Assembly (NCBI GenBank): GCA_010671905.1
Contig: JAAHII010000001.1
Coordinates: 7,030,026 to 7,094,025 of the forward strand
Origin: Leptolyngbya sp. SIOISBB
GTDB taxonomy: Bacteria; Cyanobacteriota; Cyanobacteriia; Phormidesmidales; Phormidesmidaceae
Length of the DNA: 64,000 bases
Direction: 5' to 3'
The notes under the pieces are model-generated. The model had not been told where the DNA came from and did no database searches. It worked only from the letters and a program-made list of their open reading frames with translations. Numbering within the stretch: the first letter of the stretch is position 1; every line of letters begins with the position of its first letter. Both the position numbers and the translations under genes were made by a program. Positions 1 through 64,000 of the stretch are shown here, piece by piece.

Positions 1-147
1 AGGCATCCACTTCGGCTCATGAATTTTAATGACTGCAATTTCACGAAAAGCCGCTACCTTTTCTGGTTTTTGATTCTGAGCGATTGGCGTTAAGGCAACA
101 GGTAAAAATGGTGTTTCAGTTTGTTCGGTGATGGCTTCCTGAAGCAT
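1..147 (-). CDS. Unidentified protein, N-terminal 49 residues only (runs off left edge)
   Basis: An open frame starts at an ATG at 147 on the minus strand and continues past position 1, so only the first 49 codons are visible. The start is supported by AAAGGAGC placed about 8 bases upstream. The visible residues (beginning MLQEAITEQTETPFLP) show no recognisable domain, signal peptide or membrane segment. A large perfect inverted repeat lies 24 bases upstream of the start and is probably its operator. The gene is divergent from the conjugation accessory gene and relaxase. I do not recognise the product; a plasmid maintenance or regulatory protein would fit the context, but this is inference. 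Confidence 0.6.
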   Translation of the reverse strand, partial: MLQEAITEQTETPFLPVALTPIAQNQKPEKVAAFREIAVIKIHEPKWMP

Positions 148-170
148 GACGGTGCTCCTTTCCGTTTAAT

Positions 171-209
171 TTATGAATCGAATTACATATGATGTAATTC
201 GATTCATAA
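171..209. promoter_or_regulatory. Perfect inverted repeat, probable operator of the leftmost gene
   Basis: Two 18-base arms (TTATGAATCGAATTACAT and its exact complement) flank a 3-base centre, ATG. The element sits 24 bases upstream of the start codon of the minus-strand gene at 147, where a repressor would block transcription. There is no T-run, so a terminator is unlikely. A partition or replication site is an alternative. Confidence 0.6.
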
Positions 210-597
210 TGTGACCTTCATCACTTGGCAATTATTATTGCAATTCCGGTAGGGATTGCCCGCCGGCTGTGGGTGAACAATCACACACTTTGTGGTGCTG
301 TTCCCTGTCACCGAAGTCGCATCGGTTTTCGCGCTGAATCCTGATTCAATTCTGAGGTGTTGTTATATTGCCGCAGCGCTCCTGGAAAATTTCCACACCC
401 GATGCACCTCTGGTGCTAACAAAAGGTGCATGGTGGCTAGTTTTTCTAAATAAAAACAAATAGTTAATTGGTTATCAGAGGCGTTAACAGTTTGAATCGA
501 AAAATACTAAAATATGATTGAAATCAGCTATTTCTGTTGCTAACGTTTTCCCCAGGCACTGAGTCAGTAAACGATAATATGCAGGGGGACGTTGAGA
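210..597. other. Non-coding region upstream of the relaxase genes; candidate oriT
   Basis: This gap holds no credible gene. It contains short inverted repeats: GAATC-CT-GATTC near 336-347, and a nested structure at 402-431. In the latter, GCACC-TCT-GGTGC (404-416) forms a small hairpin, and ATGCACCT (402-409) also pairs with AGGTGCAT (424-431). MobF relaxases nick next to hairpins of this kind (R388 oriT has a GCACC/GGTGC stem, from memory). The position directly upstream of the accessory protein and relaxase is typical of oriT. The nick site itself cannot be assigned. Confidence 0.45.
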
Positions 598-888
598 ATG
601 ACGAAGAGTAAGAATATCGGTTTTCGGCTGGGGGTGGCAGACTACGAACGAGCCCATGAAAAAGCGTTAGTGCTGGGCCATAGTAGTCCGCACCATTTTG
701 CAAGATCGCTGCTGATGCGTGAGATTGATGCTGAGCATTGTCTCTCAAATCTGCTGGAGCGCAATCATCAAGGCATTATCACCAGTCAACAGATGCTGAC
801 CGATCTTGCTGTTGGGTTGTTATTCGCTCTCGATGTTCCGCAAGAGAAATACCAGCTGATCATGGCAGAATTCACAAAATATCAGTAA
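598..888 (+). CDS. Small relaxosome accessory-type protein
   Basis: This 96-residue soluble protein starts at the ATG at 598, preceded by GGGGGA at 583-588; a TTG at 592 is a less likely start. The N-terminus (KSKNIGFRLGVADYERA) resembles the ribbon-helix-helix opening of MobC or TrwA type nicking accessory proteins: a basic beta strand followed by 'DYE' and helices. The stop lies two bases before the relaxase ATG, so the two are translationally coupled. In conjugative plasmids the gene preceding the relaxase commonly binds oriT and bends DNA for nicking. The assignment rests on context and on the N-terminal pattern, not on a firm family match. Confidence 0.6.
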   Translation: MTKSKNIGFRLGVADYERAHEKALVLGHSSPHHFARSLLMREIDAEHCLSNLLERNHQGIITSQQMLTDLAVGLLFALDVPQEKYQLIMAEFTKYQ

Positions 889-890
889 TC

Positions 891-3320
891 ATGCTCTCTA
901 TCAGCGCGATTCAGTCGAAGGAGTATTACCTCGACATCGCTAAAGACGACTATTATCTGGCTGGTGGTGAACCCCCCGGAAAGTGGCATGGCCAGGGCGC
1001 GGCGGCTTTGGCGCTCGCCAGCAAGATTGAGCCTGAACACTTCCGAGCCGTGATTGACGGCTTTACCCCGGATGGTCATGGCAAACTTGTGCAAAATGCT
1101 GGGGACGCCAAGCGGCAACCCGGCTGGGATTTAACGTTCTCTGCGCCGAAAACCGTGAGTGTGGTGTGGAGTCAGGCTGGCCCAGAAACGCGCGCTCACA
1201 TTCAGGAAGCCCAAGAAACGGCGACGCGCACAGCCCTTGATTGGCTTGAAGAAGAGAGTGTAACCAGGCGAGGGAAGGGCGGTCACATTAAGGAACCCGC
1301 CAAGCTGATTATTGCCACATTTGAGCATGGCACCAGCCGGGCGCAGGACCCACAATTGCACACGCATTGTCTGATTATGAATGCAGCCGTGCGAGAGGAT
1401 GGGACAACCGGGGCGATTGAGAGTCAGCAGTTTTACCGCAACAAGATGACGGCAGGTGCGCTCTATCGCGCGGAATTAGCGCGGCAACTCGAAGAACGCC
1501 TGGGCCTTCAGGTCATGAAAACCGGTGATAAACAAAACCTGTTTGAACTGCGCGACGTTGACCCGGCGCTGGTCGAGGAATTTTCCAAGCGGCGGGCTGA
1601 GATTGAAGCAGCGCTGGACGCCACCGGTAACAGCAGCGCTAAAGCCGCTGAAATCGCGGCACTGGATACGCGCCATGTGAAAGGTCATGCGCCGCGCGAG
1701 GAGCTGTTTAGAGTCTGGCGACAGGTCGGTGCGGCCTATAACTATCAGCCGCCAAAGCCGAAAGGGATTACGCGAGATTTGTCGCAAGCGGCGGCGGCCT
1801 TACAAGAAGCGGTATTGAGTAAGCTGACATTCCATAACAGCACGTTTGTGCAGCAGGAAGTCTTGCGGCGGATGGCGGAGGAAGCGCCTGGCAGTGGTCT
1901 GGGGGTTGATGCCATCAAAGAAAAAGTGAGTGAGTGTTTGCAAAGTAAAGCGGTGGTGCGGCTGGGCTGGGTCAAGGGCGCGCGGCGGTATACCACGCCG
2001 GAAATGCTACGCATTGAGCGCGCGATGATGGAGCGCGTCGATCGCTCAAAAACAAAGACCTCTCACCACGTGAGCGAGCGATCGCTTTCTAAAGTCATGG
2101 ACGCCTATTCGACTTTAAAGCCCGAGCAGGTTGTGGCTGTGGAGCATGTTGTAAACCCAAAAGGGACGATTAAGGTGGTCGAAGGTCTTGCTGGTACGGG
2201 TAAAACCTTCATGCTCGCCGCTGCACGTCAAGCCTGGAAGCAGGCCGGTTATCGAGTTCAAGGTGCTGCCTTAGCAGCAAAGGCGGCCAGCGGGCTAGAA
2301 GACGGTGCGGGCATTCAGAGTCAAACGCTGCATCGTTTGCTGTATGGCCTGCAAAGTGGTCAAACTGTTTTGTCTCGCAACGATGTCATTGTCGTTGATG
2401 AAGCCGGGATGGTCGGGACGCGGCAATTGGCAAGGTTGATTAAGGCAACTGAGCAGGCCGGCGCTAAGGTCGTGTTGGTTGGTGATGCCAAACAACTACA
2501 GCCCATTGAAGCAGGCGGCGCGTTCCAGCATATCGGCGATCGGGTTGGGCGTGCCCAACTCATCGACATCACTCGTCAGCATATTGCCTGGATGCGGCAA
2601 GCGGTAAAAGACATGATTGCTGGTAAGGCCGAAGATGTATTGACGGCGTATGCCCAGCAAGGCCAGCTAGCGGTGAAGGATGATTGGCAGGCCGCACGCA
2701 CCGCCCTGATCGATACCTGGGGACAGCAGGGGGGCATCATGGAGCCGCAGCAGAACCTGATTATGGCTGGCTCGAATCTGGATGTTTTCGACCTGAACCA
2801 AAAGGCGCAAGCGGCGCGAATCACTGCTGGATTACTCGGCGGTGAAGGGATTCGGGTGAATGGCTATCAGTTGCGACGGCACGATCGGATTCTCTTTACC
2901 CGCAATGACCACCAGGCCGGTATCAAGAACGGCACGTTTGGTATGGTGACAGGGCTGAACGGTCCCCGGCTGCAAGTGCGTTTGGATAGTGGCAAGGTCC
3001 AAGATATTGATACCAGCGTCTACCAGCATGTTCGACTGGGCTATGCCGTGACCACGCATAAAGCACAGGGGGATACTCGTCAGCAGAGTTATGTGCTGCT
3101 TGGCGGCCCTATGCAGGACCGTGAACTCAGTTATGTACAGCTCTCCCGCACCCGTGGCAAAACGTACCTGTTTACTGATCGGACTGAGGCAGGGGATGCG
3201 TTAGCCGACCTTGTCAAGCGAATGGATCGCAGTCGGCAAAAAGACCTGGCGGCAACGTTTTTGTCAGCCCATTTGCGCGGCGGACAACGTGATAAGCAGT
3301 CACTGACGTGGGAGAGGTAG
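891..3320 (+). CDS. MobF-type conjugative relaxase-helicase (TrwC/TraI-like)
   Basis: This 809-residue protein nicks oriT on one strand, stays bound to the 5' end through a tyrosine and unwinds the plasmid for transfer. The N-terminal relaxase domain carries the paired tyrosines typical of MobF (Y12/Y13 and Y21/Y22) and a metal-binding histidine triad (H146, H157, H159 in QLHTHCLIMN). The C-terminal half is a RecD-like SF1 helicase, with Walker A GLAGTGKT near residues 432-439, Walker B VIVVDEAG near 499-506 and a late motif GYAVTTHKAQG. It is shorter than F TraI and close to TrwC in size. The chosen ATG at 891 follows the accessory gene by two bases; the frame is open further upstream, but that stretch lies inside the previous gene. 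Confidence 0.93.
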   Translation: MLSISAIQSKEYYLDIAKDDYYLAGGEPPGKWHGQGAAALALASKIEPEHFRAVIDGFTPDGHGKLVQNAGDAKRQPGWDLTFSAPKTVSVVWSQAGPETRAHIQEAQETATRTALDWLEEESVTRRGKGGHIKEPAKLIIATFEHGTSRAQDPQLHTHCLIMNAAVREDGTTGAIESQQFYRNKMTAGALYRAELARQLEERLGLQVMKTGDKQNLFELRDVDPALVEEFSKRRAEIEAALDATGNSSAKAAEIAALDTRHVKGHAPREELFRVWRQVGAAYNYQPPKPKGITRDLSQAAAALQEAVLSKLTFHNSTFVQQEVLRRMAEEAPGSGLGVDAIKEKVSECLQSKAVVRLGWVKGARRYTTPEMLRIERAMMERVDRSKTKTSHHVSERSLSKVMDAYSTLKPEQVVAVEHVVNPKGTIKVVEGLAGTGKTFMLAAARQAWKQAGYRVQGAALAAKAASGLEDGAGIQSQTLHRLLYGLQSGQTVLSRNDVIVVDEAGMVGTRQLARLIKATEQAGAKVVLVGDAKQLQPIEAGGAFQHIGDRVGRAQLIDITRQHIAWMRQAVKDMIAGKAEDVLTAYAQQGQLAVKDDWQAARTALIDTWGQQGGIMEPQQNLIMAGSNLDVFDLNQKAQAARITAGLLGGEGIRVNGYQLRRHDRILFTRNDHQAGIKNGTFGMVTGLNGPRLQVRLDSGKVQDIDTSVYQHVRLGYAVTTHKAQGDTRQQSYVLLGGPMQDRELSYVQLSRTRGKTYLFTDRTEAGDALADLVKRMDRSRQKDLAATFLSAHLRGGQRDKQSLTWER

Positions 3321-3324
3321 ATTT

Positions 3325-3717
3325 TTATAACTGTACTTGCAGCACATCAGTTTTGGAAAAGTCTGCCCCTTTGAAAAGTAGCGGCTGACATTTAGCGTGG
3401 GAGAGCGCGTAAGAGTAACAGTCACCCATGTTTAAGTCTGCGGGATGACGGCCTTTACCGTATGTTGAAAAAGCGTAGCGTGCTAAATCAAGTTGTTTCT
3501 TGTCGAACGGCACGATCGTTAAATCAGCTTCCAGCAGTAACAGATCAAATTCTCTAATACCTTGCTCCTGCTTACGTGCTTCAATCACAATCGCTGTTTC
3601 CAGGACAGAACAGGCTGAAACCAGCCGCTGAGAAGCTGTCCCAATCAGTTTAGAAAAAGAGGCGTTTTCAGGCTCGTTAAGCAGAATGGCAATAAGTGCC
3701 GAGCTGTCAATCACCAT
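3325..3717 (-). CDS. vapC: VapC-type PIN-domain ribonuclease toxin
   Basis: This 130-residue protein matches PIN-domain toxins. It begins MVIDSSALIAILLNEPE, which holds the first catalytic aspartate (D4). A central glutamate sits in SVLETAIVIEA, and a late acidic cluster is seen in DLNMGDCYSYALS and GADFSKTD. VapC toxins are magnesium-dependent RNases that cut tRNA or rRNA. Its ATG overlaps the stop codon of the upstream antitoxin by one base (TAATG), the usual coupling for these pairs. It converges with the relaxase gene, with four bases between the stops. On a conjugative element it most likely acts as an addiction module. Confidence 0.88.
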   Translation of the reverse strand: MVIDSSALIAILLNEPENASFSKLIGTASQRLVSACSVLETAIVIEARKQEQGIREFDLLLLEADLTIVPFDKKQLDLARYAFSTYGKGRHPADLNMGDCYSYALSHAKCQPLLFKGADFSKTDVLQVQL

Positions 3718-3968
3718 TACTCCGGCACTCCAAAGCGGTTATAGTCGATGATTTCATCCGGGCTGCGGCAGTCAAAATCAGGCAATGCTCCACAGCGTTT
3801 TCCTATTTTTTCTAATCGTTCTGCCAGAGGTTTTTGTGCTTGTGAATCGTTGTATTTTTCTAGCAAAAGCTCCAATCCTTCGGCAACAAGCTGTGTTTTG
3901 GATTGCCCTGTAATGGCTACAAGTTGATTGACTGCATGATCGACAGAAGGATTTTTAATAGTCAACAT
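3717..3968 (-). CDS. vapB: VapB-type antitoxin
   Basis: This 83-residue protein begins MLTIKNPSVDHAVNQLV, a short beta strand followed by a helix, as in the Rv0623/PSK family of VapB antitoxins. The C-terminal tail (FDCRSPDEIIDYNRFGVPE) is the part expected to block the toxin active site. I chose the internal ATG at 3968 over one 18 bases upstream because homologous antitoxins start with this MLTIKNP pattern. It lies directly upstream of vapC, with which it overlaps by one base, and would autoregulate the pair. Confidence 0.82.
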   Translation of the reverse strand: MLTIKNPSVDHAVNQLVAITGQSKTQLVAEGLELLLEKYNDSQAQKPLAERLEKIGKRCGALPDFDCRSPDEIIDYNRFGVPE

Positions 3969-4146
3969 GCATAGCCCTTTCTGCAATTAATGAAACACAT
4001 ACTTAATTACAGAAAAATCATTACATGGCAACATATTCTGTTGTTTTGGTGTTGACCCCCAAAACGCTGTGTGGAATGGTTTGACGGTTAAGACTGCCTT
4101 TGCTTAACGTTTCGCATTCAAATTCCACCAGTAGAAAGAATCTCCC

Positions 4147-4423
4147 GTGAACCGTAGTGAATTAATAATTTCGATCGCACAACAGATCGGTCTTAACAAG
4201 CAGCAGGCAGACAAAGCTTTGAGTGCTATGACGACCAGTATCATTGATGCGGTTAAAGCGGGTAAAGATGCACAACTCGTCGGATTCGGTACGTTTTCGG
4301 CAAGTAAGCGTGAACAACGCGAAGGTCGGAATCCGCGTACGCGTGAGAAGATGATATTGCCTTGCCAGGCTTCCTAAATTCAAGCCTTACCCGGCTTTTA
4401 AAGGTGCGGTGGATGATGCTTGA
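4147..4423 (+). CDS. hup: HU-family DNA-binding protein, frameshifted near its C-terminus
   Basis: The first 70 residues match bacterial HU (MNRSELIISIAQQIGLNKQQ, then VGFGTFSASKREQREGRNPRT). HU bends DNA as a dimer and compacts the nucleoid. The frame ends early at 4377 after KMILPCQAS. If one T is removed from the TT at 4362-4363, the frame continues as KMILPARLPKFKPYPAF and ends at a TGA at 4421-4423, giving a normal 91-residue HU. So the gene carries a single-base insertion in the DNA-binding arm or its end. The short form would lack the last helix of the body. It may be a pseudogene or an assembly error. Confidence 0.85.
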
Positions 4424-4634
4424 TTGTCACTAAAAACCTCTCCTTGGATAAAAATAATAGAGGTTGGTTAGATGTAGGGCCTTATTGCTTGCGAGCCGCT
4501 ACAACCAGACAGACTTGTCTGATAATATCCGAAATCATTAAGTTTGATAGTGAAGTTGCCGGATGAATTTCAGAGAATTGGGTATTAACTGGCAGATTTG
4601 ACATTGCACAGTATTCCAACCAGAGGAAAACGAA

Positions 4635-5180
4635 ATGGTCAGCAAGTTCAAAGTCACGGGTGAGATCGAGGAGCGTTATGGAGTAGCGCCGAATAATCCC
4701 ACTGAAGTGGAATTCCGGCATCCCGATAATGATGATGCTGTACTGGTTGGGATCGGCCTTCGTGCTAAGAGTGACAACATTACAACGCTCAATCTTCTGT
4801 ATGCTCGAATCGGTGAAGATGGAACGATCAATCAAGACGACACCGTCCTTATCAAAAAGGGTGTGGCACCGAACAACGAACTTGAAGTTTGGTTCCAGTG
4901 TCCCAACCCGGACGAAATAATTGTTGGCTGTGGTATGCGCGCCAAGTCGGACAATGTCACAACACTGCACATTCACACTAGAAAGCTTAATTCAGAAACT
5001 GGTGTCCTCAGTCAATCTCATACGCACCGTGCGGGACAAATTCCCAACCATGAACTAGAAGTCGATGGACGCGCTACGGCAGACGTCGAAAGGTCATGCC
5101 TTCGCGGTATGGCATTACGAATGAAAGATGATAACGTCACCACGATGGTTCACTATTACGGTTCGATCGAAGCCCGATAA
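4635..5180 (+). CDS. Unidentified protein built of three similar ~50-residue repeats
   Basis: This 181-residue protein starts at an ATG preceded by AGAGGAAAACGAA. It contains three tandem units. Each has a GVAPNN-like turn followed by L/T-E-V-x-F, then a glycine-rich strand ending RAKSDNITTL, RAKSDNVTTL or RMKDDNVTTM. There is no signal peptide or membrane helix. The regular strand-turn pattern suggests a beta-prism, beta-trefoil-like or lectin-like fold, which is inference. I do not recognise the family. It lies alone between the HU gene and the converging end of the transfer operon. Confidence 0.7.
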   Translation: MVSKFKVTGEIEERYGVAPNNPTEVEFRHPDNDDAVLVGIGLRAKSDNITTLNLLYARIGEDGTINQDDTVLIKKGVAPNNELEVWFQCPNPDEIIVGCGMRAKSDNVTTLHIHTRKLNSETGVLSQSHTHRAGQIPNHELEVDGRATADVERSCLRGMALRMKDDNVTTMVHYYGSIEAR

Positions 5181-5222
5181 TAAGTAATGATGAGTGTTGC
5201 AGGGGTGCTTCTGGGGTAGAGT

Positions 5223-6008
5223 TTATGACTCGCATTCCGGGCTATCTGCTGGTTTAATCCCTTCCATGCAATCTCGTCGGTTTTGCTTTTGCAGGAGATG
5301 CTCAACCTTTATTGCTGTTAAGCGCATCACGGCGCGATCGCTGCTGTAAAGGCCGAGTAGGGTAATGAGACCTGTGGCATTGACCACAGTGCAGCATACC
5401 AACCCATAGAGCAAGATGCGCTGCGGGCCGCTGCCGCCTGAGAGACCAAGCGCCTTCATGGGGTCAGGTTGCCGCATTGCTCTCACTTCAGCGCTGAGGG
5501 CTTTAAGCTGTACTGACTGTTGGTTTAACGTCTCTGGTAGAGCCTTGAGTGCTTCCATCACAGCGGTATTAACCTCGCTTTGCTGTTCCCAGGAATTTCC
5601 CCAGGCTTGGTGCGCACTCTGGAGCTGCCGCACCAGCGCATTGCAAGTTTGCGTGTGGGTGGTGAGTAGGGTGGCAAGCTGGCCAGCTGTTTCTATTAAT
5701 GCCCCAGTTGCCTCAGCCTTCTCAGCAATTAGGTGCAGGCTTTGGCGGTAACTGTCTGACCAGGCGTTTAACTGTTGTAGCAGTGTCGCTGACCACCCTT
5801 GGAATTGCTGCGGAGCCTCTTCAAGCAGCACTTTAACGTGATTGAGACCCAAAGAAATCAGGAAAAACTCTTCCTCCGGGTTGATACCGGCCTCAAGGAC
5901 TAGCTTAAGGACACGGGATTTGACGCGATCGCTCTCACCCGCTAGAGCTTGGTCGAGCAGTGAACGGGCTTTAGGAGAAAGGGTATCGAGGGAATGGGGA
6001 TTAGGCAT
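5223..6008 (-). CDS. Unidentified C-terminally membrane-anchored protein, last gene of transfer operon
   Basis: This 261-residue protein starts at an ATG at 6008 preceded by GGGGAG nine bases upstream. The start overlaps the end of the ParA-like gene by 8 bases (ATGCCTAA), indicating coupled translation; another ATG at 6029 is less well spaced. The first ~190 residues are mostly helical with coiled-coil character (repeated Q, L and A). One hydrophobic segment (LLYGLVCCTVVNATGLITLL) lies near residues 200-225, followed by a short basic tail. I do not recognise a named domain. The coupling to a ParA-like ATPase suggests the two act together, for example in positioning the transfer apparatus or relaxosome. 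Confidence 0.7.
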   Translation of the reverse strand: MPNPHSLDTLSPKARSLLDQALAGESDRVKSRVLKLVLEAGINPEEEFFLISLGLNHVKVLLEEAPQQFQGWSATLLQQLNAWSDSYRQSLHLIAEKAEATGALIETAGQLATLLTTHTQTCNALVRQLQSAHQAWGNSWEQQSEVNTAVMEALKALPETLNQQSVQLKALSAEVRAMRQPDPMKALGLSGGSGPQRILLYGLVCCTVVNATGLITLLGLYSSDRAVMRLTAIKVEHLLQKQNRRDCMEGIKPADSPECES

Positions 6009-6720
6009 CGGCTGTATCTCCCCAGACATCCACGGTATCGAGCGCTTCGCCGCTTTCTCGCAGAAACTTTTTAACCCGCTGCCGACCGATAATACCGAAG
6101 TCAGTGTGGTTTGCAGCCTTAATGAGCGAGAGCCGTTTGTCTAAAATTTCCTGCCGCTGTGCTTCACCGTGAAACTTAGGAAAGTTCACGAGTGGGACGG
6201 CATAGCGGGCCACCAAATCAACGAGTTCGACATCCTCATCCACGAGATGCCAATCGCTCGTTTTGCCGTGATTTTTGAGGGCGATCACCTCAATGTTGCC
6301 ATCAAACTGTTTTAGAACGCGCTTGAGCAAGGTGGTACTTGAGGGCGTGCCATCCAGCACAAACCAATAGGTGAACGTAATGCGGTATTCAGCGGCCAGC
6401 AGAAGGAGATCGGCGTTCTCTATCCAACTGCACATCGCCGTAAAGCTGGATGCCGCTAGATTGACCAGCACCGGTTTTTGCTCTTCGACCGCCGCTTCAA
6501 AAATGGCATTCGCGGCATTTTCAAAGCGCTCAGCTTCACTCAAAATCGCGCGCCTGCAGCCAATGTGCTTATGTGCCCGGTAAATATCCGGCTTATCCTT
6601 GTCACAGTCGAAGATGATGCAGGGAATCTCGCGGCGTTGCAGGTATGCGATCGCGGCCATACACAAGGTCGTTTTGCCAACACCGCCAGCCGGGTTGCCA
6701 CAATAGTGAATTCTAGTCAT
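6001..6720 (-). CDS. ParA/MinD-like P-loop ATPase with altered Walker A
   Basis: This 239-residue protein starts MTRIHYCGNPAGGVGKTTLC. GGVGKTT is the Walker A loop of the ParA/MinD superfamily, but the usual signature lysine before GG is replaced by alanine (residues 11-18). A later segment, IIFDCDKDKPD, matches the Walker A' region. ParA-type proteins position plasmids or, like VirC1, place relaxosomes at the transfer pore. Here the gene overlaps the upstream helix-turn-helix-like gene by 8 bases and the downstream membrane gene by 8 bases, so it belongs to the transfer operon rather than to a parAB locus. No ParB is visible next to it. Confidence 0.8.
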   Translation of the reverse strand: MTRIHYCGNPAGGVGKTTLCMAAIAYLQRREIPCIIFDCDKDKPDIYRAHKHIGCRRAILSEAERFENAANAIFEAAVEEQKPVLVNLAASSFTAMCSWIENADLLLLAAEYRITFTYWFVLDGTPSSTTLLKRVLKQFDGNIEVIALKNHGKTSDWHLVDEDVELVDLVARYAVPLVNFPKFHGEAQRQEILDKRLSLIKAANHTDFGIIGRQRVKKFLRESGEALDTVDVWGDTADA

Positions 6721-7348
6721 CGTCGAAGGCCTCCGCTAACATGTCCGATGTCTTGTTAGGGCTAGGCACCTGCAAGGGCAGGGGGGCTTTATGGCTGGGC
6801 GTATCAGTATCGACCGTTACTGGCTCTGCTGGCTGCTTACCAGCGCGGTGATACCGTTGCAGGCTCGATGGGGCAATGGTGACGCCCTTGGTTGCCAGCA
6901 GGGCGGCAATATCAGCAAAGGTATAACCAGCATCGAGGGCGGCATCGATCTCAGCTTGCATGGCCAGGACTAACTCCTGGCGAGTAAAGCCTTTGCGTAC
7001 AGTGCTAAGCCGTGTCCACTCGGCGGTGATGCGCTCAGCCTGGTCATGGGTGATGGTTAATGTGGCTTCAGCCGAGATGTCCGGTTGCTTGGTTTTTGCT
7101 GCTTTCTTTTTACTGGTCTTGGCCAGAATCACTGCGATCGTCTCCCCTGAGACAGTGAGCTGCTCCTGGTGTAAAACGGTGGCAATGTCATCATGACTGT
7201 GGCCGTTTTTGAGCATGGCACGCAGTACACCACGCTCCCTGGTCACCAATTGCTGAGCGGTGAGTGGTTTCCGGGTTTGAGCGGTCTCTCGTAATAAAGC
7301 AGCGAGTGTCGTCTTGGTGGTATCGGCAATCAGAGACTGACTTTTCAT
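6713..7348 (-). CDS. Unidentified protein with two helix-turn-helix-like segments, in transfer operon
   Basis: This 211-residue soluble protein has an ATG at 7348, chosen because it lies just after the end of the coupling-protein gene (16 bases). Two segments look alike: one near residues 45-75 (NGHSHDDIATVLHQEQLTVS) and one near 145-175 (AGYTFADIAALLATKGVTIA). Each reads as helix-turn-helix, as in cyanobacterial plasmid mobilisation proteins of unclear function. Between them is a lysine-rich linker (SKKKAAKTK). The C-terminus is acidic and ends DDD. It overlaps the ParA-like gene by 8 bases. A role in binding oriT or recruiting the relaxosome to VirD4 is inference from position. Confidence 0.65.
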   Translation of the reverse strand: MKSQSLIADTTKTTLAALLRETAQTRKPLTAQQLVTRERGVLRAMLKNGHSHDDIATVLHQEQLTVSGETIAVILAKTSKKKAAKTKQPDISAEATLTITHDQAERITAEWTRLSTVRKGFTRQELVLAMQAEIDAALDAGYTFADIAALLATKGVTIAPSSLQRYHRAGKQPAEPVTVDTDTPSHKAPLPLQVPSPNKTSDMLAEAFDDD

Positions 7349-7364
7349 GACTGAATTCCAAAAA

Positions 7365-9062
7365 CTACAGGTTTTTGTCAGAGGAGGACGCCGGTAAAAG
7401 TGCCTTGGCATGGCTCATGCGCACTTCAAGATCGGCCGCTGCGATCGCCGGTCGCTGACTGCGCTGAATGAGTAAGGGACGCAGTCGGTTCCAAGCTGCT
7501 CGGCTTGTATCGGTCATTCCGGTAATGCTCGGTGACACCTTGATGACTTGTTTCACGGGCAAAGCACCTTGGCGTCTATTGCCATAGCCGGGGTTCATCA
7601 ACACCGCCATACCTGGGGGCAGCGTGAGAAACTGATTGGGCTCGAACAATTTGCGGGTACGACGTTGCAGGCTGCGACTAATGGTGGTTTTGCCTTTGCT
7701 GCGACTTCGAGCCGGGTCGGTGTAGCGCACCTCTTCATCCCCTAGAAGCCTGGCGAATACCTCAGCGGAGACGGTCTCCCCTGGGTTAAACAGGGCTTTG
7801 GTGGCACAGGCCCCGAAAATTGCTCGGGTAGCTGTTGGGCCGTAGGTTTTTTCCAGCTGTGCCAGATTTTGAGCACCCAAGATAAGAGCGAGTCCTTGCT
7901 CGCGGTGCTCATTAATCCATTGCACGAGACTTGGCAGGTAGAGAGTCGGCAATTCATCGAGACTGATGATGAGCGGGGCCTGGCGGGATGCATGGGTGTT
8001 GTTGACAATCAGCATGTGCAGCACGCTTGCAACCAGCGGACTCACCGCATCGCGCCGTTGCTTGTCCATGCCAATCACGATCAGTTGTCGCCCTGTGAGC
8101 GTTAAGGGCAACGTGGTTGTGCCAATAACGGAGCGAAGTAGATTGGCATCCATGAACCGAGTGAAATACCCAGTCGCGGTGCCAAGAATGCTGGCCGCTG
8201 TGCGCTCAGAATCGGCTACGGCGAGTAACTGGTCGAAGTTGAGGCGACTCCATAACGGTAGGTCAACGGCAGTATGAAGCCGCTCTGCAAGTCCTGGTAG
8301 TCGCAGAATCGCATGCGCCATTGCCAGGTCAGGGTAGGGAGACCCCTTAGCGAGCGAGAGAGCCGCAACGGTGATTTGCTCACCCGCGTCACTAAAAAAC
8401 GGATCGTCACTGTGGTGCGTTTCCCCGGTGCGGGCCGCATTGCTATTGATGACTCGCGCTATCTGTCGGGCGGCAGCAATGTCCGCCGCACTCGTCATAA
8501 AGTCGAGTAGATTGCAGGTGCTTGACTCAAGGTAGCCCGGCGCAAAGATATGCACGTCATAGCCCAAATGCTGTGCTAACGGGGCTAGGTCAGCGGTTTG
8601 GCCAGGGTATTTGTAGTCATAGACGATGACCGGAAACCCTTGTAGCAAGGCAGAAACCATGAATGGGGTAATGACACTGTAGGTTTTGCCGCTGCCGGGT
8701 GCGCCGAGCACAGCGACCCCGCGCTGAACGTCTGGAAAGTGCAGACTGCTGCGGCTACCAGGAACCCCAATAGATAGGGCCACGGCATTGTTTTTTTGTG
8801 CTTTGATTTGCTGGATCGCAAGGTGATTGGCGCGGCGCTGTTGATGGCTGGTCGCCCAGTGAGATCGCGCCAGTTTCGCTTTACCAGCGCCGCCGGGCAA
8901 TAGTGCCAGCAGGCCTAGAATGCCGAGGGCACCGAGCAACATGAGCCCGCTCGATGAAGTGAATTGTTCACCGATCTCAGAAAGGCCGGGAAATGACGTA
9001 TCTGGAGGGGGTTGAGCCAGGACAATTGGCCCTGGCATGGGAAGCAAATGATGTATACACAT
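7365..9062 (-). CDS. virD4: VirD4/TraG-type coupling protein (T4CP)
   Basis: This 565-residue ATPase links the relaxosome to the type IV secretion channel. After an N-terminal hydrophobic segment (LMLLGALGILGLLALLPGG, about residues 40-58) it has Walker A GAPGSGKT near residues 119-126, followed by a VIVYDYKYPGQT strand typical of T4CPs, and Walker B LIISLDELPTL near 363-373. A late motif, EQGLALILGAQNLAQL, is also typical of VirD4/TraG (the 'Q' motif). The family usually has two N-terminal TM helices; here one is clear and a weaker one precedes it. It is transcribed on the minus strand with the other transfer genes. Confidence 0.9.
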   Translation of the reverse strand: MCIHHLLPMPGPIVLAQPPPDTSFPGLSEIGEQFTSSSGLMLLGALGILGLLALLPGGAGKAKLARSHWATSHQQRRANHLAIQQIKAQKNNAVALSIGVPGSRSSLHFPDVQRGVAVLGAPGSGKTYSVITPFMVSALLQGFPVIVYDYKYPGQTADLAPLAQHLGYDVHIFAPGYLESSTCNLLDFMTSAADIAAARQIARVINSNAARTGETHHSDDPFFSDAGEQITVAALSLAKGSPYPDLAMAHAILRLPGLAERLHTAVDLPLWSRLNFDQLLAVADSERTAASILGTATGYFTRFMDANLLRSVIGTTTLPLTLTGRQLIVIGMDKQRRDAVSPLVASVLHMLIVNNTHASRQAPLIISLDELPTLYLPSLVQWINEHREQGLALILGAQNLAQLEKTYGPTATRAIFGACATKALFNPGETVSAEVFARLLGDEEVRYTDPARSRSKGKTTISRSLQRRTRKLFEPNQFLTLPPGMAVLMNPGYGNRRQGALPVKQVIKVSPSITGMTDTSRAAWNRLRPLLIQRSQRPAIAAADLEVRMSHAKALLPASSSDKNL

Positions 9063-9082
9063 GGCGTTAGCAAGTAAATGGA

Positions 9083-9442
9083 GTGATGAAGGTGACTGAA
9101 GCGGCCAAGGAAATTACTATCGGTTTGGGCGTAATCCTGTTTGGCTTTGGGATGGTAGCTTCCGCATTTGACAAGCCCACGAATTGCATCGATGGTTTCC
9201 TGCGTCCCTTTTTCTTTTTGCCGTTTATCTTCTTGGGAATCGGCGTGATAGGTGTGGGCTATGGCCGCATCGAGGCCGTCTTTACGACGACGGAGCTGCC
9301 CCATGTTGCCTCTTTTGCCAGCGATGAATTGGCTTTCCATGAGAGGCATCTAAAGGCAGTGGCGCAGCTCCGTTACGCGATCAAGCGAAGTAAACGCGGC
9401 CATTTAATGCTCGTTACAGTAAGGCAAGCCCCTCTTCACTGA
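9083..9442 (+). CDS. Possible small two-TM membrane protein
   Basis: This 119-residue frame on the plus strand starts at an ATG preceded by GGAGTG. It has two convincing hydrophobic stretches (ITIGLGVILFGFGMVASAF and LPFIFLGIGVIGVGYG) separated by a short loop with one cysteine, then a soluble C-terminal part. It sits in a 350-base space between two minus-strand operon genes and overlaps the end of the downstream one by 29 bases. Similar small membrane proteins act as entry-exclusion or regulatory proteins in conjugative elements, but nothing identifies this one. It could be a chance frame. Confidence 0.45.
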   Translation: MMKVTEAAKEITIGLGVILFGFGMVASAFDKPTNCIDGFLRPFFFLPFIFLGIGVIGVGYGRIEAVFTTTELPHVASFASDELAFHERHLKAVAQLRYAIKRSKRGHLMLVTVRQAPLH

Positions 9443-10496
9443 CCGGTAGCCACGGCACCGGCCCGATGAAATATGGCGTGCAGCCCAGATCAAGGAATTG
9501 TCGTTCGATGCAGAAGCGGAAGAACAATCCGGTTTCAGCCGTGCCGGTTGCTTCATCGGTCTCCAACACCGCTACTTTGAAGGCATCACCAAACGGATGC
9601 CGGCCTGTCGGCTCAAGGCCGTTATTGACCTGACCCAGGACGCCGTGACCGCCGCGCACCTGCTGCGAAAGGCCGCTGATCCACTGCGCTCCCTCAAAGG
9701 GAGCACCCAACTCGATGTGAGCGCAGTTGGTTTGGCAGGGCACCGCAAACCCTTCCTCATAGCTGCCGCTGATAGCACGCTGGATGTCCCCCTCGGCATC
9801 GCTGAAAACGATGTCAACGATCGCCGGCGTCGGTGCAGGCAAATTAACGGCCCCCGGAAACTGGTCTAGCGGCACTGAGGACAGTCCTGGCACGCCAGAG
9901 AGAGGGGTGCGCTCGAAGTCACGGAAGTTTTGCAGCGGCGTATCGGCTAATCCCGTTAGGTCACTCAGGTTATAGGCGCTGAGATCCACGGATGCGAGGG
10001 GCAAGGCTGCGACAGAGGGGCTTTGAACCAGATCGCCAAGTCGGGCTTGATTGTTCGTCGGTGGGCCGCTGCTCGTTAGCACATCCCGCACCACCGGCAC
10101 GGAACCAGACTGCACAGAGGCCAGACCGGGCATCGCTGTGACTAAATCACCAAGGGTTTGCCACTCTAAAAGCGCCAGGCTATCGAGTGACACTGTCTCA
10201 AGGTCAAGGCCAGTCAACGTGCTAATGCGATTCAGGGTGAATTGTCCTGGCGCCAGACTACCGTGCAGGTCGCCCAGCCACAGCACGTCACTCAGGGTTT
10301 CGGTGCCTGTCCAGGTGCGAGACAGGTCGTCGGAGCCAAGCAGGCCGGTGATCTCTGGGGGCAGGGTAAAGCCGCCTGGCGTTCGAGGCCCGAGGAGCGA
10401 TTCAAACGTCACCTGCTGCGCTGGTAGGACTTGGGCTTGGGCGTTGCCAGCGAGCGTGACTGGCAGGAATAGAGCTGTCAAGATAAAGCGTTTCAT
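9414..10496 (-). CDS. Secreted protein of the transfer operon, function unknown
   Basis: This 360-residue protein has a clear Sec signal peptide (MKRFILTALFLPVTLAGNAQA, cut after AQA). The mature part carries several short similar stretches of the type D/S-L-x-x-L-x-G-L (residues ~60-210), suggesting a solenoid or repeat fold, and a C-terminal part with five or more cysteines that could form disulfides in the periplasm. It lies between the VirB10-like and VirD4-like genes, where VirB9, VirB7 or a lytic protein is often found, but I see no VirB9 signature. A periplasmic component of the transfer channel is the best guess. Confidence 0.65.
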   Translation of the reverse strand: MKRFILTALFLPVTLAGNAQAQVLPAQQVTFESLLGPRTPGGFTLPPEITGLLGSDDLSRTWTGTETLSDVLWLGDLHGSLAPGQFTLNRISTLTGLDLETVSLDSLALLEWQTLGDLVTAMPGLASVQSGSVPVVRDVLTSSGPPTNNQARLGDLVQSPSVAALPLASVDLSAYNLSDLTGLADTPLQNFRDFERTPLSGVPGLSSVPLDQFPGAVNLPAPTPAIVDIVFSDAEGDIQRAISGSYEEGFAVPCQTNCAHIELGAPFEGAQWISGLSQQVRGGHGVLGQVNNGLEPTGRHPFGDAFKVAVLETDEATGTAETGLFFRFCIERQFLDLGCTPYFIGPVPWLPVSEEGLALL

Positions 10497-10550
10497 GGGA
10501 AGAAAACCTCAGAAATAAAGGGTACGGAAAACAGCGATTACGACTCACTG

Positions 10551-12080
10551 TCAGGGCTTACTTGCAGGGCGAAAAACAATGCGGTGCCAGCGTTTTTGGC
10601 CGTCGTCCTCGGCGGTGATGACATCGAGCATGACCTCGGCTGCCGTGGTGTCCTTGGGGGCGATCGCACGAATGACACGGGCGTTGCCAGAGAACAGTGG
10701 TTGATCAAATGTGAGGTTGATGGCCGGTTCACTCAACCAAGCCTGGACGATTGGTTCATCCGGTGCACTTAGGCGAAAGGTTTCCGGGTGGCCAGGGGTG
10801 AGTTCAATGGTTTGGGTGGTGGCGGGTTCTGGCCCAAGGCTCGCCAGTAACGTGGCACGATCGCTGGGCGCGCTGAGGACTGGTGTTTCCGTCTTGGATG
10901 CCGCAGACTCAAGTTCTGGCAGTTCCAATGTCTCGTTGATATGAACAACCAGCTCGGTGTCTGAAGGCAGTATCCAGGCGCCCTCAGCCTCTAATTGAGT
11001 TTGGAGTTCAGCGGTTTGCTGCTCGTTTAATTGACCTAGAATGTCGAGGGCGACCCCACCTAAAAAGTCGTCTCGATCTAAATCCAGACTGGCAATCGCC
11101 CCGGTCAGCAGAATTTGCTCAAAGTTGATGCCATCCGCTTGCTCGGCTGGCCGTTCTCGTTGCCACGGCCCGGTGATAGGCATCCCCAAGACAGCGCCAG
11201 AGGCAAGAGGATGTTCGGCATCATCAATGACAATGGCAATTGCTTCTAGCCAAGCGGTATTGCCGTCCTGGCTAACGACATCAGCAATTAGTAACGTTCC
11301 TGCTGGCAACGCGATCGCGCCACTGGCAGTAGTCAACGGTTGGGTCAGCCGCACCCGTGTTTTGAGCGAGAGTGAGGCATTGGCGATCGCCGGTTGTTCG
11401 AGGATGGCCGGCGCGGTGGTGCCACTGATGACCGTCACCATGAATGGTTCCGCTGGGGATAATGCCGGGGAAGGTGACGCCAGCGGTTCTGCGTTGTTCT
11501 CTGGTGGCGCTGCATCCGGTTGGACGTTTGCGCTTGCTGCGGCTGGTGCCGGTGTTACCGCTGGTGTCGGCGCCAATGGTGCCGACCTTGCGACTGCTGG
11601 CTGCGGCACAGGCCGCGCTGCGGTGTACCGAACCGGGGTTGTGGCTTGCGGTGCCGGCGGCGGGCTGGAAATAGCCGGTTTTTCGGGCGTTTTTTTCGGT
11701 TGATTGGTCGCCGCATTTTCAGCCGGCATATCAGCCAGAGCGGCCAGGTCATCACTTTGGTCGCCGAAGGCCAAATCCGTTTTTAACGCACCGTCTGGGG
11801 AACCGGTATAGTCTGTCGTGACGTCAGCGCTGGTCTCCTTGTCTGGCAAGACAGCTGTGTCCGGTTTCGAGCCAAAGCCTGCGACCAGGCTGTATAGGCC
11901 GAAGGTGCCAGTCCCGACGACCACCGCAACGCTCAGAAGCTGCACGATCGGGTTTGAGGGCCAGCGCGGTTTGGGCGTTACCTTGCCCTCCGGGTCGGCT
12001 GTAGAGCTGGTATCGGCATCAATGCTGAAGCCGGTCAACTCGGCATAGTCTCGGTCTGGATGATCGGATGAGTACGTCAT
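10551..12080 (-). CDS. VirB10/TrbI-like channel scaffold protein
   Basis: This 509-residue protein has the VirB10 plan. A short cytoplasmic N-terminus precedes one TM helix (IVQLLSVAVVVGTGTFGLYS, about residues 45-65). Then comes a long proline- and alanine-rich periplasmic linker (about residues 120-215), followed by a beta-rich domain with LPAGTLLIADVVSQ and a later strand set, as in the TrbI/VirB10 outer-membrane-complex domain. VirB10 spans both membranes and transmits the energy state of the ATPases to the pore. It lies four bases from the next upstream gene, so it is co-transcribed. The similarity is by architecture more than sequence. Confidence 0.75.
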   Translation of the reverse strand: MTYSSDHPDRDYAELTGFSIDADTSSTADPEGKVTPKPRWPSNPIVQLLSVAVVVGTGTFGLYSLVAGFGSKPDTAVLPDKETSADVTTDYTGSPDGALKTDLAFGDQSDDLAALADMPAENAATNQPKKTPEKPAISSPPPAPQATTPVRYTAARPVPQPAVARSAPLAPTPAVTPAPAAASANVQPDAAPPENNAEPLASPSPALSPAEPFMVTVISGTTAPAILEQPAIANASLSLKTRVRLTQPLTTASGAIALPAGTLLIADVVSQDGNTAWLEAIAIVIDDAEHPLASGAVLGMPITGPWQRERPAEQADGINFEQILLTGAIASLDLDRDDFLGGVALDILGQLNEQQTAELQTQLEAEGAWILPSDTELVVHINETLELPELESAASKTETPVLSAPSDRATLLASLGPEPATTQTIELTPGHPETFRLSAPDEPIVQAWLSEPAINLTFDQPLFSGNARVIRAIAPKDTTAAEVMLDVITAEDDGQKRWHRIVFRPASKP

Positions 12081-12084
12081 GGTT

Positions 12085-12789
12085 TTAACGCTCCAAGGGA
12101 CGAATGTCGGTAATCATGAGACCGGCTTGACGCACGGCATAAACGGCCTGCTCTAAAGGCGTTTCGCCTTCAGGAACAACAGGGGCTGTGGTGGCTTCCA
12201 CCGTGATTTCTCGGTTGAAAGGAATGGTTTGCTGCGGCGCTTGCCCGCCATTGAACACCGCCAAATGCGCCAGCATTTTGAGCTGCCATTTGCCAGGTGC
12301 GACTTCTTCCGGTTCAGAGACGGTGTCGATGATGAGCACCACCTGGGTTGTGCCTCTGAACACCCCAGGTGGGGTCAACTCGGCCAGTTTTTGCAGGAAG
12401 GGCAACCGGAAATCCTCAGCCAGGGTAAAGCTCGCCGTCATACTGGCGCTGGTGACTTTAGCGGTGCCATTGGGGGTTTCGATGTCGATGCCGGGGTCTT
12501 GAATGCGATCGCCTTCGGTATCTGGGAGGGTGCCGCTCATATTCATGAGCTGCGTCATCGCATTGCTGGTAAATACCTTGATGACGGCTGGGGTGCGCTG
12601 CTCGGCAGCGACTGCCTGTACCCGAATGGCGTGGCCATCTGTCATTTGCACCAAGGAAGGCGGCTGTTTGTCATGGAGGCGACGAATCGCTAACCCTTGC
12701 CCGCCAATCACTATCAGGGTGAGGATTTGTACGCCCAGACAGCAGAGCAAGACGACGGGCAGTAGGGACGTTGAACGTTTCAGTGTCAT
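12085..12789 (-). CDS. Bitopic transfer protein, VirB8-like by size and position
   Basis: This 234-residue protein starts at an ATG at 12789, just after the VirB6-like gene. One N-terminal TM helix (SLLPVVLLCCLGVQILTLIVI, residues ~6-28) precedes a periplasmic domain of about 200 residues with alternating strands and helices. VirB8 proteins have this layout (one TM, NTF2-like periplasmic domain) and are encoded between VirB6 and VirB10, as here. There is no clear sequence motif, so the identification is by context. The reading frame is open 183 bases upstream, but that region overlaps the previous gene and lacks a good start. Confidence 0.65.
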   Translation of the reverse strand: MTLKRSTSLLPVVLLCCLGVQILTLIVIGGQGLAIRRLHDKQPPSLVQMTDGHAIRVQAVAAEQRTPAVIKVFTSNAMTQLMNMSGTLPDTEGDRIQDPGIDIETPNGTAKVTSASMTASFTLAEDFRLPFLQKLAELTPPGVFRGTTQVVLIIDTVSEPEEVAPGKWQLKMLAHLAVFNGGQAPQQTIPFNREITVEATTAPVVPEGETPLEQAVYAVRQAGLMITDIRPLER

Positions 12790-12820
12790 GGCATTGAGTC
12801 CTTTGACATGTGTGTGATGT

Positions 12821-13879
12821 TTACGATCGGCGCAGGTTACGCCGTGCGAGCTGGTAACTGCTCTTGATGGCCCTAGGGCCGTATTTGATAGCGCCGCTGG
12901 AGAGTCCAGCGGAACTTCGGATAGCGACAAAAACGACGGCGGTGCTGATAGCGTTGAACAAGGCTGTCCCACCTGATAGGCCGACCATCACCGCTAGAAC
13001 TGGGGCGATCACACCCAGCAGCAATGGGAGCAACAGCGAATTGGCGGAGTACCCGCTGAGACTGACTGCATAGGCAGCCAGGCCAGAAATCAGGTTGAAG
13101 TTGATTTTGATGAGGAACATTCCGGCAAAGCCAGAAACCCAGCTGATAATGGGTTTGCTGGGAACAGGCAGTAGTGACAGCCCCATCGCCAGCGGCGCGA
13201 GCAACGCCAAAATCAGCAAGACAATCTCAACCGCCCATTGGAAAGCGCTATGCAGTGCCCACAAGAGATTGCGAATCACAAATTGCACCACGCCACCCAG
13301 CCAGGTGTCCTGCTCGTCAAACGGCAACGCGAGCCGCTGGCGGGCCTCTGCGTCTTCGCGGCGGGCCTGTTGAATACAGGCTGACTGTTGCCGCTGTGGG
13401 CCGTTTTCAACACATTCGGCAATTCGAGCAGCCAGATTGGCACCAAGCGCATCTCTGGCCCGTTCTCTCTGATAGGAAGCGGCAACCGATTCTCCCTCTA
13501 CGGCACTGTCCAGAATGCTGGTGTTGATTTGATTGCCGATATCGCGCAGCTCGACGATCACGGTGCTTAATCGCTCGCCGTTGTTGGTGAGACAAACAAT
13601 GACGATGAGGGGCCAAATCAGCTCAGCAAGGGCTTTATCGCCCTCGCCGAACAGCATCTGCCCGCCCCATTGCACCAGGAACAACGCCAGACTGAGAACG
13701 GCAAGGAGAATGCCGATCGCAACACTTGCCTGATACAGACCGCCGTTCAGGACGCTTTCCCATAGACCATCGAAATTGGCGGCAACGGCCTCGGCAGTCT
13801 GTTGAGCGGCCTCAAAAATCTCAGCAGCCCCCTGAGTTAGCGGGGTCTCGGTAACTTGCGCTAAGGGTGAAAAGTTCAT
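12821..13879 (-). CDS. VirB6/TrbL-like polytopic inner-membrane protein
   Basis: This 352-residue protein has about six hydrophobic helices, for example IGILLAVLSLALFLVQWGG, AVEIVLLILALLAPLAMGL and LLLPLLLGVIAPVLAVMVG. A large central loop with charged residues (about 130-190) sits between helices 2 and 3. VirB6/TrbL proteins form the inner-membrane part of the DNA channel and have this pattern. The gene lies between VirB5-like and VirB8-like genes, matching canonical VirB order. The basic C-terminus (RRNLRRS) would face the cytoplasm. The first 40 residues are not a signal peptide. Confidence 0.8.
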   Translation of the reverse strand: MNFSPLAQVTETPLTQGAAEIFEAAQQTAEAVAANFDGLWESVLNGGLYQASVAIGILLAVLSLALFLVQWGGQMLFGEGDKALAELIWPLIVIVCLTNNGERLSTVIVELRDIGNQINTSILDSAVEGESVAASYQRERARDALGANLAARIAECVENGPQRQQSACIQQARREDAEARQRLALPFDEQDTWLGGVVQFVIRNLLWALHSAFQWAVEIVLLILALLAPLAMGLSLLPVPSKPIISWVSGFAGMFLIKINFNLISGLAAYAVSLSGYSANSLLLPLLLGVIAPVLAVMVGLSGGTALFNAISTAVVFVAIRSSAGLSSGAIKYGPRAIKSSYQLARRNLRRS

Positions 13880-13891
13880 GGCTTTACCCCC

Positions 13892-14593
13892 TTAAAACAA
13901 CCGTGCTGCGGCAGCTTGACGAAGGCTGGTAATCGCTTCCCCGCGCCGTTCCAAGGCCCGCCCAGTCAGTTGTTGATCGAGACTTTCGGAGATGTCAGCC
14001 AGTGCGAGTGACTGCGTTGCTGTGTCCTGGCGGCTTTGCAGCGTCTCGGTATGGAGTGCGCCTAACAGTTCAGCCGATCGCGCCTGTTGCTGCGTCATTT
14101 CCTTGATGACAGCCTGGGTGGAAATGGCACTTAATGCGGTGTCGGCGTGCTGCTGCGTTTGCTGCACCAGCGTTCCAATATCCTCAGTGCGTTGCAAAGC
14201 AGCTTCCTGACCGTCCTGCCCCAGTAGGCTATTGCTTTGTTGTCTTACAAGGGCGCGATTAACATTGCGCTGTATTGCCTGAACTTCACTAACCGGAACC
14301 GGCAAGGTTATGTCGGTTTGGGGCAATTCACTGAACGCGGCTTCCAAGTTTTGGGCAGTGTCATAGGGAGCTGGGAGTCCCAGGACGCCGACTGCGTCAT
14401 TCACCGTCACTTGAATCAGGCGAGCGACTTCGGGGTCATATTGTTCGGCAATTTCTTCATTCAGAATGGCGCTCAGATTCTGAAAGGCTTGGTTAAGCAA
14501 GCTGGTGAATTCAAACAAGCCCGCTGCATCAGCGGCGGGCTGCGTCACAAAGACGGTGCCAGCAACCAGCGCCGGGATCAATTTCCGGTTCAT
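13892..14593 (-). CDS. VirB5/TrbJ-like secreted minor pilin protein
   Basis: This 233-residue protein begins with a signal peptide (MNRKLIPALVAGTVFVTQPAADA, likely cut after ADA). The rest is strongly helical with many Gln, Ala and Leu, including an extended coiled-coil (residues ~110-225). VirB5 and TrbJ are periplasmic helical-bundle proteins located at the pilus tip, with this composition and size. The gene is located between the VirB4-like and VirB6-like genes, the canonical position. The start is supported by AGAGGTACTATT ahead of the ATG. Confidence 0.72.
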   Translation of the reverse strand: MNRKLIPALVAGTVFVTQPAADAAGLFEFTSLLNQAFQNLSAILNEEIAEQYDPEVARLIQVTVNDAVGVLGLPAPYDTAQNLEAAFSELPQTDITLPVPVSEVQAIQRNVNRALVRQQSNSLLGQDGQEAALQRTEDIGTLVQQTQQHADTALSAISTQAVIKEMTQQQARSAELLGALHTETLQSRQDTATQSLALADISESLDQQLTGRALERRGEAITSLRQAAAARLF

Positions 14594-14664
14594 AATAGTA
14601 CCTCTGAATTAGGTTGAGAACAATCGTGATGCCGCCGCCGCAACGGCGACGGCATGTTGGTCGG

Positions 14665-17409
14665 CTAAGACGTTGCGGTTTCCTGCCACGCGGTGATGAC
14701 GCGCTCTAAGGATTCGCCGGATTGAATCGAGCGGGCTAGTAATTGCGCAAATACCGCCAGGCCCTTAACGGGGTTATGCGGATAGAACGCCAGCACCTGC
14801 GTGCGCCCGCGTTGCTCATGGGGATTGTTGGCCGCCAGTGCTAGCAAAACGATTGAGGGGTAAAAGCGACAGCGGGTGTAAGTTCCGCCTTCTACCACGA
14901 GCCAGTTGCTATACAGCCCCTGGGGGTTCGGCAGGAAGCTCGCCGCCGCATTCTCATTGACAACCGCTTCTGAGATATTCAGATGGCGGACAAACCCTGC
15001 AACCGCCGTACACTGGATGCGACCAATTAATTTGATGCTGAGGTTCTGCATAATTTGCGGGCCGGCCACGGACTCCGCAATCGTATTGGGGTCTTGGCCA
15101 GAGACTACGACCCGGATACCCGCCTTACCGCCATTGGCGCATAGTCGCCCGACCATGCGACTAACCGCATCGAACTGCATGAGAATTGGCGCTTCATCCA
15201 GAAAGAAGAGGCTGGCATCATAGGAAAGCGATCGCTGCAAGGCCATGATATTGGCGCTCAGTGCCATCACTGCCATCTCAGTTTCATCACTCAAATTGGT
15301 AAGTGCGAACACCACCAAAGCGGCATCACTTTGAATAGTGCTGGGCCGGGAGATGGCGCGACCGACACCGGGGTTGACGAGCCAGCTCCTCAGCCGCAGA
15401 CGGCAATAGTCCAGGGACTTTTGCGCCGCCTGATCCGATAAGCTGAGGACATCCGGCTCCAGAAGGGCGACAAAGTCATGCAAGGTCGGCATACTTTGCC
15501 ATGCTGCTGAGCCGATACCCGCGTGGTGGGCCTTACGGAAGCGATCAGCGATGCAGGCATCTTGCACAAAGGCTCCTTGAGTCATCTGCAAGATGGCTTT
15601 AATCCCATCCCTGCTCCCTGGTAATTGAGGACTTGGCGTATCACCGCAGACCATAAGCAGTAGCACCAATAACTGGTTGCTGAGATATTGGGCCAGCCGT
15701 TCCTCTTGCTGAGCCGCCGAGAACCGGCTCAGGTCTGGGATATCGAGAATGTTGACCGCCTCTTTTGACACATCGAAATAAGCCCCGCCGACTAACGCCG
15801 TAAAGTCAGTGAACGTTGAGGTGCCATCCGGTTTTGGGTAATCAACCACCGTGGCCGGTAAGCCCTTGGCCACGGCGTTGAGCACGATCGCGGCAGCCAA
15901 TAACGATTTACCAGAGCGAGTCTGACCGAATATCCCGGCATGGCGCGCACCGTCGAGCGGATGCGGGTCCGTGCAGTTGAGATAGATGGGGCAACTTCCC
16001 TCTTCCGTAATGAGTTCAAGCCCGCCCTGGTCCTGGGGACGGGGTTTAACAATCGGGATAAACCCCGGCGCTTCCGAGGCGAAAACCGTCAAGCGCTGGT
16101 CAAACGGCGCATAATGCAACACTGGCTTAGTTGTAATCGCCAGCGTCTGTAAAAAGCTCTCATGAGCCAGGTGCTTCTCCCGCGCCATCCACGGCAGGTG
16201 ACTGATCAAGCGATTGCAGGCAATATTGAGAGCTTTTGGACTAGAACTCTCGACAAGGGCGGTACAGCCGACTTTGAGTGTTGTCTGGCCAGTATGCAGG
16301 TTGCGCTGGGCTTCGATGCTCGCATCGGCCACCATTTCCGCTTTAACGTCAGTGGCATTTTGCTCCCCCGCCCGGTCATAGCTGGTAATGGCTTGGCGGT
16401 TTAACACTTGCAGCGTTGTCTGCTGAACTTTGGTGTTGGTTGCCGTGAGTTCAACAAACAGGTCCGTGTTGACCACATCAGGCTGCGCGATCGCAGTAAA
16501 CATAGAGCGTAGTTGGTGCTTCCCGTTTTCCCAGCCTTTGGGCTTGTCACACATCGTGACTGCGCCGAGACAGCTGTCATTGATGCGGACATGGTCTTCA
16601 TAGGGGATGGGCAGCCCCTGCATGATGAGCCGGGTTGCTGGCGACCGCTGACTGGTTACTCGTTCTGTTACCCCGGTCTCATTGACATAGAGACAGTGTT
16701 CTAGGGGCGTCGAGTCAGTTTGAAAGCGACGGCATAGGAGATGCCAGAATTGCTCAGCCGAGAGTGGCTGCACGTTCAAGCCCATTTGGCCAAATACATT
16801 CAGCCAGGTTTGATATCCCTCAAAGTATGCTGAATGCAGAAGTCCCTCTAGGCTCTCAGCCTGGATTGCTGCGGTATCTGGGTGCAAACGCTGCATCCAG
16901 TTGCTGATACTATCGAGCGCCTGCTCCATATGTCCCTCGTTTTGGCTGTTCCTATCCAAAGACCAGCTGCTATAGAGGTAGAGATCGAGCTGCTGCCGCT
17001 GCCCTAGTCGGGAGAGCTGCTGCACACGCGCCTTATCGCTGTAGAGACTGAGCTTAATGATCTCGTTGTCAGTCCCAGCAGCCTGCTTGCTGAACTTAGC
17101 CTGACGAGCACGGTCATCGGCATATTTTGCCAAGTGAAAAGTCAACCGCTCGCCCTGGGGCAGAGCGCTGAAACCCTGTTCTAACCGTTTGACCAGGGTT
17201 TCAGCCGTGGCTTCATCCATTTCACTGTGGAAGCCATTGGTCTGAAAGCCAAAGATGATTTGACGGCGATCTCGACGGCGATTCGCGCTGATCAGCAACG
17301 ACCCTGGCGTCTGGTTATCGAGGTTGTATTGAACCGGGACAAAGTCGATCTTGTTTTCCAAAGCATCACCGCGTGTGGCGGGCTTTGGTGGTCTGTATTG
17401 TTGTGTCAT
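14665..17409 (-). CDS. virB4: VirB4-family type IV secretion ATPase
   Basis: This 914-residue ATPase powers pilus assembly and substrate translocation. The C-terminal RecA-like half has Walker A FGQTRSGKSLL near residues 490-500 and Walker B LFFLDEAP near 730. A late GIRVVVSGQDPNTIAES segment corresponds to the usual 'SQ.P' region of VirB4/TraC. The N-terminal half (CagE/TrbE-type) is more divergent. Its start overlaps the VirB3-like gene by 44 bases, as in many VirB3-VirB4 pairs. Length is typical (about 800-900 residues). It is the best-conserved marker showing that this operon is a type IV secretion system. Confidence 0.92.
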   Translation of the reverse strand: MTQQYRPPKPATRGDALENKIDFVPVQYNLDNQTPGSLLISANRRRDRRQIIFGFQTNGFHSEMDEATAETLVKRLEQGFSALPQGERLTFHLAKYADDRARQAKFSKQAAGTDNEIIKLSLYSDKARVQQLSRLGQRQQLDLYLYSSWSLDRNSQNEGHMEQALDSISNWMQRLHPDTAAIQAESLEGLLHSAYFEGYQTWLNVFGQMGLNVQPLSAEQFWHLLCRRFQTDSTPLEHCLYVNETGVTERVTSQRSPATRLIMQGLPIPYEDHVRINDSCLGAVTMCDKPKGWENGKHQLRSMFTAIAQPDVVNTDLFVELTATNTKVQQTTLQVLNRQAITSYDRAGEQNATDVKAEMVADASIEAQRNLHTGQTTLKVGCTALVESSSPKALNIACNRLISHLPWMAREKHLAHESFLQTLAITTKPVLHYAPFDQRLTVFASEAPGFIPIVKPRPQDQGGLELITEEGSCPIYLNCTDPHPLDGARHAGIFGQTRSGKSLLAAAIVLNAVAKGLPATVVDYPKPDGTSTFTDFTALVGGAYFDVSKEAVNILDIPDLSRFSAAQQEERLAQYLSNQLLVLLLMVCGDTPSPQLPGSRDGIKAILQMTQGAFVQDACIADRFRKAHHAGIGSAAWQSMPTLHDFVALLEPDVLSLSDQAAQKSLDYCRLRLRSWLVNPGVGRAISRPSTIQSDAALVVFALTNLSDETEMAVMALSANIMALQRSLSYDASLFFLDEAPILMQFDAVSRMVGRLCANGGKAGIRVVVSGQDPNTIAESVAGPQIMQNLSIKLIGRIQCTAVAGFVRHLNISEAVVNENAAASFLPNPQGLYSNWLVVEGGTYTRCRFYPSIVLLALAANNPHEQRGRTQVLAFYPHNPVKGLAVFAQLLARSIQSGESLERVITAWQETATS

Positions 17410-17698
17410 TGGTTAAAGTCCATCTTGTGTGGGGCTGTGCGCCGCGTATCCAGCGCGGTTTGAACCAGCGTGAAAAACGGCTGATGAAACGGAAGCTGTT
17501 GCCGCCAGTGGTGAGCCACCAGGTTGCCAGCAGAAACATGCCGAGGAAAAAAGCCTGCATCAGCGTCAGGCCGAAAACGGCGTAACCGAAATAAGCGATG
17601 CCAGCTGCGATCAGCAACGGCAGGAGCAAATGAGCTGGAAACGGGCCTAATCTTGGGTGTTGGCCTAGGGCCGTGTTGACGGATTTGAATTTAGTCAT
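17366..17698 (-). CDS. VirB3-like inner-membrane protein
   Basis: This 110-residue protein has two adjacent TM helices (AHLLLPLLIAAGIAYFGYAVFG and LMQAFFLGMFLLATWWLT) between short soluble ends. This is the pattern of VirB3, which partners VirB4 at the inner membrane. Its 3' end overlaps the start of the VirB4 gene by 44 bases. The C-terminal tail is rich in Arg, Trp and Thr. The identification rests on size, topology and position. Confidence 0.72.
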   Translation of the reverse strand: MTKFKSVNTALGQHPRLGPFPAHLLLPLLIAAGIAYFGYAVFGLTLMQAFFLGMFLLATWWLTTGGNSFRFISRFSRWFKPRWIRGAQPHTRWTLTNDTTIQTTKARHTR

Positions 17699-17732
17699 GG
17701 CGAAGGCGGCTCTGACGCCGCAGTAATGAACA

Positions 17733-18311
17733 TCAGCCGATGATGATGGCGGTCAACACATCGCCGAGCGCGACCACAACCACAACCACGGCTGGGCTAC
17801 GGGCGACGGACAACCAGTCCTCGCCCTGTTGGAAAGCCCGTAGCACGCCAATCAGCGCGATGCCGACATAGATGATGAAAATGCCGCGCAGGGCATTAAA
17901 CAGCAGTGGAATGGCCGTTGTGGCTTGCGGAAAGCTGCTTTGAAAGAAATCTTCCGCTGCCCTATAGAACTGGGCAGAGGCAGGCAGGCAGAACGTTAAG
18001 ACCAGAAAGACAAGAGCGATCAAGCTGACAGCGAGTACACGTCCGCGTTTGCTGCCATGAGTGAGGAATACTGACGGCTCTCGCCAGAGCGCACAGGAAT
18101 AGTAGATGACCGTTGCAAGGTGAACGATCGCCTGCAACAGCGGTGTCATCCAGCTAAAACTAGCGATTACTAAATGCACAGTACTAAACAGCACCAATCC
18201 GAAAGCAAAGTGCTGTAAGAGCTTTGGTTCCCGATCTGCTGGCGACGCGATCTCCAGGGCAGCGCTGGACGCCAATGGTGTTAACAGTCGTAACTGGGTT
18301 GATTTTTTCAT
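17733..18311 (-). CDS. VirB2-like pilin candidate / polytopic first protein of transfer operon
   Basis: This 192-residue protein starts at an ATG at 18311. It has about five hydrophobic segments. The C-terminal part resembles a VirB2/TrbC pilin: an 'LPASAQF' segment that could be a leader-peptidase site near residue 110, then two TM helices (LRGIFIIYVGIALIGVL and AVVVVVVALGDVLTAIIIG) with a short charged loop. The N-terminal ~100 residues have their own TM helices, which pilins usually lack, so this may be a fused or unusual form. It precedes the VirB3-like gene, the expected VirB2 place. A longer frame starting at 18443 exists but lacks a convincing start. Confidence 0.6.
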   Translation of the reverse strand: MKKSTQLRLLTPLASSAALEIASPADREPKLLQHFAFGLVLFSTVHLVIASFSWMTPLLQAIVHLATVIYYSCALWREPSVFLTHGSKRGRVLAVSLIALVFLVLTFCLPASAQFYRAAEDFFQSSFPQATTAIPLLFNALRGIFIIYVGIALIGVLRAFQQGEDWLSVARSPAVVVVVVALGDVLTAIIIG

Positions 18312-19658
18312 GATTCTTGTGGAATGAAATAGTTGATCAAGCAGCAGAAAATCGACTTTCAGAGAGCAGGAAAAATACCTTTGATACCAGAAAACATCAA
18401 AGAATAGCCTGCTCGATCTGAAATAAGGGAAGCGAGATTGCACTCAAAAAGGAAGCTTTAAGAGCAGAATCAGATTAAATTTTCTTCAAGGAAAATAGTT
18501 AGAAAAAGGAGCGGATTTTGGTCTGGCCGCTCCTACCGGTTTTCTGTGAACGCGGGCTTTAGTGTCCCCGTTAATCCGATTCTAAATCTTTTTAAAGTCT
18601 TTGCCAGTACTGCATCAAGCGATAAATGAAAATTTGTTCCGTGGAATTCCACGGAACAAATTTGAAAAAGCAGAAAACGGCTTAAAGTCTTTCCAGAAAA
18701 CACTTTGAGTCATTTAATTAATTTATGTAAAGACAGAATTCCTTCCTCGATTCGATGAATCGACTTCTAACTTATGAGGTGTTAGTGAGTGAGGTGAAAA
18801 GAGCGAAAAATCCAGGTTTGGAAAATATATGGAAGATATTTCTACAGATTCTTTGTTTTCTTGTTAATAGTTTTGGTTGTGCTCTGACGAAGATTTATGC
18901 CAGTAGAGATCTGCTCAACGCACTTAGGGGAATTATGAGTCGATAGTCACGAAATTTTGTCTGTATTACTCGTTTTTACGGCGATATGACCTGACACCCT
19001 GACACCATTAGGGATGGAAAAAGATCATTATGAGTTTGATGCAAGCTATGCGCGGGAGTTGTCCGCGTCATCGCTAGGAACAGAATTGCAGCATGGCTTA
19101 ACGCTGAAGGGATTACCCACAAATCTTTTTACTCTAATCGTCGCGCCAATATGACACTTAGTAAGAGGATGTTTGGGACTTCACCCGAGGTATCAAATTA
19201 GGCTAAGCGCCCCACCATACTCCGAATCATCGTGAGGTAAATGAACGTCACTGGTTTCCGGCAAGACCTCATAATCTTTGCTCAGGTGTCGATAGCGATT
19301 AGATCACCCAGAAGCACTTTCCACCTTTCCACCTTCCACCGCTTTTTCAGTAAGATAAATCCTTACGCAGCTTCTGGCCGGAGGACGATCCAAGTCACCC
19401 AGCGCAGGGTATCTATGACCCATTAGTAAAACGGGACACCGTCTAGCTGCCATCAACCCAGACAGTATTGACCCGGCACACAGTTTGCCTCGCCTCATCT
19501 GTTGCACTTGTTTCAGCACCTATACATAGCGACTACGCAAGTATCCTACTGGGGTATCTGGAAGTATTAGCAGTACAACGTAGGGTCTGCATTAAACAAC
19601 TCTGCATCACAAAAAAAGCATCCGCTAAGCTGGTTAGGACATTTCACTTACTAGTGCT
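18312..19658. other. Long intergenic region upstream of transfer operon and NB-ARC gene
   Basis: About 1.3 kb without a convincing gene. It should contain the promoter of the minus-strand transfer operon. It holds a perfect 34-base palindrome (18630-18663, listed separately), a short direct repeat CCTGACACCCTGACACC near 18989, and a run of CTTTCCACC-like repeats at 19317-19340. Short open frames at 18755-18946 and 19241-19426 lack ribosome-binding sites and recognisable content. Base composition is more AT-rich than the transfer genes. Confidence 0.5.
18630..18663. promoter_or_regulatory. Perfect 34-base palindrome upstream of the transfer operon
   Basis: Two uninterrupted 17-base arms (AAATTTGTTCCGTGGAA and its complement) meet without a spacer. 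The site lies 319 bases upstream of the first transfer gene. There is no T-run after it and no gene ends near it, so it is unlikely to be a terminator. The symmetry suits a dimeric regulator of the transfer operon. Which protein binds it is unknown. Confidence 0.55.
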
Positions 19659-21071
19659 ATGACGGTTGTCGCTGAGCCCCCTTTACCCAGAACTCTTGTT
19701 AAGCTCCATGATCGACTTACTAAAGGGGAATCCCCTAACTTGGTTGAAATGCAAATGGAACGTGCCGGGTGTGGAAAACAAGCCATGCTTGTAAGAACAA
19801 TTAATAATGATTCTAATAACAATAGAAAATATCAAGATGGAGACGTGTCTAGACCAGTAAGGAACACAAGCAAGGCAACCTTAAATAAATTCGTCCGTGG
19901 TTCAGAGGCTGTCTCCTACGAAATTGCTCGCCAATTTTGCGTCTATATTTGGCCTGATGAGTGGCGTCCAGAGCACTGGTATGAATGGCTGACGACTGAA
20001 GTTGACAAAAAAATTGAAACTGGAAAACCAAGTAACACCCCTCACAGTGGCGTTGTCAAATTTATTGGGCGTGAACCTGAGTTGGAGCAACTACATGCTC
20101 AGTTACAACAGAGTGGCCTGGTCGCTATTTCTGCGTTAGAAGGTATGGGAGGGGTTGGAAAAACAGAACTAGCAATTCAATACTCTCAAAGATACGCCTC
20201 ATTATACGAGGGAGGAATCTGTTGGTTACATGCCAGAGAATTTAATGTAGGTACACAGATAGTTGGTTTTACTCAATCCTACTTAAATCTTAAGATTCCG
20301 GAAGGCTTAGAATTTTCCACTCAAGTAGCTTTTTGTTGGCGTAACTGGGAAAAAGGTAATGTTCTTTTGGTGTTCGATGATGTGGTCAACTATAGACAAG
20401 ATGTTGAGCCCTATTTGCCTCCATCTTCATCTAGTAGATTTAAGGTTCTGATTACAACTAGATTGAAATTTGGCCCTCCTATTCAGTCAATTCCTTTAGA
20501 CATTTTTTCTCCTAGTCAGTCATTAGATTTATTGACAACTTTTATTGGCGAAGAACGAATTCAGCGAGAGCCGGATGTTGCTAGAACACTTTGTAAATGG
20601 CTAGGATATTTGCCTCTTGGCATTGAGTTGACGGGTCGATATTTAATTACACGTGATGACTTATCAATTTCTACATTATTATTTCGGTTACAAGAGAAGG
20701 CTAAAAAGCGAGAGGCTATCAAGCATAACGCACTTCAATTAGATGAAAAGATAGGGACGTCCACCGCTCGAAGAGGAGTGGAAGCTGCATTTGATTTAAG
20801 CTGGGATGAATTAGATGACCATAGTCGACATCTAGGTCAGCTGATGAGCTTATTTGCACAGGCACCCATCCCATGGAATTTAGCAGAGGAGACCGAGAAA
20901 AAATATTGTAATAATACTGAGATAAACAAGGAATTTGATATTGAAGAATTTGAAGATGCTAGAGCTAAATTAATAGATTTTCATCTTCTTAATATTTCTC
21001 AGCAGGAGGAGAATACATATCGCTTGCACCCTTTAATTCGAGAGTTTTTCAGGAGTAAATTAGAGGCATAA
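19659..21071 (+). CDS. NB-ARC STAND ATPase with N-terminal helix-turn-helix-like region
   Basis: This 470-residue NLR-type switch protein has an N-terminal region ending in a helix-turn-helix-like stretch (SKATLNKFVRGSEAVSYEIA, about residues 70-90) of the kind that begins many cyanobacterial NB-ARC proteins. The NB-ARC domain follows, with Walker A GMGGVGKT (162-169), Walker B VLLVFDDV (235-242), a sensor VLITTR (263-268) and LPLGIEL (GLPL motif, ~330). The protein ends in a winged-helix part (LHPLIREFFRSKLEA). The TPR gene begins one base after the stop. Such ATPases sense invaders and oligomerise. A single extra G at 21065-21066 could have split one NB-ARC-TPR protein into two. No toxic effector domain is visible. 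Confidence 0.85.
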   Translation: MTVVAEPPLPRTLVKLHDRLTKGESPNLVEMQMERAGCGKQAMLVRTINNDSNNNRKYQDGDVSRPVRNTSKATLNKFVRGSEAVSYEIARQFCVYIWPDEWRPEHWYEWLTTEVDKKIETGKPSNTPHSGVVKFIGREPELEQLHAQLQQSGLVAISALEGMGGVGKTELAIQYSQRYASLYEGGICWLHAREFNVGTQIVGFTQSYLNLKIPEGLEFSTQVAFCWRNWEKGNVLLVFDDVVNYRQDVEPYLPPSSSSRFKVLITTRLKFGPPIQSIPLDIFSPSQSLDLLTTFIGEERIQREPDVARTLCKWLGYLPLGIELTGRYLITRDDLSISTLLFRLQEKAKKREAIKHNALQLDEKIGTSTARRGVEAAFDLSWDELDDHSRHLGQLMSLFAQAPIPWNLAEETEKKYCNNTEINKEFDIEEFEDARAKLIDFHLLNISQQEENTYRLHPLIREFFRSKLEA

Positions 21072-21072
21072 A

Positions 21073-22558
21073 ATGACATCGAAAGCTAATATTGCTCAAA
21101 GCGTTGAAGCAAGACATTTAAAGAATGCTGTTTGCAGTGTCGTGGCAGATTTTGCCGAAAAGATACCAGCAAGATTTAACCAGCAAGACAAGCTGCGATT
21201 TTCTCCGGTAATACCACATATGGTAGAAGTTGCTGTTAAATTACAAGACTTCCTAGCTAATGATGAACTGGTCGTTCCTTATTTAGGCTTAGGAAGGTTT
21301 TATTATGGACAAGGAGCTTATGCCGAGGCGGAACCTTGGTTGACTCAATGTTGTTCAATAAGTCAAGATCGATTAGGAGATAATCACCTGGACGTAGCGG
21401 TCAGTCTCAATGAATTAGCGAACTTATATCTTGATCAGGGTCGCTTTAATGATGCTGAACTGCTTTATCAGAAAGCACTCGCAATTTCAAAGCGACTAGA
21501 TTCTGAGCATTACCGTAACGCAGAGTTTTTAAATAATTTAGGAACTCTATTTTTATTTAAGGGACAATATGCTGAAGCAGAAGCAACACTGTTAGATGCA
21601 TTGGAAATCCGCAAGCAACAGTTGGGACTAGATCACCTCGAAACAGCAGAAAGTCTTAACAACTTGGCAAATCTCTATAGTCAGCAAGCTCGATATGAAG
21701 AAGCGGAAAGCTTATCCCGTCAGGCTTTGGAGATCTATGAGAAATGTCTGGAAATTGATCACCCCGACGTAGCTACGAGTCTGAATAATCTAGGAGAAAT
21801 CTGCCGCTCAGCGGGGAAACTGGATGAGGCAAAAACACTTTTCGAGAGGGCGTTATCTATTAGAGAGAATCAATTAGGAAAAGAACATCCTCATGTAGCT
21901 TTGAGTTTCAATAATCTTGCGAATCTTCATTTTGGGAAAGGAAACTACAGTGAATCGGAACATTATTACCAGAAGTCTTTAGAGGCTTGGGAACAACAAC
22001 TAGGACCCGATCACCCTTATGTAGCTCTTGCTCTTCATAATCTTGCTACACTTTACTACACCCAGAAGAAATATGATGAATCTGAACCCAATTATCAAAA
22101 AAGCCATATTAATTTGGAAGCAGCATTTGGGAGAAAAGCATCAAGATGTTTTAGATGCACAAAGAGGTTTAGCCAATCTTTACCGAGATCAAGAGCGTTT
22201 CCTTGAATCGGAAAATCTCTATGGTCAGCTGCTGTTAGATTATGGGGAATTGCCAAACTCTGAAAATGACATTGCAATAACCCTCAATAATATGGGGCTA
22301 CTTTTCTTAAAAAAAAGCGAACATGAGAAGGCAGAAGAACACTTTAGAAGGGCTATAGAGATTTGGAAGAAATTATTTGGGAATACACATTTTTATGTGG
22401 GAAATGGATTGAAAAATCTAGCAATGGCGTATGCAGTGAGAAAAGACAATAAAACTGCTAAAAATTTGTATTTAGAAGCCTTGGAATACTTAGAGAATGG
22501 CCTTGGTAGTACACATCGTTGGACTGTTGATTGCAGGGAGAAATTAGAGCAGCTTTGA
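21073..22558 (+). CDS. TPR-repeat protein, partner of the NB-ARC ATPase (frameshifted)
   Basis: Ten or so tetratricopeptide repeats of the 42-residue kinesin-light-chain type are visible (for example LNNLANLYSQQARYEEAESL and LNNLGEICRSAGKLDEAKTL). TPR stacks act as the sensing arm of STAND proteins. The first frame ends at 22206 in unrelated residues. The repeats go on in another frame if one A is removed from the A6 run at 22097-22102 (YQKAILIWKQHLGEKHQDV), to a TGA at 22556-22558, giving 494 residues. The gene starts one base after the NB-ARC stop. In related cyanobacterial proteins the NB-ARC and TPR parts are usually one chain. Confidence 0.85.
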
Positions 22559-22849
22559 TTTCTAATCATCATCATGAAGTGCTCTGACTTTAATAGTAAA
22601 GAAAGTGTTTTGGATTGAAAAATAAGAAACAGAGCTTGTTCTGAATTCTCTACTGATGAAACCATAAGACTTATAGCGGCCGGCAGATTTTGCATAATGT
22701 CAAGCGAGAGATAGGCGAGATCGCCAAGGGATAAACCTTTCGATTGGGTGAACACCCAAGAGAGAGTCAACCTGCTTAGCCGTCTTTTGAGAGTCACGAA
22801 AGAATGCAGGAATATTAATCAGCCAATTCTCTATTGTAAGTTTGCTAGG
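22559..22849. other. Intergenic region at the trailer end of CRISPR array 1
   Basis: This 291-base stretch follows the TPR gene and precedes the first repeat of array 1. In the transcribed orientation of the array it is the distal (trailer) side. I see no gene. It contains a few direct repeats of GAGAG and an AT-rich part. Nothing resembles the leaders found on the other side of arrays 1 and 2. Confidence 0.4.
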
Positions 22850-23993
22850 GTTTCCGTCCCCTTGCGGGGAATGGTTTAGGAAAGTGCTTTGAGTATTGAT
22901 GTTCAGTTTGAGAGGGTTGGTTGAGTTTCCGTCCCCTTGCGGGGAATGGTTTAGGAAAGTTTCGTGTCCATTAACGTACACTAGCCCCGTTTTTAAGCGG
23001 GTTTCCGTCCCCTTGCGGGGAATGGTTTAGGAAAGACGTATATTGAGGAAACTCATCATGGAAGATGGCGTGTTTCCGTCCCCTTGCGGGGAATGGTTTA
23101 GGAAAGAGGTGCTATGAAGGTTAGCTACAGCAATGAAATTTACTGTTTCCGTCCCCTTGCGGGGAATGGTTTAGGAAAGCTTGGTGGCCTTGAGGGTATC
23201 GATGCTGCTACTGGTGGTGTCTAGTTTCCGTCCCCTTGCGGGGAATGGTTTAGGAAAGTGATGTTACTGTGCCGCCGGAGCTATTAGCATATGTTAGTGT
23301 TTCCGTCCCCTTGCGGGGAATGGTTTAGGAAAGGTTGATTGGATAGACATTAAAAGTGAAGTTTCTTGTTTCCGTCCCCTTGCGGGGAATGTTTTAGGAA
23401 AGTTAGTACCTGTTAGACGGATGACACTAGGGACTGTACTAGAGTTTCCGTCCCCTTGCGGGGGAATGTTTTAGGAAAGGTGCGGGCTTCATTACTATAG
23501 AATATGATCAAGATGGAGTTTCCGTCCCCTTGCGGGGAATGTTTTAGGAAAGGTGCGGGCTTCATTACTATAGAATATGATCAAGATGGAGTTTCCGTCC
23601 CCTTGCGGGGAATGTTTTAGGAAAGACCCATGGGGTTGGAAGATCGCAAATATCGACTACAACAAGTTTCCGTCCCCTTGCGGGGAATGTTTTAGGAAAG
23701 TTGCGTGATTTTGAAGTAGTCTATCAAGTTAATCATGGTTTCCGTCCCCTTGCGGGGAATGTTTTAGGAAAGCGGTATTACTGGTTGGGCTGGGTGCGTT
23801 CGCACTTGGCTTGTTTCCGTCCCCTTGCGGGGAATGTTTTAGGAAAGGCTTTATGGAGATGGTTTCCATGATTCGTTTAGGGAAAAGTTTCCGTCCCCTT
23901 GCGGGGAATGTTTTAGGAAAGCCCTGATGATCCTTCGTTCATGGAGGAAAATCTAGGTGTTTCCGTCCCCTTGCGGGGAATGTTTTAGGAAAG
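22850..23993 (-). CRISPR. CRISPR array 1: 16 repeats, 15 spacers
   Basis: Repeats of 35 bases start at 22850, 22925, 23001, 23072, 23145, 23224, 23299, 23368, 23444, 23518, 23591, 23666, 23738, 23813, 23887 and 23959; spacers are 36-45 bases. On the plus strand each begins GTTTCCGTCCCCTTGCGGGG. On the minus strand the repeat ends CCCCGCAAGGGGACGGAAAC, which matches the 3' end of array 3 repeats, so transcription is minus-strand with the leader on the right. The first seven repeats (distal) read GAATGGTTTAGG; the nine leader-proximal ones read GAATGTTTTAGG. The repeat at 23444 has one extra G. Spacers at 23480-23517 and 23553-23590 are identical. Confidence 0.98.
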
Positions 23994-24184
23994 AGCGTTG
24001 TTCAGAACACCCCTTCTAAGCGGATTTCAACCCTGGCAATCTCCATAGGTCAGAAACAACATGAAAATCACTCATTGAAAATCCTGAAAATGGGCAACAT
24101 TGATAGCTGAAACCCTTTCAGGGCAAGCTATCTCCATAGGTTAACGAGATTATTAGGTTTTCAAGGATCCGCTGACCTCTGGAG
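23994..24184 (-). promoter_or_regulatory. Leader of CRISPR array 1
   Basis: This AT-rich stretch lies between the array and cas2. It contains ATCTCCATAGGT twice, at 24039-24050 and 24130-24141, 91 bases apart, and GGTTTTCAAGGATC at 24156-24169. The same layout, with the same spacing, is present beside array 2. Together with the repeat orientation this marks the leader end, where new spacers would be added. Confidence 0.7.
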
Positions 24185-24517
24185 TCAGTGTATTTGTACC
24201 CAAACTACCTTACATCGAAGATAAAATCGACAAACCAGCGTTAAATAATATAAAAAATCTGGAGGGGGTTCTGGTCGCTCACTCCCCAGTGTCAATGTTT
24301 TTGGCAACGCATCGGCGGCAATCCAATAAAATCGAACGTTGTCTTCCTTCACCTCGATACGTTCCTGCACTTTTTGGAAAAGCATTTTCATTTCACCTAA
24401 GTTCAGAAAGCACTCGAAGACACTTTTTTGCACACGCCGTCCATAGCCTTCTAAAAACGTCGCTAGTTTGGTACGACGTTTGTTGTCGGGAATATCGTAG
24501 GTCACCAACACCAGCAT
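24185..24517 (-). CDS. cas2: CRISPR adaptation protein Cas2
   Basis: This 110-residue protein begins MLVLVTYDIPDNKRRTKLA, the ferredoxin-like first strand of Cas2 with the conserved aspartate (D8). It continues through QKSVFECFLNLGEMKML and ends its core at GSERPEPPPDF. Cas2 forms the dimer that bridges two Cas1 dimers during spacer integration. Its ATG overlaps the stop of RT-cas1 by one base (TAATG), so the two are coupled. The C-terminus is about 17 residues longer than usual, with a hydrophobic, cysteine-containing tail (TLVCRFYLRCKVVWVQIH) after the usual PPPDF end. Confidence 0.93.
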   Translation of the reverse strand: MLVLVTYDIPDNKRRTKLATFLEGYGRRVQKSVFECFLNLGEMKMLFQKVQERIEVKEDNVRFYWIAADALPKTLTLGSERPEPPPDFLYYLTLVCRFYLRCKVVWVQIH

Positions 24518-26653
24518 TATTTCATCTTGCGGTAGGGCTTATAGGATGTTTTTTCGGTCAATGATTGTTTATACCGTCTAATCTGAAGCTGAATAACTCG
24601 ACGATAAGAGACAAGCGTTTTTATATCAGGATGGGAGACCTCTCGGGAAAGTCTTTTTTCAAACTGTACTAAAAATGGACGTTTTGCAGCTTCGTTTAAA
24701 TAAATTCCACCTTTAGCATTTGGCCAGGTAAAGTCTGTCGGTTTAAAGAACTTTTGATTGATAAGCCGCACCACCAAGCTATCCACAATCGGAGAGCGAA
24801 ACTCCTCCACTAAGTCAAACGCCAGAAAGGTTTGCTTTTTCTCCGAGCCGTGCAGATTTCCTAAATACGGATTTAAGCCTTCTGCAAATAGTAGGCTCAA
24901 CACGTTGTTAAAGAGCAACGTGTAGCCAAAGCTCAGTAATGAGTTGATCGGGTCTTTCGGTGGACGCCGATTCCTTTCTGTAAAGGTGAACGCGTCATTA
25001 ACAATGAGCTGTCCCAGTGCTTTGAAATATCGTGTGGCGGCACTGCCCTCATAGCCTCTGAGAACATTGAGCGATTCTGCCTGCTCTGCCCTGGCGATAT
25101 CTTCTGTGAGTCCGGCAATAGCTGCGGCCACAGCAGACATCTGCCGCTTACGATTGAGCCTTAACAGGAGCTGCTTTGAATTCATGAGTTTGCCCTGCAC
25201 GATCGCTCGCGCTGTTGCCAGCTTAAATGCCTCATCGGTTTGGCGCTGATATTGAGCCATCTCAACTCGAATATCATCGTATTCAGCACTCCAGAGATGG
25301 CCTTTGTAGTCGCCAAGCTGCGACATAAAAACAACCGGTACCTGATTTGCCAAACAGTCTGAGATCACCGCTGTGGTCAATTGGATGTTGCCGAATACGA
25401 GTAGACGCTCAACCTCTCGCGTGGGAATCTCTAACAGCTCTTCCTGGGGGGCTTTGACGAGATAACGTCCCTGCTCCTTTTTTACCGTTGCCCCTTGTTG
25501 CAGCAGATAAAGCGTAGACATGCCTGGCCTCCAGATGGGTTCGTTGGATTTAATTTCGATGGGTTTTTCCGATCTCACTCGATACCCCAGCACAACAAAT
25601 AGTGGGGGTGGGATAGGGCGCTGAGTCTGATCAATCGCCAGCTTGAGGGCCGAGTGCATTTGAGTGGGCGCTCGGATCGGTTCTGAGTGCACAATCTTGA
25701 GATCGGAGTCAGGGTGTTTGATGTTTGGTTTGGGAGGCGATCGCTTCTTGATCGGCACTACCAAATCGCCGACAAAGGCATGCCCCAAGAACCGAAACCC
25801 TTGATCAAAATGGGTGATTTGGGTTTTCTCAGGATGCAGTCTTAGGCCCATATCCGCCAGCCAGTCAGCAATTTGAGGGTGAATATCCACAATTTGCGTC
25901 TGGCGTCGCCCTAAGACCACAAAATCATCGCCATAGCGCACCAGCTTAAGGGGCGTATCCTGTAGCGCTTCATCAAAGTCATCTAAGTAGATATTGGCCA
26001 ATAGGGGCGAAACAACTGCTCCTTGGGGAATTCCCTCCTTCGGAAAGACGATGCCTTCCCGTGTCAGCACTCCAGCTGCAATCCATTGTTTGACTAAGTG
26101 CAACACGAGGGCATAAAAAGCTCGGTGCAAGGGGGAACTCTCCTGATCGGAGGGACTTTGCCAGCGATAGGGGCAGTCTTTCGGCCACTTCTGCCAACAG
26201 ACGATTGTGCCCCACGTGGTCGAAATATTTGATGATGTCTGCATCCAAGAGCCATTCGTACCCCCGGCGATGCCAGGCTGTGACTTGTTCAACGGCCATG
26301 CGGTGGGAGCGGCCCGGACGATAGGCAAAACTGCTGGTCTCAAACTGGGGCTCCATGAGGGGATGCAAAACATTGAGTAGGGCTTGCTGCACAATGCGAT
26401 CGCGCACGGCAGGCACTCGCAGCTCACGCCAACTATGGTCTTTTTTGGGGATAAAAATTTGCCGCAGCGGTAACGGACGGTAGGTGCCATTGGTCACCCG
26501 CTGGCGCAGTTGCTGCAGCTTGCGGTCTCGGTGTTGACCAAACTGACGGATGGTTTCGCCATCCACCCCAGCACACCCTTTGTTAGACGCCACCTTACGC
26601 CAAGCCGCCTCAAAGTTCTCAGCGGATAGAAACCGCTCAAGCTGCTGATTCAT
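24517..26653 (-). CDS. cas1: Reverse transcriptase-Cas1 fusion, frameshifted in the RT domain
   Basis: The N-terminal RT of the group II intron type has motif A-type LLDADIIKYFDHV, motif B-type GIPQGAVVSPLLANIYLD and catalytic YGDD (VRYGDDFVVL). The C-terminal Cas1 integrase has the conserved glutamate in YEGSAATRYF, histidine in GNLHGSEKKQ and acidic residues in LVEEFRSPIVDSL. RT-Cas1 acquires spacers from RNA. The frame breaks after HNRLLAEVAERL; deletion of one base in the G4 run at 26170-26173 (plus-strand numbering) restores a 711-residue protein through PYRWQSPSDQ to ALVLHLVKQWIAAGV. No Cas6 domain is fused. As read, both catalytic halves are in different frames, so the fusion would not be made. 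An operator-like box lies 44 bases upstream of the start. Confidence 0.92.
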
Positions 26654-26696
26654 CGGGAAACAGACTGAACAGGGTCATCCCTATTAAGGCATCTGC

Positions 26697-26716
26697 TTTG
26701 AAGAGGGGTCTTCCAA
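26697..26716. promoter_or_regulatory. Shared operator-like box upstream of RT-cas1
   Basis: TTTGAAGAGGGGTCTTCCAA contains the inverted repeat GAAGA-GGGG-TCTTC. The identical 20 bases occur at 38505-38524, between the divergent WYL regulator and csx3 genes. Both copies sit just upstream of CRISPR genes, suggesting a common regulator, most simply the WYL protein itself. Confidence 0.6.
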
Positions 26717-26748
26717 ATAGGGAGTTACGGGGGGATGAGAGCTGACGT

Positions 26749-27616
26749 CAGCGATCGTCCCCTTGCGGGGAATGGGTTGAGAAAGAAAGGCGAGAAAGGC
26801 TGGTTTGATTTACCACTTGGCACCCAGTTTCCATCCCCTTGCGGGGAATGGATTGAGAAAGTGTCTATGATCTAGCGACTAAGGCAGGCAATGACGGACG
26901 TGTTTCCGTCCCCTTGCGGGGAATGGGTTGAGAAAGGTTTAGAAGAGGTGATCGGTCATGATCACAATCACAAATCGTTTCCGTCCCCTTGCGGGGAATG
27001 GGTTGAGAAAGTCAGTGGTGGTTCTGCCGTTAATCGGAAGACTGAAATGGGAAGTTTCCGTCCCCTTGCGGGGAATTGGTTGGGAAAGTTTGTAAGCTCT
27101 AGTTTTCCCATGGAGGAAGGACTTATGGTAGTTTCCGTCCCCTTGCGGGGAATTGGTTGGGAAAGATTGCTATTTGGAACGGTTTACCTGATTGGGCGAA
27201 ATGGTTTCCATCCCCTTGCGGGGAATAGCTTGGGAAAGACGCCGAGATAATGGGGATTATGTTTTGATTGATGCTGGAGTGTTTCCATCCCCCCTTGCGG
27301 GGAATTGGTTGGGAAAGCATCGATATCAATATCGCAGAAGGCTGATAAGTGCGAAAGTTTCCATCCCCTTGCGGGGAATAGCTTGGGAAAGTACGGTTTG
27401 CGTGTCAGTTGCGTAAGGTTGCGTCGACATGGTTTTCGTCCCCTTGCGGGGAATGGGTTGAGAAATGTCACTGAAAGATCTACTGAAACGGAGATTGACT
27501 CTGCAGTTTCCGTCCCCTTGCGGGGAATGGGTTGAGAAAGAGCCCGTTGTCGGACAAGTTGTCACGGTTGATCCGTTCCAGGTTTCCGTCCCCTTGCGGG
27601 GAATGGGTTGAGAAAG
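26749..27616 (-). CRISPR. CRISPR array 2: 12 repeats, 11 spacers, repeats variable
   Basis: Repeats start at 26749, 26827, 26902, 26977, 27054, 27131, 27204, 27281, 27357, 27432, 27506 and 27582. On the plus strand they read GTTTCCGTCCCCTTGCGGGG followed by a variable tail: GAATGGGTTGAGAAAG, GAATTGGTTGGGAAAG or GAATAGCTTGGGAAAG. Several have CCATCC in place of CCGTCC. The leftmost repeat (26749) has lost its first six bases, as expected for the distal end of a minus-strand array. The repeat at 27281 carries two extra Cs and that at 27432 two substitutions. The array lies between RT-cas1 and the CARF membrane gene. Confidence 0.97.
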
Positions 27617-27861
27617 GGCTTTCTGAGAAAACCTTATGCATTAAGCGATTTAAGCCTCGAATCGACGCATTAGAAAATCGGCTTGATTTCGTCAATCTTG
27701 AATCTTGCTTTTAGGAAACTTTAGAGCGCCGAACCCCTGACTTGGCAAGGTATCGACGCATTAGAACGAGGCTATGCGGTTTTCAAGGATCTGACTTAAT
27801 GCGTCGATTTTAGCGCAAGGCGCAAATTTCAGTATGGCATTCTGGCAAACCACCTTGAGAT
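27617..27861 (-). promoter_or_regulatory. Leader of CRISPR array 2
   Basis: This region contains ATCGACGCATTAGAA at 27661-27675 and again at 27752-27766 (91 bases apart), and GGTTTTCAAGGATC at 27778-27791. The distances from the array edge (45 bases), between motifs (91) and to the GGTTTTCAAGGATC box (117) match the leader of array 1 (46, 91, 117). An inverted copy, TTAATGCGTCGA, lies just downstream. Confidence 0.7.
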
Positions 27862-28704
27862 CTATCGAACCGCCTTGAGACGATAGGCCACCCTAATTTC
27901 GACAATTTGCCGCGATTCCCCGCGAGTCGTAATGTACTCTAGCCGTCGTTCAGGGCGAGTGCAGGCCAGAAAAGCCCCAACGCCCAACGGTTTAGTGCCC
28001 CCTGTGATATCCACAATTAAATCTGTTTCAGCGATGCCCAGTGAGTCAGCATGGCCATAAATTGCGTTCACCAGATGCAAAACATAATCAGGGTCGTAGA
28101 TGGTTTCGGGGCTGACCTTGAGTCGAAAAGGCTGGTCAGGCTGTTGGGGATTCGCCAGGACAAACTCGCCATAAAAGAGCGTCAGCCGTTCGCCAATGCC
28201 CTCCGCAATCAGCCGCTGCTCCAAACGACGAGCATAGTCCACCGATTCAGTGGTGCAGATAATCCAGCAGTACTCTAAACAGGGTAGACGTCCTTGATGC
28301 CAATGGTGACGAATGGCAAATTCTGCCGGTGAGTCCTCTTTGGGACTCATAATCACCACCAGTCCCCGACAGGTGTCTCGGAGTGGCACCACTTTGGCCG
28401 TATCTGGAATCACAGCATCCGCGAGGCCCACCTTAGTCATACCCCGTCGCACCCAATCGGTCAGGTTGGTGCCGTATATCAACAGCAGGGTCAACAGCAA
28501 CAAGCCAAACAGCACCCAAAACCGAAAAACCGCCAAACTCTGGATATTCAGGTTGGTTTGTAGCCAAGCCCCTAAATTCTCCCAAAACAGGTCGGAGACG
28601 CCACTGGAAAACAAATTCAGGAGCACGACCCCAATGATGAAGAAGGAGAGGAAATTTTTGGTCGGGTCGCTCAGCGCTTGAAGGATGGGATTACGGCGAG
28701 ACAT
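27862..28704 (-). CDS. Two-TM membrane protein with CARF-like domain (candidate cyclic-oligoadenylate effector)
   Basis: This 280-residue protein has two N-terminal TM helices (about residues 18-34 and 57-77) followed by a cytoplasmic Rossmann-like domain. The motif VDITGGTKPLGVGAF (residues 231-245) is the signature DxTGGTK of CARF and related cyclic-oligoadenylate sensors. Known membrane CARF proteins such as Cam1 open pores or perturb the membrane when ligand binds. This one has two helices rather than one. It lies next to the type III-A genes, separated by a MITE-like element. The C-terminus is a short basic tail with no nuclease motif. Membrane disruption as output is inference. Confidence 0.78.
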   Translation of the reverse strand: MSRRNPILQALSDPTKNFLSFFIIGVVLLNLFSSGVSDLFWENLGAWLQTNLNIQSLAVFRFWVLFGLLLLTLLLIYGTNLTDWVRRGMTKVGLADAVIPDTAKVVPLRDTCRGLVVIMSPKEDSPAEFAIRHHWHQGRLPCLEYCWIICTTESVDYARRLEQRLIAEGIGERLTLFYGEFVLANPQQPDQPFRLKVSPETIYDPDYVLHLVNAIYGHADSLGIAETDLIVDITGGTKPLGVGAFLACTRPERRLEYITTRGESRQIVEIRVAYRLKAVR

Positions 28705-29248
28705 GGGGATAGATGAGGGGGTGGACTTCTGACTCCTAGTACTGCTACACGAAATTCAAAACACTCTCCGAGAAGGACAAAGCTGTACGAAATTCAAAAT
28801 CATCTTTTAGATAAGACTTCTGAGCACTCTAAATGGTAAGCAGATTTCTGCCGTGAGGTATTAGACCTCTTGCACGAATAAAATAAGGCCCCTCTCTGTC
28901 ACCCAAGATTGATACTGCTGGCGAAATATTTTGTAAGGTGATGCGCCCCCTAAATCCCCCAATGCTGGGGGACTTCCGGCCTCTGGCTCCCCCAAAGTTG
29001 GGGGGTGGGGGGCCTCGGAAAACGCAATGTCATCACAAATGTTGCTAAATGTTGATTTTGCCATTGGTATCAAGATTGAGGGAAACTGCTCTCGATATCC
29101 TGTATGTCCTGAATATCAGCTCAAAAGTCCCTCGGAATTGGGGGGTTAAAGCCCTCCGGGCATACAAGAAAAGGAGGGGGCCAGCATTGATGCAAGAGGT
29201 CTACTAACTCCTGATTTCTGACTCCTAACTTCGATTTCCCTCATTCTG
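28705..29248. other. Intergenic region containing a MITE-like insertion
   Basis: The 5' flank of the CARF membrane gene holds the direct repeat ACGAAATTCAAAA (near 28749 and 28787), a simple sequence common between cyanobacterial genes. The rest is the element at 28862-29203. There is no gene. Confidence 0.5.
28862..29203. mobile_element. MITE-like non-autonomous element with 13-base terminal inverted repeats
   Basis: TAGACCTCTTGCA at 28862-28874 is exactly complementary to TGCAAGAGGTCTA at 29191-29203. Sub-terminal parts are also roughly complementary (AAGGCCCC and GGGGGCC). Inside are C- and G-rich blocks of the CCCCCTAAATCCCCC type that are dispersed in cyanobacterial genomes. No transposase is encoded in the 342 bases. 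It sits between the CARF-RelE-like gene and the CARF membrane gene and may have split one operon. No clear target duplication beyond TA is visible. Confidence 0.65.
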
Positions 29249-30382
29249 TTATGCCTGGTAGGTTTTGGCTAAATGGATTGCGACGGTGTTGGTTTCGGCT
29301 CGGGTGCGGCCTGTGGTTTGGATGCAAATACCGTATCCAACATCGGTCCAGGTCAAGACAAATTCAATCAGGCCGTTGGGTTTGGCTCGGCGAATGGGAT
29401 GCAGGGCCTTGGGGTTAAATGGCAGCGAGTTGACAATAGCGGTGACATAGGGATATTGCCGGATTTTTTGGGCAAAGTCTTCTAAGACATCTTTGCCATG
29501 GTCATCTCGGAGCTTAATCGGCTTCTGGTCAGGAGGGGTCTCTACTTGGGGCACAAGACTGAGGAGCGTGGTCTCTTGTTTGGCAAACTGGAGGCGGCAG
29601 CGATTGTGAAAGAGTTGCCCCATGGCCGACAATGCCACATACGGAACGTCTTCACCGTCGGGGGATGCAAGACCAACTTCATCGATCATGGCCCCAACTG
29701 GGAGATCTTGCAGATCGTCTGCCACTTCAGATTTGGGGAGTTGCTGCTGTTGTTCTAATTCCTCAAACAGGCCGTAATGATTGAGCCACAGGTTCAGGTC
29801 TAGTGAAACGGGTTGCGGCGGCAGCTCAATCACCTTGGAAAATCGCTCAAACAGGTAATAAACCGGAATTTCAAAGGCTTGGCCAATCATGCCCGCAAAG
29901 GAGATTTGGGCTTTGTAGCCGCCTGTGGCGTTAATCGCGATACTTTCAGGTGATCGCTTTTGCACCTCAAGGCTGATCTCGCGCACTAGATTCTTCAGCC
30001 CCTCTTGCTGAAAGGTGGCAACACTTTGATCATTGAGGCCGGTTAACACCCGCGACGATTCAACTTGCTCAAACTGAAACGGGTTCGTGTTGTGACGATA
30101 GTATTGCTCAAGAAGTTGGCCAATCTTCTTGCCATCCGGGGTATCCGAAACCAAGAAGATCAGGCAAAGGCGTCGGTCTAAAATTCCTTCTTGGCAGATG
30201 CTAGCGATCGAATTGATTTCGGCTCCACACAGTCGCTCGCTGGGCTCTTTTTGTAGGAGGGCAAGGGCCACTGCTTTGAGATTTTCAGCGTCCCACGCCT
30301 GATATATCGGATCGTCTGGGGAAAGCCTGCTAAGGTTGCCCATCAAACTGGTGCCAACCGTGCAAATAAGAGTGTGTCTCAT
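29249..30382 (-). CDS. CARF protein with RelE-like C-terminal domain (type III effector)
   Basis: This 377-residue protein starts MRHTLICTVGTSLMGNL, the first strand and ligand loop of a CARF domain, and has a second CARF motif, NATGGYKAQISF (residues 151-162). This is the APE2256-like CARF family. The C-terminal ~90 residues (DVLEDFAQKIRQYPYVTAIV to the end) have the helix-helix-sheet pattern of RelE/ParE, which suggests ribosome-linked mRNA cleavage when cyclic oligoadenylate binds. No HEPN RxxxxH motif is visible, so it is not a classical Csm6. Its ATG overlaps the stop of cas6 by four bases, so it is part of the effector operon. The RelE assignment is from pattern only. Confidence 0.75.
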   Translation of the reverse strand: MRHTLICTVGTSLMGNLSRLSPDDPIYQAWDAENLKAVALALLQKEPSERLCGAEINSIASICQEGILDRRLCLIFLVSDTPDGKKIGQLLEQYYRHNTNPFQFEQVESSRVLTGLNDQSVATFQQEGLKNLVREISLEVQKRSPESIAINATGGYKAQISFAGMIGQAFEIPVYYLFERFSKVIELPPQPVSLDLNLWLNHYGLFEELEQQQQLPKSEVADDLQDLPVGAMIDEVGLASPDGEDVPYVALSAMGQLFHNRCRLQFAKQETTLLSLVPQVETPPDQKPIKLRDDHGKDVLEDFAQKIRQYPYVTAIVNSLPFNPKALHPIRRAKPNGLIEFVLTWTDVGYGICIQTTGRTRAETNTVAIHLAKTYQA

Positions 30383-31164
30383 GGGTCATTGGTGGGGTTA
30401 GAAGGGGATAAAAAAGTCGTCCGTCCCATGCCTAGTCGAGTCTTGGTTCCGGTCCCAGCCCAGGCCGCATAGTGTATGAGCAATTCAGCGACATTGGCCA
30501 AGAGCGGGTCAATGCGAGACAATATCCGCAGTGAGACGTTTCCCGTAAAACCACTGACGTAGTGCTTGTGGACAGGAAATGGCTGGGACTGAATACGGTG
30601 ACGAGTCAGGGCGATCGCTTCGCCTAGATACCCAATTAACTCATCGCCTCCCAAATAGACTGGGGCAAAGTGATTCCAGCGCTCTAGCCAACTGCGGAAC
30701 ATCAGCGGGGGGAGAGGTAACGGCAGATAGAGACGATTTTGCGAAAACGCGGTGGGCGTATCAAAGGTGAGATCAAACTGGCGCTTGGGTTCTGGCTCAG
30801 CTGCCACCTGTTCGTGATAGAGCGCCTCATAGCTACTGGTGCAATCTTGGCGATCGATAATTTGAAAGGTCGCGCCTAGACAAGACAGGTGTTCGCCCAG
30901 GTCTAGGGTAGCGATCGCCTTGGCAGACGACTCCTGCAAACCGGTCAGAGAAAGTTGATAAAACTCGCCAGGCTGAAACGTGACAAACTCCCGAGAGGCG
31001 GTGCGGGGACCAAGAATACCGGCAAAGGTTGTCGAGGGAATTGACTCGCTCCCCAGATCAATCGCAAGGCGTGAGTGTAGCGATTTCCCTAGCTCTAGCC
31101 CATAGGATTTAGGCACCGAAATCGCGGTGTCGGTAGTGAGCGTCCAGGTGGAGCGGATGAGCAT
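30379..31164 (-). CDS. cas6: CRISPR RNA endoribonuclease Cas6
   Basis: This 261-residue RAMP protein has two ferredoxin-like folds and a C-terminal glycine-rich loop, AGTGTKTRLGMGRT (about residues 238-251). FTGNVSLRIL and RSWLERWNHFAP are also typical of Cas6 in type III loci. Cas6 cuts the repeat RNA at the base of its stem to leave an 8-base 5' handle; the handle from all three arrays here would be (G)A-C/T-GGAAAC. It begins two bases after the csm5 stop and overlaps the CARF-RelE-like gene by four bases, so it is in the effector operon. It is clearly different from the cas6 next to array 3. Confidence 0.9.
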   Translation of the reverse strand: MLIRSTWTLTTDTAISVPKSYGLELGKSLHSRLAIDLGSESIPSTTFAGILGPRTASREFVTFQPGEFYQLSLTGLQESSAKAIATLDLGEHLSCLGATFQIIDRQDCTSSYEALYHEQVAAEPEPKRQFDLTFDTPTAFSQNRLYLPLPLPPLMFRSWLERWNHFAPVYLGGDELIGYLGEAIALTRHRIQSQPFPVHKHYVSGFTGNVSLRILSRIDPLLANVAELLIHYAAWAGTGTKTRLGMGRTTFLSPSNPTNDP

Positions 31165-31166
31165 GG

Positions 31167-32444
31167 TTAGATCGTCTCCAGTTTGACCCAGCCTGGGACG
31201 TAGCGGATTTCCCCTTGAGAATTCATGATTGTGCGGCGCGATTTTGGTGCTTCGAACCCTGGAGCGGCAATACCGCAGGTATCACGCACCTCTTTAATCA
31301 GCTCATCCGGCAGGCAGAGATTGACCGTAGTGCCTCTCAGCCCACTGCCCCAACCCAGGCGCAGCGTATGAGGACAAGTCTGAGGCTCATACAGATTGCG
31401 GATATGGTCAAAATCCAGATTCCGGCCTTGTGCTTCGGGGTTATTTTGTACGGCAGCCCAATAATCATGCTCAAAGTCCCACTGCTCTTGGGCAAACCCT
31501 TGGCAGATTTGCAGTAAATCCTCGACGGACTGAAAGGGCAACTTCATGCCCTTTTGATGGTGGAACCAGGACAGCATTTCGTGATCCACGCTGAGGGTAA
31601 ACTGGGTCCGCACGTTGAATGCCAGTTCGGCATAGATAGACGCCCGGTATTTGGCCCGATAGTCAGGAAAGCGACTGGAGACAATCACCTCATTGACCAC
31701 CGACAAATTTCTGAAAAGTGGTCGTTTCCCTTCCCGCTGTATTCTTTCCTCAATTAGAGGCGCTGAGTCTGAGACGCTGACGGCTCTCATAATATCGGTG
31801 TTTGGGCCTTGGCGGGTTCTGGCGTTTCTGCCTTGGTAGGTTAAGCCGTAATTTGAGAAGAGCTCATCCATAAACAACCGATCATCGGCAAATTTAGCCT
31901 TCCGCCGCAGGTCTCCCATGGATTGTCGCAGCCGATCTTCGATCGCGCTCACTCGATTAGCTTTCGGCACTCGATAGGTGTCAGCATGTTTCAACAGGTG
32001 ATAGGCGATCGCCGTGCGGATGGCCCCCTTGATAGATGAGCCGGGAATGTAATGATGCCCAAAGCCATTGCGAATCATCGGTCGCAGATCGGTAATGCGC
32101 TGAGTCGTCCATTTCAAGCTGCGTTGCGTCTTGGGAAAAATGGCGGCACCATCTTCGTCTTGGGCAGTCCACCATTTATCACCCAGGGTCTTTTCCAGCA
32201 ACGTACTAATATCTTCTCGGTCTTTGATGCGGTGGATATAGTCATTAAGGGCACCCCGCTGGCGCAAGGTTTGGGCTAGAGACTCCTGATCAGGCAAATA
32301 GACAAATTTTCCGGCCTGCACATACTCAAACGGATTTAATCGCGACACCGACGAGCCGATGTGCAGGATCTGGCTGGTTAAGCGAATCTGCTGGGTTTCG
32401 CAAACATCTGGTTTGGTCAGGGATTGACTAGGAGCAATGACCAT
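31167..32444 (-). CDS. csm5: Type III-A effector subunit Csm5
   Basis: This 425-residue RAMP protein caps the 3' end of the crRNA in the Csm complex. It shows the RAMP loop IPGSSIKGAIRTAIAY near residues 132-148 and a late glycine-rich stretch, RLGWGSGLRGTTVNL, near 370. Size and position after csm4 match Csm5. It begins 13 bases downstream of csm4. There is no sign of truncation. Confidence 0.9.
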   Translation of the reverse strand: MVIAPSQSLTKPDVCETQQIRLTSQILHIGSSVSRLNPFEYVQAGKFVYLPDQESLAQTLRQRGALNDYIHRIKDREDISTLLEKTLGDKWWTAQDEDGAAIFPKTQRSLKWTTQRITDLRPMIRNGFGHHYIPGSSIKGAIRTAIAYHLLKHADTYRVPKANRVSAIEDRLRQSMGDLRRKAKFADDRLFMDELFSNYGLTYQGRNARTRQGPNTDIMRAVSVSDSAPLIEERIQREGKRPLFRNLSVVNEVIVSSRFPDYRAKYRASIYAELAFNVRTQFTLSVDHEMLSWFHHQKGMKLPFQSVEDLLQICQGFAQEQWDFEHDYWAAVQNNPEAQGRNLDFDHIRNLYEPQTCPHTLRLGWGSGLRGTTVNLCLPDELIKEVRDTCGIAAPGFEAPKSRRTIMNSQGEIRYVPGWVKLETI

Positions 32445-32457
32445 AATGATGGATAGA

Positions 32458-33579
32458 TTAAGACGACAAACTGACGGGTAGGCTCAGGGCAACCCCATTG
32501 CGATAGATGGCATGGGGCACCCGACGCCCATCTGCTTGAATGAACTCTGGAGGCGTGACATCCGCCAGTTGTCCCCTAGGTTCTTTGGGAAACACTGAAC
32601 CTTCGGCAAACATGCGGATCATTTGACGGCGCAGCTGCCGACCAGAAAAAGGTGATGCAATCCAGCCGCCTCGTTCCTGGAGGGTATATCTTGCACTGTC
32701 ACCTAACCAAGCTAAATCAATGGCATCATCCCAAAAGAGACTCACCAGGCTGTGGTGATTGCCTCCCGTAAAGGACACAATCTCGTTCCAGTCTTTAGGC
32801 AACGCCTCCCAGGACAGGATGGTAAAGCGACCGGCTCCGCTGGATCGTTCCCCCCCTAACCCTTCCTCTCCCAGGATGGCCAGGGCTTGCATCAAATCGG
32901 TTTCCAGTTCCGCAGCCGCGTCTGGAAACTGGATCAGGAAATACAGGCCAGCTAGATTTTTAACCCCCTCATGCCCCCACGGGGCCGTGCCTTTTCCAGG
33001 CTGCCAGGCAAACTGGATCAGCCCCGTGTGATAAAAATTAGTGGCGCGAGTGGTGCGATCGATCGCTACTTTGGGCAACTCATAGCCCTTGAACGCCTCT
33101 GCATAGTCGAAACAGCCTGCCTGGGCCAGGGCTGTGGACTTATCTGCAGGTTCCGCCGTGTAGGTCTCTAAATCTTGGGCATCCTGAAGCGTAAAACCGC
33201 TTCCCTGATACCAACGCTGCCACACCTCTTTAGGCAAATACTTCAGTTTCTTGAAGGTTTTAGCAAAGCGGAGATCATCACTCATGTAGCCTGGGGGCCG
33301 TTCAACCAACTTGGGCAAGTAGTCGATAAACGTCTCCCCCAGTCGTCGGTAAACAAAGGTGGAGCTAACCCGAAACAGGGGCTCAGCCGTGTTGGTAAAC
33401 TGCTCCAGTAGAGCTTCTACCCTGGCTTTTCCAAAACTTTTAGCGTAGGCGCTGATCCAGGCACTGAATAGGGTGTCTGATCGCACTCGCTCAGACTTCT
33501 GTTCTAAGCCGATACCAGTTTCACCAAAGTGGGTAGGGTTGCGCCCAAAATTCAAGCGCACGAGTTTCCAGTTACTCAT
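32458..33579 (-). CDS. csm4: Type III-A effector subunit Csm4
   Basis: This 373-residue Cas5-like RAMP protein recognises the 5' handle of crRNA. It has the family opening NWKLVRLNFGRNPTHFGETG, then RVRSDTLFSAWI, and the glycine-rich loop GGERSSGAGRFT near residue 250. The start at 33579 is chosen because it overlaps the csm3 stop in ATGAGTAA and follows AAGGAAG; an upstream ATG at 33627 would lie deep inside csm3. It is the usual partner of Cas10. Confidence 0.9.
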   Translation of the reverse strand: MSNWKLVRLNFGRNPTHFGETGIGLEQKSERVRSDTLFSAWISAYAKSFGKARVEALLEQFTNTAEPLFRVSSTFVYRRLGETFIDYLPKLVERPPGYMSDDLRFAKTFKKLKYLPKEVWQRWYQGSGFTLQDAQDLETYTAEPADKSTALAQAGCFDYAEAFKGYELPKVAIDRTTRATNFYHTGLIQFAWQPGKGTAPWGHEGVKNLAGLYFLIQFPDAAAELETDLMQALAILGEEGLGGERSSGAGRFTILSWEALPKDWNEIVSFTGGNHHSLVSLFWDDAIDLAWLGDSARYTLQERGGWIASPFSGRQLRRQMIRMFAEGSVFPKEPRGQLADVTPPEFIQADGRRVPHAIYRNGVALSLPVSLSS

Positions 33580-34561
33580 CGCTTCCTTGGGAATCGCTAC
33601 CGGGCAAGAGTCTCTGCTGAACTGCATTGGTCAGTTCACTAAACTGCTGGAGCAGCACGGACGTGTTGTCCATTTCCGCAATCGGATCTAAAAAGCTCGT
33701 GGCACCAGTCGTGACCTGGCGATATTGATCTACCCCGCGATAAAAGAATCGAAAGTTCTCAAACCGAATCTTGCCGTAACCCCGAGAACCGTGGCCGCCC
33801 AGAGCATCATCTTCCAGAATGGCGAGGGCGATCGCGAGATTTTTCAAATCCTCTCCAGCCTGTTCAATCTCTTCAACGGTGTAGACCATTTCAAAATCAA
33901 ACTTGGCTCCGGCTGGAACCCGCTCTAACTGTCTGGGATTAGCTGCTGACGTGATGCGATCGATGCCGTTTTCAAACTTCCACTCTGTCATGTAGAGGCC
34001 CGTGTCAATTTTGGCCAGCTGCTTTGCGGAATCCGGTTGCAAATGAGCATCTCTTACCAGCAGTCGGCTCGGTGCATTCCGACCTTTGATGCGAGTATGT
34101 TGAACATTCTCAATTTCCTGGGTTCGAGCATCGCGAGGGGCGAGTTTCTCAGCTTGTGCGATCGCGGACGGAATCCAGCACTTTGAACCGCCCGTTGAAC
34201 CAAACACTCGACTAACAGAGCAAGTTGCCGCCCCCTCAAAACGAACGTATTGTCCGTCGCCAATCTCGGTGTAGCCATCAACCAAGTCATCGCTCTCATA
34301 GCGATAGGTGCCGCTTCCCCCGGCCCGATTAAGGGGCTTATTGAGCAAGCGTTCTAGCGTAGAACGCAGCTTGCCTTTAATCGAAGAACCCGGCAGATAG
34401 GGCTGCTGAGTCACCGGATCTCGAATAACTGACTTATCGAGTCCACCAATGTCGAGGGTTTCACCGCCTCCACCAATGTGCAGCCCGGTCTCTACAACTA
34501 ACGTGCTGACAATCCGCAGTTTGCCCAGCAATGCTTTTTGAGGTCTCTCCACAACAGTCAT
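33572..34561 (-). CDS. csm3: Type III-A backbone and target-RNA nuclease Csm3
   Basis: This 329-residue protein is longer than typical Csm3 (about 220-260) because of a C-terminal extension and inserts. It has GLHIGGGGETLDIGGLD (residues 26-42). The final aspartate (D42) aligns with the catalytic D32 of S. epidermidis Csm3, which cuts target RNA every six bases. The RAMP loop LPGSSIKGKLRSTLE follows. Multiple copies form the helical backbone. It lies two bases after the frame-corrected csm2 stop and overlaps csm4. Confidence 0.93.
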   Translation of the reverse strand: MTVVERPQKALLGKLRIVSTLVVETGLHIGGGGETLDIGGLDKSVIRDPVTQQPYLPGSSIKGKLRSTLERLLNKPLNRAGGSGTYRYESDDLVDGYTEIGDGQYVRFEGAATCSVSRVFGSTGGSKCWIPSAIAQAEKLAPRDARTQEIENVQHTRIKGRNAPSRLLVRDAHLQPDSAKQLAKIDTGLYMTEWKFENGIDRITSAANPRQLERVPAGAKFDFEMVYTVEEIEQAGEDLKNLAIALAILEDDALGGHGSRGYGKIRFENFRFFYRGVDQYRQVTTGATSFLDPIAEMDNTSVLLQQFSELTNAVQQRLLPGSDSQGSDE

Positions 34562-34563
34562 AC

Positions 34564-35077
34564 TTATCGGCCTCCCTCGGCTTTGTGGTAAGCAATGATG
34601 GATTCAATCAGTTGAACCAAACGTTCAAAAATCTTTGAGGCTATGAACTTTATCAATCGCTGCTGACATAACGTCGCTCAGGGGTTTAGCCGCATCTTGC
34701 CTGGCAGCAGCATAGGCAAGTTTGGGTTTCAAGAGGACGATATCAGTCTCAATTTCGGCAAACTGCACAGTCTCTTCTTTCGGGCTGCTTTCTTCAGAAT
34801 CTCCCTGTGCTAACTGGGCTTTTAAGCGATTAACCGCATCTAGGAATTTACGAATTTGATTGGTTTCTAATCGGCGCTTCCGCAAGAAAGGGCCAAAGTC
34901 TTGGGCGTGTTCCACCAACGTGCGAATGTTGTAGTCCTGCAAATAATCCAATTCATTGATGGCCTCAATAATCTGTTTGCTGATGTTTCTACCCTGATCT
35001 TTCCTGGAGTGATCTCTTTTAGGGTGATCTTTTCTAGGGGACTGGTTATTGGGTTTATGAGGAGGTCTAGCGTTCAT
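34564..35077 (-). CDS. csm2: Type III-A small subunit Csm2, frameshifted near its end
   Basis: This mostly helical protein starts with a basic, disordered tail (NARPPHKPNNQSPRKDHPKR) followed by the Csm2 helical core. The frame stops early at 34625 after VHSLKDF. Deletion of one base from the A5 run at 34627-34631 (plus strand) continues it as DFERLVQLIESIIAYHKAE and ends at TAA 34564-34566, two bases before csm3, giving 170 residues. It overlaps the end of cas10 by 11 bases. The last helix contacts neighbouring subunits in other Csm2 proteins, so the short form may be impaired. Confidence 0.88.
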
Positions 35078-37460
35078 TGTTGTGTCTGTTGTTTGGAATT
35101 CCAGCAGTTGAACGATTTAGCAACTCTAGCCATGTTGCGATCGCGCGGAAATACGGCGCATTGTATGGGCTTTTCAAGGACTGTCTAACGGCATCAAATC
35201 CCTCCGTATTTTTGACTGCAACAGGCACCCTCGCTAAGGTATAAGCCACTCTAGGAAGATGGAGAAAATAGCGGATAGCTTTTTCCTGCTGAGATTGCTC
35301 TTCCTGGGCTTTTTTAGTCCATTGCTCCTGTAGTTGAGCTGTCGAAAGAAGATTTTGAATAAAGCTGCGAGAATATCGGGTGCCGAGCGTATCTCTTAAC
35401 TGATGTACAAACGGAAAGATGCCAAATAAAGCTAAGGCGGTATCCTCACCAATGTACTCTTTTGTTTCTGAAGGAATGGCTGAGAGACTGAAAGCACTTT
35501 GGTCGTAGTTACCTAGCCATTCCTCCCACTTAAAGACTTGATTAAATAGCCCAAGGCTATCTCGTCCATTCCCCTTAGCCGCAGTTTCCGCTGCGCCAGA
35601 ATCATCAGCAGATTGATAAAGCGGATACTTTGGTCCACTGAGACTAATGCCACCAGATAGGGTGATATCAGGATGCCAGCCAGTAAAGGCGCGGAAGCTT
35701 TGATAGATATCAAAGGCCAACTCCACCACCTGATTCCACGCCCCACTCACAAACAGATCGTCGCCTCCAGCATAGATAAAGAGCAGATCTTGGCGGTCTT
35801 CTGAGGTGAGGCTGCGAAATTCCGGTTGCGGCTGTTGTTTCTGCTCTTTTACGTGGTCAAGAAAGTCGCGCTGTCTAAACTCGGCGAGACTGTTGAGATA
35901 CACCTTGAAAAAGTAGCTCATCTGACGTGAAAGCCCTGAGAGTCTCGACAACGTGTAGTGCTCTCCAAGACCATTGACAAAAATTTGACCTAGCTTGTCC
36001 ACATCCATCCGGAGGTAGCCCACTCGTTTAATGCCGCTACCTTGATTGGCCATTTCCTGAGCAGTCATAAACGTCTCACGGGCCTCTTCACTTTCCTGGC
36101 TTTCTTGACCGTAGTTGCCCAATAGTAAAGGCGTTGGATTTTCAAAATGGGAGAACTTGTAAAGGTCTAAATCCCAGTTGTTGATGAGATAGACAGCGGC
36201 AGGCTCCTGAGGAATGGCCTTGGCACCTCTAAACAAGTGATAGTAAATCGGGGTTTCCCCAACCTCCATTTTGATCGAGTCTAAAGCATGGCTATCTGGG
36301 GAGGGCGATCGCACTAAGGCCCCCACTTTGAAAAGATGCCTACCAAGCTCAAACATTCTGTTACAGGTCGAGCAAGCATCTACGCCGTCTCCGCCTAGTG
36401 GTTTCAGGGTACGGACATCATCTCGATGGCAGACCTTGCAAGGCTCATGGGCTGGCCGAATTGACAAGACATCTGACAGTTGATTGTCAAATTTTCGACT
36501 TTTCTGAATCGCTAGATCCTTAATAGCGCGTTCCCAATGCTCGGCAAAGGCTTTGTCACTAATATCTGTTTTCGGAAAAGCGGGACTTGCAGTGAGGCCC
36601 AGGAAAACCTTTTCTTGAAATTCCTTGAATAGCCACTGATTGAATCGATCGCGAATAGCCTTGACCGTCTGATCAACAGACTGAATCGCGGGAGCCAAGA
36701 GATAGAGGTTACCGCCTCCGGCATAAATCACGTTAGAACGAGGTAACCCTAACCCCAGCAGCAATTGTTGAACAATTTCCTCGGTTACCAGCTCTAACGT
36801 AAAACTACGAGCCCGCAAAGACTTCAGCGCCCCATCAGAAGAAATCGTATAGATAAAGTCTTGAATTCCAGAAAGATCCCCCGCAACCAGACATAGTTCC
36901 TGAGTGTTGGGATTTAAGGCCAAGGCAACTGCCACAGAGGCCGCAGTTTTAACCAGGTCAAAAAAGGCGAGGTCTGGCTCCCCGAAACTGATGTAAGAAC
37001 CATACTTTTCTAACAGCAACATCAGCAAAGACAACTCTTGCCAGTCCTGAGTGGTCAGCTTTTCTAAAGCGGCTTTCACCTCCTCTTTCAAGGCTTGGAG
37101 TTGTTCTGCAGCAGGCTCCTGTGGTGAGGGATAAGGAATTTTAGGGTAGTGCTTTCGAGAGTCACGGGGGTTTTCAGTATTCTCGATCGCCCAAGCTGGC
37201 CAATAGTGAACGGCATCCTGCCCTTGGTCTAACTCGATGACATCAAAAACCAATCTCAGAGGACGGATGGCATCGCTAGGAAGGTTATGGGAGTTCGACA
37301 ATGGCCATTTCACCAGGGTTTTGGCCTCGGCAATGGAGTCCTGTCCGACTTGCTCCGTTTCGGTCAGTGAATAAGCCATGGCGGCTCCAGACCATTCACC
37401 GAAGATCAGCAGAGCTTCTTGGAAAACGTTGAGGGCAATTTGATGGGATAAAGCAGTCAT
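35067..37460 (-). CDS. csm1: Cas10/Csm1, cyclic-oligoadenylate synthase, no visible HD motif
   Basis: This 797-residue large subunit of the type III-A complex has a second palm domain with the catalytic FIYAGGDDLFVSG (near residues 563-575). The first palm is degenerate (VIYAGGGNLYLLAP). A C-x-x-C pair, CKVC...CSTC, near 345-370 forms the zinc ribbon between them. The N-terminal part (MTALSHQIALNVFQEALLIFGEW) lacks the HD dyad of DNase-active Cas10 proteins. It should therefore make cyclic oligoadenylates but not cut DNA. The ATG at 37460 is chosen because upstream residues are cysteine-rich and unlike the family. It is 70 bases downstream of csx3. Confidence 0.93.
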   Translation of the reverse strand: MTALSHQIALNVFQEALLIFGEWSGAAMAYSLTETEQVGQDSIAEAKTLVKWPLSNSHNLPSDAIRPLRLVFDVIELDQGQDAVHYWPAWAIENTENPRDSRKHYPKIPYPSPQEPAAEQLQALKEEVKAALEKLTTQDWQELSLLMLLLEKYGSYISFGEPDLAFFDLVKTAASVAVALALNPNTQELCLVAGDLSGIQDFIYTISSDGALKSLRARSFTLELVTEEIVQQLLLGLGLPRSNVIYAGGGNLYLLAPAIQSVDQTVKAIRDRFNQWLFKEFQEKVFLGLTASPAFPKTDISDKAFAEHWERAIKDLAIQKSRKFDNQLSDVLSIRPAHEPCKVCHRDDVRTLKPLGGDGVDACSTCNRMFELGRHLFKVGALVRSPSPDSHALDSIKMEVGETPIYYHLFRGAKAIPQEPAAVYLINNWDLDLYKFSHFENPTPLLLGNYGQESQESEEARETFMTAQEMANQGSGIKRVGYLRMDVDKLGQIFVNGLGEHYTLSRLSGLSRQMSYFFKVYLNSLAEFRQRDFLDHVKEQKQQPQPEFRSLTSEDRQDLLFIYAGGDDLFVSGAWNQVVELAFDIYQSFRAFTGWHPDITLSGGISLSGPKYPLYQSADDSGAAETAAKGNGRDSLGLFNQVFKWEEWLGNYDQSAFSLSAIPSETKEYIGEDTALALFGIFPFVHQLRDTLGTRYSRSFIQNLLSTAQLQEQWTKKAQEEQSQQEKAIRYFLHLPRVAYTLARVPVAVKNTEGFDAVRQSLKSPYNAPYFRAIATWLELLNRSTAGIPNNRHNNER

Positions 37461-37530
37461 GATAAAGCGATTGACTCTTTTCCTGAATACAACATGCAAA
37501 TGGAGTGAAAAGTTGATGGGGAAGGCTGGC

Positions 37531-38478
37531 TTAATCGGGATTTGACTTAGGCAGCAGCGATCGCACCTCATCTAATAAGCTGCCTGGTATCTGATGAACC
37601 ATTCCTGAAATCCAAGGGCCACAAGTCATTTCGAGAAATGGCTCTCGCCGATGAATGGTTTCAATTTTGTCCAAGCTACTCGTGATAACACCGAGGCACC
37701 GCAAATTCCCACGATCACGACAAAATTCGTGCCATTTCTTAATCTCGTCCACAACAGAACTGATGATCAGGTAATGAGAGCACGCCTCAAGCAGAGGCAA
37801 TTTCTCGGGCTGCACCCTACCTCCCACATCCACAATCACCAGTGACTTCTGACGCCGGAGTTGCAAAATCGCCTGCGCCTGGTCAGGGTAAAACGTGTCG
37901 GTCAGCTCTCCTTTATAGGCTAGTTTGAACGCTTCGCGATCGTCCTCCGTGGCAAATTCAGGCAGCTCCAAAATCCAGTTACCTTCACCATCCCACTGTG
38001 CCCGTTGCAGAAACACATCTGGATAGTCGGTGAGTAAGGCATTGAATAACCCGTGGCTGAGAACCGATTTACCACTATCCGGTGGCCCCACAATTAAGAG
38101 TGCTGGCCCCAGCCGAGGTCGCCCCTGAGAAAGTTGCAACGGAATGATTTGGCCAATCTGGACTTGACGAGAGTGGGTGGTTACCACAACGGCTCCCAGG
38201 CGCGGGTCATAACAGGCCACCCACGCTGTTGGATGTAGCTCATGAACTAGATAGGTGTAGAGCCAAATGGGGGCGCGCCCTGAAATCACCACACCAAGCA
38301 TGGTATCAATCCCCTCAGGCAGCTTGAGCGATCGCAAATCGTCTGGGGTCATCAGCCGATCAGCACTGGTTAAGGCAATAGATAAGAGTTGGAATTTTAA
38401 CTCTCCGACCATTTGAGGCTGCCCCAAACGCAACTGGACATTGTTCGTTTGTGTACTGTTCACAGCTGGTTCTTCCAT
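37531..38478 (-). CDS. csx3: Csx3 ring nuclease fused to a P-loop NTPase
   Basis: Residues ~25-112 match Csx3, a ring nuclease that degrades cyclic tetra-adenylate and so switches off type III immunity. Typical parts are LGVVISGRAPIWLYTYLVHE and VACYDPRLGAVVV. The C-terminal ~200 residues form a P-loop NTPase with Walker A GPPDSGKS (131-138) and a Walker B-like SLVIVDVGG. Csx3-NTPase fusions are common in cyanobacteria; the role of the NTPase part is unknown. The start at 38478 was chosen over one at 38586, which would overlap the divergent WYL gene. It leads the operon of cas10 and csm genes. Confidence 0.88.
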   Translation of the reverse strand: MEEPAVNSTQTNNVQLRLGQPQMVGELKFQLLSIALTSADRLMTPDDLRSLKLPEGIDTMLGVVISGRAPIWLYTYLVHELHPTAWVACYDPRLGAVVVTTHSRQVQIGQIIPLQLSQGRPRLGPALLIVGPPDSGKSVLSHGLFNALLTDYPDVFLQRAQWDGEGNWILELPEFATEDDREAFKLAYKGELTDTFYPDQAQAILQLRRQKSLVIVDVGGRVQPEKLPLLEACSHYLIISSVVDEIKKWHEFCRDRGNLRCLGVITSSLDKIETIHRREPFLEMTCGPWISGMVHQIPGSLLDEVRSLLPKSNPD

Positions 38479-38504
38479 CAGAACGTTCCCAGCATACACT
38501 GGGG

Positions 38505-38524
38505 TTTGAAGAGGGGTCTTCCAA
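38505..38524. promoter_or_regulatory. Shared operator-like box in the WYL/csx3 divergent region
   Basis: Identical to the 20 bases at 26697-26716 upstream of RT-cas1: TTTGAAGAGGGGTCTTCCAA. It lies 27 bases upstream of the csx3 start and directly before the WYL regulator start, well placed for control of both directions. Confidence 0.6.
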
Positions 38525-38526
38525 TG

Positions 38527-39981
38527 ATGGGATCTTTTGATTATCGACCGACTCCAGCGGTGTTGGATCGACTCAGCCAGGGGCAACTTGTGAGCCGCTG
38601 GCAGCGATCGCTGCGGCTTTGGTGGTTATTGCGATCTCTTTATGGTCAAGAGGCTAATTGGCAAGCGAGCCTCCCCAATCCCTTTCGCTATGCCGATTTG
38701 AGGGACCAGGTGTTTGCCCCCAGTCACGGAACCGCCGACCATGCTTCAGTTGAGGAATTGAGTCAACGGTGTCAAGGAAGCCAATGTCTTTGTCAGCGAT
38801 CGCTGCAGGCTTTACTGGCTGAGCCAGATATGGCTTTGGATTGGCCGACTTGGGTGACCGACATGCAGCAAAAAACAGGGCTGTCTGAATCTGTTTGGCA
38901 AACAGCTCGATTAACCCGTCCCTTTTACATTGGGCATCGCTCTCTACGAGATGATCTAAAAGTATTAGTCGGGCAAGGTTGGTTGAAAACGTCAGGAAGG
39001 GGATATTTTGCATTGGCTGCGGTGACAGAGTGGCCAATCTGGTCTATTGAAACTGACCCGTTGATTGAAACAGCCCCACTGTCCACTGCGGAAACATGGG
39101 AACTCCTATCGGTGCTGGAGTCTGTAGCATTTGTACAACCGAATCTGTCGGTACTAGTAAATCGTTTATGGGAGCAAGCGGCTCATTCATCCCCTCAACA
39201 TCATGGGAGGCTGAATGAACCAGAACGACGCATCTTCATCCACCTAGACTACGTCCTATCTCCTGAGATGCAGGAGCAGGTTGATACTCACCAGAGCACG
39301 ATCGAGCAACTATGGCAGCGGTCTGAGAGCGGCATCATTCAGTTCGATTATTGGCTGACGCAACAACAGCGAACTGTGACAGTGACGGTATATCCCGTGT
39401 GTTTTCACTACGCTCGAAGAGCCAAATACCTCAGTGCGTTTGGAAATGATCCCAATGGCACATTCGGCTGGCATAACTATCGCCTTGATCGCATCGTCTC
39501 AGAACGAGTAACTGTCATACCCTGGGGAAACCCGAAAGTGCCTAAATCGTTGAAGGAGAAACGAGACTGCGGAGAGCTGCCAGCACCTCGGGATGTAGAG
39601 GAGGCCCTAGAACAAGCGTGGGGATTTAATTTTTATCTCCCAAGATCTTGGTTATTGATGCGGTTCTCAGCTTGGTTTGCCCGCTGGTACGTCGATCAAA
39701 CCGAACGCCATGAAACCTTTGGCCCAGTAACCTATGAAGCCTTGCCATCTATGATTTTACAGCATGTCCCAACGGGTGAGCAGGCCATGGTAAAAGAAGT
39801 TCTTAGGGCGCGATCGCCTCAGGATGTTTACTATGCCGGTTGGGTAAGAATGGGCGATATCAATGTAGTGATGCGCCTGCGAGACTGGCGACCGCAAGGA
39901 GAGGTGATTGCCCCATGGGGACTACGTCAGCAGATGGCAGTAGAGGTGCAGCAAGAGATAGAACACTATAAGGACATGTAA
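38527..39981 (+). CDS. WYL-type CRISPR-associated transcriptional regulator (TIGR03985-like)
   Basis: This 484-residue soluble protein resembles the cyanobacterial CRISPR-linked WYL regulators, with an N-terminal helical and winged-helix-like part and a C-terminal WYL-like domain (FDYWLTQQQRTVTVTVYPVC, then RRAKYLSAFG and YRLDRI). WYL domains bind nucleotide or nucleic acid ligands. It is divergent from csx3-cas10, with a shared box between them. The start is one of two adjacent ATGs (38524, 38527). A longer frame from 38413 is unlikely because it would overlap the csx3 start. Confidence 0.82.
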   Translation: MGSFDYRPTPAVLDRLSQGQLVSRWQRSLRLWWLLRSLYGQEANWQASLPNPFRYADLRDQVFAPSHGTADHASVEELSQRCQGSQCLCQRSLQALLAEPDMALDWPTWVTDMQQKTGLSESVWQTARLTRPFYIGHRSLRDDLKVLVGQGWLKTSGRGYFALAAVTEWPIWSIETDPLIETAPLSTAETWELLSVLESVAFVQPNLSVLVNRLWEQAAHSSPQHHGRLNEPERRIFIHLDYVLSPEMQEQVDTHQSTIEQLWQRSESGIIQFDYWLTQQQRTVTVTVYPVCFHYARRAKYLSAFGNDPNGTFGWHNYRLDRIVSERVTVIPWGNPKVPKSLKEKRDCGELPAPRDVEEALEQAWGFNFYLPRSWLLMRFSAWFARWYVDQTERHETFGPVTYEALPSMILQHVPTGEQAMVKEVLRARSPQDVYYAGWVRMGDINVVMRLRDWRPQGEVIAPWGLRQQMAVEVQQEIEHYKDM

Positions 39982-40501
39982 GGAAAGAGGGGATTTGCCA
40001 ATCCGTCATCCTTGAAATGTAACCATTAGTGCTATTGGTACCAGACATCAATAATTTGCGTTAGTTTAGGCTCATAGATGACTAAATGCAGTCACCCTAT
40101 AGCACCTGGAAAACTGAATATGGTTAAAAAGTTTCCTAGGTTAGAGCATCTCAGCTTTACAGGGGTTGGGGTAATCTTTCTAACTCTTAGCTAGAACCTT
40201 TTCTACTCAGCTCTGGAGCCGAATAAAGGCCCCAGAGCTGAATAGGGATTCGCGCGCGGATGATTGGCTGTTTTTGGAGAGCAAGCCATTTATTTGGCTG
40301 AAACCCCTGTAATGCCTAAGGTTGGCCTATACTTCCCAGAAAATCGATCCGCGCAACGGCGCTATCCCCGAGTGGGCAAGGCTTTCACGGAATCTTTTGG
40401 ATTCAATTGATACCAATATGCCGAATATGAACCATAAAACGTTCAGGTTCGCGCAAGATGGCTTTAGACGCCAAGTACTGCAAAGGATAGAGATCTCCGC
40501 T
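39982..40501 (+). other. Leader region of CRISPR array 3
   Basis: About 520 bases with no convincing gene, between the WYL gene and the first repeat of array 3. It contains a hairpin at 40208-40240 (CAGCTCTGG and CCAGAGCTG arms with an inner GCC/GGC) followed by AT-rich DNA. As array 3 is transcribed on the plus strand, this should hold its promoter and leader. It lacks the GGTTTTCAAGGATC box of arrays 1 and 2. Confidence 0.5.
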
Positions 40502-42890
40502 GTCGCAATTAACTATCTCCCCGCAAGGGGATGGAAACTTTTTCAGCAACTCGCGACTTGACACGAGTAGATGCAGCGTCGCAATTAACTATCTCCCCGC
40601 AAGGGGATGGAAACCGTGGTATCAAGGCTGCCTATAGAAAGGATTCTGCGTCGCAATTAACTATCTCCCCGCAAGGGGATGGAAACACGTAAGGCATCCA
40701 CCATCTTTAAGTGTTGGTCTGTCGCAATTAACTATCTCCCCGCAAGGGGATGGAAACACCCGTTTCCTGCACCGTATTTACCGCGCAGGTGTGTCGCAAT
40801 TAACTATCTCCCCGCAAGGGGATGGAAACTTCAAAAGAGAGTTTATCAAAGCTTTACATTTGAGTCGCAATTAACTATCTCCCCGCAAGGGGATGGAAAC
40901 AGGTCGAGCCTCCTGATCCGGCTGATACTTTGGCTGTCGCAATTAACTATCTCCCCGCAAGGGGATGGAAACGTACCCTTTTTTGTTGCCTAAAATGCGC
41001 TTAGTTCGTCGCAATTAACTATCTCCCCGCAAGGGGATGGAAACGTACCCTTTTGTTGCCTAAAATGCGCTTAGTTCGTCGCAATTAACTATCTCCCCGC
41101 AAGGGGATGGAAACTTTATCCTCGGCGCTGACGATCGCCAGCCACAGCAGTCGCAATTAACTATCTCCCCGCAAGGGGATGGAAACTCAAAGCAAGCTCG
41201 ATCTCGCAATTTCAAAGCTGCAGTCGCAATTAACTATCTCCCCGCAAGGGGATGGAAACTAGCAAAACGCCGCCCAAGACCGCCTCCTCTGCGTGTCGCA
41301 ATTAACTATCTCCCCGCAAGGGGATGGAAACCTTGTGAATACTGTTTACACCCTTTCCGCCCTGGCGTCGCAATTAACTATCTCCCCGCAAGGGGATGGA
41401 AACCACAATGTGCCGGGGGACGAAAATCGACATCGGGGTCGCAATTAACTATCTCCCCGCAAGGGGGATGGAAACCGGTCTCCACTAACAAGTGACACGG
41501 CATAGGTGTAGTCGCAATTAACTATCTCCCCGCAAGGGGATGGAAACCTGACTCGGTGCCATGGTAAACCGTGTAAGTTTTTGCTTCGCCAGAAATGGCA
41601 GTCGCAATTAACTATCTCCCCGCAAGGGGATGGAAACCATTTGGAACGAAGGATTAGATCAGTGGTTACCCAAGTCGCAATTAACTATCTCCCCGCAAGG
41701 GGATGGAAACCATATTCCACCACTGACGGGGCACGCAGTCCCAGGTCGCAATTAACTATCTCCCCGCAAGGGGATGGAAACGTACTGCTGGTCGTAGATG
41801 CCCTTTTCAGCAGCGTTGTCGCAATTAACTATCTCCCCGCAAGGGGATGGAAACAACTATCGAATCAAACAAATACTTTTCATAAAGTCGTCGCAATTAA
41901 CTATCTCCCCGCAAGGGGATGGAAACCTTGCCCATTGGCAAGTAAATTGCCGTATTTATATCGTCGCAATTAACTATCTCCCCGCAAGGGGATGGAAACG
42001 CAACAAACGTCGATTTAGACTTGCAGGTGACGGTCTCGTCGCAATTAACTATCTCCCCGCAAGGGGATGGAAACTTCCTGATTTAGATTCTTGGTTCGAG
42101 GCTAATCCGTCGCAATTAACTATCTCCCCGCAAGGGGATGGAAACTTAATATGGTGTCCCCTTTGTTGCCCGGTAAATGGCCTGTCGCAATTAACTATCT
42201 CCCCGCAAGGGGATGGAAACTCCATTCGGGGGGATGAATGAGCTATAGGCATATAGTCGCAATTAACTATCTCCCCGCAAGGGGATGGAAACCGGGCAGC
42301 CAATAGTGCATAAGCCACTTATGCACGACAACCAGTCGCAATTAACTATCTCCCCGCAAGGGGATGGAAACAGTAAAATAATTCTTGCTGCACTTGCCTA
42401 CCCAGTCGTCGCAATTAACTATCTCCCCGCAAGGGGGATGGAAACATTCAATCCGGAGAATTGCCGAGTCACGAAATCGAGTCGCAATTAACTATCTCCC
42501 CGCAAGGGGATGGAAACAACTCTTGTACATCAGGCTGCATAACCCCTGGCTCCGGGGGGGCGTCGCAATTAACTATCTCCCCGCAAGGGGGATGGAAACT
42601 TCTTCGTTTGCCAGATAAGCGGCAACCATATCGCGCGTCGCAATTAACTATCTCCCCCGCAAGGGGGATGGAAACATTTCGATGATTTTCAAGATGTTAA
42701 GGAAGGTCTTGTCGCAATTAACTATCTCCCCGCAAGGGGATGGAAACATCTCCCTGTCAGCCTCTATTTTCCCCATGAGGTGTCGCAATTAACTATCTCC
42801 CCGCAAGGGGATGGAAACGTTTCCTATCAAACTGAACCCAGTTAATAATTAGAGTCGCAATTAACTATCTCCCCGCAAGGGGATGGAAAC
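40502..42890 (+). CRISPR. CRISPR array 3: 33 repeats, 32 spacers
   Basis: The 37-base repeat begins GTCGCAATTAACTATCTCCC and ends CCGCAAGGGGATGGAAAC. Starts run from 40502, 40578, 40650 and so on, about every 72 bases, to 42782 and 42854. Repeats at 41438, 42408 and 42562 have one extra G; the repeat at 42637 has one extra C and one extra G. Spacers after the repeats at 40936 and 41008 are the same sequence except for six versus four Ts. The spacer at 41548-41600 is unusually long (53 bases). The repeat ends like a Cas6 handle, so transcription runs plus-strand towards the convergent cas6. Confidence 0.99.
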
Positions 42891-42928
42891 CGTTCGCATA
42901 CTTTCCCGGAAACGCAAGATTGATGCCC

Positions 42929-44047
42929 CTACGGTTGATTTTCCTTTAAGGCGCGCCTTGCTAGCTTCCCATAAGTCTTTGCTGTCTCGTAGGGTATTGC
43001 TAAATCATCCGAAATGTCCTGCAAAGAGTCTCCTAACTCTCTGCGAGCAACGATCGTTGCCCAATTTTCAGCAATCGATTGAGCACGGTCTCCACCTGTT
43101 CGTTTGCGCTGTTCACGAAAGATATCAGTTAATTCCTCGATTCGCTCAGCCAACAAAACCTGCGCTGAAGGTACCTCTACAGAGACTTGCTTGAGATGCC
43201 AACCTGTCATTGTTTGACCCAACCCAAAGGTAGTCTTGTGTCCCGTTCCAAAATAGGGAGCTAGCCGTCCGAGGATGAAAAACAAACGGTAGAAATCCTC
43301 GTTTGCCTGGGCTTTGCGATCTAGTGAATAGGAGATTGCCCCCGTAAACCCCGTTACAGAGCCTCGCTTTCCCGCCGCCACCTTGACCGACTCTATCCAA
43401 TGTCGCTGAATCACCACATGCTCATCGATCCAGTCTAAGAAATCATCTTGTGAAACCCCTTGCCCCGAAAATAGATTCCACCGCCGCAAATAACTATGAA
43501 ACACATTGCGCGGCCAGGGTAACGGCAAATGATGCCCTTTTCTCCGAAAACTAGTCGGACTGATAAATGTCAGGCTAAAAGAGTTCCCTTCAATATGCTC
43601 ATTCCCTAGCGACTGATAAGTTGTTGCTGGAAGTGCGACCCGGATGTCTTTGACATTGAGAAGGGTCGATTTGAGCATAATCTCCCTGGGTGGTTTTTTG
43701 AGCCAAGTCGCCAACCCGGCGACAGTCTCCTGTGAAAATCCATTCACCTGCCAGCGATAGACCTTACCCTTTTCCAGTTGTAAATTTCGGCTGTGAGCCA
43801 CAAATTTTCCGTTCAACCCCGTCATCGCAAATGGCTTTTCTGCCTCACTGTCATGCAAAGCTTTTGAAAGGTCAGGGTCGAAGGTCTGAATCTGCTTTAA
43901 AAACCAAGCGTGCAGCGCGATCGTGTATTGCGGATAGAGTTCATAATCCTCTTCCGCCACCAAGGAAAACTCTAGGCCTACCAATTCCGCTGTTTTTGGC
44001 CAACTGGTCTTGGCACCTCTGGAAGATTTCTGGGTTCGACTTGCCAT
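42929..44047 (-). CDS. cas6: Second Cas6, with C-terminal helix-turn-helix-like tail
   Basis: This 372-residue protein has the Cas6 RAMP features FTGAISYSLDRK and the glycine-rich loop YFGTGHKTTFGLGQT (near residues 258-272), with SPTSFRRKGHHLPLPWPRN before them. After the RAMP domains comes a tail (ARRELGDSLQDISDDLAIPY, then TAKTYGKLARRAL) that looks like a helix-turn-helix. It lies 38 bases from the end of array 3 in convergent orientation, so it likely processes that array. The start at 44047 gives MASRTQKSSRGAK; an ATG at 44101 is possible. A frameshifted paralogue lies at the right edge of the window. Confidence 0.88.
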   Translation of the reverse strand: MASRTQKSSRGAKTSWPKTAELVGLEFSLVAEEDYELYPQYTIALHAWFLKQIQTFDPDLSKALHDSEAEKPFAMTGLNGKFVAHSRNLQLEKGKVYRWQVNGFSQETVAGLATWLKKPPREIMLKSTLLNVKDIRVALPATTYQSLGNEHIEGNSFSLTFISPTSFRRKGHHLPLPWPRNVFHSYLRRWNLFSGQGVSQDDFLDWIDEHVVIQRHWIESVKVAAGKRGSVTGFTGAISYSLDRKAQANEDFYRLFFILGRLAPYFGTGHKTTFGLGQTMTGWHLKQVSVEVPSAQVLLAERIEELTDIFREQRKRTGGDRAQSIAENWATIVARRELGDSLQDISDDLAIPYETAKTYGKLARRALKENQP

Positions 44048-44645
44048 AGCCGAAACTAAGAGTTCAATTCGATTCTTGCTCAGTCTAGCTTCCATCCCCA
44101 AAAGGGGATCTGTTTAGCAACGCTTTGCAATGTGCTTGTATGGTGACTCTTTAATCTGTCGTGGAGTCAAATTAGTGTTGTCAATGCGATCTGGATTTTT
44201 TTTCGCTTAGGTGTTGGTTTAGCTAAGGAAGCGAGACTAAAAATACTTAGCAATACCTCTATCAAAGGATATTTGCCTTACATCACGAATTTGCCCCAGC
44301 TTCATTGCATTTGTTGCTGGACAGCAGACCACCACGAATTTTGGCGAACGATAGCGCTAAATCTTTGTTTGGTATTGCTGGCTGTCATTGAAAACGCAGC
44401 CAGTAGACAATAGTATCCACAGATCTAACACGCTACCAAATCCCTGTCTGAATACCTCACGTTTTTATTGATGTATTGACTATTGCTTAGTGTGGTACTT
44501 ATCTTTCATTGACCCGACATAAAAAGGAATTATGTCAGGTTTAAAAGTTAAAGGTAACGACTTTTGTTATTTGACAGTAGAAATTTAATTGCCAATATGT
44601 ATATTATTTGACACTTAGATTAACTAATGATGATGAGTTTTATAT
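44048..44645. other. Intergenic region between cas6 and a toxin-antitoxin pair
   Basis: About 600 bases without a convincing gene, AT-rich towards the right. It should carry the promoters of the minus-strand cas6 and the plus-strand antitoxin. I see no strong repeat, palindrome or RNA gene. Confidence 0.4.
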
Positions 44646-44927
44646 ATGGATACTGTTGTTGAAATGAACAAAGATGGACGGGTGACGATACCCATCGGAT
44701 TCCGTCGTGAAATTGATATGGAGAATGGGGGTAAATTGACGCTTCGTCAAGAAGATGGCGTTTTGAAAATCTTGACACAGCAGCAGCTCCTGGAGGATGC
44801 CCGAGCGGCTGTCAATGAATTTGTTCCGGTAGGTGTCAGTCTGGTTGACGAATTACTCGCCGAGCGCCAGCGAGAAGCTGAAAAGGAAGCCTGCGAGGCC
44901 ACCAGCCGCGATGAGTCCTCGGCATGA
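44646..44927 (+). CDS. AbrB/MazE-type antitoxin
   Basis: This 93-residue protein begins MDTVVEMNKDGRVTIPIGFR, the swapped-hairpin AbrB fold shared by MazE and many VapB antitoxins. The long acidic helical tail (ERQREAEKEACEATSRDESSA) would wrap the toxin. Its stop overlaps the toxin start (ATGA). It binds its own promoter as a dimer in known systems. Confidence 0.85.
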   Translation: MDTVVEMNKDGRVTIPIGFRREIDMENGGKLTLRQEDGVLKILTQQQLLEDARAAVNEFVPVGVSLVDELLAERQREAEKEACEATSRDESSA

Positions 44928-45304
44928 GAATGGTCTTTGATAGTTCGGTGATTATGGCCATCTTGCGCGATGAACCGGGGCGCGATGTCGGTGAAAAACA
45001 TTTGGAGCAGGCGATGCTTTCCATCGTCAATTATGCCGAGGTGACCAGTATTCTTGGCCGCAGCAGGCCTTCAACTACGGCGCTAAAACGGGCAGTTCAA
45101 CCCTTTGAACCCTATGTTGTTGCCATTAACACCGATATTGCCCAAATGGCTGGGGCCTTAGTGGCGGAGACTAAAGAGCTTGGACTTTCGTTGGGCGATC
45201 GCGTATGTCTGGCATTGGGCATTAGTCATAATTTACCGATTCTCACCGCCGACAAAACTTGGTCACAACTGGATTTACCGATTGAGGTAAATCAAATTCG
45301 ATAG
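44924..45304 (+). CDS. vapC: VapC-type PIN-domain toxin
   Basis: This 126-residue PIN-domain RNase starts MRMVFDSSVIMAILRDEPG, containing the first catalytic aspartate (D6). A glutamate lies in SIVNYAEVTSIL, and an acidic pair in SLGDRVCLALG and ILTADKTW completes the metal site. It overlaps the antitoxin by four bases (ATGA) and is followed five bases later by a tyrosine recombinase. It probably stabilises the mobile element. Confidence 0.88.
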   Translation: MRMVFDSSVIMAILRDEPGRDVGEKHLEQAMLSIVNYAEVTSILGRSRPSTTALKRAVQPFEPYVVAINTDIAQMAGALVAETKELGLSLGDRVCLALGISHNLPILTADKTWSQLDLPIEVNQIR

Positions 45305-45309
45305 CAATT

Positions 45310-46341
45310 ATGGGATGCGCGACGCCGCAGGTTAATACTATGGACGCCGTTACCCCAACTGGTTCTGCCTCAACGGCCCTATTGCTGACTGGTGGTTTAG
45401 CCAACATTATCCCGACCATCGTCCAGAACTCTGGGGCGCAAACCGCCCATAAATTTGTCGAGTTTTTTATTGGCCAGATTCGCAACGCCAACACGCGCAA
45501 AGCCTACGGCCATGCCGTGCGCACGTTTTTGGATTGGTGTGAAAAGCACGGAGCAGAGCGCTTAGAAGATATCAGCTACATTGCTGTGGCCAGCTACATT
45601 GAGCAGCATCCTGGCAGTGCACAAACCGTAAACCAGCACTTAACCGCCATACGGCGACTGTTCGTCTGGTTGGTTGCCCAAAAAGTGCTGATCCTTAACC
45701 CGGCTGAAAATGTTGTTGGCCGTAAACACCGCACCAAAATCGGCAAAACGCCTGAACTGGACAGTGCCGAGACTCGGCAACTGTTAAATAGCTTCGACAC
45801 CACGCATATCATTGGTCTGCGAGATCGCGTTCTTATCAGTGTAATGTGCTATTCCTTCGCCAGAATTAGTGCGGTGGTGGCCATGAATGTCGAGGATTAC
45901 TTCCTAAAAGGCGCGAATCATTGGATTCGTCTGCACGAAAAGGGTGGCAAATACCTTGAATGGCCGCTACACCATGCCGCTAATGTCTACTTACATCAAT
46001 ATGTCGAGGCGGCCGCCCAGCAAGAGGGCATTGACTGGGGTAAAGGCATGCCGCTGTTTCGCTCCCAGCAGCGCGGGCGAGTACAGCGCTTGAGCAATCA
46101 TCGTTTCGATCGCCGCGATGCCTGGGCAATGGTTAAACGCAAGGTTAAAGACGCCGGTATCAACACCGATGCCTGTAACCATACCTTTAGGGCAACCGGC
46201 ATCACTAACTTCTTAGAAAATGGCGGCGCACTGGAAATTGCCCAAGAAATTGCTGGACATGTCGATAGCCGTACGACAGCGCTTTATGATCGCCGCCGCG
46301 AAAAAGTAAGTCTCAATGAGATTGAGCGAGTTCGGTTTTAA
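45310..46341 (+). CDS. Tyrosine recombinase / integrase
   Basis: This 343-residue integrase of the XerC/phage family has an N-terminal SAM-like domain (RNANTRKAYGHAVRTFLDWC) and a C-terminal catalytic domain. Catalytic residues visible are R185 (FARISAV), K211 or K214 (EKGGK), H291 and R294 (HTFRATGI), H317 (GHVDSRTT) and Y326 (ALYDRR). It begins five bases after the VapC gene, so it may be co-transcribed with the toxin-antitoxin pair. A second ATG at 45340 is possible. It could integrate the element at a tRNA gene or resolve plasmid dimers. Confidence 0.92.
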   Translation: MGCATPQVNTMDAVTPTGSASTALLLTGGLANIIPTIVQNSGAQTAHKFVEFFIGQIRNANTRKAYGHAVRTFLDWCEKHGAERLEDISYIAVASYIEQHPGSAQTVNQHLTAIRRLFVWLVAQKVLILNPAENVVGRKHRTKIGKTPELDSAETRQLLNSFDTTHIIGLRDRVLISVMCYSFARISAVVAMNVEDYFLKGANHWIRLHEKGGKYLEWPLHHAANVYLHQYVEAAAQQEGIDWGKGMPLFRSQQRGRVQRLSNHRFDRRDAWAMVKRKVKDAGINTDACNHTFRATGITNFLENGGALEIAQEIAGHVDSRTTALYDRRREKVSLNEIERVRF

Positions 46342-46659
46342 TATCAAACACTGTGGTAGCAATACCACGTTCAATCATCTGTCAATTGTGCAAGACTCGC
46401 TTGCAATTCTTCAGGGCTAAGCAAGGCATAAAGCCTCCTACGATAGTGCCCATGCAGGATTGGCACGCCAGGAACATTAGTCAAGGATTAAAAGGCCTTG
46501 TTAGCAAACAAGAGCAAAACACGTTGCATTTTTGCCCAACTGCGACCTGTTTGGAGCTTCAGGATCAAAAGAAGGCAGAGTCATCAGGAAATATCCGATA
46601 TCAACTCTGCTTGCCATAAATCGCTTGATTCCCTGTCGAAATGGCCTAGCATTCGAGCC
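46342..46659. other. Intergenic region after the integrase
   Basis: Just over 300 bases without a convincing gene. It is a possible place for an attachment site since it flanks the integrase, but I see no tRNA end or clear repeat. Confidence 0.35.
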
Positions 46660-47178
46660 ATGATCGGGGAATTCAGCATTGATGACATTTCAACAATCCT
46701 CATGGTGGCATTCACCTGCGTCATTACCGTGGCCAATATCCTGTTGTGGCTAGCGACCCTTCGCACCATCAAACTGCAAGTCATCAGTAACTACAGCTTG
46801 AACCATCAAAGCATTGTTAATGGCCACCGTGAGCTGTTTCTGGGGCTATTACAACAACCCGATATCCTTCAGAAATTTGCAAAAGCCAATAATCTCGACC
46901 TAGAGCAGTGGGAATTACAGATTATTTCCTCCTTTTTCATCAACCATGCGTTCATTCATTACCTAAACTTCAGCAATAGAACACTGGACAAAACCTATCT
47001 GGAAGGATTTAAGCGAGATGCTCAAGAATACCTCTCCCTACCAACCATTGAGGCTCACTGGCAAGCCGCGCGTCTCGGTTACTCAGCTGCTTTTCGCAAA
47101 TTTGTTGAGGAGGAACTGATGGCACCAACATCTGACTCGCCAGCATCTACGCTTCCTCCTGCGCCTGCAAAATCTTAA
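46660..47178 (+). CDS. Unidentified protein with one N-terminal membrane segment
   Basis: This 172-residue protein starts MIGEFSIDDISTILMVAFTC. One hydrophobic segment (ISTILMVAFTCVITVANILL, residues ~9-30) precedes a soluble helical domain of about 120 residues, ending in a proline-rich tail. The start at 46660 is chosen because the region upstream in frame looks random. Its end overlaps the converging serine recombinase gene by 32 bases. I do not recognise the family; similar membrane-anchored helical proteins occur widely near mobile elements. Confidence 0.6.
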   Translation: MIGEFSIDDISTILMVAFTCVITVANILLWLATLRTIKLQVISNYSLNHQSIVNGHRELFLGLLQQPDILQKFAKANNLDLEQWELQIISSFFINHAFIHYLNFSNRTLDKTYLEGFKRDAQEYLSLPTIEAHWQAARLGYSAAFRKFVEEELMAPTSDSPASTLPPAPAKS

Positions 47179-47803
47179 GCGCTGCTGGTTTGGGTGAGCC
47201 ATCCCCATTGAGGTAGTTGTACAGCGTGGCACGAGTAATGCCTAATGTGGCAGCAATATCCGTGGCACTAGTATTGGACTCTGTCATATAAAGCATGGCC
47301 TGGCGGATCATCTCAGCGGTCATTTTGCGAGGCGGTCCAATTGTTTGCCCTCGGATACGTGCTTCAGTCTGAGCTTTCAGGGTGCGCTTACGTAAGATTT
47401 GTGTTTCTAATTCTGTTAAGGCAGCGATGATGGCGATCGCCAATCCCAAATTAAGCCGGTTTGTATCCAGCACAGCTCCCTGTCCTGTCAACACTTTTAA
47501 ACCAATGCTGCGTTGCTGAAGACTTTGCAAAAGTTCCAAGAGCTGTGATCGATTGTCTACAAAGCGATCTAGCTGCCAAACCAGCAACGTGTCTCCAGCC
47601 TGCAAGGTGTCAAGACAGGTTTGTCGAGCCGGTCGTTCCGCTTGAGCTGTTTCGACATCTCGATAGATATGAGATGCATCAACCCCCGCATTGAGCAGTG
47701 CCCGATGCTGCTTATCCTGCACCGCTTCATCATCGGTGTCAGAAACCCACTCATAGCCAATCAGCACCCGGACTTCCCCTTTCCAGTAGCTGAACAAAGC
47801 CAA
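47147..47803 (-). CDS. Serine recombinase of the resolvase/invertase family
   Basis: This 218-residue protein has the resolvase fold: IGYEWVSDTDDEAVQDKQHR contains the catalytic serine (in the place of YARVST), followed by LLVWQLDRFVDN, in which the conserved DR is kept while GRS is replaced by VDN. TELETQILRKRTLKAQTEAR is the long connecting helix. The C-terminus is a Hin-type helix-turn-helix (NTSATDIAATLGITRATLYN). It probably resolves plasmid multimers or inverts a segment. The true start may be a GTG within VRVLIGYEW; the ATG at 47803 adds about 12 residues. Confidence 0.85.
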   Translation of the reverse strand: MALFSYWKGEVRVLIGYEWVSDTDDEAVQDKQHRALLNAGVDASHIYRDVETAQAERPARQTCLDTLQAGDTLLVWQLDRFVDNRSQLLELLQSLQQRSIGLKVLTGQGAVLDTNRLNLGLAIAIIAALTELETQILRKRTLKAQTEARIRGQTIGPPRKMTAEMIRQAMLYMTESNTSATDIAATLGITRATLYNYLNGDGSPKPAALKILQAQEEA

Positions 47804-47987
47804 ATGACCTTGTATTTGTGCTGCTACTTTATCGAGCTGCTGAAGAGGAGGGGATGTATTCCGCCAATGTTGTCAAATAGGTAATGACTAATTTGACAAA
47901 TGACAAAAGCTTTCCATACAGTAAGGAGAGTTTCCCCTGTCCGGTTATCGTTGTTTCGCACCTTATTTCAAGGTGAAGGAGTCGATC

Positions 47988-48185
47988 GTGTCTGAACAAT
48001 TGGAATTACTGATTAAGCCCTGTGGCAGCGGCACTTGTCCGGCTATCTACAGAGATGAGCAAAACCGATTATTTATTCAAGGCAACAAGCTTGGAGCTCC
48101 AGCTCGACAAGGCATCGATGTGGGTGATCACGAAGAGGTTGTCGAACTCACCAACGAGTTATTGACGTATCTGCGTTCTCTCTAA
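47988..48185 (+). CDS. Unidentified 65-residue protein
   Basis: A GTG start at 47988 is supported by AAGGAGTCGATC, with GGAG about nine bases upstream. The protein begins (M)SEQLELLIKPCGSGTCPAIYR and looks like a small beta-rich domain with a C-x5-C pair. It is followed by a strong terminator. I do not recognise it; several mobile elements carry similar small proteins. A GTG at 47973 is an alternative start. Confidence 0.55.
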   Translation: MSEQLELLIKPCGSGTCPAIYRDEQNRLFIQGNKLGAPARQGIDVGDHEEVVELTNELLTYLRSL

Positions 48186-48226
48186 AATTCCAAACAGCTC
48201 AACCGTGAGCTAAAGCTAATTCATTC

Positions 48227-48283
48227 CACCTGGTAGTGTAGCGGTGCGATCGGTGCTCGCTGCGCATCTACCAGGTGTTTTTG
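48227..48283 (+). terminator. Rho-independent terminator with large loop
   Basis: CACCTGGTAG at 48227-48236 pairs with CTACCAGGTG at 48268-48277, followed by TTTTTG. The loop of 31 bases is long and GC-rich and may fold further. It lies 42 bases after the stop of the small gene ending at 48185. Confidence 0.65.
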
Positions 48284-48441
48284 TGTCCTGCGTGGCACGA
48301 TACTCAAAAAGCGAGGTATTTCAAGAAAAGCGTCAACACTACAGGCAAGAAAAAATACGTGAAAGCGAGGTTTATTTAATCTGACCAGTGCATAAAATCA
48401 CCTGGCTATGATGGGGGTAATGCCAGTGGAGGAATCCGGCA

Positions 48442-48672
48442 ATGTTCCATCTTTATTTCGGAGCCTTTGATGTCGTGCTCTACCTTGGTGGCACTTATGT
48501 TGCCTTGGTATTGGCCAAAGCTATTTGCGAAGAAACCCCTGAGGAATACACTGCCTCGGTTAATACCCTCACTGCATCATCAAAAGAACTGTCAGTGCCT
48601 GCTTCCGCGCCAGTGAGAATCCCCCAAGCCAAAAAGATTGAACAACCACAACGGGTTAGCCTTTCTGGCTGA
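48442..48672 (+). CDS. Small single-TM protein
   Basis: This 76-residue frame is preceded by GGAGG at 48428-48432. Residues ~8-27 (AFDVVLYLGGTYVALVLAKA) are hydrophobic; the rest is a Ser/Pro/Ala-rich cytoplasmic tail. It could be a small membrane regulator. No family is recognised. It may be a real gene given the good ribosome-binding site. Confidence 0.5.
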   Translation: MFHLYFGAFDVVLYLGGTYVALVLAKAICEETPEEYTASVNTLTASSKELSVPASAPVRIPQAKKIEQPQRVSLSG

Positions 48673-48942
48673 AGAGTTATGAAACTCCCCGTCCAGTGAT
48701 GGCCTCATCGTCAAACAGGCGTAGCATCTATTTCTCATAGCCATTCAAAAGTTGATATTTGCCAGAAAGTGGATGTTGTAAGAGCTTCAAAATCCCCTTC
48801 GGTGAGAGTGATGAAGAGTATTTCGAAGACAGGAAACCCTAACCAAAGAGGAAGCAGATTGAACTTTTAAGTGAGCCGCAGGTTATTGCACTCACCACCT
48901 TTTCTGATTCTGGTATGGCGATGGGGATATCTTTCAGTCTGT

Positions 48943-49155
48943 CTAATCACTTTCATCAGCATCCTGGAAATCACCCAGATTGTGCTTCTCGATGAGGGCA
49001 CGGTTTTCGGGCTTGGCAAGCCAGTCTTCCAAGGCCTCTGTTAACACATCGCTAAGGCTCCAATCGCGGTCACCATTCTTCAACGCGGTCACCGCGCGAA
49101 TAATCCGGTTGAGATCGGCTGGGACGTAGCCCCGAAACTCTTTCTTAGCAGCCAT
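48943..49155 (-). CDS. Small ribbon-helix-helix-like DNA-binding protein
   Basis: This 70-residue protein reads MAAKKEFRGYVPADLNRIIR, a short strand followed by helices (AVTALKNGDRDWSLSDVLTE) as in CopG/Arc repressors and plasmid RHH proteins. AAAGGGC precedes the start. A perfect 28-base palindrome lies 62 bases upstream and is its likely operator. The acidic C-terminus ends QDADESD. It may be an antitoxin or plasmid copy-control protein. Confidence 0.7.
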   Translation of the reverse strand: MAAKKEFRGYVPADLNRIIRAVTALKNGDRDWSLSDVLTEALEDWLAKPENRALIEKHNLGDFQDADESD

Positions 49156-49217
49156 TAGCCCTTTAATCGTTAGTGCCTCATTGTGTCATGGCACCTGCAA
49201 GGCACTACATTTACTCG

Positions 49218-49245
49218 TATACGCATAAGCGCGCTTATGCGTATA
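49218..49245. promoter_or_regulatory. Perfect 28-base palindrome, probable operator of the RHH gene
   Basis: Arms of 14 bases (TATACGCATAAGCG and complement) meet without spacer. It lies between the divergent RHH gene (start 49155) and a small plus-strand gene (start 49289). Its core GCATAAG/CTTATGC also occurs in a CRISPR spacer at 42306-42326. Confidence 0.6.
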
Positions 49246-49288
49246 GATGTTATTCTCGTGTGTAGCTCCCTCACTTCGGTGAATCGTG

Positions 49289-49525
49289 ATGCCACAAATG
49301 AACCCTCAACCAGGGCAGCACTGTCCCTATCTCATCGTCGCTGCCGCTCCTCCGAATTTGCCCAGAGTGATTGGTCGGCACTTTAATCGAGAAGATGCTG
49401 ACGATCAGTTACGGTTCCTCTTGAGAAAGGTGAGGGATAGACGTTTCTTCATCGTTTACTATCCGGATTCCAAAGAGTCGTTAGAGTCGACAGAACCTGA
49501 ATTGGAAAAAGAAGATGAGATCTAA
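49289..49525 (+). CDS. Unidentified 78-residue protein divergent from the RHH gene
   Basis: The frame starts MPQMNPQPGQHCPYLIVAAA and ends in an acidic tail (ESLESTEPELEKEDEI). The middle (LRFLLRKVRDRRFFIVYYP) looks like a small alpha/beta domain. A later ATG at 49301 is possible. No strong ribosome-binding site is seen. The shared palindrome upstream suggests joint regulation with the RHH gene. No family is recognised. Confidence 0.5.
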   Translation: MPQMNPQPGQHCPYLIVAAAPPNLPRVIGRHFNREDADDQLRFLLRKVRDRRFFIVYYPDSKESLESTEPELEKEDEI

Positions 49526-49610
49526 AAGGGCAAGGCGGGGCGTGAATAAGCGCTAACAAGGCTTATGTCGGAGGCTGATAAATTCCCCGCTGCTTGTTTG
49601 GAGGACACTT

Positions 49611-50165
49611 TTAGGTGTGGTTCTCATACCAACCCGTTTGTAATTTTTTCGCCATCCTGGGCAAGGCAGTCGAACTACTGATTGTGGGGATGTCCTCCAG
49701 TGCAAACCAGCCAGCATCATGAGACTCTTCTGACACACTAAAGTCTGTATCGTAAGCAGTCAGCAGAAACCGGATGTCGTAATGAACGTGTGGTGGTTCC
49801 TTGGGGACACTGATTGGGTGATGCCCAATATCAAAAATACTGCTTTGGTTCGCCTTAATGGTTTGAATGCCGGATTCCTCCTTGGCTTCTCTTAACGCCC
49901 CTTGCAATAGGGTGATATCCTCGGCTTCAAGATGGCCGCCAAGCTGGAGCCAAAGATCCAGTTTCTTATGATGGGTTAGCAGTACATGGGACCGCCTTGG
50001 ATTAACTACCCAAGCCGAAGCAGTTAGGTGACCGACGTAGTTATCTCGCTGCCAGAAGTTCTCATGTTCTTCCAGAAATGCCTTTGCGGCAGCCGAAGAT
50101 TCAGCTTCCTGGGCATCAAAGGGACGGTGGCCCCTAATTAGGTCAAGAACTTCTTCTCGCTGCAT
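49611..50165 (-). CDS. Nudix hydrolase
   Basis: This 184-residue protein carries the Nudix box at residues 77-99 (GHLEAEDITLLQGALREAKE plus ESG), with the catalytic REAKEE (92-97) intact. Nudix enzymes hydrolyse nucleoside diphosphates linked to another group. The N-terminal ~45 residues form an extra helical part. It lies 28 bases from the AlkB-like gene on the same strand, so the two may be an operon for nucleotide or nucleic-acid repair. The substrate cannot be told from sequence. Confidence 0.88.
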   Translation of the reverse strand: MQREEVLDLIRGHRPFDAQEAESSAAAKAFLEEHENFWQRDNYVGHLTASAWVVNPRRSHVLLTHHKKLDLWLQLGGHLEAEDITLLQGALREAKEESGIQTIKANQSSIFDIGHHPISVPKEPPHVHYDIRFLLTAYDTDFSVSEESHDAGWFALEDIPTISSSTALPRMAKKLQTGWYENHT

Positions 50166-50193
50166 TGGCCCAAATCCCCACTTCTAAAAGAGT

Positions 50194-50820
50194 TCAAGTT
50201 GTAGCTCCCTCTAAGGCTGACCCCATAAACGCTCGAAAGGTAATTGCAATTCGTTGGCCGACATACTTTTTCGCCATGGGCACTTCATGAGTCCAAGCTG
50301 AATTCGTCGCATAAGGCATCACAAACACCATGCCTGAGTGAACTGGAAAGTCCTGGTACCCATTTCCCTGCCAGGGACGCATGCGGAATACTCGTGACTC
50401 CCCGAGGGAGAGCGTCACAATCGGGCTACCTGGAATCAAGTTTTGAGTGCTGTCACGGTGCTTGCCAATGTAATGGCCCAGGCTCCCGTCATACCAGGTC
50501 ATCAAAATGCCATTGAGGCGAGCGTCTACTTTCACCTTTATCCACTCCCATATTGGCATGATTGCCTCTGGGACTGACTTGGCAAGATTGGTGTATCCCG
50601 AGTAGCAATAAGACTGGTTGAAAGCCTGCTCCCAACGAGGCGTTTTCACCACCCGACCATGTATCTGGATCGTGTTGTATTCGTCCGGATGTAGCTGCCA
50701 TAGGTCTTCGAACTGGGCAGCATTTGGCAGGAGGTGAGAAGGGAGTTGTCCTTGCCACAAGTGATGACGGTCATCTAAATCAAGACGACGGAATCCAGCG
50801 TATTTTGAGAGATTCTGCAT
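50194..50820 (-). CDS. AlkB-like 2-oxoglutarate/Fe(II) dioxygenase
   Basis: This 208-residue protein has the jelly-roll oxygenase motifs of AlkB: HRD (H121, D123) in YIGKHRDSTQN, SPIVTLSLGESRVFRMR, a distal histidine (H178) in WTHEVP, and an arginine for 2-oxoglutarate (R190 or R196) in GQRIAITFRAF. AlkB proteins remove methyl groups from DNA or RNA bases. The enzyme starts MQNLSKYAGFRRLDLD. It may be co-transcribed with the downstream Nudix gene. Base or protein target is unknown. Confidence 0.85.
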   Translation of the reverse strand: MQNLSKYAGFRRLDLDDRHHLWQGQLPSHLLPNAAQFEDLWQLHPDEYNTIQIHGRVVKTPRWEQAFNQSYCYSGYTNLAKSVPEAIMPIWEWIKVKVDARLNGILMTWYDGSLGHYIGKHRDSTQNLIPGSPIVTLSLGESRVFRMRPWQGNGYQDFPVHSGMVFVMPYATNSAWTHEVPMAKKYVGQRIAITFRAFMGSALEGATT

Positions 50821-51424
50821 AATTTGTCTTGGGCACCACCGAATAACTCAGTGGTCACAGGGCATTCAATATTGGAAGCATGGCTCACTTCAACTCTAGC
50901 TACGCAGGACAACTTCACCAAGTTGAACTGCCCTATTCAAATTTGGTGCTCAAATGACGAATAGAAAATCGTTGATCTTTGAATGGTGTTTTTTCCCTCT
51001 ATCTACCTTTTCGCGAGCCAGCACTCGCAGCTAGGTTCACATCTACGACCGGCTGACTATAAATCAGCTGGTCGAATTTTGAAAAGCCTCCTGGAAATGG
51101 GTTTGAAGCACTCTAAAAGAATGGGGACCTAAAATCTGTACTAAATGTCGCATGGTCTTGCTTAGGTTTGTGCAGCAATGAGAGCAAATGACAAGGACCA
51201 TTCGCAGTTCAAAGCTCAAGCTTTTCATACTTCTCGACAACGCTAGCGATTCCAAAGCTCTAGCAACAAGGCATGTTGCCAGGGACATACGCACCAGAAG
51301 ATGTAGCTACAACCAGAGCGTTCATATCGGTTGCCAAGGTAGTCACCAGGTCATTGATAAGTTTTTGATGCTAAGGTCATTGGCAACGTGAAAGGCAACA
51401 TTGCGATATCAGCCTTGGTGAGCC
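50821..51424. other. Intergenic region before the STAND gene
   Basis: About 600 bases with no convincing gene on either strand. It should contain the promoters of the minus-strand AlkB-like gene and the plus-strand STAND gene. No strong palindrome or RNA is visible. Confidence 0.4.
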
Positions 51425-53654
51425 ATGTCGGAACCGCCCAATTCGTCTGCATCGAACCAAATTACTCAAAACATTCAGGGCAGCGATCGCAACCAGATCA
51501 TTGCTCAGGTTTCTGGCGGTCAGGTTATCGGGAGCCTTACTGTGTATGGAAATGTCACGTTCACCTATGCGCAGTCAACTGAGGAGATTCAAGCTGAGGC
51601 AGTTCAAGGCGAAGTCGCTGAGCCTTTAGGACCTAGTCCCTATCAGGGATTAAATGCGTTTCGGGAAGCAGATGGTAACCGCTTTTTTGGTAGAAAGTCG
51701 GAAGTTGCAACGTTGTTGAAGAAATTTCAACATCTCTATCAATCAACCGATGCAGTCCGCCTCCTGCCAATATACGGGCCTTCTGGCTCTGGCAAGTCAT
51801 CGTTAGCCAGAGCAGGATTTCTTTATCACCTTAGTCAGAGATCGTTGCCGGAAAGAGAACGGGCTCGAGTAGCGATGTTGGTTCCGGGCACACAGCCCTT
51901 ATCAGCCTTAGCAACGATATTGGCTCGGATAACTGATGATGATCAGACCCCAGCTCAAAAGACTCGAGAGTTTGCCGAAGAACTCAGACTTCTTAATAAA
52001 AACAAGGAGTTCGATGGCCTACAGCGCATTGCTAGTGTATTGCCAGACATCCAAACGCGCCCCCTGATCGTGCTGGTGGATCAGTTTGAAGAGGTTTACT
52101 CGCTTTGTGACGATATAGAGGAGAGGAGGCAGTTCATTGCCAACCTGCTCTATGCTGCCCAAGACCGCACTCAATATGTGTCGGTGATTATTACTTGCCG
52201 TAGTGACTTTCTCGGGGCCACACAACAATATCCTGAATTTAACAAGCTCTTCTCTACCCAGGGGTTTCTGGTGCCCATCATGCAGCCGGAGGGTCTTGCA
52301 GCAGCCATTACTGAGCCAGCCGCCCAAGCTGGATATGACTTTGCCTCCGAAACAGTGCAACTGTTAATCGAGCAAACTCGTGGCCAGCAAGGGGCGCTAC
52401 CCCTTTTGCAATTTACTTTGCAGCGCATTTGGGAAGGCCTGAAGCAGGGCGAGACCTCCTCCGTGATTTTAGAGCGCATTGGCGGCGTGGGTGGGGCGTT
52501 AGCGGATGAGGCCAAGCAGGTGTATGAATCGCTGAACGAGGAAGAGAAAAAACTTGCCCCCCGGATTTTTGTCGCCCTGGTGCAGATAGATGACGCGAAT
52601 GTAGTTACTCGTCGTCGTGCCAGTAAGTCAGAGCTGATCACTAGCGACGGAGATAGACCGATTGTTGAATCGATCATTGAGAAATTTGCACACCCCAGCG
52701 TGCGCTTTTTGGTTACTTACGCCACCGAAGACGGTGGCGACATGATTGAAGTCACCCATGAAGCTCTGATTCGGAATTGGACTCAGCTACAAGAGTGGAT
52801 TGCAGAATGTCGAGAAGCATTACGGCAAAAAACGCAAGATTGAGCGAGAGGCCCTGGAATGGCAGCAAGAGGGCAAACTAAAAGGCTATCTACTGCAGGG
52901 CCGTCCTTTGCGAGATGCTAAGGAATTTATGCAGCTTAATACTGACGACCCAAATATTATGCTCTCAAGTACAGCAGAAGAGTTCGTGGATACCAGCACC
53001 AAGAAAAGTAAGCGAGATATTCTCAACAAAGCAATCACTATTATTGCATTACCAATTACAGTACTAACACCACTTGTGTTCCACTTCTCAGTACTATTGA
53101 TTGGAAGTTGGAGTTTATACCAAGAAAACTGTAGTAAGAATATCCTTAATCATTTTTTTCTGGACTATCGACTAAGATTTGGAGGGGAGGAAAAAAAAGA
53201 AATTTCAGGTCTTCGGCTTTGCGGAAATAATCTCTCGAGAATCAATCTTTCAAATGCAAGAATTCATTTAATATCAGACTCGAACTTTTCTGATTCAGAT
53301 TTTTCGAACTCAAATCTTCATGGCTTAATTCTTAGAGAAGTCAATATGGAGAAAGTGAACTTAGAGTCATCTTTTCTGAAAGACGTTAAATTCATAGAAG
53401 CTGATCTTAAAGGAGCAAAGCTCGCAGGCTCAAATTTAAATGGGGCAGTGTTCAAAAACACTGATTTGCAAGAGGCTGAACTATACTTGGCGACTTTAGA
53501 AAATGCAATTTTTATAAATTCCGATTTGTCAGCTATAGACCTCGACGAAAAGCAAATTGAGAGTATGAACTTCTGCAATTGTCAGCTTCCCCCAGAGCAT
53601 ATAGACAAGCAAAATAGAGACTGCTCAAATCCAGCTGTTAAGGTTTGGATTTAG
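51425..53654 (+). CDS. nSTAND ATPase with N-terminal amyloid-like motif and C-terminal TM and pentapeptide repeats (frameshifted)
   Basis: Residues 12-45 form a short motif, QITQNIQGSDRNQIIAQVSG, then GGQVIGSLTV. The nSTAND1-like ATPase begins at GPSPYQGLNAFREAD, with Walker A GPSGSGKSSLA (~118-128) and Walker B LIVLVDQFEEVY (~213-224). A winged-helix part ends VTHEALIRNWTQLQEWI. The frame then stops at 52843, but deletion of one A from the A6 run at 52827-52832 continues it (RQKRKIEREALEWQQEGKL) to 53654. It continues with one or two TM segments (ITIIALPITVLTPLVFHFSV), then pentapeptide repeats (NLSRINLSNA, ADLKGAKLAG). Corrected length is 742 residues. It is likely an immune sensor. Confidence 0.85.
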
Positions 53655-53870
53655 AACAAGACTCTGATTTTCAACTATCGTGCTCGTCTTGGGTAATGAA
53701 CCGCCTAGAAAAAAATCCCCGCTAAAATAGACATGATTGAGCCTCATCTGGAGTCATTAAAATCTCTCACACGGCTCAATGTATTTTAAATTAAAAACTC
53801 AAAATTCAAAATCAAGAAGTGAACGTCACGTTAAATTAATTTCACTTAAAGCCATGAAACAACTGAAAAA

Positions 53871-56393
53871 TCACCTGAAGCAGTTTTTATACACTTGTCG
53901 AAAGACTGGGTTCCCATTTGCATCTTCATACCAGAATTCACTTACCGGATTTCCGTAGCATTTGATGACTTCTGAGAGAATGTTACCTTCTGAATCACGA
54001 ACAGGGTTGCCTTCATTATCTCTTCTAGTGATATTATAACGTCTACCTATGACATCCCCGGATTCAGGTTCCGTAATGAAATCTATGCGGGTGGCATTTG
54101 AGACAATTCGCCCATCAATTTCTACTGTATCGCCTAAGAGTGAGTCAGGTTCAATTCCTGGGAATGTATCCAAGATTATTGAAGTAGGAGCTTTCTTTGG
54201 AGATATATCAATTTCCTTTAATATCTTCACTGCAAGAATTGAAATCTCCTCTCCATCTACAATCTCCAAGGGTTTTCCTTTTATTTCTCTTACTATTAGG
54301 TCTCTATTTTCTGATTTCGTATTGATATATGGTTCACCATCTCTGGTTTTATTCGGCTCATTATTGTCTATGCCTGAAATAAGTGAATTATTTCCAACTA
54401 ATTTGAATCTCAGGCTGACAACTTCAGATCTAGGTATCTCATCTGATCCAATAAAGTACCTTGTGTCCTTTTTTAGTTGAGAAGCTTTGATTAGAGTTTT
54501 TGTGGCAAGGCTTACATACTTTCGTTTTTTTAAGAGGGTTTCCGCTGCTAAAACTTGAGTCTTCCTTATTTTTTCAGCATTTATGCTTCCATTCTCTAGT
54601 AACTCTATGAGTATTTGAGCTAGGAATTCGTCGGCATCGGTCTGGAAATCTCGCTCAATAAAATTACTTTCATTGATTTCTAGATCGATGCCTTTTTTGA
54701 ATAGATCCTTGTATTCTTCACGAAATTTCTTCTTGATGCTAAGCACGATTTCGTCGAGCTTCTCACTAAGTTCTCTCCGAATAGGACTGTCTGAACAATC
54801 TACCATTTTTATTCTCCTTAACTGTATTAGCTGTTTCACTGGCTTAGGTTTGGGCATGGGTTCTGTGCTCTCTTCTAGCCCACCCTGAAAGACTGTTTGA
54901 CGGCTGTTTTTACTATGTAAATTTTGGCTATTTGCTGCTTCCACTGCTTTATCAGCAACCAATAAACCATAGCCAGTTGCCAAGTCTGGGCCAGCTCTAG
55001 CAAGCCCGCTGCCACTGGCTGGGTTACTGCTGCCTTCAAGAATGTCAAGGGCTGTTTCTTGAAGGATTTGCTTAATTTTCGAGGGGTCTAGTCCTGGCAC
55101 GAATTGTTCTAATAACGCACAGGCGCCTGCTAGTTGTGGCGCCGCCGCAGAAGTACCACTGAAAGCTGCCCAACCGTCTTTTTCAGTCGTTTCATCATTC
55201 ATTGCAGCGTATCCCCGATCAATTTCGCCACCAGGAGATACGGGCAAAAGGATGTAAGCGGCGTTGGGAAGTTGCCCGACTAAACCGCAGACATCGGGCA
55301 CCCGTCGGTTAGGATAAATCGCGCTGATAAAGCTGCTGGCATAGTTGCTAGCTTCAAACAGCCCCTTTAGAGAGCCTTCTAAGTGTTTATAGACACCTCC
55401 TATTGCGATGACATCAGGATGTTGGGACGGAAACCCCCATTGGCCATTGCCGGCGGCAAAGAAAACAGAAATGCCCTGGCGTACCGCATCGGCGATCGCA
55501 GCGGCCAAAACCTTATGAAAGGAGGACAGTTGATAAGGGTTACGCAAATCAGAGCCCCAACTGCAGGAAATGATGTCCGGTTTAAGGGCTACGGCTGCTC
55601 TAAAGGCAGCAATGGAGTTGATGTTTCCAGACTTGTTTTGCAGGGCAACATCAGATTTGAGCACCGTCAGATCGACATCGGGGGCAATCGCGAGGAGATT
55701 GGCCACTACCCCAGTACCGTGGCCGCTGACATCCAACTGTGGGTTCGTAGCCCCTGGCCCCAGCACCACATCAATGTTGTAGTTGTTGCGCCTAAAGAAA
55801 GGATGCTCTGCATAACAACCGGAATCAACGATGACAACCTTGACACCTTTCCCGGTAATCCCCTGCGCGTGGGCTTTAACAGCTCCTAACTCAATCGCTA
55901 GCTCATTAGGAACTGTTAAATATCGGGTCTTGGTTTGTGGTGGCGTGGCGCTGGGTGTAGCCTGCTGTAGAAAATATGCCGGTTCGTTGATAGCAACACC
56001 ATCGAGCATCTCAGTCCAAAGAGTCTGGGCAATATCAATCTCCCCAAATGGGGCGGAGTCCGCTGAATTAATAAAGTCGGCCATCTCATGGCGTCCTCGG
56101 TCTCTGACCACAGGACGCTCGATGATCTCGAGAGTAGCCCCGAAAGCGCGTTCGTAAACTTCAGGGGCAGCGGTAATATTAATCGATGATGGGCCGACAT
56201 TCAGTACCTCAAAGCCCGCTGCTTGCAAGCGCTCTGCCGAGAGCGACAGCTGAGTCGGATTAGAATGGAATCGCGTCACATTCTCGCTGGTAACCAGCGT
56301 TGGAGAACGCAATAGAGACTCGCTACTCTGGGAGTGCACAACGGCTTCAGCAAAGATTTTTGGAGGTAACTGTGATCTCTGAGGCAGATTCAT
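53871..56393 (-). CDS. Large intracellular subtilisin-like (S8) protease
   Basis: This 840-residue protease has the S8 catalytic triad D190 (VVIVDSGCYA), H225 (SGHGTGVV) and S415 (FSGTSAAAPQ), plus oxyanion N316 (AAGNGQ). There is no signal peptide, so it probably acts inside the cell. The first ~170 residues look like a pro-region (the 'ERAFGATLEI' type seen in some S8/S53 enzymes). The last ~330 residues are of unknown type, with coiled-coil and beta-rich parts. It is divergent from the Bell-like gene and convergent with the STAND gene. Proteases paired with STAND sensors are known in bacterial conflict systems. Confidence 0.85.
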   Translation of the reverse strand: MNLPQRSQLPPKIFAEAVVHSQSSESLLRSPTLVTSENVTRFHSNPTQLSLSAERLQAAGFEVLNVGPSSINITAAPEVYERAFGATLEIIERPVVRDRGRHEMADFINSADSAPFGEIDIAQTLWTEMLDGVAINEPAYFLQQATPSATPPQTKTRYLTVPNELAIELGAVKAHAQGITGKGVKVVIVDSGCYAEHPFFRRNNYNIDVVLGPGATNPQLDVSGHGTGVVANLLAIAPDVDLTVLKSDVALQNKSGNINSIAAFRAAVALKPDIISCSWGSDLRNPYQLSSFHKVLAAAIADAVRQGISVFFAAGNGQWGFPSQHPDVIAIGGVYKHLEGSLKGLFEASNYASSFISAIYPNRRVPDVCGLVGQLPNAAYILLPVSPGGEIDRGYAAMNDETTEKDGWAAFSGTSAAAPQLAGACALLEQFVPGLDPSKIKQILQETALDILEGSSNPASGSGLARAGPDLATGYGLLVADKAVEAANSQNLHSKNSRQTVFQGGLEESTEPMPKPKPVKQLIQLRRIKMVDCSDSPIRRELSEKLDEIVLSIKKKFREEYKDLFKKGIDLEINESNFIERDFQTDADEFLAQILIELLENGSINAEKIRKTQVLAAETLLKKRKYVSLATKTLIKASQLKKDTRYFIGSDEIPRSEVVSLRFKLVGNNSLISGIDNNEPNKTRDGEPYINTKSENRDLIVREIKGKPLEIVDGEEISILAVKILKEIDISPKKAPTSIILDTFPGIEPDSLLGDTVEIDGRIVSNATRIDFITEPESGDVIGRRYNITRRDNEGNPVRDSEGNILSEVIKCYGNPVSEFWYEDANGNPVFRQVYKNCFR

Positions 56394-56616
56394 GTAGCAG
56401 AACCTTATTATCCAGAACCAATGACTACGGAAACGCCTGACACAAAAAAATATTTCGTTTTATGCGAGTTGCTTTCAGGAGATATCTTTGGAAGTTATAT
56501 AACTTAACGTGGTTATTCTTGATGGCAACCGATGAGACGTTCCTTGCAAGGACAACGCAGACGTTACAGTAAGGTCAATGCGACATCGCTCTACCTGCTA
56601 ATACTTGGGAAGAATT

Positions 56617-57108
56617 ATGGATATTGCCCTAATGACCGCGTTTCTGGCTCCATTTCTTCCTCACCTCTTAAAGCTCGGAGGCCAGGCTGCGAGTACTGTC
56701 ACCGAAGTTGTGGCAGCAAACTTTGGCGAGGCAGCCTGGGGAAAGGCCCAGAAGATTTGGGGATGCCTTGAACCCAAGGTGGAAGATAACGAAGAGCTCA
56801 AGATTGCCGCCACTCAGGTCGCCAGTAAGCCCGATAGCAGTGCCCGGCAAGCGGTCTTTCAAGAAGAGCTAGAGGTGCTTCTGAGTGAATATCCAGACTT
56901 AGCAACAGCAATTACCCAAATCATGGAAGAAAAGTCTCCAGATGGTACCCCTGGCACCCAGATTGTCCAGAACATTGTCGGAGATAGGAATCAAGTTATT
57001 GGGCAAGTTTTTGGCGGTTTTATAGTGGGTAATGCTGGGGACGTAAATTTAGCAGGAAATCCTACAACTGATGCTCCTCCGCCCAAAAGGAATAAAGGGG
57101 ATAACTAG
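56617..57108 (+). CDS. Small Bell-like effector candidate with C-terminal amyloid-like motif
   Basis: This 163-residue protein starts at an ATG preceded by GGGAAGA. Residues 1-50 (MDIALMTAFLAPFLPHLLKL, then AASTVTEVVAANFGEAAWGK) form an amphipathic, partly hydrophobic helical start. Residues ~55-105 are helical. The C-terminal QIVQNIVGDRNQVIGQVFGG (115-134), then FIVGNAGDVNL, mirrors the motif at the N-terminus of the nSTAND protein. Bacterial Bell-domain effectors have this plan: a membrane-targeted helical domain and a C-terminal amyloid motif activated by a nearby STAND protein. It is followed six bases later by a polytopic membrane gene. The assignment is by pattern. Confidence 0.6.
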   Translation: MDIALMTAFLAPFLPHLLKLGGQAASTVTEVVAANFGEAAWGKAQKIWGCLEPKVEDNEELKIAATQVASKPDSSARQAVFQEELEVLLSEYPDLATAITQIMEEKSPDGTPGTQIVQNIVGDRNQVIGQVFGGFIVGNAGDVNLAGNPTTDAPPPKRNKGDN

Positions 57109-57114
57109 TATTCG

Positions 57115-58044
57115 GTGTTTAATAGTCTGTCTAACTTTTTCGATAGAGCCTTCGCTGTTGGTCATTTCTTGCCAGCTGTAATATTTGTGAATTTGTCAAT
57201 ATGGACTGCAGATTCATTCGGTATTTCAAGACAGGGTTCTCAGGTTCAATTCAGTACTTTGGTAGATGCGACTATCATAGGCGTGATTTCGTGGCTTTTA
57301 GGAACTCTTCTTGCGGCAATTAACAGAGATATTTTAAGAGTAATGGAAGGCTATGGAAGTCTTAATCCAGCAAGACTTCTCTACACTTTTCAAATTCGGA
57401 AATATCGAAATAAGAAAAGACTTATAAATGACTTGAACAACAAGTATTTAAATTATTATGAGCACGGTGAAGCATTCCCAGAATCTGATCAGAAGAAGAG
57501 AAATAAATTGCTCCGGGAGTTTGTAAACAGTTTCCCTGATGAAGAGCGATGGCTATTACCAACATCCTTTGGAAATGCCATGAGGGCTTTCGAAGTGTAT
57601 CCTCGACTGATGTATGGAATTGATGCAATTCCAGGCTGGGAACGACTGCTTTCAGTTATTCCTGAAGGTTATAAGCGGCTGATAGATTCTTCTAAATCAC
57701 AGCTTGATTTTTGGATCAATATATGGTTTTTGAATCTTATATTGCTAGGTGAATATTGTTTTCTGTTTCTATACACTAGAAATACAGAACTTATATGGCT
57801 TCCATTTCTTGTTTTTGTACTTGCCTTCTATTTCTTTTCAAAATCCAGATCGGCTGCAATTGAGTGGGGAATATTGATTAAGTCGTCCTTTGATCTTTTT
57901 CTGGATGACCTACGCAAGAAACTTGGCTTTGCTCAACCAGCAAGTTTTGAGGAAGAGGTAGAGATGTGGAGAAAGTATTCACAGTCAATCATCTTCCATT
58001 ATCCAGATTCACTACCTACAAAGTATGTTGGTAGACAATCCTGA
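57115..58044 (+). CDS. Polytopic membrane protein, co-transcribed with the Bell-like gene
   Basis: This 309-residue protein has a GTG start six bases after the Bell-like stop. It has about four TM helices in two pairs: one pair near residues 15-70 (HFLPAVIFVNLSIW and VDATIIGVISWLLGTLLAAI) and one pair near 200-245 (NIWFLNLILLGEYCFLFLY and LIWLPFLVFVLAFYFF). A charged cytoplasmic part lies between them. I do not recognise the family. Its tight coupling suggests a shared role, for example as a membrane partner, immunity factor or pore component. Confidence 0.7.
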   Translation: MFNSLSNFFDRAFAVGHFLPAVIFVNLSIWTADSFGISRQGSQVQFSTLVDATIIGVISWLLGTLLAAINRDILRVMEGYGSLNPARLLYTFQIRKYRNKKRLINDLNNKYLNYYEHGEAFPESDQKKRNKLLREFVNSFPDEERWLLPTSFGNAMRAFEVYPRLMYGIDAIPGWERLLSVIPEGYKRLIDSSKSQLDFWINIWFLNLILLGEYCFLFLYTRNTELIWLPFLVFVLAFYFFSKSRSAAIEWGILIKSSFDLFLDDLRKKLGFAQPASFEEEVEMWRKYSQSIIFHYPDSLPTKYVGRQS

Positions 58045-58378
58045 AAACTGACAACCTTTGGTTTCGTGACGGTTAACCATAGGTCATTGTGCAGGAAAGA
58101 CATAGAGTAGAGGGTTAGGGCAGTTGCTGCCTCGAAATCAGGGCCGATTTACTCTTGAAAGGATAGTGCCCATTAGTTAGGTTTGGATTGTCAGACGCGA
58201 TGATGGGCGACGGTGCGGGAGTTGTTGCTTGGTGATGTAAGAGCTGTATTGATCGAGGCAAACGACACTGCCGTAGTTGCAAAGGTATTGCTTTTATATT
58301 TGGTCGCTATAATCTTTCGTCTGTGTTCTCTGTAGCTGTTTTGACCTTGTACCCAGCTAGCGGAATAGAACGGATGAA
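58045..58378. other. Intergenic region before the radC fragment
   Basis: About 330 bases with no gene that I can support. No repeats or RNA signals stand out. Confidence 0.35.
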
Positions 58379-58705
58379 ATGGCTGAGCAAACCTCCACGC
58401 AAGAGTTAGTACAACACCTTGGCTCTTTAGTCGAACTGAGTTTGCCGGACTCCTGTGAGATTGAAGGGCGGCAAACACACTATGCTGCAGCTGACCTCTC
58501 CAAATCCGAATACACACTGCGAGTGGGCGATATGCCGCAAGGTGAGTGGTCCAGAGACCGGCTTTTTAAACTCGGGCCTGGAGCACTTTCTACAGCAGAG
58601 TTAATGGCCCTCTTGTTAGGGACTGGCCATGGTTCATCATGTCTTTCTTCGGTCGGCCTGGCCCAGCAAGTGCTACAGGTATTGTGTGAGGGCGATAGTA
58701 CATAG
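58379..58705 (+). pseudogene. radC: Truncated RadC (N-terminal part only)
   Basis: The frame encodes 108 residues. EYTLRVGDMPQGEWSRDRLF and LGPGALSTAELMALLLGTG match the N-terminal part of RadC, which normally has ~220 residues and a JAB metalloprotease domain with an HxH motif. That domain is absent: the sequence after VLQVLCEGDST does not resemble RadC in any frame. It is therefore a remnant, possibly left by an insertion or deletion at about 58700. Confidence 0.8.
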
Positions 58706-59161
58706 ACGACGCTCTGTATCATTCTCCTGGACACACAGTTTAGAAAGGATGGTCACAGGATGTCCAATGTTACAAGCTAGGTATGCTTTACTTCCGAGTA
58801 AGCTCGGACAACCTGACCATCATCTCAGGCAAAAAATGAATTTAGAAATATCTGACTACAAACCAAACTCTAAAGGCTCGGATATTGTTTTTGTGTCCAT
58901 ATTGAGTCCATAGGCTTTTCGGTGATCCCCACATCCCCTGCTACATAATGACTATAGAAACTGTTGCGCTCGACTTGAAATCGGACTCAACAATTTGGAA
59001 CTTTAACCGCTTGGCTCTGAAACTGAACTCCGATTGGTTCATCCGTCCATCTGGCGGGGTGAGTCAGATCGTCAAGGTCTTTTCGGGGAAATTATGGGGA
59101 AGGTCACTTTTTATTAGAGGGTAAATCCTTCTTCAGGAAAGGGATGCAGGCAACATAAGAA
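58706..59161. other. Decayed intergenic region
   Basis: No intact gene. The region joins the truncated radC to the tRNA fragment and shows no open frame with family features. It is probably a scar of past insertions or deletions. Confidence 0.4.
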
Positions 59162-59208
59162 ACCGTCTCCTAAGCGGTAGGTCGCGCGTTCGAATCGCGC
59201 CAGTCCCG
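59162..59208 (+). tRNA. 3' half of tRNA-Arg (CCT)
   Basis: An anticodon arm ACCGT-CTCCTAA-GCGGT (anticodon CCT), variable AGGTC, T arm GCGCG-TTCGAAT-CGCGC and acceptor 3' strand CAGTCCC-G form a consistent 3' half. No matching 5' half (GGGACTG and D arm) is found upstream within 500 bases. Integrative elements often leave such 3' halves at their ends, as att sites. A broken tRNA gene is the alternative. It should not be functional. Confidence 0.75.
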
Positions 59209-59233
59209 TCCTTAATGCTCCAGCCAATTCAAG

Positions 59234-59476
59234 GTGGATAAGCATCCGGTCAGACTTTTGGTGATGGGCTCGCATCCGGCAATTCAGGCCATGGTGCAGC
59301 AGCTTCATATCTGGGGCTTTGCCGAGATTTTTGCATGGACAGACTTGATGCCTGCCCCGACACCAGAGCGTCCCTTGCGATGTCAGCCGGGAGAATCGAT
59401 GAAAATGCTGGTCATACTTCCCCAGAAGATGATTTCAAAACTGGCAACGGAGAATGGCAGCAGCCACCGTAGATGA
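59234..59476 (+). CDS. Possible small protein, unrecognised
   Basis: An 80-residue frame with GTG start. The first ~58 residues (VRLLVMGSHPAIQAMVQQLH, then IWGFAEIFAWTDLMP) look protein-like (strand-helix pattern). The remainder looks like read-through into non-coding DNA. It lies in a decayed region, so it may itself be a remnant. Confidence 0.3.
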   Translation: MDKHPVRLLVMGSHPAIQAMVQQLHIWGFAEIFAWTDLMPAPTPERPLRCQPGESMKMLVILPQKMISKLATENGSSHRR

Positions 59477-59529
59477 TTTCGGCACTCAGGGCATCTTGAC
59501 CTTGGATCGATGGATGCTCCACATGATGC

Positions 59530-59793
59530 TGAGAAAAACATGAACTGGCTGGGAATTCGAGCATGAAGCGCTGCTGGAAGACTTTGCTCGGTCTGAAGGT
59601 CATTGCTCAGCAACGCCCCATCAACGGGCAAATTTGCGACCTGGTTGCCGTCTCAGAAACTGGGCAATTCATCATTCTGGAGCTGAAGAATCAGGAAGAC
59701 CGCTACATCGTTCAACAGCTCACCCGCTACTTTGACGCCTTCATTGAGGAAAGGCCATTTTTCTTGATGACAAATACCTGCAATTGTAGGTAG
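59530..59793 (+). pseudogene. Remnant of a NucS/RecB-like PD-(D/E)XK nuclease gene
   Basis: GQICDLVAVSETGQFIILEL and KNQEDRYIVQQLTRYFDAFI match the core of cyanobacterial NucS-like nucleases, with the D...ELK catalytic motif. The upstream part (WEFEHEALLEDF) lies in a different frame, and the C-terminal ~70 residues are missing (ends PFFLMTNTCNCR). It is a broken gene. Confidence 0.6.
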
Positions 59794-59914
59794 CGATCGC
59801 AACGTTGCCTTGATGAATGCCCCCACAGAACCTTGAAAAACTGTAGCGATAATGACTACAGATACGCTGCCTTCTTTGATATCAAACGAAAATCAATGAT
59901 CTTTTCAACAGGGA

Positions 59915-61235
59915 ATGGGAGTGGGTGTGAAGAAGAGGAATGGGAATCTGCGCTGGCTAGGATTAGGCTTGACCGTCCTGTTGGTGTTTTTAGGAGCCAC
60001 TGCCGTCCGTAGTCAAACGCCTGACCCTTTAGTCATTGAGCGGACGGGTGAGTTTTGTATAGAGGATCCGGCGTGCTTTAACCGCTTCCATCCCGACATT
60101 CCCCCCGCTGCCACGGCGCAACCGGGCCAATCAATTGTGATGGGCACTCGCGATGCCTTTGATGGCGCTTTTGCGCCGGGAGCGACTCCCGAAGATGTGG
60201 TGGCCGCTGATTTGACATTAGTGCATCCGTTGACGGGGCCAATCTTTATCGAAGGGGCTCAGCGCGGCGATGTGCTGGCGGTGACGATCGAAGATATCGA
60301 GCCTGATCCCTACGGCTACACCGTAATTGCGCCTGGATTTGGGTTTCTACGTGATTTGTTCCCCGATCCCTACATTGCCAACTGGAGCCTCGATCGCACT
60401 GCGGCGGTTTCCGAGGAGATTCCCCAAGTCGAGATTCCCTTTGCGCCGTTTGCGGGCTCGCTGGGGGTGCTACCCGGAGAGCCTGAGTTAGAGACCTTCT
60501 TGACTCGTGAGGCAGAACTTGCAGAGGTCGGCGGCATTGCACTGACACCCCTGCCAACGGGAGCGCTGCCCGCTGATTTGTGTGGCCCGGAAGGGACTGA
60601 CCGAGATCGCTGCATTCGGACCATTCCCCCGCGTGAAAACGGTGGCAATATGGACGTGAAGCAGATGCAGGTGGGTACGACGGTGCTGTTTCCCTGCTTT
60701 GTAGACGGCTGTGGGTTGTTCGCTGGGGATGTGCACTATGCCCAAGGAGATGGAGAAGTCTCCGGGACTGCCATTGAGATGGGGGGGAACGGTGACGGTA
60801 TCAACCGAGATTCGGGCCGGGTTAGGCACCCAAGTCAGAGCGCCGCAGTTTGAAGGAGGCGATCAGCTCAAGGCCTTGGCCCCCGAGGAATTTTATGCCA
60901 CGACGGGGATTCCGATTAAGACGGCGGGAGAGATTCCGCCTTACCACACCTATTTGAATAGTGAGGTGCTAGAACCCCTAAGTAACTTGTCAGAAGATCT
61001 GACGTTGGCGGCCCGCAACGCACTCATCGACATGGTGGATTATCTGGTTGAAAATCATGGATTGACGCCCGAGCAGGCTTATGTGGTTGCCAGCGTGGCG
61101 GCAGATTTACGCATCGGGCAGCTTGTAGACGTGCCCAATTATCTGGTGTCGGCCATCATGCCGCTGACCATCTTTACTGAGTCAGAGACTACTCAGAATC
61201 CGTCCCCGAATAATCTAGCGGTGGCGGTTCAGTGA
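59915..61235 (+). CDS. Secreted acetamidase/formamidase-family protein (frameshifted)
   Basis: The FmdA/AmdA family hydrolyses short amides to acid and ammonia. The protein starts with a signal-like region (MGVGVKKRNGNLRWLGLGLT, then VLLVFLGATA). Family parts include DAFDGAFAPGATPEDVVAAD, GAQRGDVLAVTIEDIEP, YGYTVIAPGFGFL, NGGNMDVKQMQVGTTVLFP and GLFAGDVHYAQGDGEVSGTA. The frame breaks in the G7 run at 60781-60787. Removal of one G continues MGGTVTVSTEIRAGLGTQVR to 61235, where translation of the next gene begins inside GTGA. Corrected length is ~439 residues. Export of an amidase is unusual for the family but seen in some cyanobacteria. Confidence 0.87.
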
Positions 61236-61696
61236 AGCGTCGTGATTGCTTGCAGGGCATGGGGGCGATCGCCCTCTTGCCATTAGCTCACACTCCATTT
61301 CCTCAATGGAAGGTGTATCGGAAGCTGCACCTGTTTATTGTGGTCAATCGTGAAGATGCCGCTGCTTATGATTGGGGGCAGGCGATCGCCCATACCCTAG
61401 CCGACGAGCTGCCAGAGTCTAGAGCGATGGTCACCCGCGCTCACGATGCCCTGCGGCTAGCCAGTTTGATCAGCACCCAGCAGCTCGATGTGGCCCTGCT
61501 GTCTCGGTCAGCCCTAACGGCTTGGCAAGATCAGCAACCGCCTTACGATCAGCTAGAGCCTACCCATTTGCAAGAACTATTTGAGGTGGAGGATTATGTG
61601 CTGATCAGCCGGGATGACTTCCGGGCCGAACACGCCGGTTGGATTCGGGAGACGCTGCAAGCACATTTGTCAGCAAAATCGGCTTTTAGCAGGTGA
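61232..61696 (+). CDS. Small protein with twin-arginine-like signal, coupled to the amidase
   Basis: This 154-residue protein starts at a GTG overlapping the amidase stop (GTGA). The N-terminus (MKRRDCLQGMGAIALLPLAH) resembles a short twin-arginine signal. The mature part (HLFIVVNREDAAAYDWGQAI, then TQQLDVALLSRSALTAW) has the strand-helix pattern of a periplasmic binding protein of the TAXI or phosphonate type, but is half their length. It may supply ligand binding for the amidase system. The family is uncertain. Confidence 0.6.
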   Translation: MKRRDCLQGMGAIALLPLAHTPFPQWKVYRKLHLFIVVNREDAAAYDWGQAIAHTLADELPESRAMVTRAHDALRLASLISTQQLDVALLSRSALTAWQDQQPPYDQLEPTHLQELFEVEDYVLISRDDFRAEHAGWIRETLQAHLSAKSAFSR

Positions 61697-62654
61697 TGCG
61701 CACCGTAGCGTGGTCGAGATAGGGGAGGTGTTTCTGGAGCTGCAGATTGACGGCATCGGCGATCGTCTGTCCCTCTTTCACAGAACAGTCTGCCGCCACC
61801 ACCACATCCAGCTCTGCATAAAGTCGATGGCCCAGCCATCGTGCCCGAATCATGCCGACAGATTCCACCCCGGTGGCATGCTCAGCGGCATGACGCAGGG
61901 TGCCGATAATTTCAGGATCAACCCCATCGAGTAAGCGAGTAAAGACGGTTTGAGCTGATTCCCAGACGATTTTGAGCAGCAAACCGGTAATCACCAAACC
62001 CACCAGTGGATCAACCCAGGCATATCCCGCTCCCACTCCGATCGCACTCACCAGCACCGCCAAACTCACTAAGCCGTCAGCCAAAGCATGTTGTCCATCG
62101 GCCACCAAGGCGGCGCTGTCAATCTCGCGTCCTACCCGGATGCGAAAAACAGCCACGATTTCATTGCCAATCAAGCCCATCAGGGCCGCGATCGCCAAGC
62201 CCCCGACATGATGAATGGGTTCGGGATGATAAAAGCGCTCAACCGACTCATAGGCCGTGACCAAGGCACTCAGCAAAACGACCCCCACAACGGCAACACC
62301 GGCCAGGTCTTCCACCCGTCCATACCCGTAGGCAAAGCGCGCTGTTGGTTGACGTCGCCCGATGATAAAGGCCACGCCTAACGGGATGGCAGTCATGGCA
62401 TCGCCCACGTTATGAATCAGATCCGCAAAGAGCGCGATGCTGCCCGACAGCCAAAATACCGTTGCTTGGGCAATCGCCGTGATGACCAGCACCACCAGTG
62501 ACACCTTGACCGCCCAGAGTCCTCGCGCTGAGGTCGCAATGGCCGGATCAACCGCGCCATGGGTATGGGCATGAATACCCTCGGCATGTGGATGAATATG
62601 ATCGGAGGCTGGGGTAGAAGATGCGGGAACCGAGAGTGGCGTCGTGGGTGTCAT
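61686..62654 (-). CDS. CDF cation efflux transporter
   Basis: The protein has 322 residues from the ATG at 62654; a start at 62708 is possible. Six TM helices are visible. Metal-site motifs HNVGDA (in ADLIHNVGDAMTAI) and HALAD (in VADGQHALADGL) are those of CDF zinc/iron/cobalt transporters. A histidine-rich N-terminus (DHIHPHAEGIHAHTHG) would bind metal in the cytoplasm. The C-terminal domain (RARWLGHRLYAELDVVVAAD) is the ferredoxin-like regulatory part. It converges with the preceding gene. Confidence 0.9.
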   Translation of the reverse strand: MTPTTPLSVPASSTPASDHIHPHAEGIHAHTHGAVDPAIATSARGLWAVKVSLVVLVITAIAQATVFWLSGSIALFADLIHNVGDAMTAIPLGVAFIIGRRQPTARFAYGYGRVEDLAGVAVVGVVLLSALVTAYESVERFYHPEPIHHVGGLAIAALMGLIGNEIVAVFRIRVGREIDSAALVADGQHALADGLVSLAVLVSAIGVGAGYAWVDPLVGLVITGLLLKIVWESAQTVFTRLLDGVDPEIIGTLRHAAEHATGVESVGMIRARWLGHRLYAELDVVVAADCSVKEGQTIADAVNLQLQKHLPYLDHATVRITC

Positions 62655-62956
62655 AACTTGACCAAGACAAAGATTGTGCGACTCAAATGAAGGCGGAAAA
62701 ATAATCATCCATTATCGCCACAGTTCTCGACACTCAACTGTGGCCAATCGAACATGAAGCCTATTCAGTCATGTTTGATCATCAGGAGAGGCGATCGCCC
62801 CTTAATCAGCGCTAAATGTCGGCGCTAACCGTGAGCCGCAAAAGATTACGGTGTATTGCAGATTGAGTGGACTCGCAACAAGGGTTAACGCCTTTGATTC
62901 CCCTTGGGGGGATGCAAGCTAATCTTAGGGAGATGTTTTCCGGCGAGCTTTTTTCC
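62655..62956. other. Intergenic region between the CDF transporter and the cas6 copy
   Basis: About 300 bases. It includes divergent promoters for the two genes. Nothing else is recognised. Confidence 0.35.
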
Positions 62957-64000
62957 ATGGCACTGCGATCGCCCTCCCAAAAGCTAACTTGGCCCAAAAC
63001 GACAGAACTGGTTGGTTTAGAACTGGCGTTGCAGGCAGCAGCCGACTCAGAACTCTATCCACAATATACGATTGGGCTGCATGCCTGGTTTTTGCAGCAG
63101 ATTCAGGCCTTCGATGCGAAACTTTCGGCGGCGTTGCATGACGATCAAGCCGAAAAGCCGTTTGCGATTACGGGGTTAGATGGGCAGTTTGTGGCTCAGA
63201 GTCGCCATTTACAACTGCAAGGGGGGAAGACCTATCGCTGGCGCGTGCAGGGATTTTCTAGAACAATGGCGGCGGGGCTGGCGACCTGGTTAAAGCAGGC
63301 CCCCCAAGAACTCGTTTTGAAGGATACGCCGCTGACGGTGCAGGGAGATACGCCTTGCCCTGCCTGCTAAGACTTATCGAGCCTTGGCCAAGGAGCCCCC
63401 GGCGGGCAATTCGCTGAGCCTAACGTTTACCAGCCCCTACCAGCTTTCGGAGTAAGGGACGTCACTTGCCATTGCCCTGGCCGCGCAATGTCTTTCACAG
63501 CTATCTGCGACGGTGGAATCTATTTTCCGGACAAGAAGTGCCTCAGGATGAGTTTTTGGACTGGGTAGAGGAGCATGTCGTTATACAGCGGCATCAGTTG
63601 CAATCGGTGAAAGTGGCAGCGGGTAAGCGCGGCTCGGTGACGGGGTTTACGGGGGCGATCGCCTATGCGCTTGACCGCAAAGCCCAGGCGAACGAAGATT
63701 TTTATCGCTTGTTTTTTACCCTCGGACGGCTCGCTCCCTATTGCAGCACGGGGCACAAGACCACTTTTGGGTTAGGAGAAACCGTGACGGGTTGGCACCT
63801 GAAGCAAGCGACGGTAGACATGCCGTCAACTCAAACGGTGTTAGCGGAGCGCATGGATGAGTTGACGACTCTGTTTAAGGCGCAGCGCAAACGGCAGGGG
63901 GGCGATCGCGCTCAAGCCACAGCGGAGAAATGGGCCACAGTGCTGGCGCGGCGAGAGTTGGGTGACTCGTTGCTCGACATTGCTGCCGATATGGATATGC
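62957..64000 (+). pseudogene. cas6: Second copy of the HTH-tailed Cas6, frameshifted twice (runs off right edge)
   Basis: The protein closely resembles the cas6 next to array 3: MALRSPSQKLTWPKTTELVG against a MASRTQKSSRG...SWPKTAELVG start, and later YALDRKAQANEDFYRLFFTL and CSTGHKTTFGLGETVTGWHL. The first frame ends at 63370. Deletion of one G in GGG 63343-63345 restores IRLALPAKTYRALAKE; a second break in GG 63449-63450 is needed to recover SSKGRHLPLPWPRNVFHSYL. The HTH tail (ARRELGDSLLDIAADMDM) reaches the window edge. Either a decayed paralogue or two assembly insertions. It implies another CRISPR array nearby, to the right. Confidence 0.8.

What the first reader, a model, noticed from the sequence alone, without database searches (positions are those of the whole stretch)
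24517..26653. RT-Cas1 broken by one base in a G4 run
Both halves match RT and Cas1 well and catalytic residues are kept, yet the frame changes at 26170-26173. If real, RNA-derived spacer uptake has stopped in this strain or needs ribosomal frameshifting; if an error, the gene is normal.
Basis: seen in the sequence. Interest (0 to 1): 0.6.

Follow-up and report, generated by a model that had tools for sequence, protein, structure and literature searches.

The report
CRISPR gene break, probably sequencing error
A cyanobacterial CRISPR gene of a kind that can store fragments of RNA as immune memory looks cut in two by a shift of reading frame, but the same assembly overcounts runs of identical bases in many other places, so the cut is most likely a sequencing error rather than biology.

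Summary
The frame change is really in the sequence. RT motif A lies in one ORF (26653-25979, minus strand); RT motif C and all of Cas1 lie in another (26490-24517). The gene belongs to a complete type III-A locus. The exact base is not fixed: the frame changes inside an unconserved insert in the RT (about 26185-26125). The G4 run at 26170-26173 is one good candidate.

It is best explained as an assembly artefact. A coding-frame scan finds 20 breaks in 1.2 Mb of this genome plus 2 in the window (RT-Cas1 itself and one other), against 0 in 780 kb of two related genomes; +1 prevails, and half of the breaks lie near runs of five or more. CRISPR repeats give a ruler: in this window 7 of 122 G4/C4 runs are too long and none too short, against 0 of 242 in two other genomes.

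RNA-spacer uptake need not have stopped: another RT-Cas1, on contig C2, is uninterrupted. Real RT loss remains possible: some relatives have damaged RTs, a third RT-Cas1 here has a nonsense codon, and RT frameshifts in RT-Cas1 are in print. Conserved programmed frameshifting is not supported. Raw reads would settle it.

The parts
25979..26653 (-). first ORF: N-terminal half of the RT of RT-Cas1 (with motif A), then about 60 residues out of frame
   Evidence: RVT_1 1-93/205, E 2.6e-13; P0001
24517..26490 (-). second ORF, one base ahead in frame: from about 26130 down it is the C-terminal half of the RT (motifs B and C = YGDD) and the whole of Cas1
   Evidence: RVT_1 100-204 E 9.8e-20; Cas_Cas1 1-283/283 E 9.7e-88
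26125..26185 (-). interval in which the frame changes; unconserved lineage-specific insert between RT motifs A and B
   Evidence: alignment with L049/L050; coding-potential weights
26170..26173 (-).
   Evidence: 43% of weight at 26177-26165; a five-base run lies at 26131-26135
24185..24517 (-). Cas2, intact
   Evidence: CRISPR_Cas2 E 8.4e-22
27862..28704 (-). CARF-transmembrane protein
   Evidence: PADLOC CARF8--CARF_TM E 3e-83
29249..30382 (-). CARF-DUF2103 (Csm6-like) protein
   Evidence: PADLOC E 2.9e-127
30379..34561 (-). Cas6, Csm5, Csm4, Csm3
   Evidence: PADLOC
34625..37571 (-). Csm2 and Cas10 (subtype III-A)
   Evidence: PADLOC Csm2 E 7.6e-20, Cas10a E 1.1e-93
22850..23993 (+). CRISPR array, 16 repeats; the repeat whose core is at 23450 has G5 instead of G4
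26750..27616 (+). CRISPR array, 12 repeats with many substitutions; the repeat whose core is at 27287 has C6 instead of C4
40502..42890 (+). CRISPR array, 33 otherwise identical repeats; run-length gains in the repeats starting at 41438, 42408, 42562 and 42637
21064..22558 (+). TPR gene split over two frames near an A6 run: another frame break (seen by eye and at the loosest scan setting only)
59900..61235 (+). acetamidase/formamidase gene split over two frames near a G7 run: another frame break
   Evidence: strict scan; FmdA_AmdA 11-259 and 284-372 of 373 in the two frames

Best explanation
The cell most likely carries an ordinary, uninterrupted RT-Cas1 fusion that works with Cas2 to load spacers, from RNA and DNA, into the adjoining type III-A arrays. 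The break is a base-count error of the assembly in or near a short G/C run inside a variable, unconserved insert of the RT. Shown: the frame change, the openness of the rest of the gene, and a genome-wide excess of the same kind of lesion. Inferred: that this particular lesion is an error, and that the protein works as its relatives do.
For: (1) Strict coding-frame scan: 20 breaks in 1.2 Mb of this genome and 2 in the window (one of the two is RT-Cas1 itself), against 0 in 400 kb (G006) and 0 in 380 kb (G206); +1 exceeds -1 by 14:6 in the sample. Sensitivity, by simulated +1 changes in G/C runs: 52 of 202 (G000), 29 of 187 (G006), 51 of 174 (G206). (2) Of 26 breaks (24 + 2, looser setting), 13 have a run of 5 or more within 20 bases against 14.8% of 2255 control positions, and 8 a run of 6 or more against 3.6%; nonsense-like junctions are 0 in 1.264 Mb, although the same measures flag two stops elsewhere in the genome. 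(3) Five broken genes were run against Pfam: in three one domain continues across the two frames (ATP-grasp_5, FmdA_AmdA, SBP_bac_3; the second SBP_bac_3 piece is below Pfam's cut-off) and TPR repeats continue in a fourth. (4) CRISPR repeats as a ruler: 2 of 56 G4/C4 runs too long in the arrays beside RT-Cas1, 5 of 66 in the third array, whose 33 repeats show no substitution. Over the seven arrays fetched of this genome whose repeats hold such runs, 10 of 265 are too long and 0 too short, against 0 of 242 in L135 (G203) and L116 (G206) (Fisher P 0.002, entered there as 10 of 264; window alone 7 of 122, P 0.0004). (5) RT-Cas1 has 16 G/C runs of 4 or more; the scan rate divided by its sensitivity gives about 0.14 expected breaks in a gene this long.
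Against: No reads were available, so nothing proves this base wrong. The scan candidates were not all verified one by one, and only two genomes served as controls. Run-length gains are uneven: one array of this genome (L070) shows 0 of 60, and another (L074) keeps all 109 A4 runs. The C6 lies in an array whose repeats also carry substitutions, so it may be real drift. At the loosest scan setting the contrast is only about twofold (20 in 400 kb against 9 and 9). The long-read error paper I looked into ties deletions, more than insertions, to homopolymers (PMC12007338, passages), whereas here gains prevail. A further RT-Cas1 of this genome has a nonsense codon in its RT, and RT damage occurs in relatives.
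Confidence: 0.78

Rival explanations
1. The break is real and recent: the RT is dead, while Cas1 (with or without the C-terminal half of the RT) is still made by internal initiation and, with Cas2, takes spacers from DNA only.
For: Of 36 distinct related cas1 loci, 5 have the RT truncated or partly deleted (L003, L007, L012, L051, L069; Cas1 is matched whole only in L003 and L051), 4 have frame changes in the RT, 2 have RT and Cas1 in different frames, and 5 show no RT in the DNA held. A further RT-Cas1 here has an in-frame TAA in the RT (L073:3076). PMC6753606 (passages) reports RT frameshifts in RT-Cas1 of Drancourtella and three E. rectale strains. [quoted passage not shown] An in-frame TTG at 26130 follows an AGGAG.
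Against: The lesion type is the one in excess in this assembly and in its CRISPR repeats; no second lesion of frame is seen in the gene. The 4 related frame changes are all in draft assemblies, so they may be errors too.
Confidence: 0.17
2. The full-length protein is made by ribosomal +1 frameshifting at the CCC-C site.
For: The direction needed is +1 and a C4 run sits in the interval. That CCC-C is slippage-prone is recalled, not tested.
Against: L049 and L050 have no C4 there and are in one frame; 19 of 36 distinct loci are uninterrupted fusions. The papers library gave no paper with 'programmed frameshift', 'CRISPR-associated' and 'cas1' together.
Confidence: 0.03
3. The RT is truly split into two polypeptides that assemble into a working enzyme, the break being tolerated because it falls in a loop between motifs A and B.
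For: The break lies in a length-variable insert, and a start with a Shine-Dalgarno-like AGGAG exists just after it (TTG 26130).
Against: Among the loci surveyed none was seen split at this place with both halves retained; L051 keeps only the second half. Motifs A and C would have to meet in trans; nothing here tests this.
Confidence: 0.02

Closest known systems
RT-Cas1 fusions of cyanobacterial CRISPR systems (RT-CRISPR clades 3 and 5 of PMC5541045; 'branch 5' of PMC5513706; passages read)
   Same: RT followed by Cas1, next to Cas2, in a Csm-type locus; nearest intact homologues found L049 and L050 (72 and 70% over the second ORF)
   Different: as printed it is in two frames; it carries an insert between motifs A and B, shared in position but not in sequence with L049/L050. 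Which published clade it belongs to was not tested.
[quoted passage not shown] An57 (PMC6753606, passages read)
   Same: frame change in the RT part of an RT-Cas1 gene
   Different: type VI-A systems of other bacteria; here the assembly has an independent excess of frame breaks
Homopolymer indel errors in long-read assemblies (PMC12007338, passages read)
   Same: frame breaks clustered at homopolymers that fragment genes
   Different: the passages tie deletions above all to homopolymers; here gains prevail (14:6 in the scan; 10:0 in repeats). The technology behind this assembly is unknown to me.

Membership tests
RT-Cas1 fusion | group II intron-like RT domain | tested here: met
   RVT_1 1-93 and 100-204 in the two ORFs; PADLOC RT E 9.2e-57 and 1.7e-35; group II intron maturase RT 6me0 E 8.5e-18
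RT-Cas1 fusion | complete Cas1 domain | tested here: met
   Cas_Cas1 1-283/283
RT-Cas1 fusion | RT and Cas1 in one open frame | tested here: inconclusive
   the C-terminal RT half and Cas1 share a frame; the N-terminal RT half does not, as printed
RT-Cas1 fusion | RT catalytic motifs present | tested here: met
   DAD in ORF 1, YGDD in ORF 2, by eye in translation and alignment
RT-Cas1 fusion | acquires spacers from RNA | not testable with these tools
   needs experiment
type III-A CRISPR-Cas | Cas10/Csm1, Csm2-5, Cas6 and CRISPR arrays | tested here: met
programmed-frameshift gene | frame change and slippery site conserved in relatives | tested here: not met
   L049 and L050 in one frame without the C4 run; 19 of 36 distinct loci uninterrupted
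assembly homopolymer error | excess of the same lesion elsewhere in the assembly but not in other genomes | tested here: met
   two control genomes for the scan, two for the repeats
assembly homopolymer error | raw reads disagree with the consensus | not testable with these tools
   no reads held

The most novel reading that the evidence does not exclude
The break is real: this lineage is shedding reverse transcription from its RT-Cas1 proteins (frame break here, nonsense in L073) while keeping Cas1, so that an RNA-memory system is turning into a DNA-memory one inside one genome, with an intact RT-Cas1 left on the smaller contig C2.
Probability: 0.13. Interest if true: 0.45.

Novelty: not a real feature. 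Interest (0 to 1): 0.15.

Why it matters
It keeps a probable base-count error from being read as loss of RNA-derived immunity. It also shows a cheap internal check: CRISPR repeats are one sequence printed many times over in an assembly, so run-length differences among otherwise identical repeats estimate the homopolymer error rate without any reads. If the break were real, the locus would be one of several suggesting that the RT half of RT-Cas1 is expendable while Cas1 is kept.

Tried and rejected
Programmed frameshifting: rejected as a conserved feature. Change fixed to the G4 run: not provable, because the insert is unconserved. A longer insertion unique to this strain: considered when the first alignment, without close relatives, showed about 18 extra residues; dropped when L049 and L050 turned out to carry a longer insert at the same place. 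Spacer origin: array 22840-24050 gave no match in phage records. Near-identical DNA of 20000-44000 in plasmid records: none; a protein search there found relatives below 60% identity in 100 records, of which I used none. Literature: 'RT-Cas1' + 'cyanobacteria' + 'frameshift' gave no paper; 'RT-Cas1' + 'frameshift' gave three, of which I looked into two: one reports RT frameshifts, in the other the word concerns phage escape. Homopolymer length spectra of the stretches did not separate the genomes clearly.

Rows dropped before counts: in the locus survey, L039 (no Cas1 match), and L063 and L060 as duplicates of L035 and L033 (same match ranges and identities); 39 loci examined, 36 counted: 19 uninterrupted, 4 with a frame change in the RT, 2 with RT and Cas1 in different frames, 5 with the RT truncated or partly deleted, 1 (L064) with an insertion near the start of Cas1 and the RT only partly in view, 5 with no RT seen. 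Of the 19, two (L034, L065) end inside Cas1; of the 5 without RT, two (L008, L009) have only 644 and 233 bases upstream. The survey covers loci fetched, not all matches, and two of them (L011, L066) also show a frame change within Cas1. Frame scans used 60 stretches of 20 kb of G000 (1.2 of 8.3 Mb) plus the window, 20 of G006 and 19 of G206. A first scan, trained with the window included, gave 5 in 464 kb against 0 and 0; later settings are. In the draft of this report L064 was counted with the damaged RTs; corrected without change of odds.

Full report
What is in the sequence. On the minus strand an RT-Cas1 gene occupies 26653-24517. Its first ORF (26653-25979) matches RVT_1 positions 1-93; its second (26490-24517), one base ahead, matches RVT_1 100-204 and the whole Cas_Cas1 model. 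The two RT matches are consecutive parts of one profile, so the gene has changed frame. Motif A is in the first piece, YGDD and Cas1 in the second. Cas2 follows at 24517-24185. Upstream on the same strand stand CARF-TM, CARF-DUF2103, Cas6, Csm5, Csm4, Csm3, Csm2 and Cas10: a full type III-A locus with arrays at 22850-23993 and 26750-27616.

Where the frame changes. In the relatives aligned (10, 16, some in both) most RT-Cas1 have only a few residues between ...ERL and the next conserved stretch. The two nearest intact relatives found, L049 and L050 (72 and 70% over the second ORF), have about 25-28 residues there, not alignable with the window's. The window also has an insert there, and the frame changes within it. 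Both frames are open across it, so alignment cannot fix the base. An order-4 coding model gives 43% of the weight to 26177-26165, which holds the C4 run, 32% to 26165-26141, under 4% to 26141-26108, and most of the remaining fifth to positions just above 26177. [quoted passage not shown] that this insert lies in RT3a is my inference from its place between motifs A and B.

Is it an isolated lesion? No. I scanned for places where coding potential passes from one frame to another on the same strand. At strict thresholds there are 20 in 1.2 Mb of this genome (60 stretches), 2 in the window (RT-Cas1 itself and an acetamidase gene), 0 in 400 kb of G006 and 0 in 380 kb of G206. Looser thresholds give 24, 2, 1 and 1. 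In one search, with 400 kb of this genome, the middle setting gives 11 plus 2 in the window against 2 and 3, and the loosest 20 plus 6 against 9 and 9. Simulated single-base gains are detected in 52 of 202 (G000), 29 of 187 (G006) and 51 of 174 (G206) cases, so the real density here is about four times the count. Net +1 changes outnumber -1 by 14 to 6. Of 26 breaks (looser setting, window included), 13 have a run of five or more within 20 bases (control 14.8%) and 8 a run of six or more (control 3.6%). Stops interrupting one frame number 0 in the same 1.264 Mb, although the same measures flag two such stops in other stretches of the genome. The candidates were not all verified. Five broken genes were run against Pfam: in three the same domain continues over the two frames (ATP-grasp_5, FmdA_AmdA and SBP_bac_3, the last with a weak second piece), TPR repeats continue in a fourth, and the fifth (a kinase) gives different domains in the two frames. 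Two of the five lie in this window: the acetamidase gene at 60.8 kb, and a TPR gene at 22.1 kb that the scan shows only at its loosest setting.

A ruler inside the assembly. CRISPR repeats of one array should have the same run lengths. In the two arrays beside RT-Cas1, 28 repeats hold 56 C4/G4 runs: one G5 and one C6 occur, none is shorter; the C6 lies in the array whose repeats also carry substitutions. In the third array (40502-42890), 33 repeats hold 66 such runs: five are one base longer, in four repeats; otherwise the 33 copies have no substitution. Other arrays of this genome give 0 of 60 (L070), and 2 of 40, 1 of 23 and 0 of 20 (L071). In all, 10 of 265 are too long and 0 too short, against 0 of 196 in L135 (G203) and 0 of 46 in L116 (G206). 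A further array of this genome, L074, keeps all 109 A4 runs. A variant repeat made by mutation would be expected to be copied to later neighbours and to occur along with substitutions (array growth, recalled); run-length gains alone look like base-count error.

Weighing. RT-Cas1 has 16 G/C runs of four or more. From the scan rate and its sensitivity about 0.14 breaks are expected in a gene of 2.1 kb, so one artefact here is unremarkable. Against this stands the chance of a real lesion. Of 36 distinct loci with a related cas1, 19 are uninterrupted fusions, 4 have a frame change in the RT (all in drafts), 2 have RT and Cas1 in different frames, 5 have the RT truncated or partly deleted (Cas1 matched whole in two of these), 1 has an insertion near the start of Cas1, and 5 show no RT in the DNA held. 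A further RT-Cas1 of this same genome (L073) has an in-frame TAA in its RT with Cas1 open. PMC6753606 reports RT frameshifts in RT-Cas1 of Drancourtella and of three E. rectale strains. So real RT loss is possible, and I give it about one in six. PMC11014452 speaks of spacers acquired from DNA by a Marinomonas RT-Cas1 lacking the RT domain (passages), which is what an RT-dead protein here might do.

Consequences. Even a real break would not by itself end RNA-derived uptake in the strain: another RT-Cas1 (L070, contig C2) is uninterrupted over RT and Cas1, though its activity is untested. Conserved programmed frameshifting is not supported. The finding is best filed as an ordinary RT-Cas1 of a type III-A system in an assembly with base-count errors.

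Noticed in passing
L073:3076 (G000:C1, about 3.091 Mb): A further RT-Cas1 of this genome has an in-frame TAA in the RT while the rest of the RT and Cas1 stay open (563 aa); nonsense-like junctions were 0 in 1.264 Mb sampled elsewhere, so this one may be a real mutation.
   Followed up: partly
L003, L007, L012, L051, L069: Related loci in which the RT is truncated or partly deleted; Cas1 is matched whole in L003 and L051, and lacks its start in L007, L012 and L069. In L051 the RT is lost up to the insert where the window's frame changes.
   Followed up: partly
L064 (G059:C1): An insertion of about 1.1 kb separates the first 30 or so residues of the Cas1 part from the rest.
   Followed up: no
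window 21064-22558 and 59900-61235: Two more frame breaks in the window, in a TPR gene near an A6 run and an acetamidase gene near a G7 run.
   Followed up: yes
window 23461-23606: A spacer-repeat unit of 73 bases is duplicated exactly, next to the repeat with a G5 run.
   Followed up: no
window 37531-38586: Csx3-AAA fusion (PADLOC E 2.2e-95) beside Cas10, with an HTH-WYL regulator gene on the other strand (38413-39981); the ORFs as listed overlap.
   Followed up: no
window 42929-44101: A second Cas6 with a C-terminal HTH domain (PADLOC HTH E 3.6e-21), next to the 33-repeat array.
   Followed up: no
L071 (G000:C2:243000-262000): A remnant Cas1 (62% identity, query residues 479-655) with no RT or N-terminal Cas1 part found at that threshold, in a stretch with three CRISPR arrays.
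   Followed up: no
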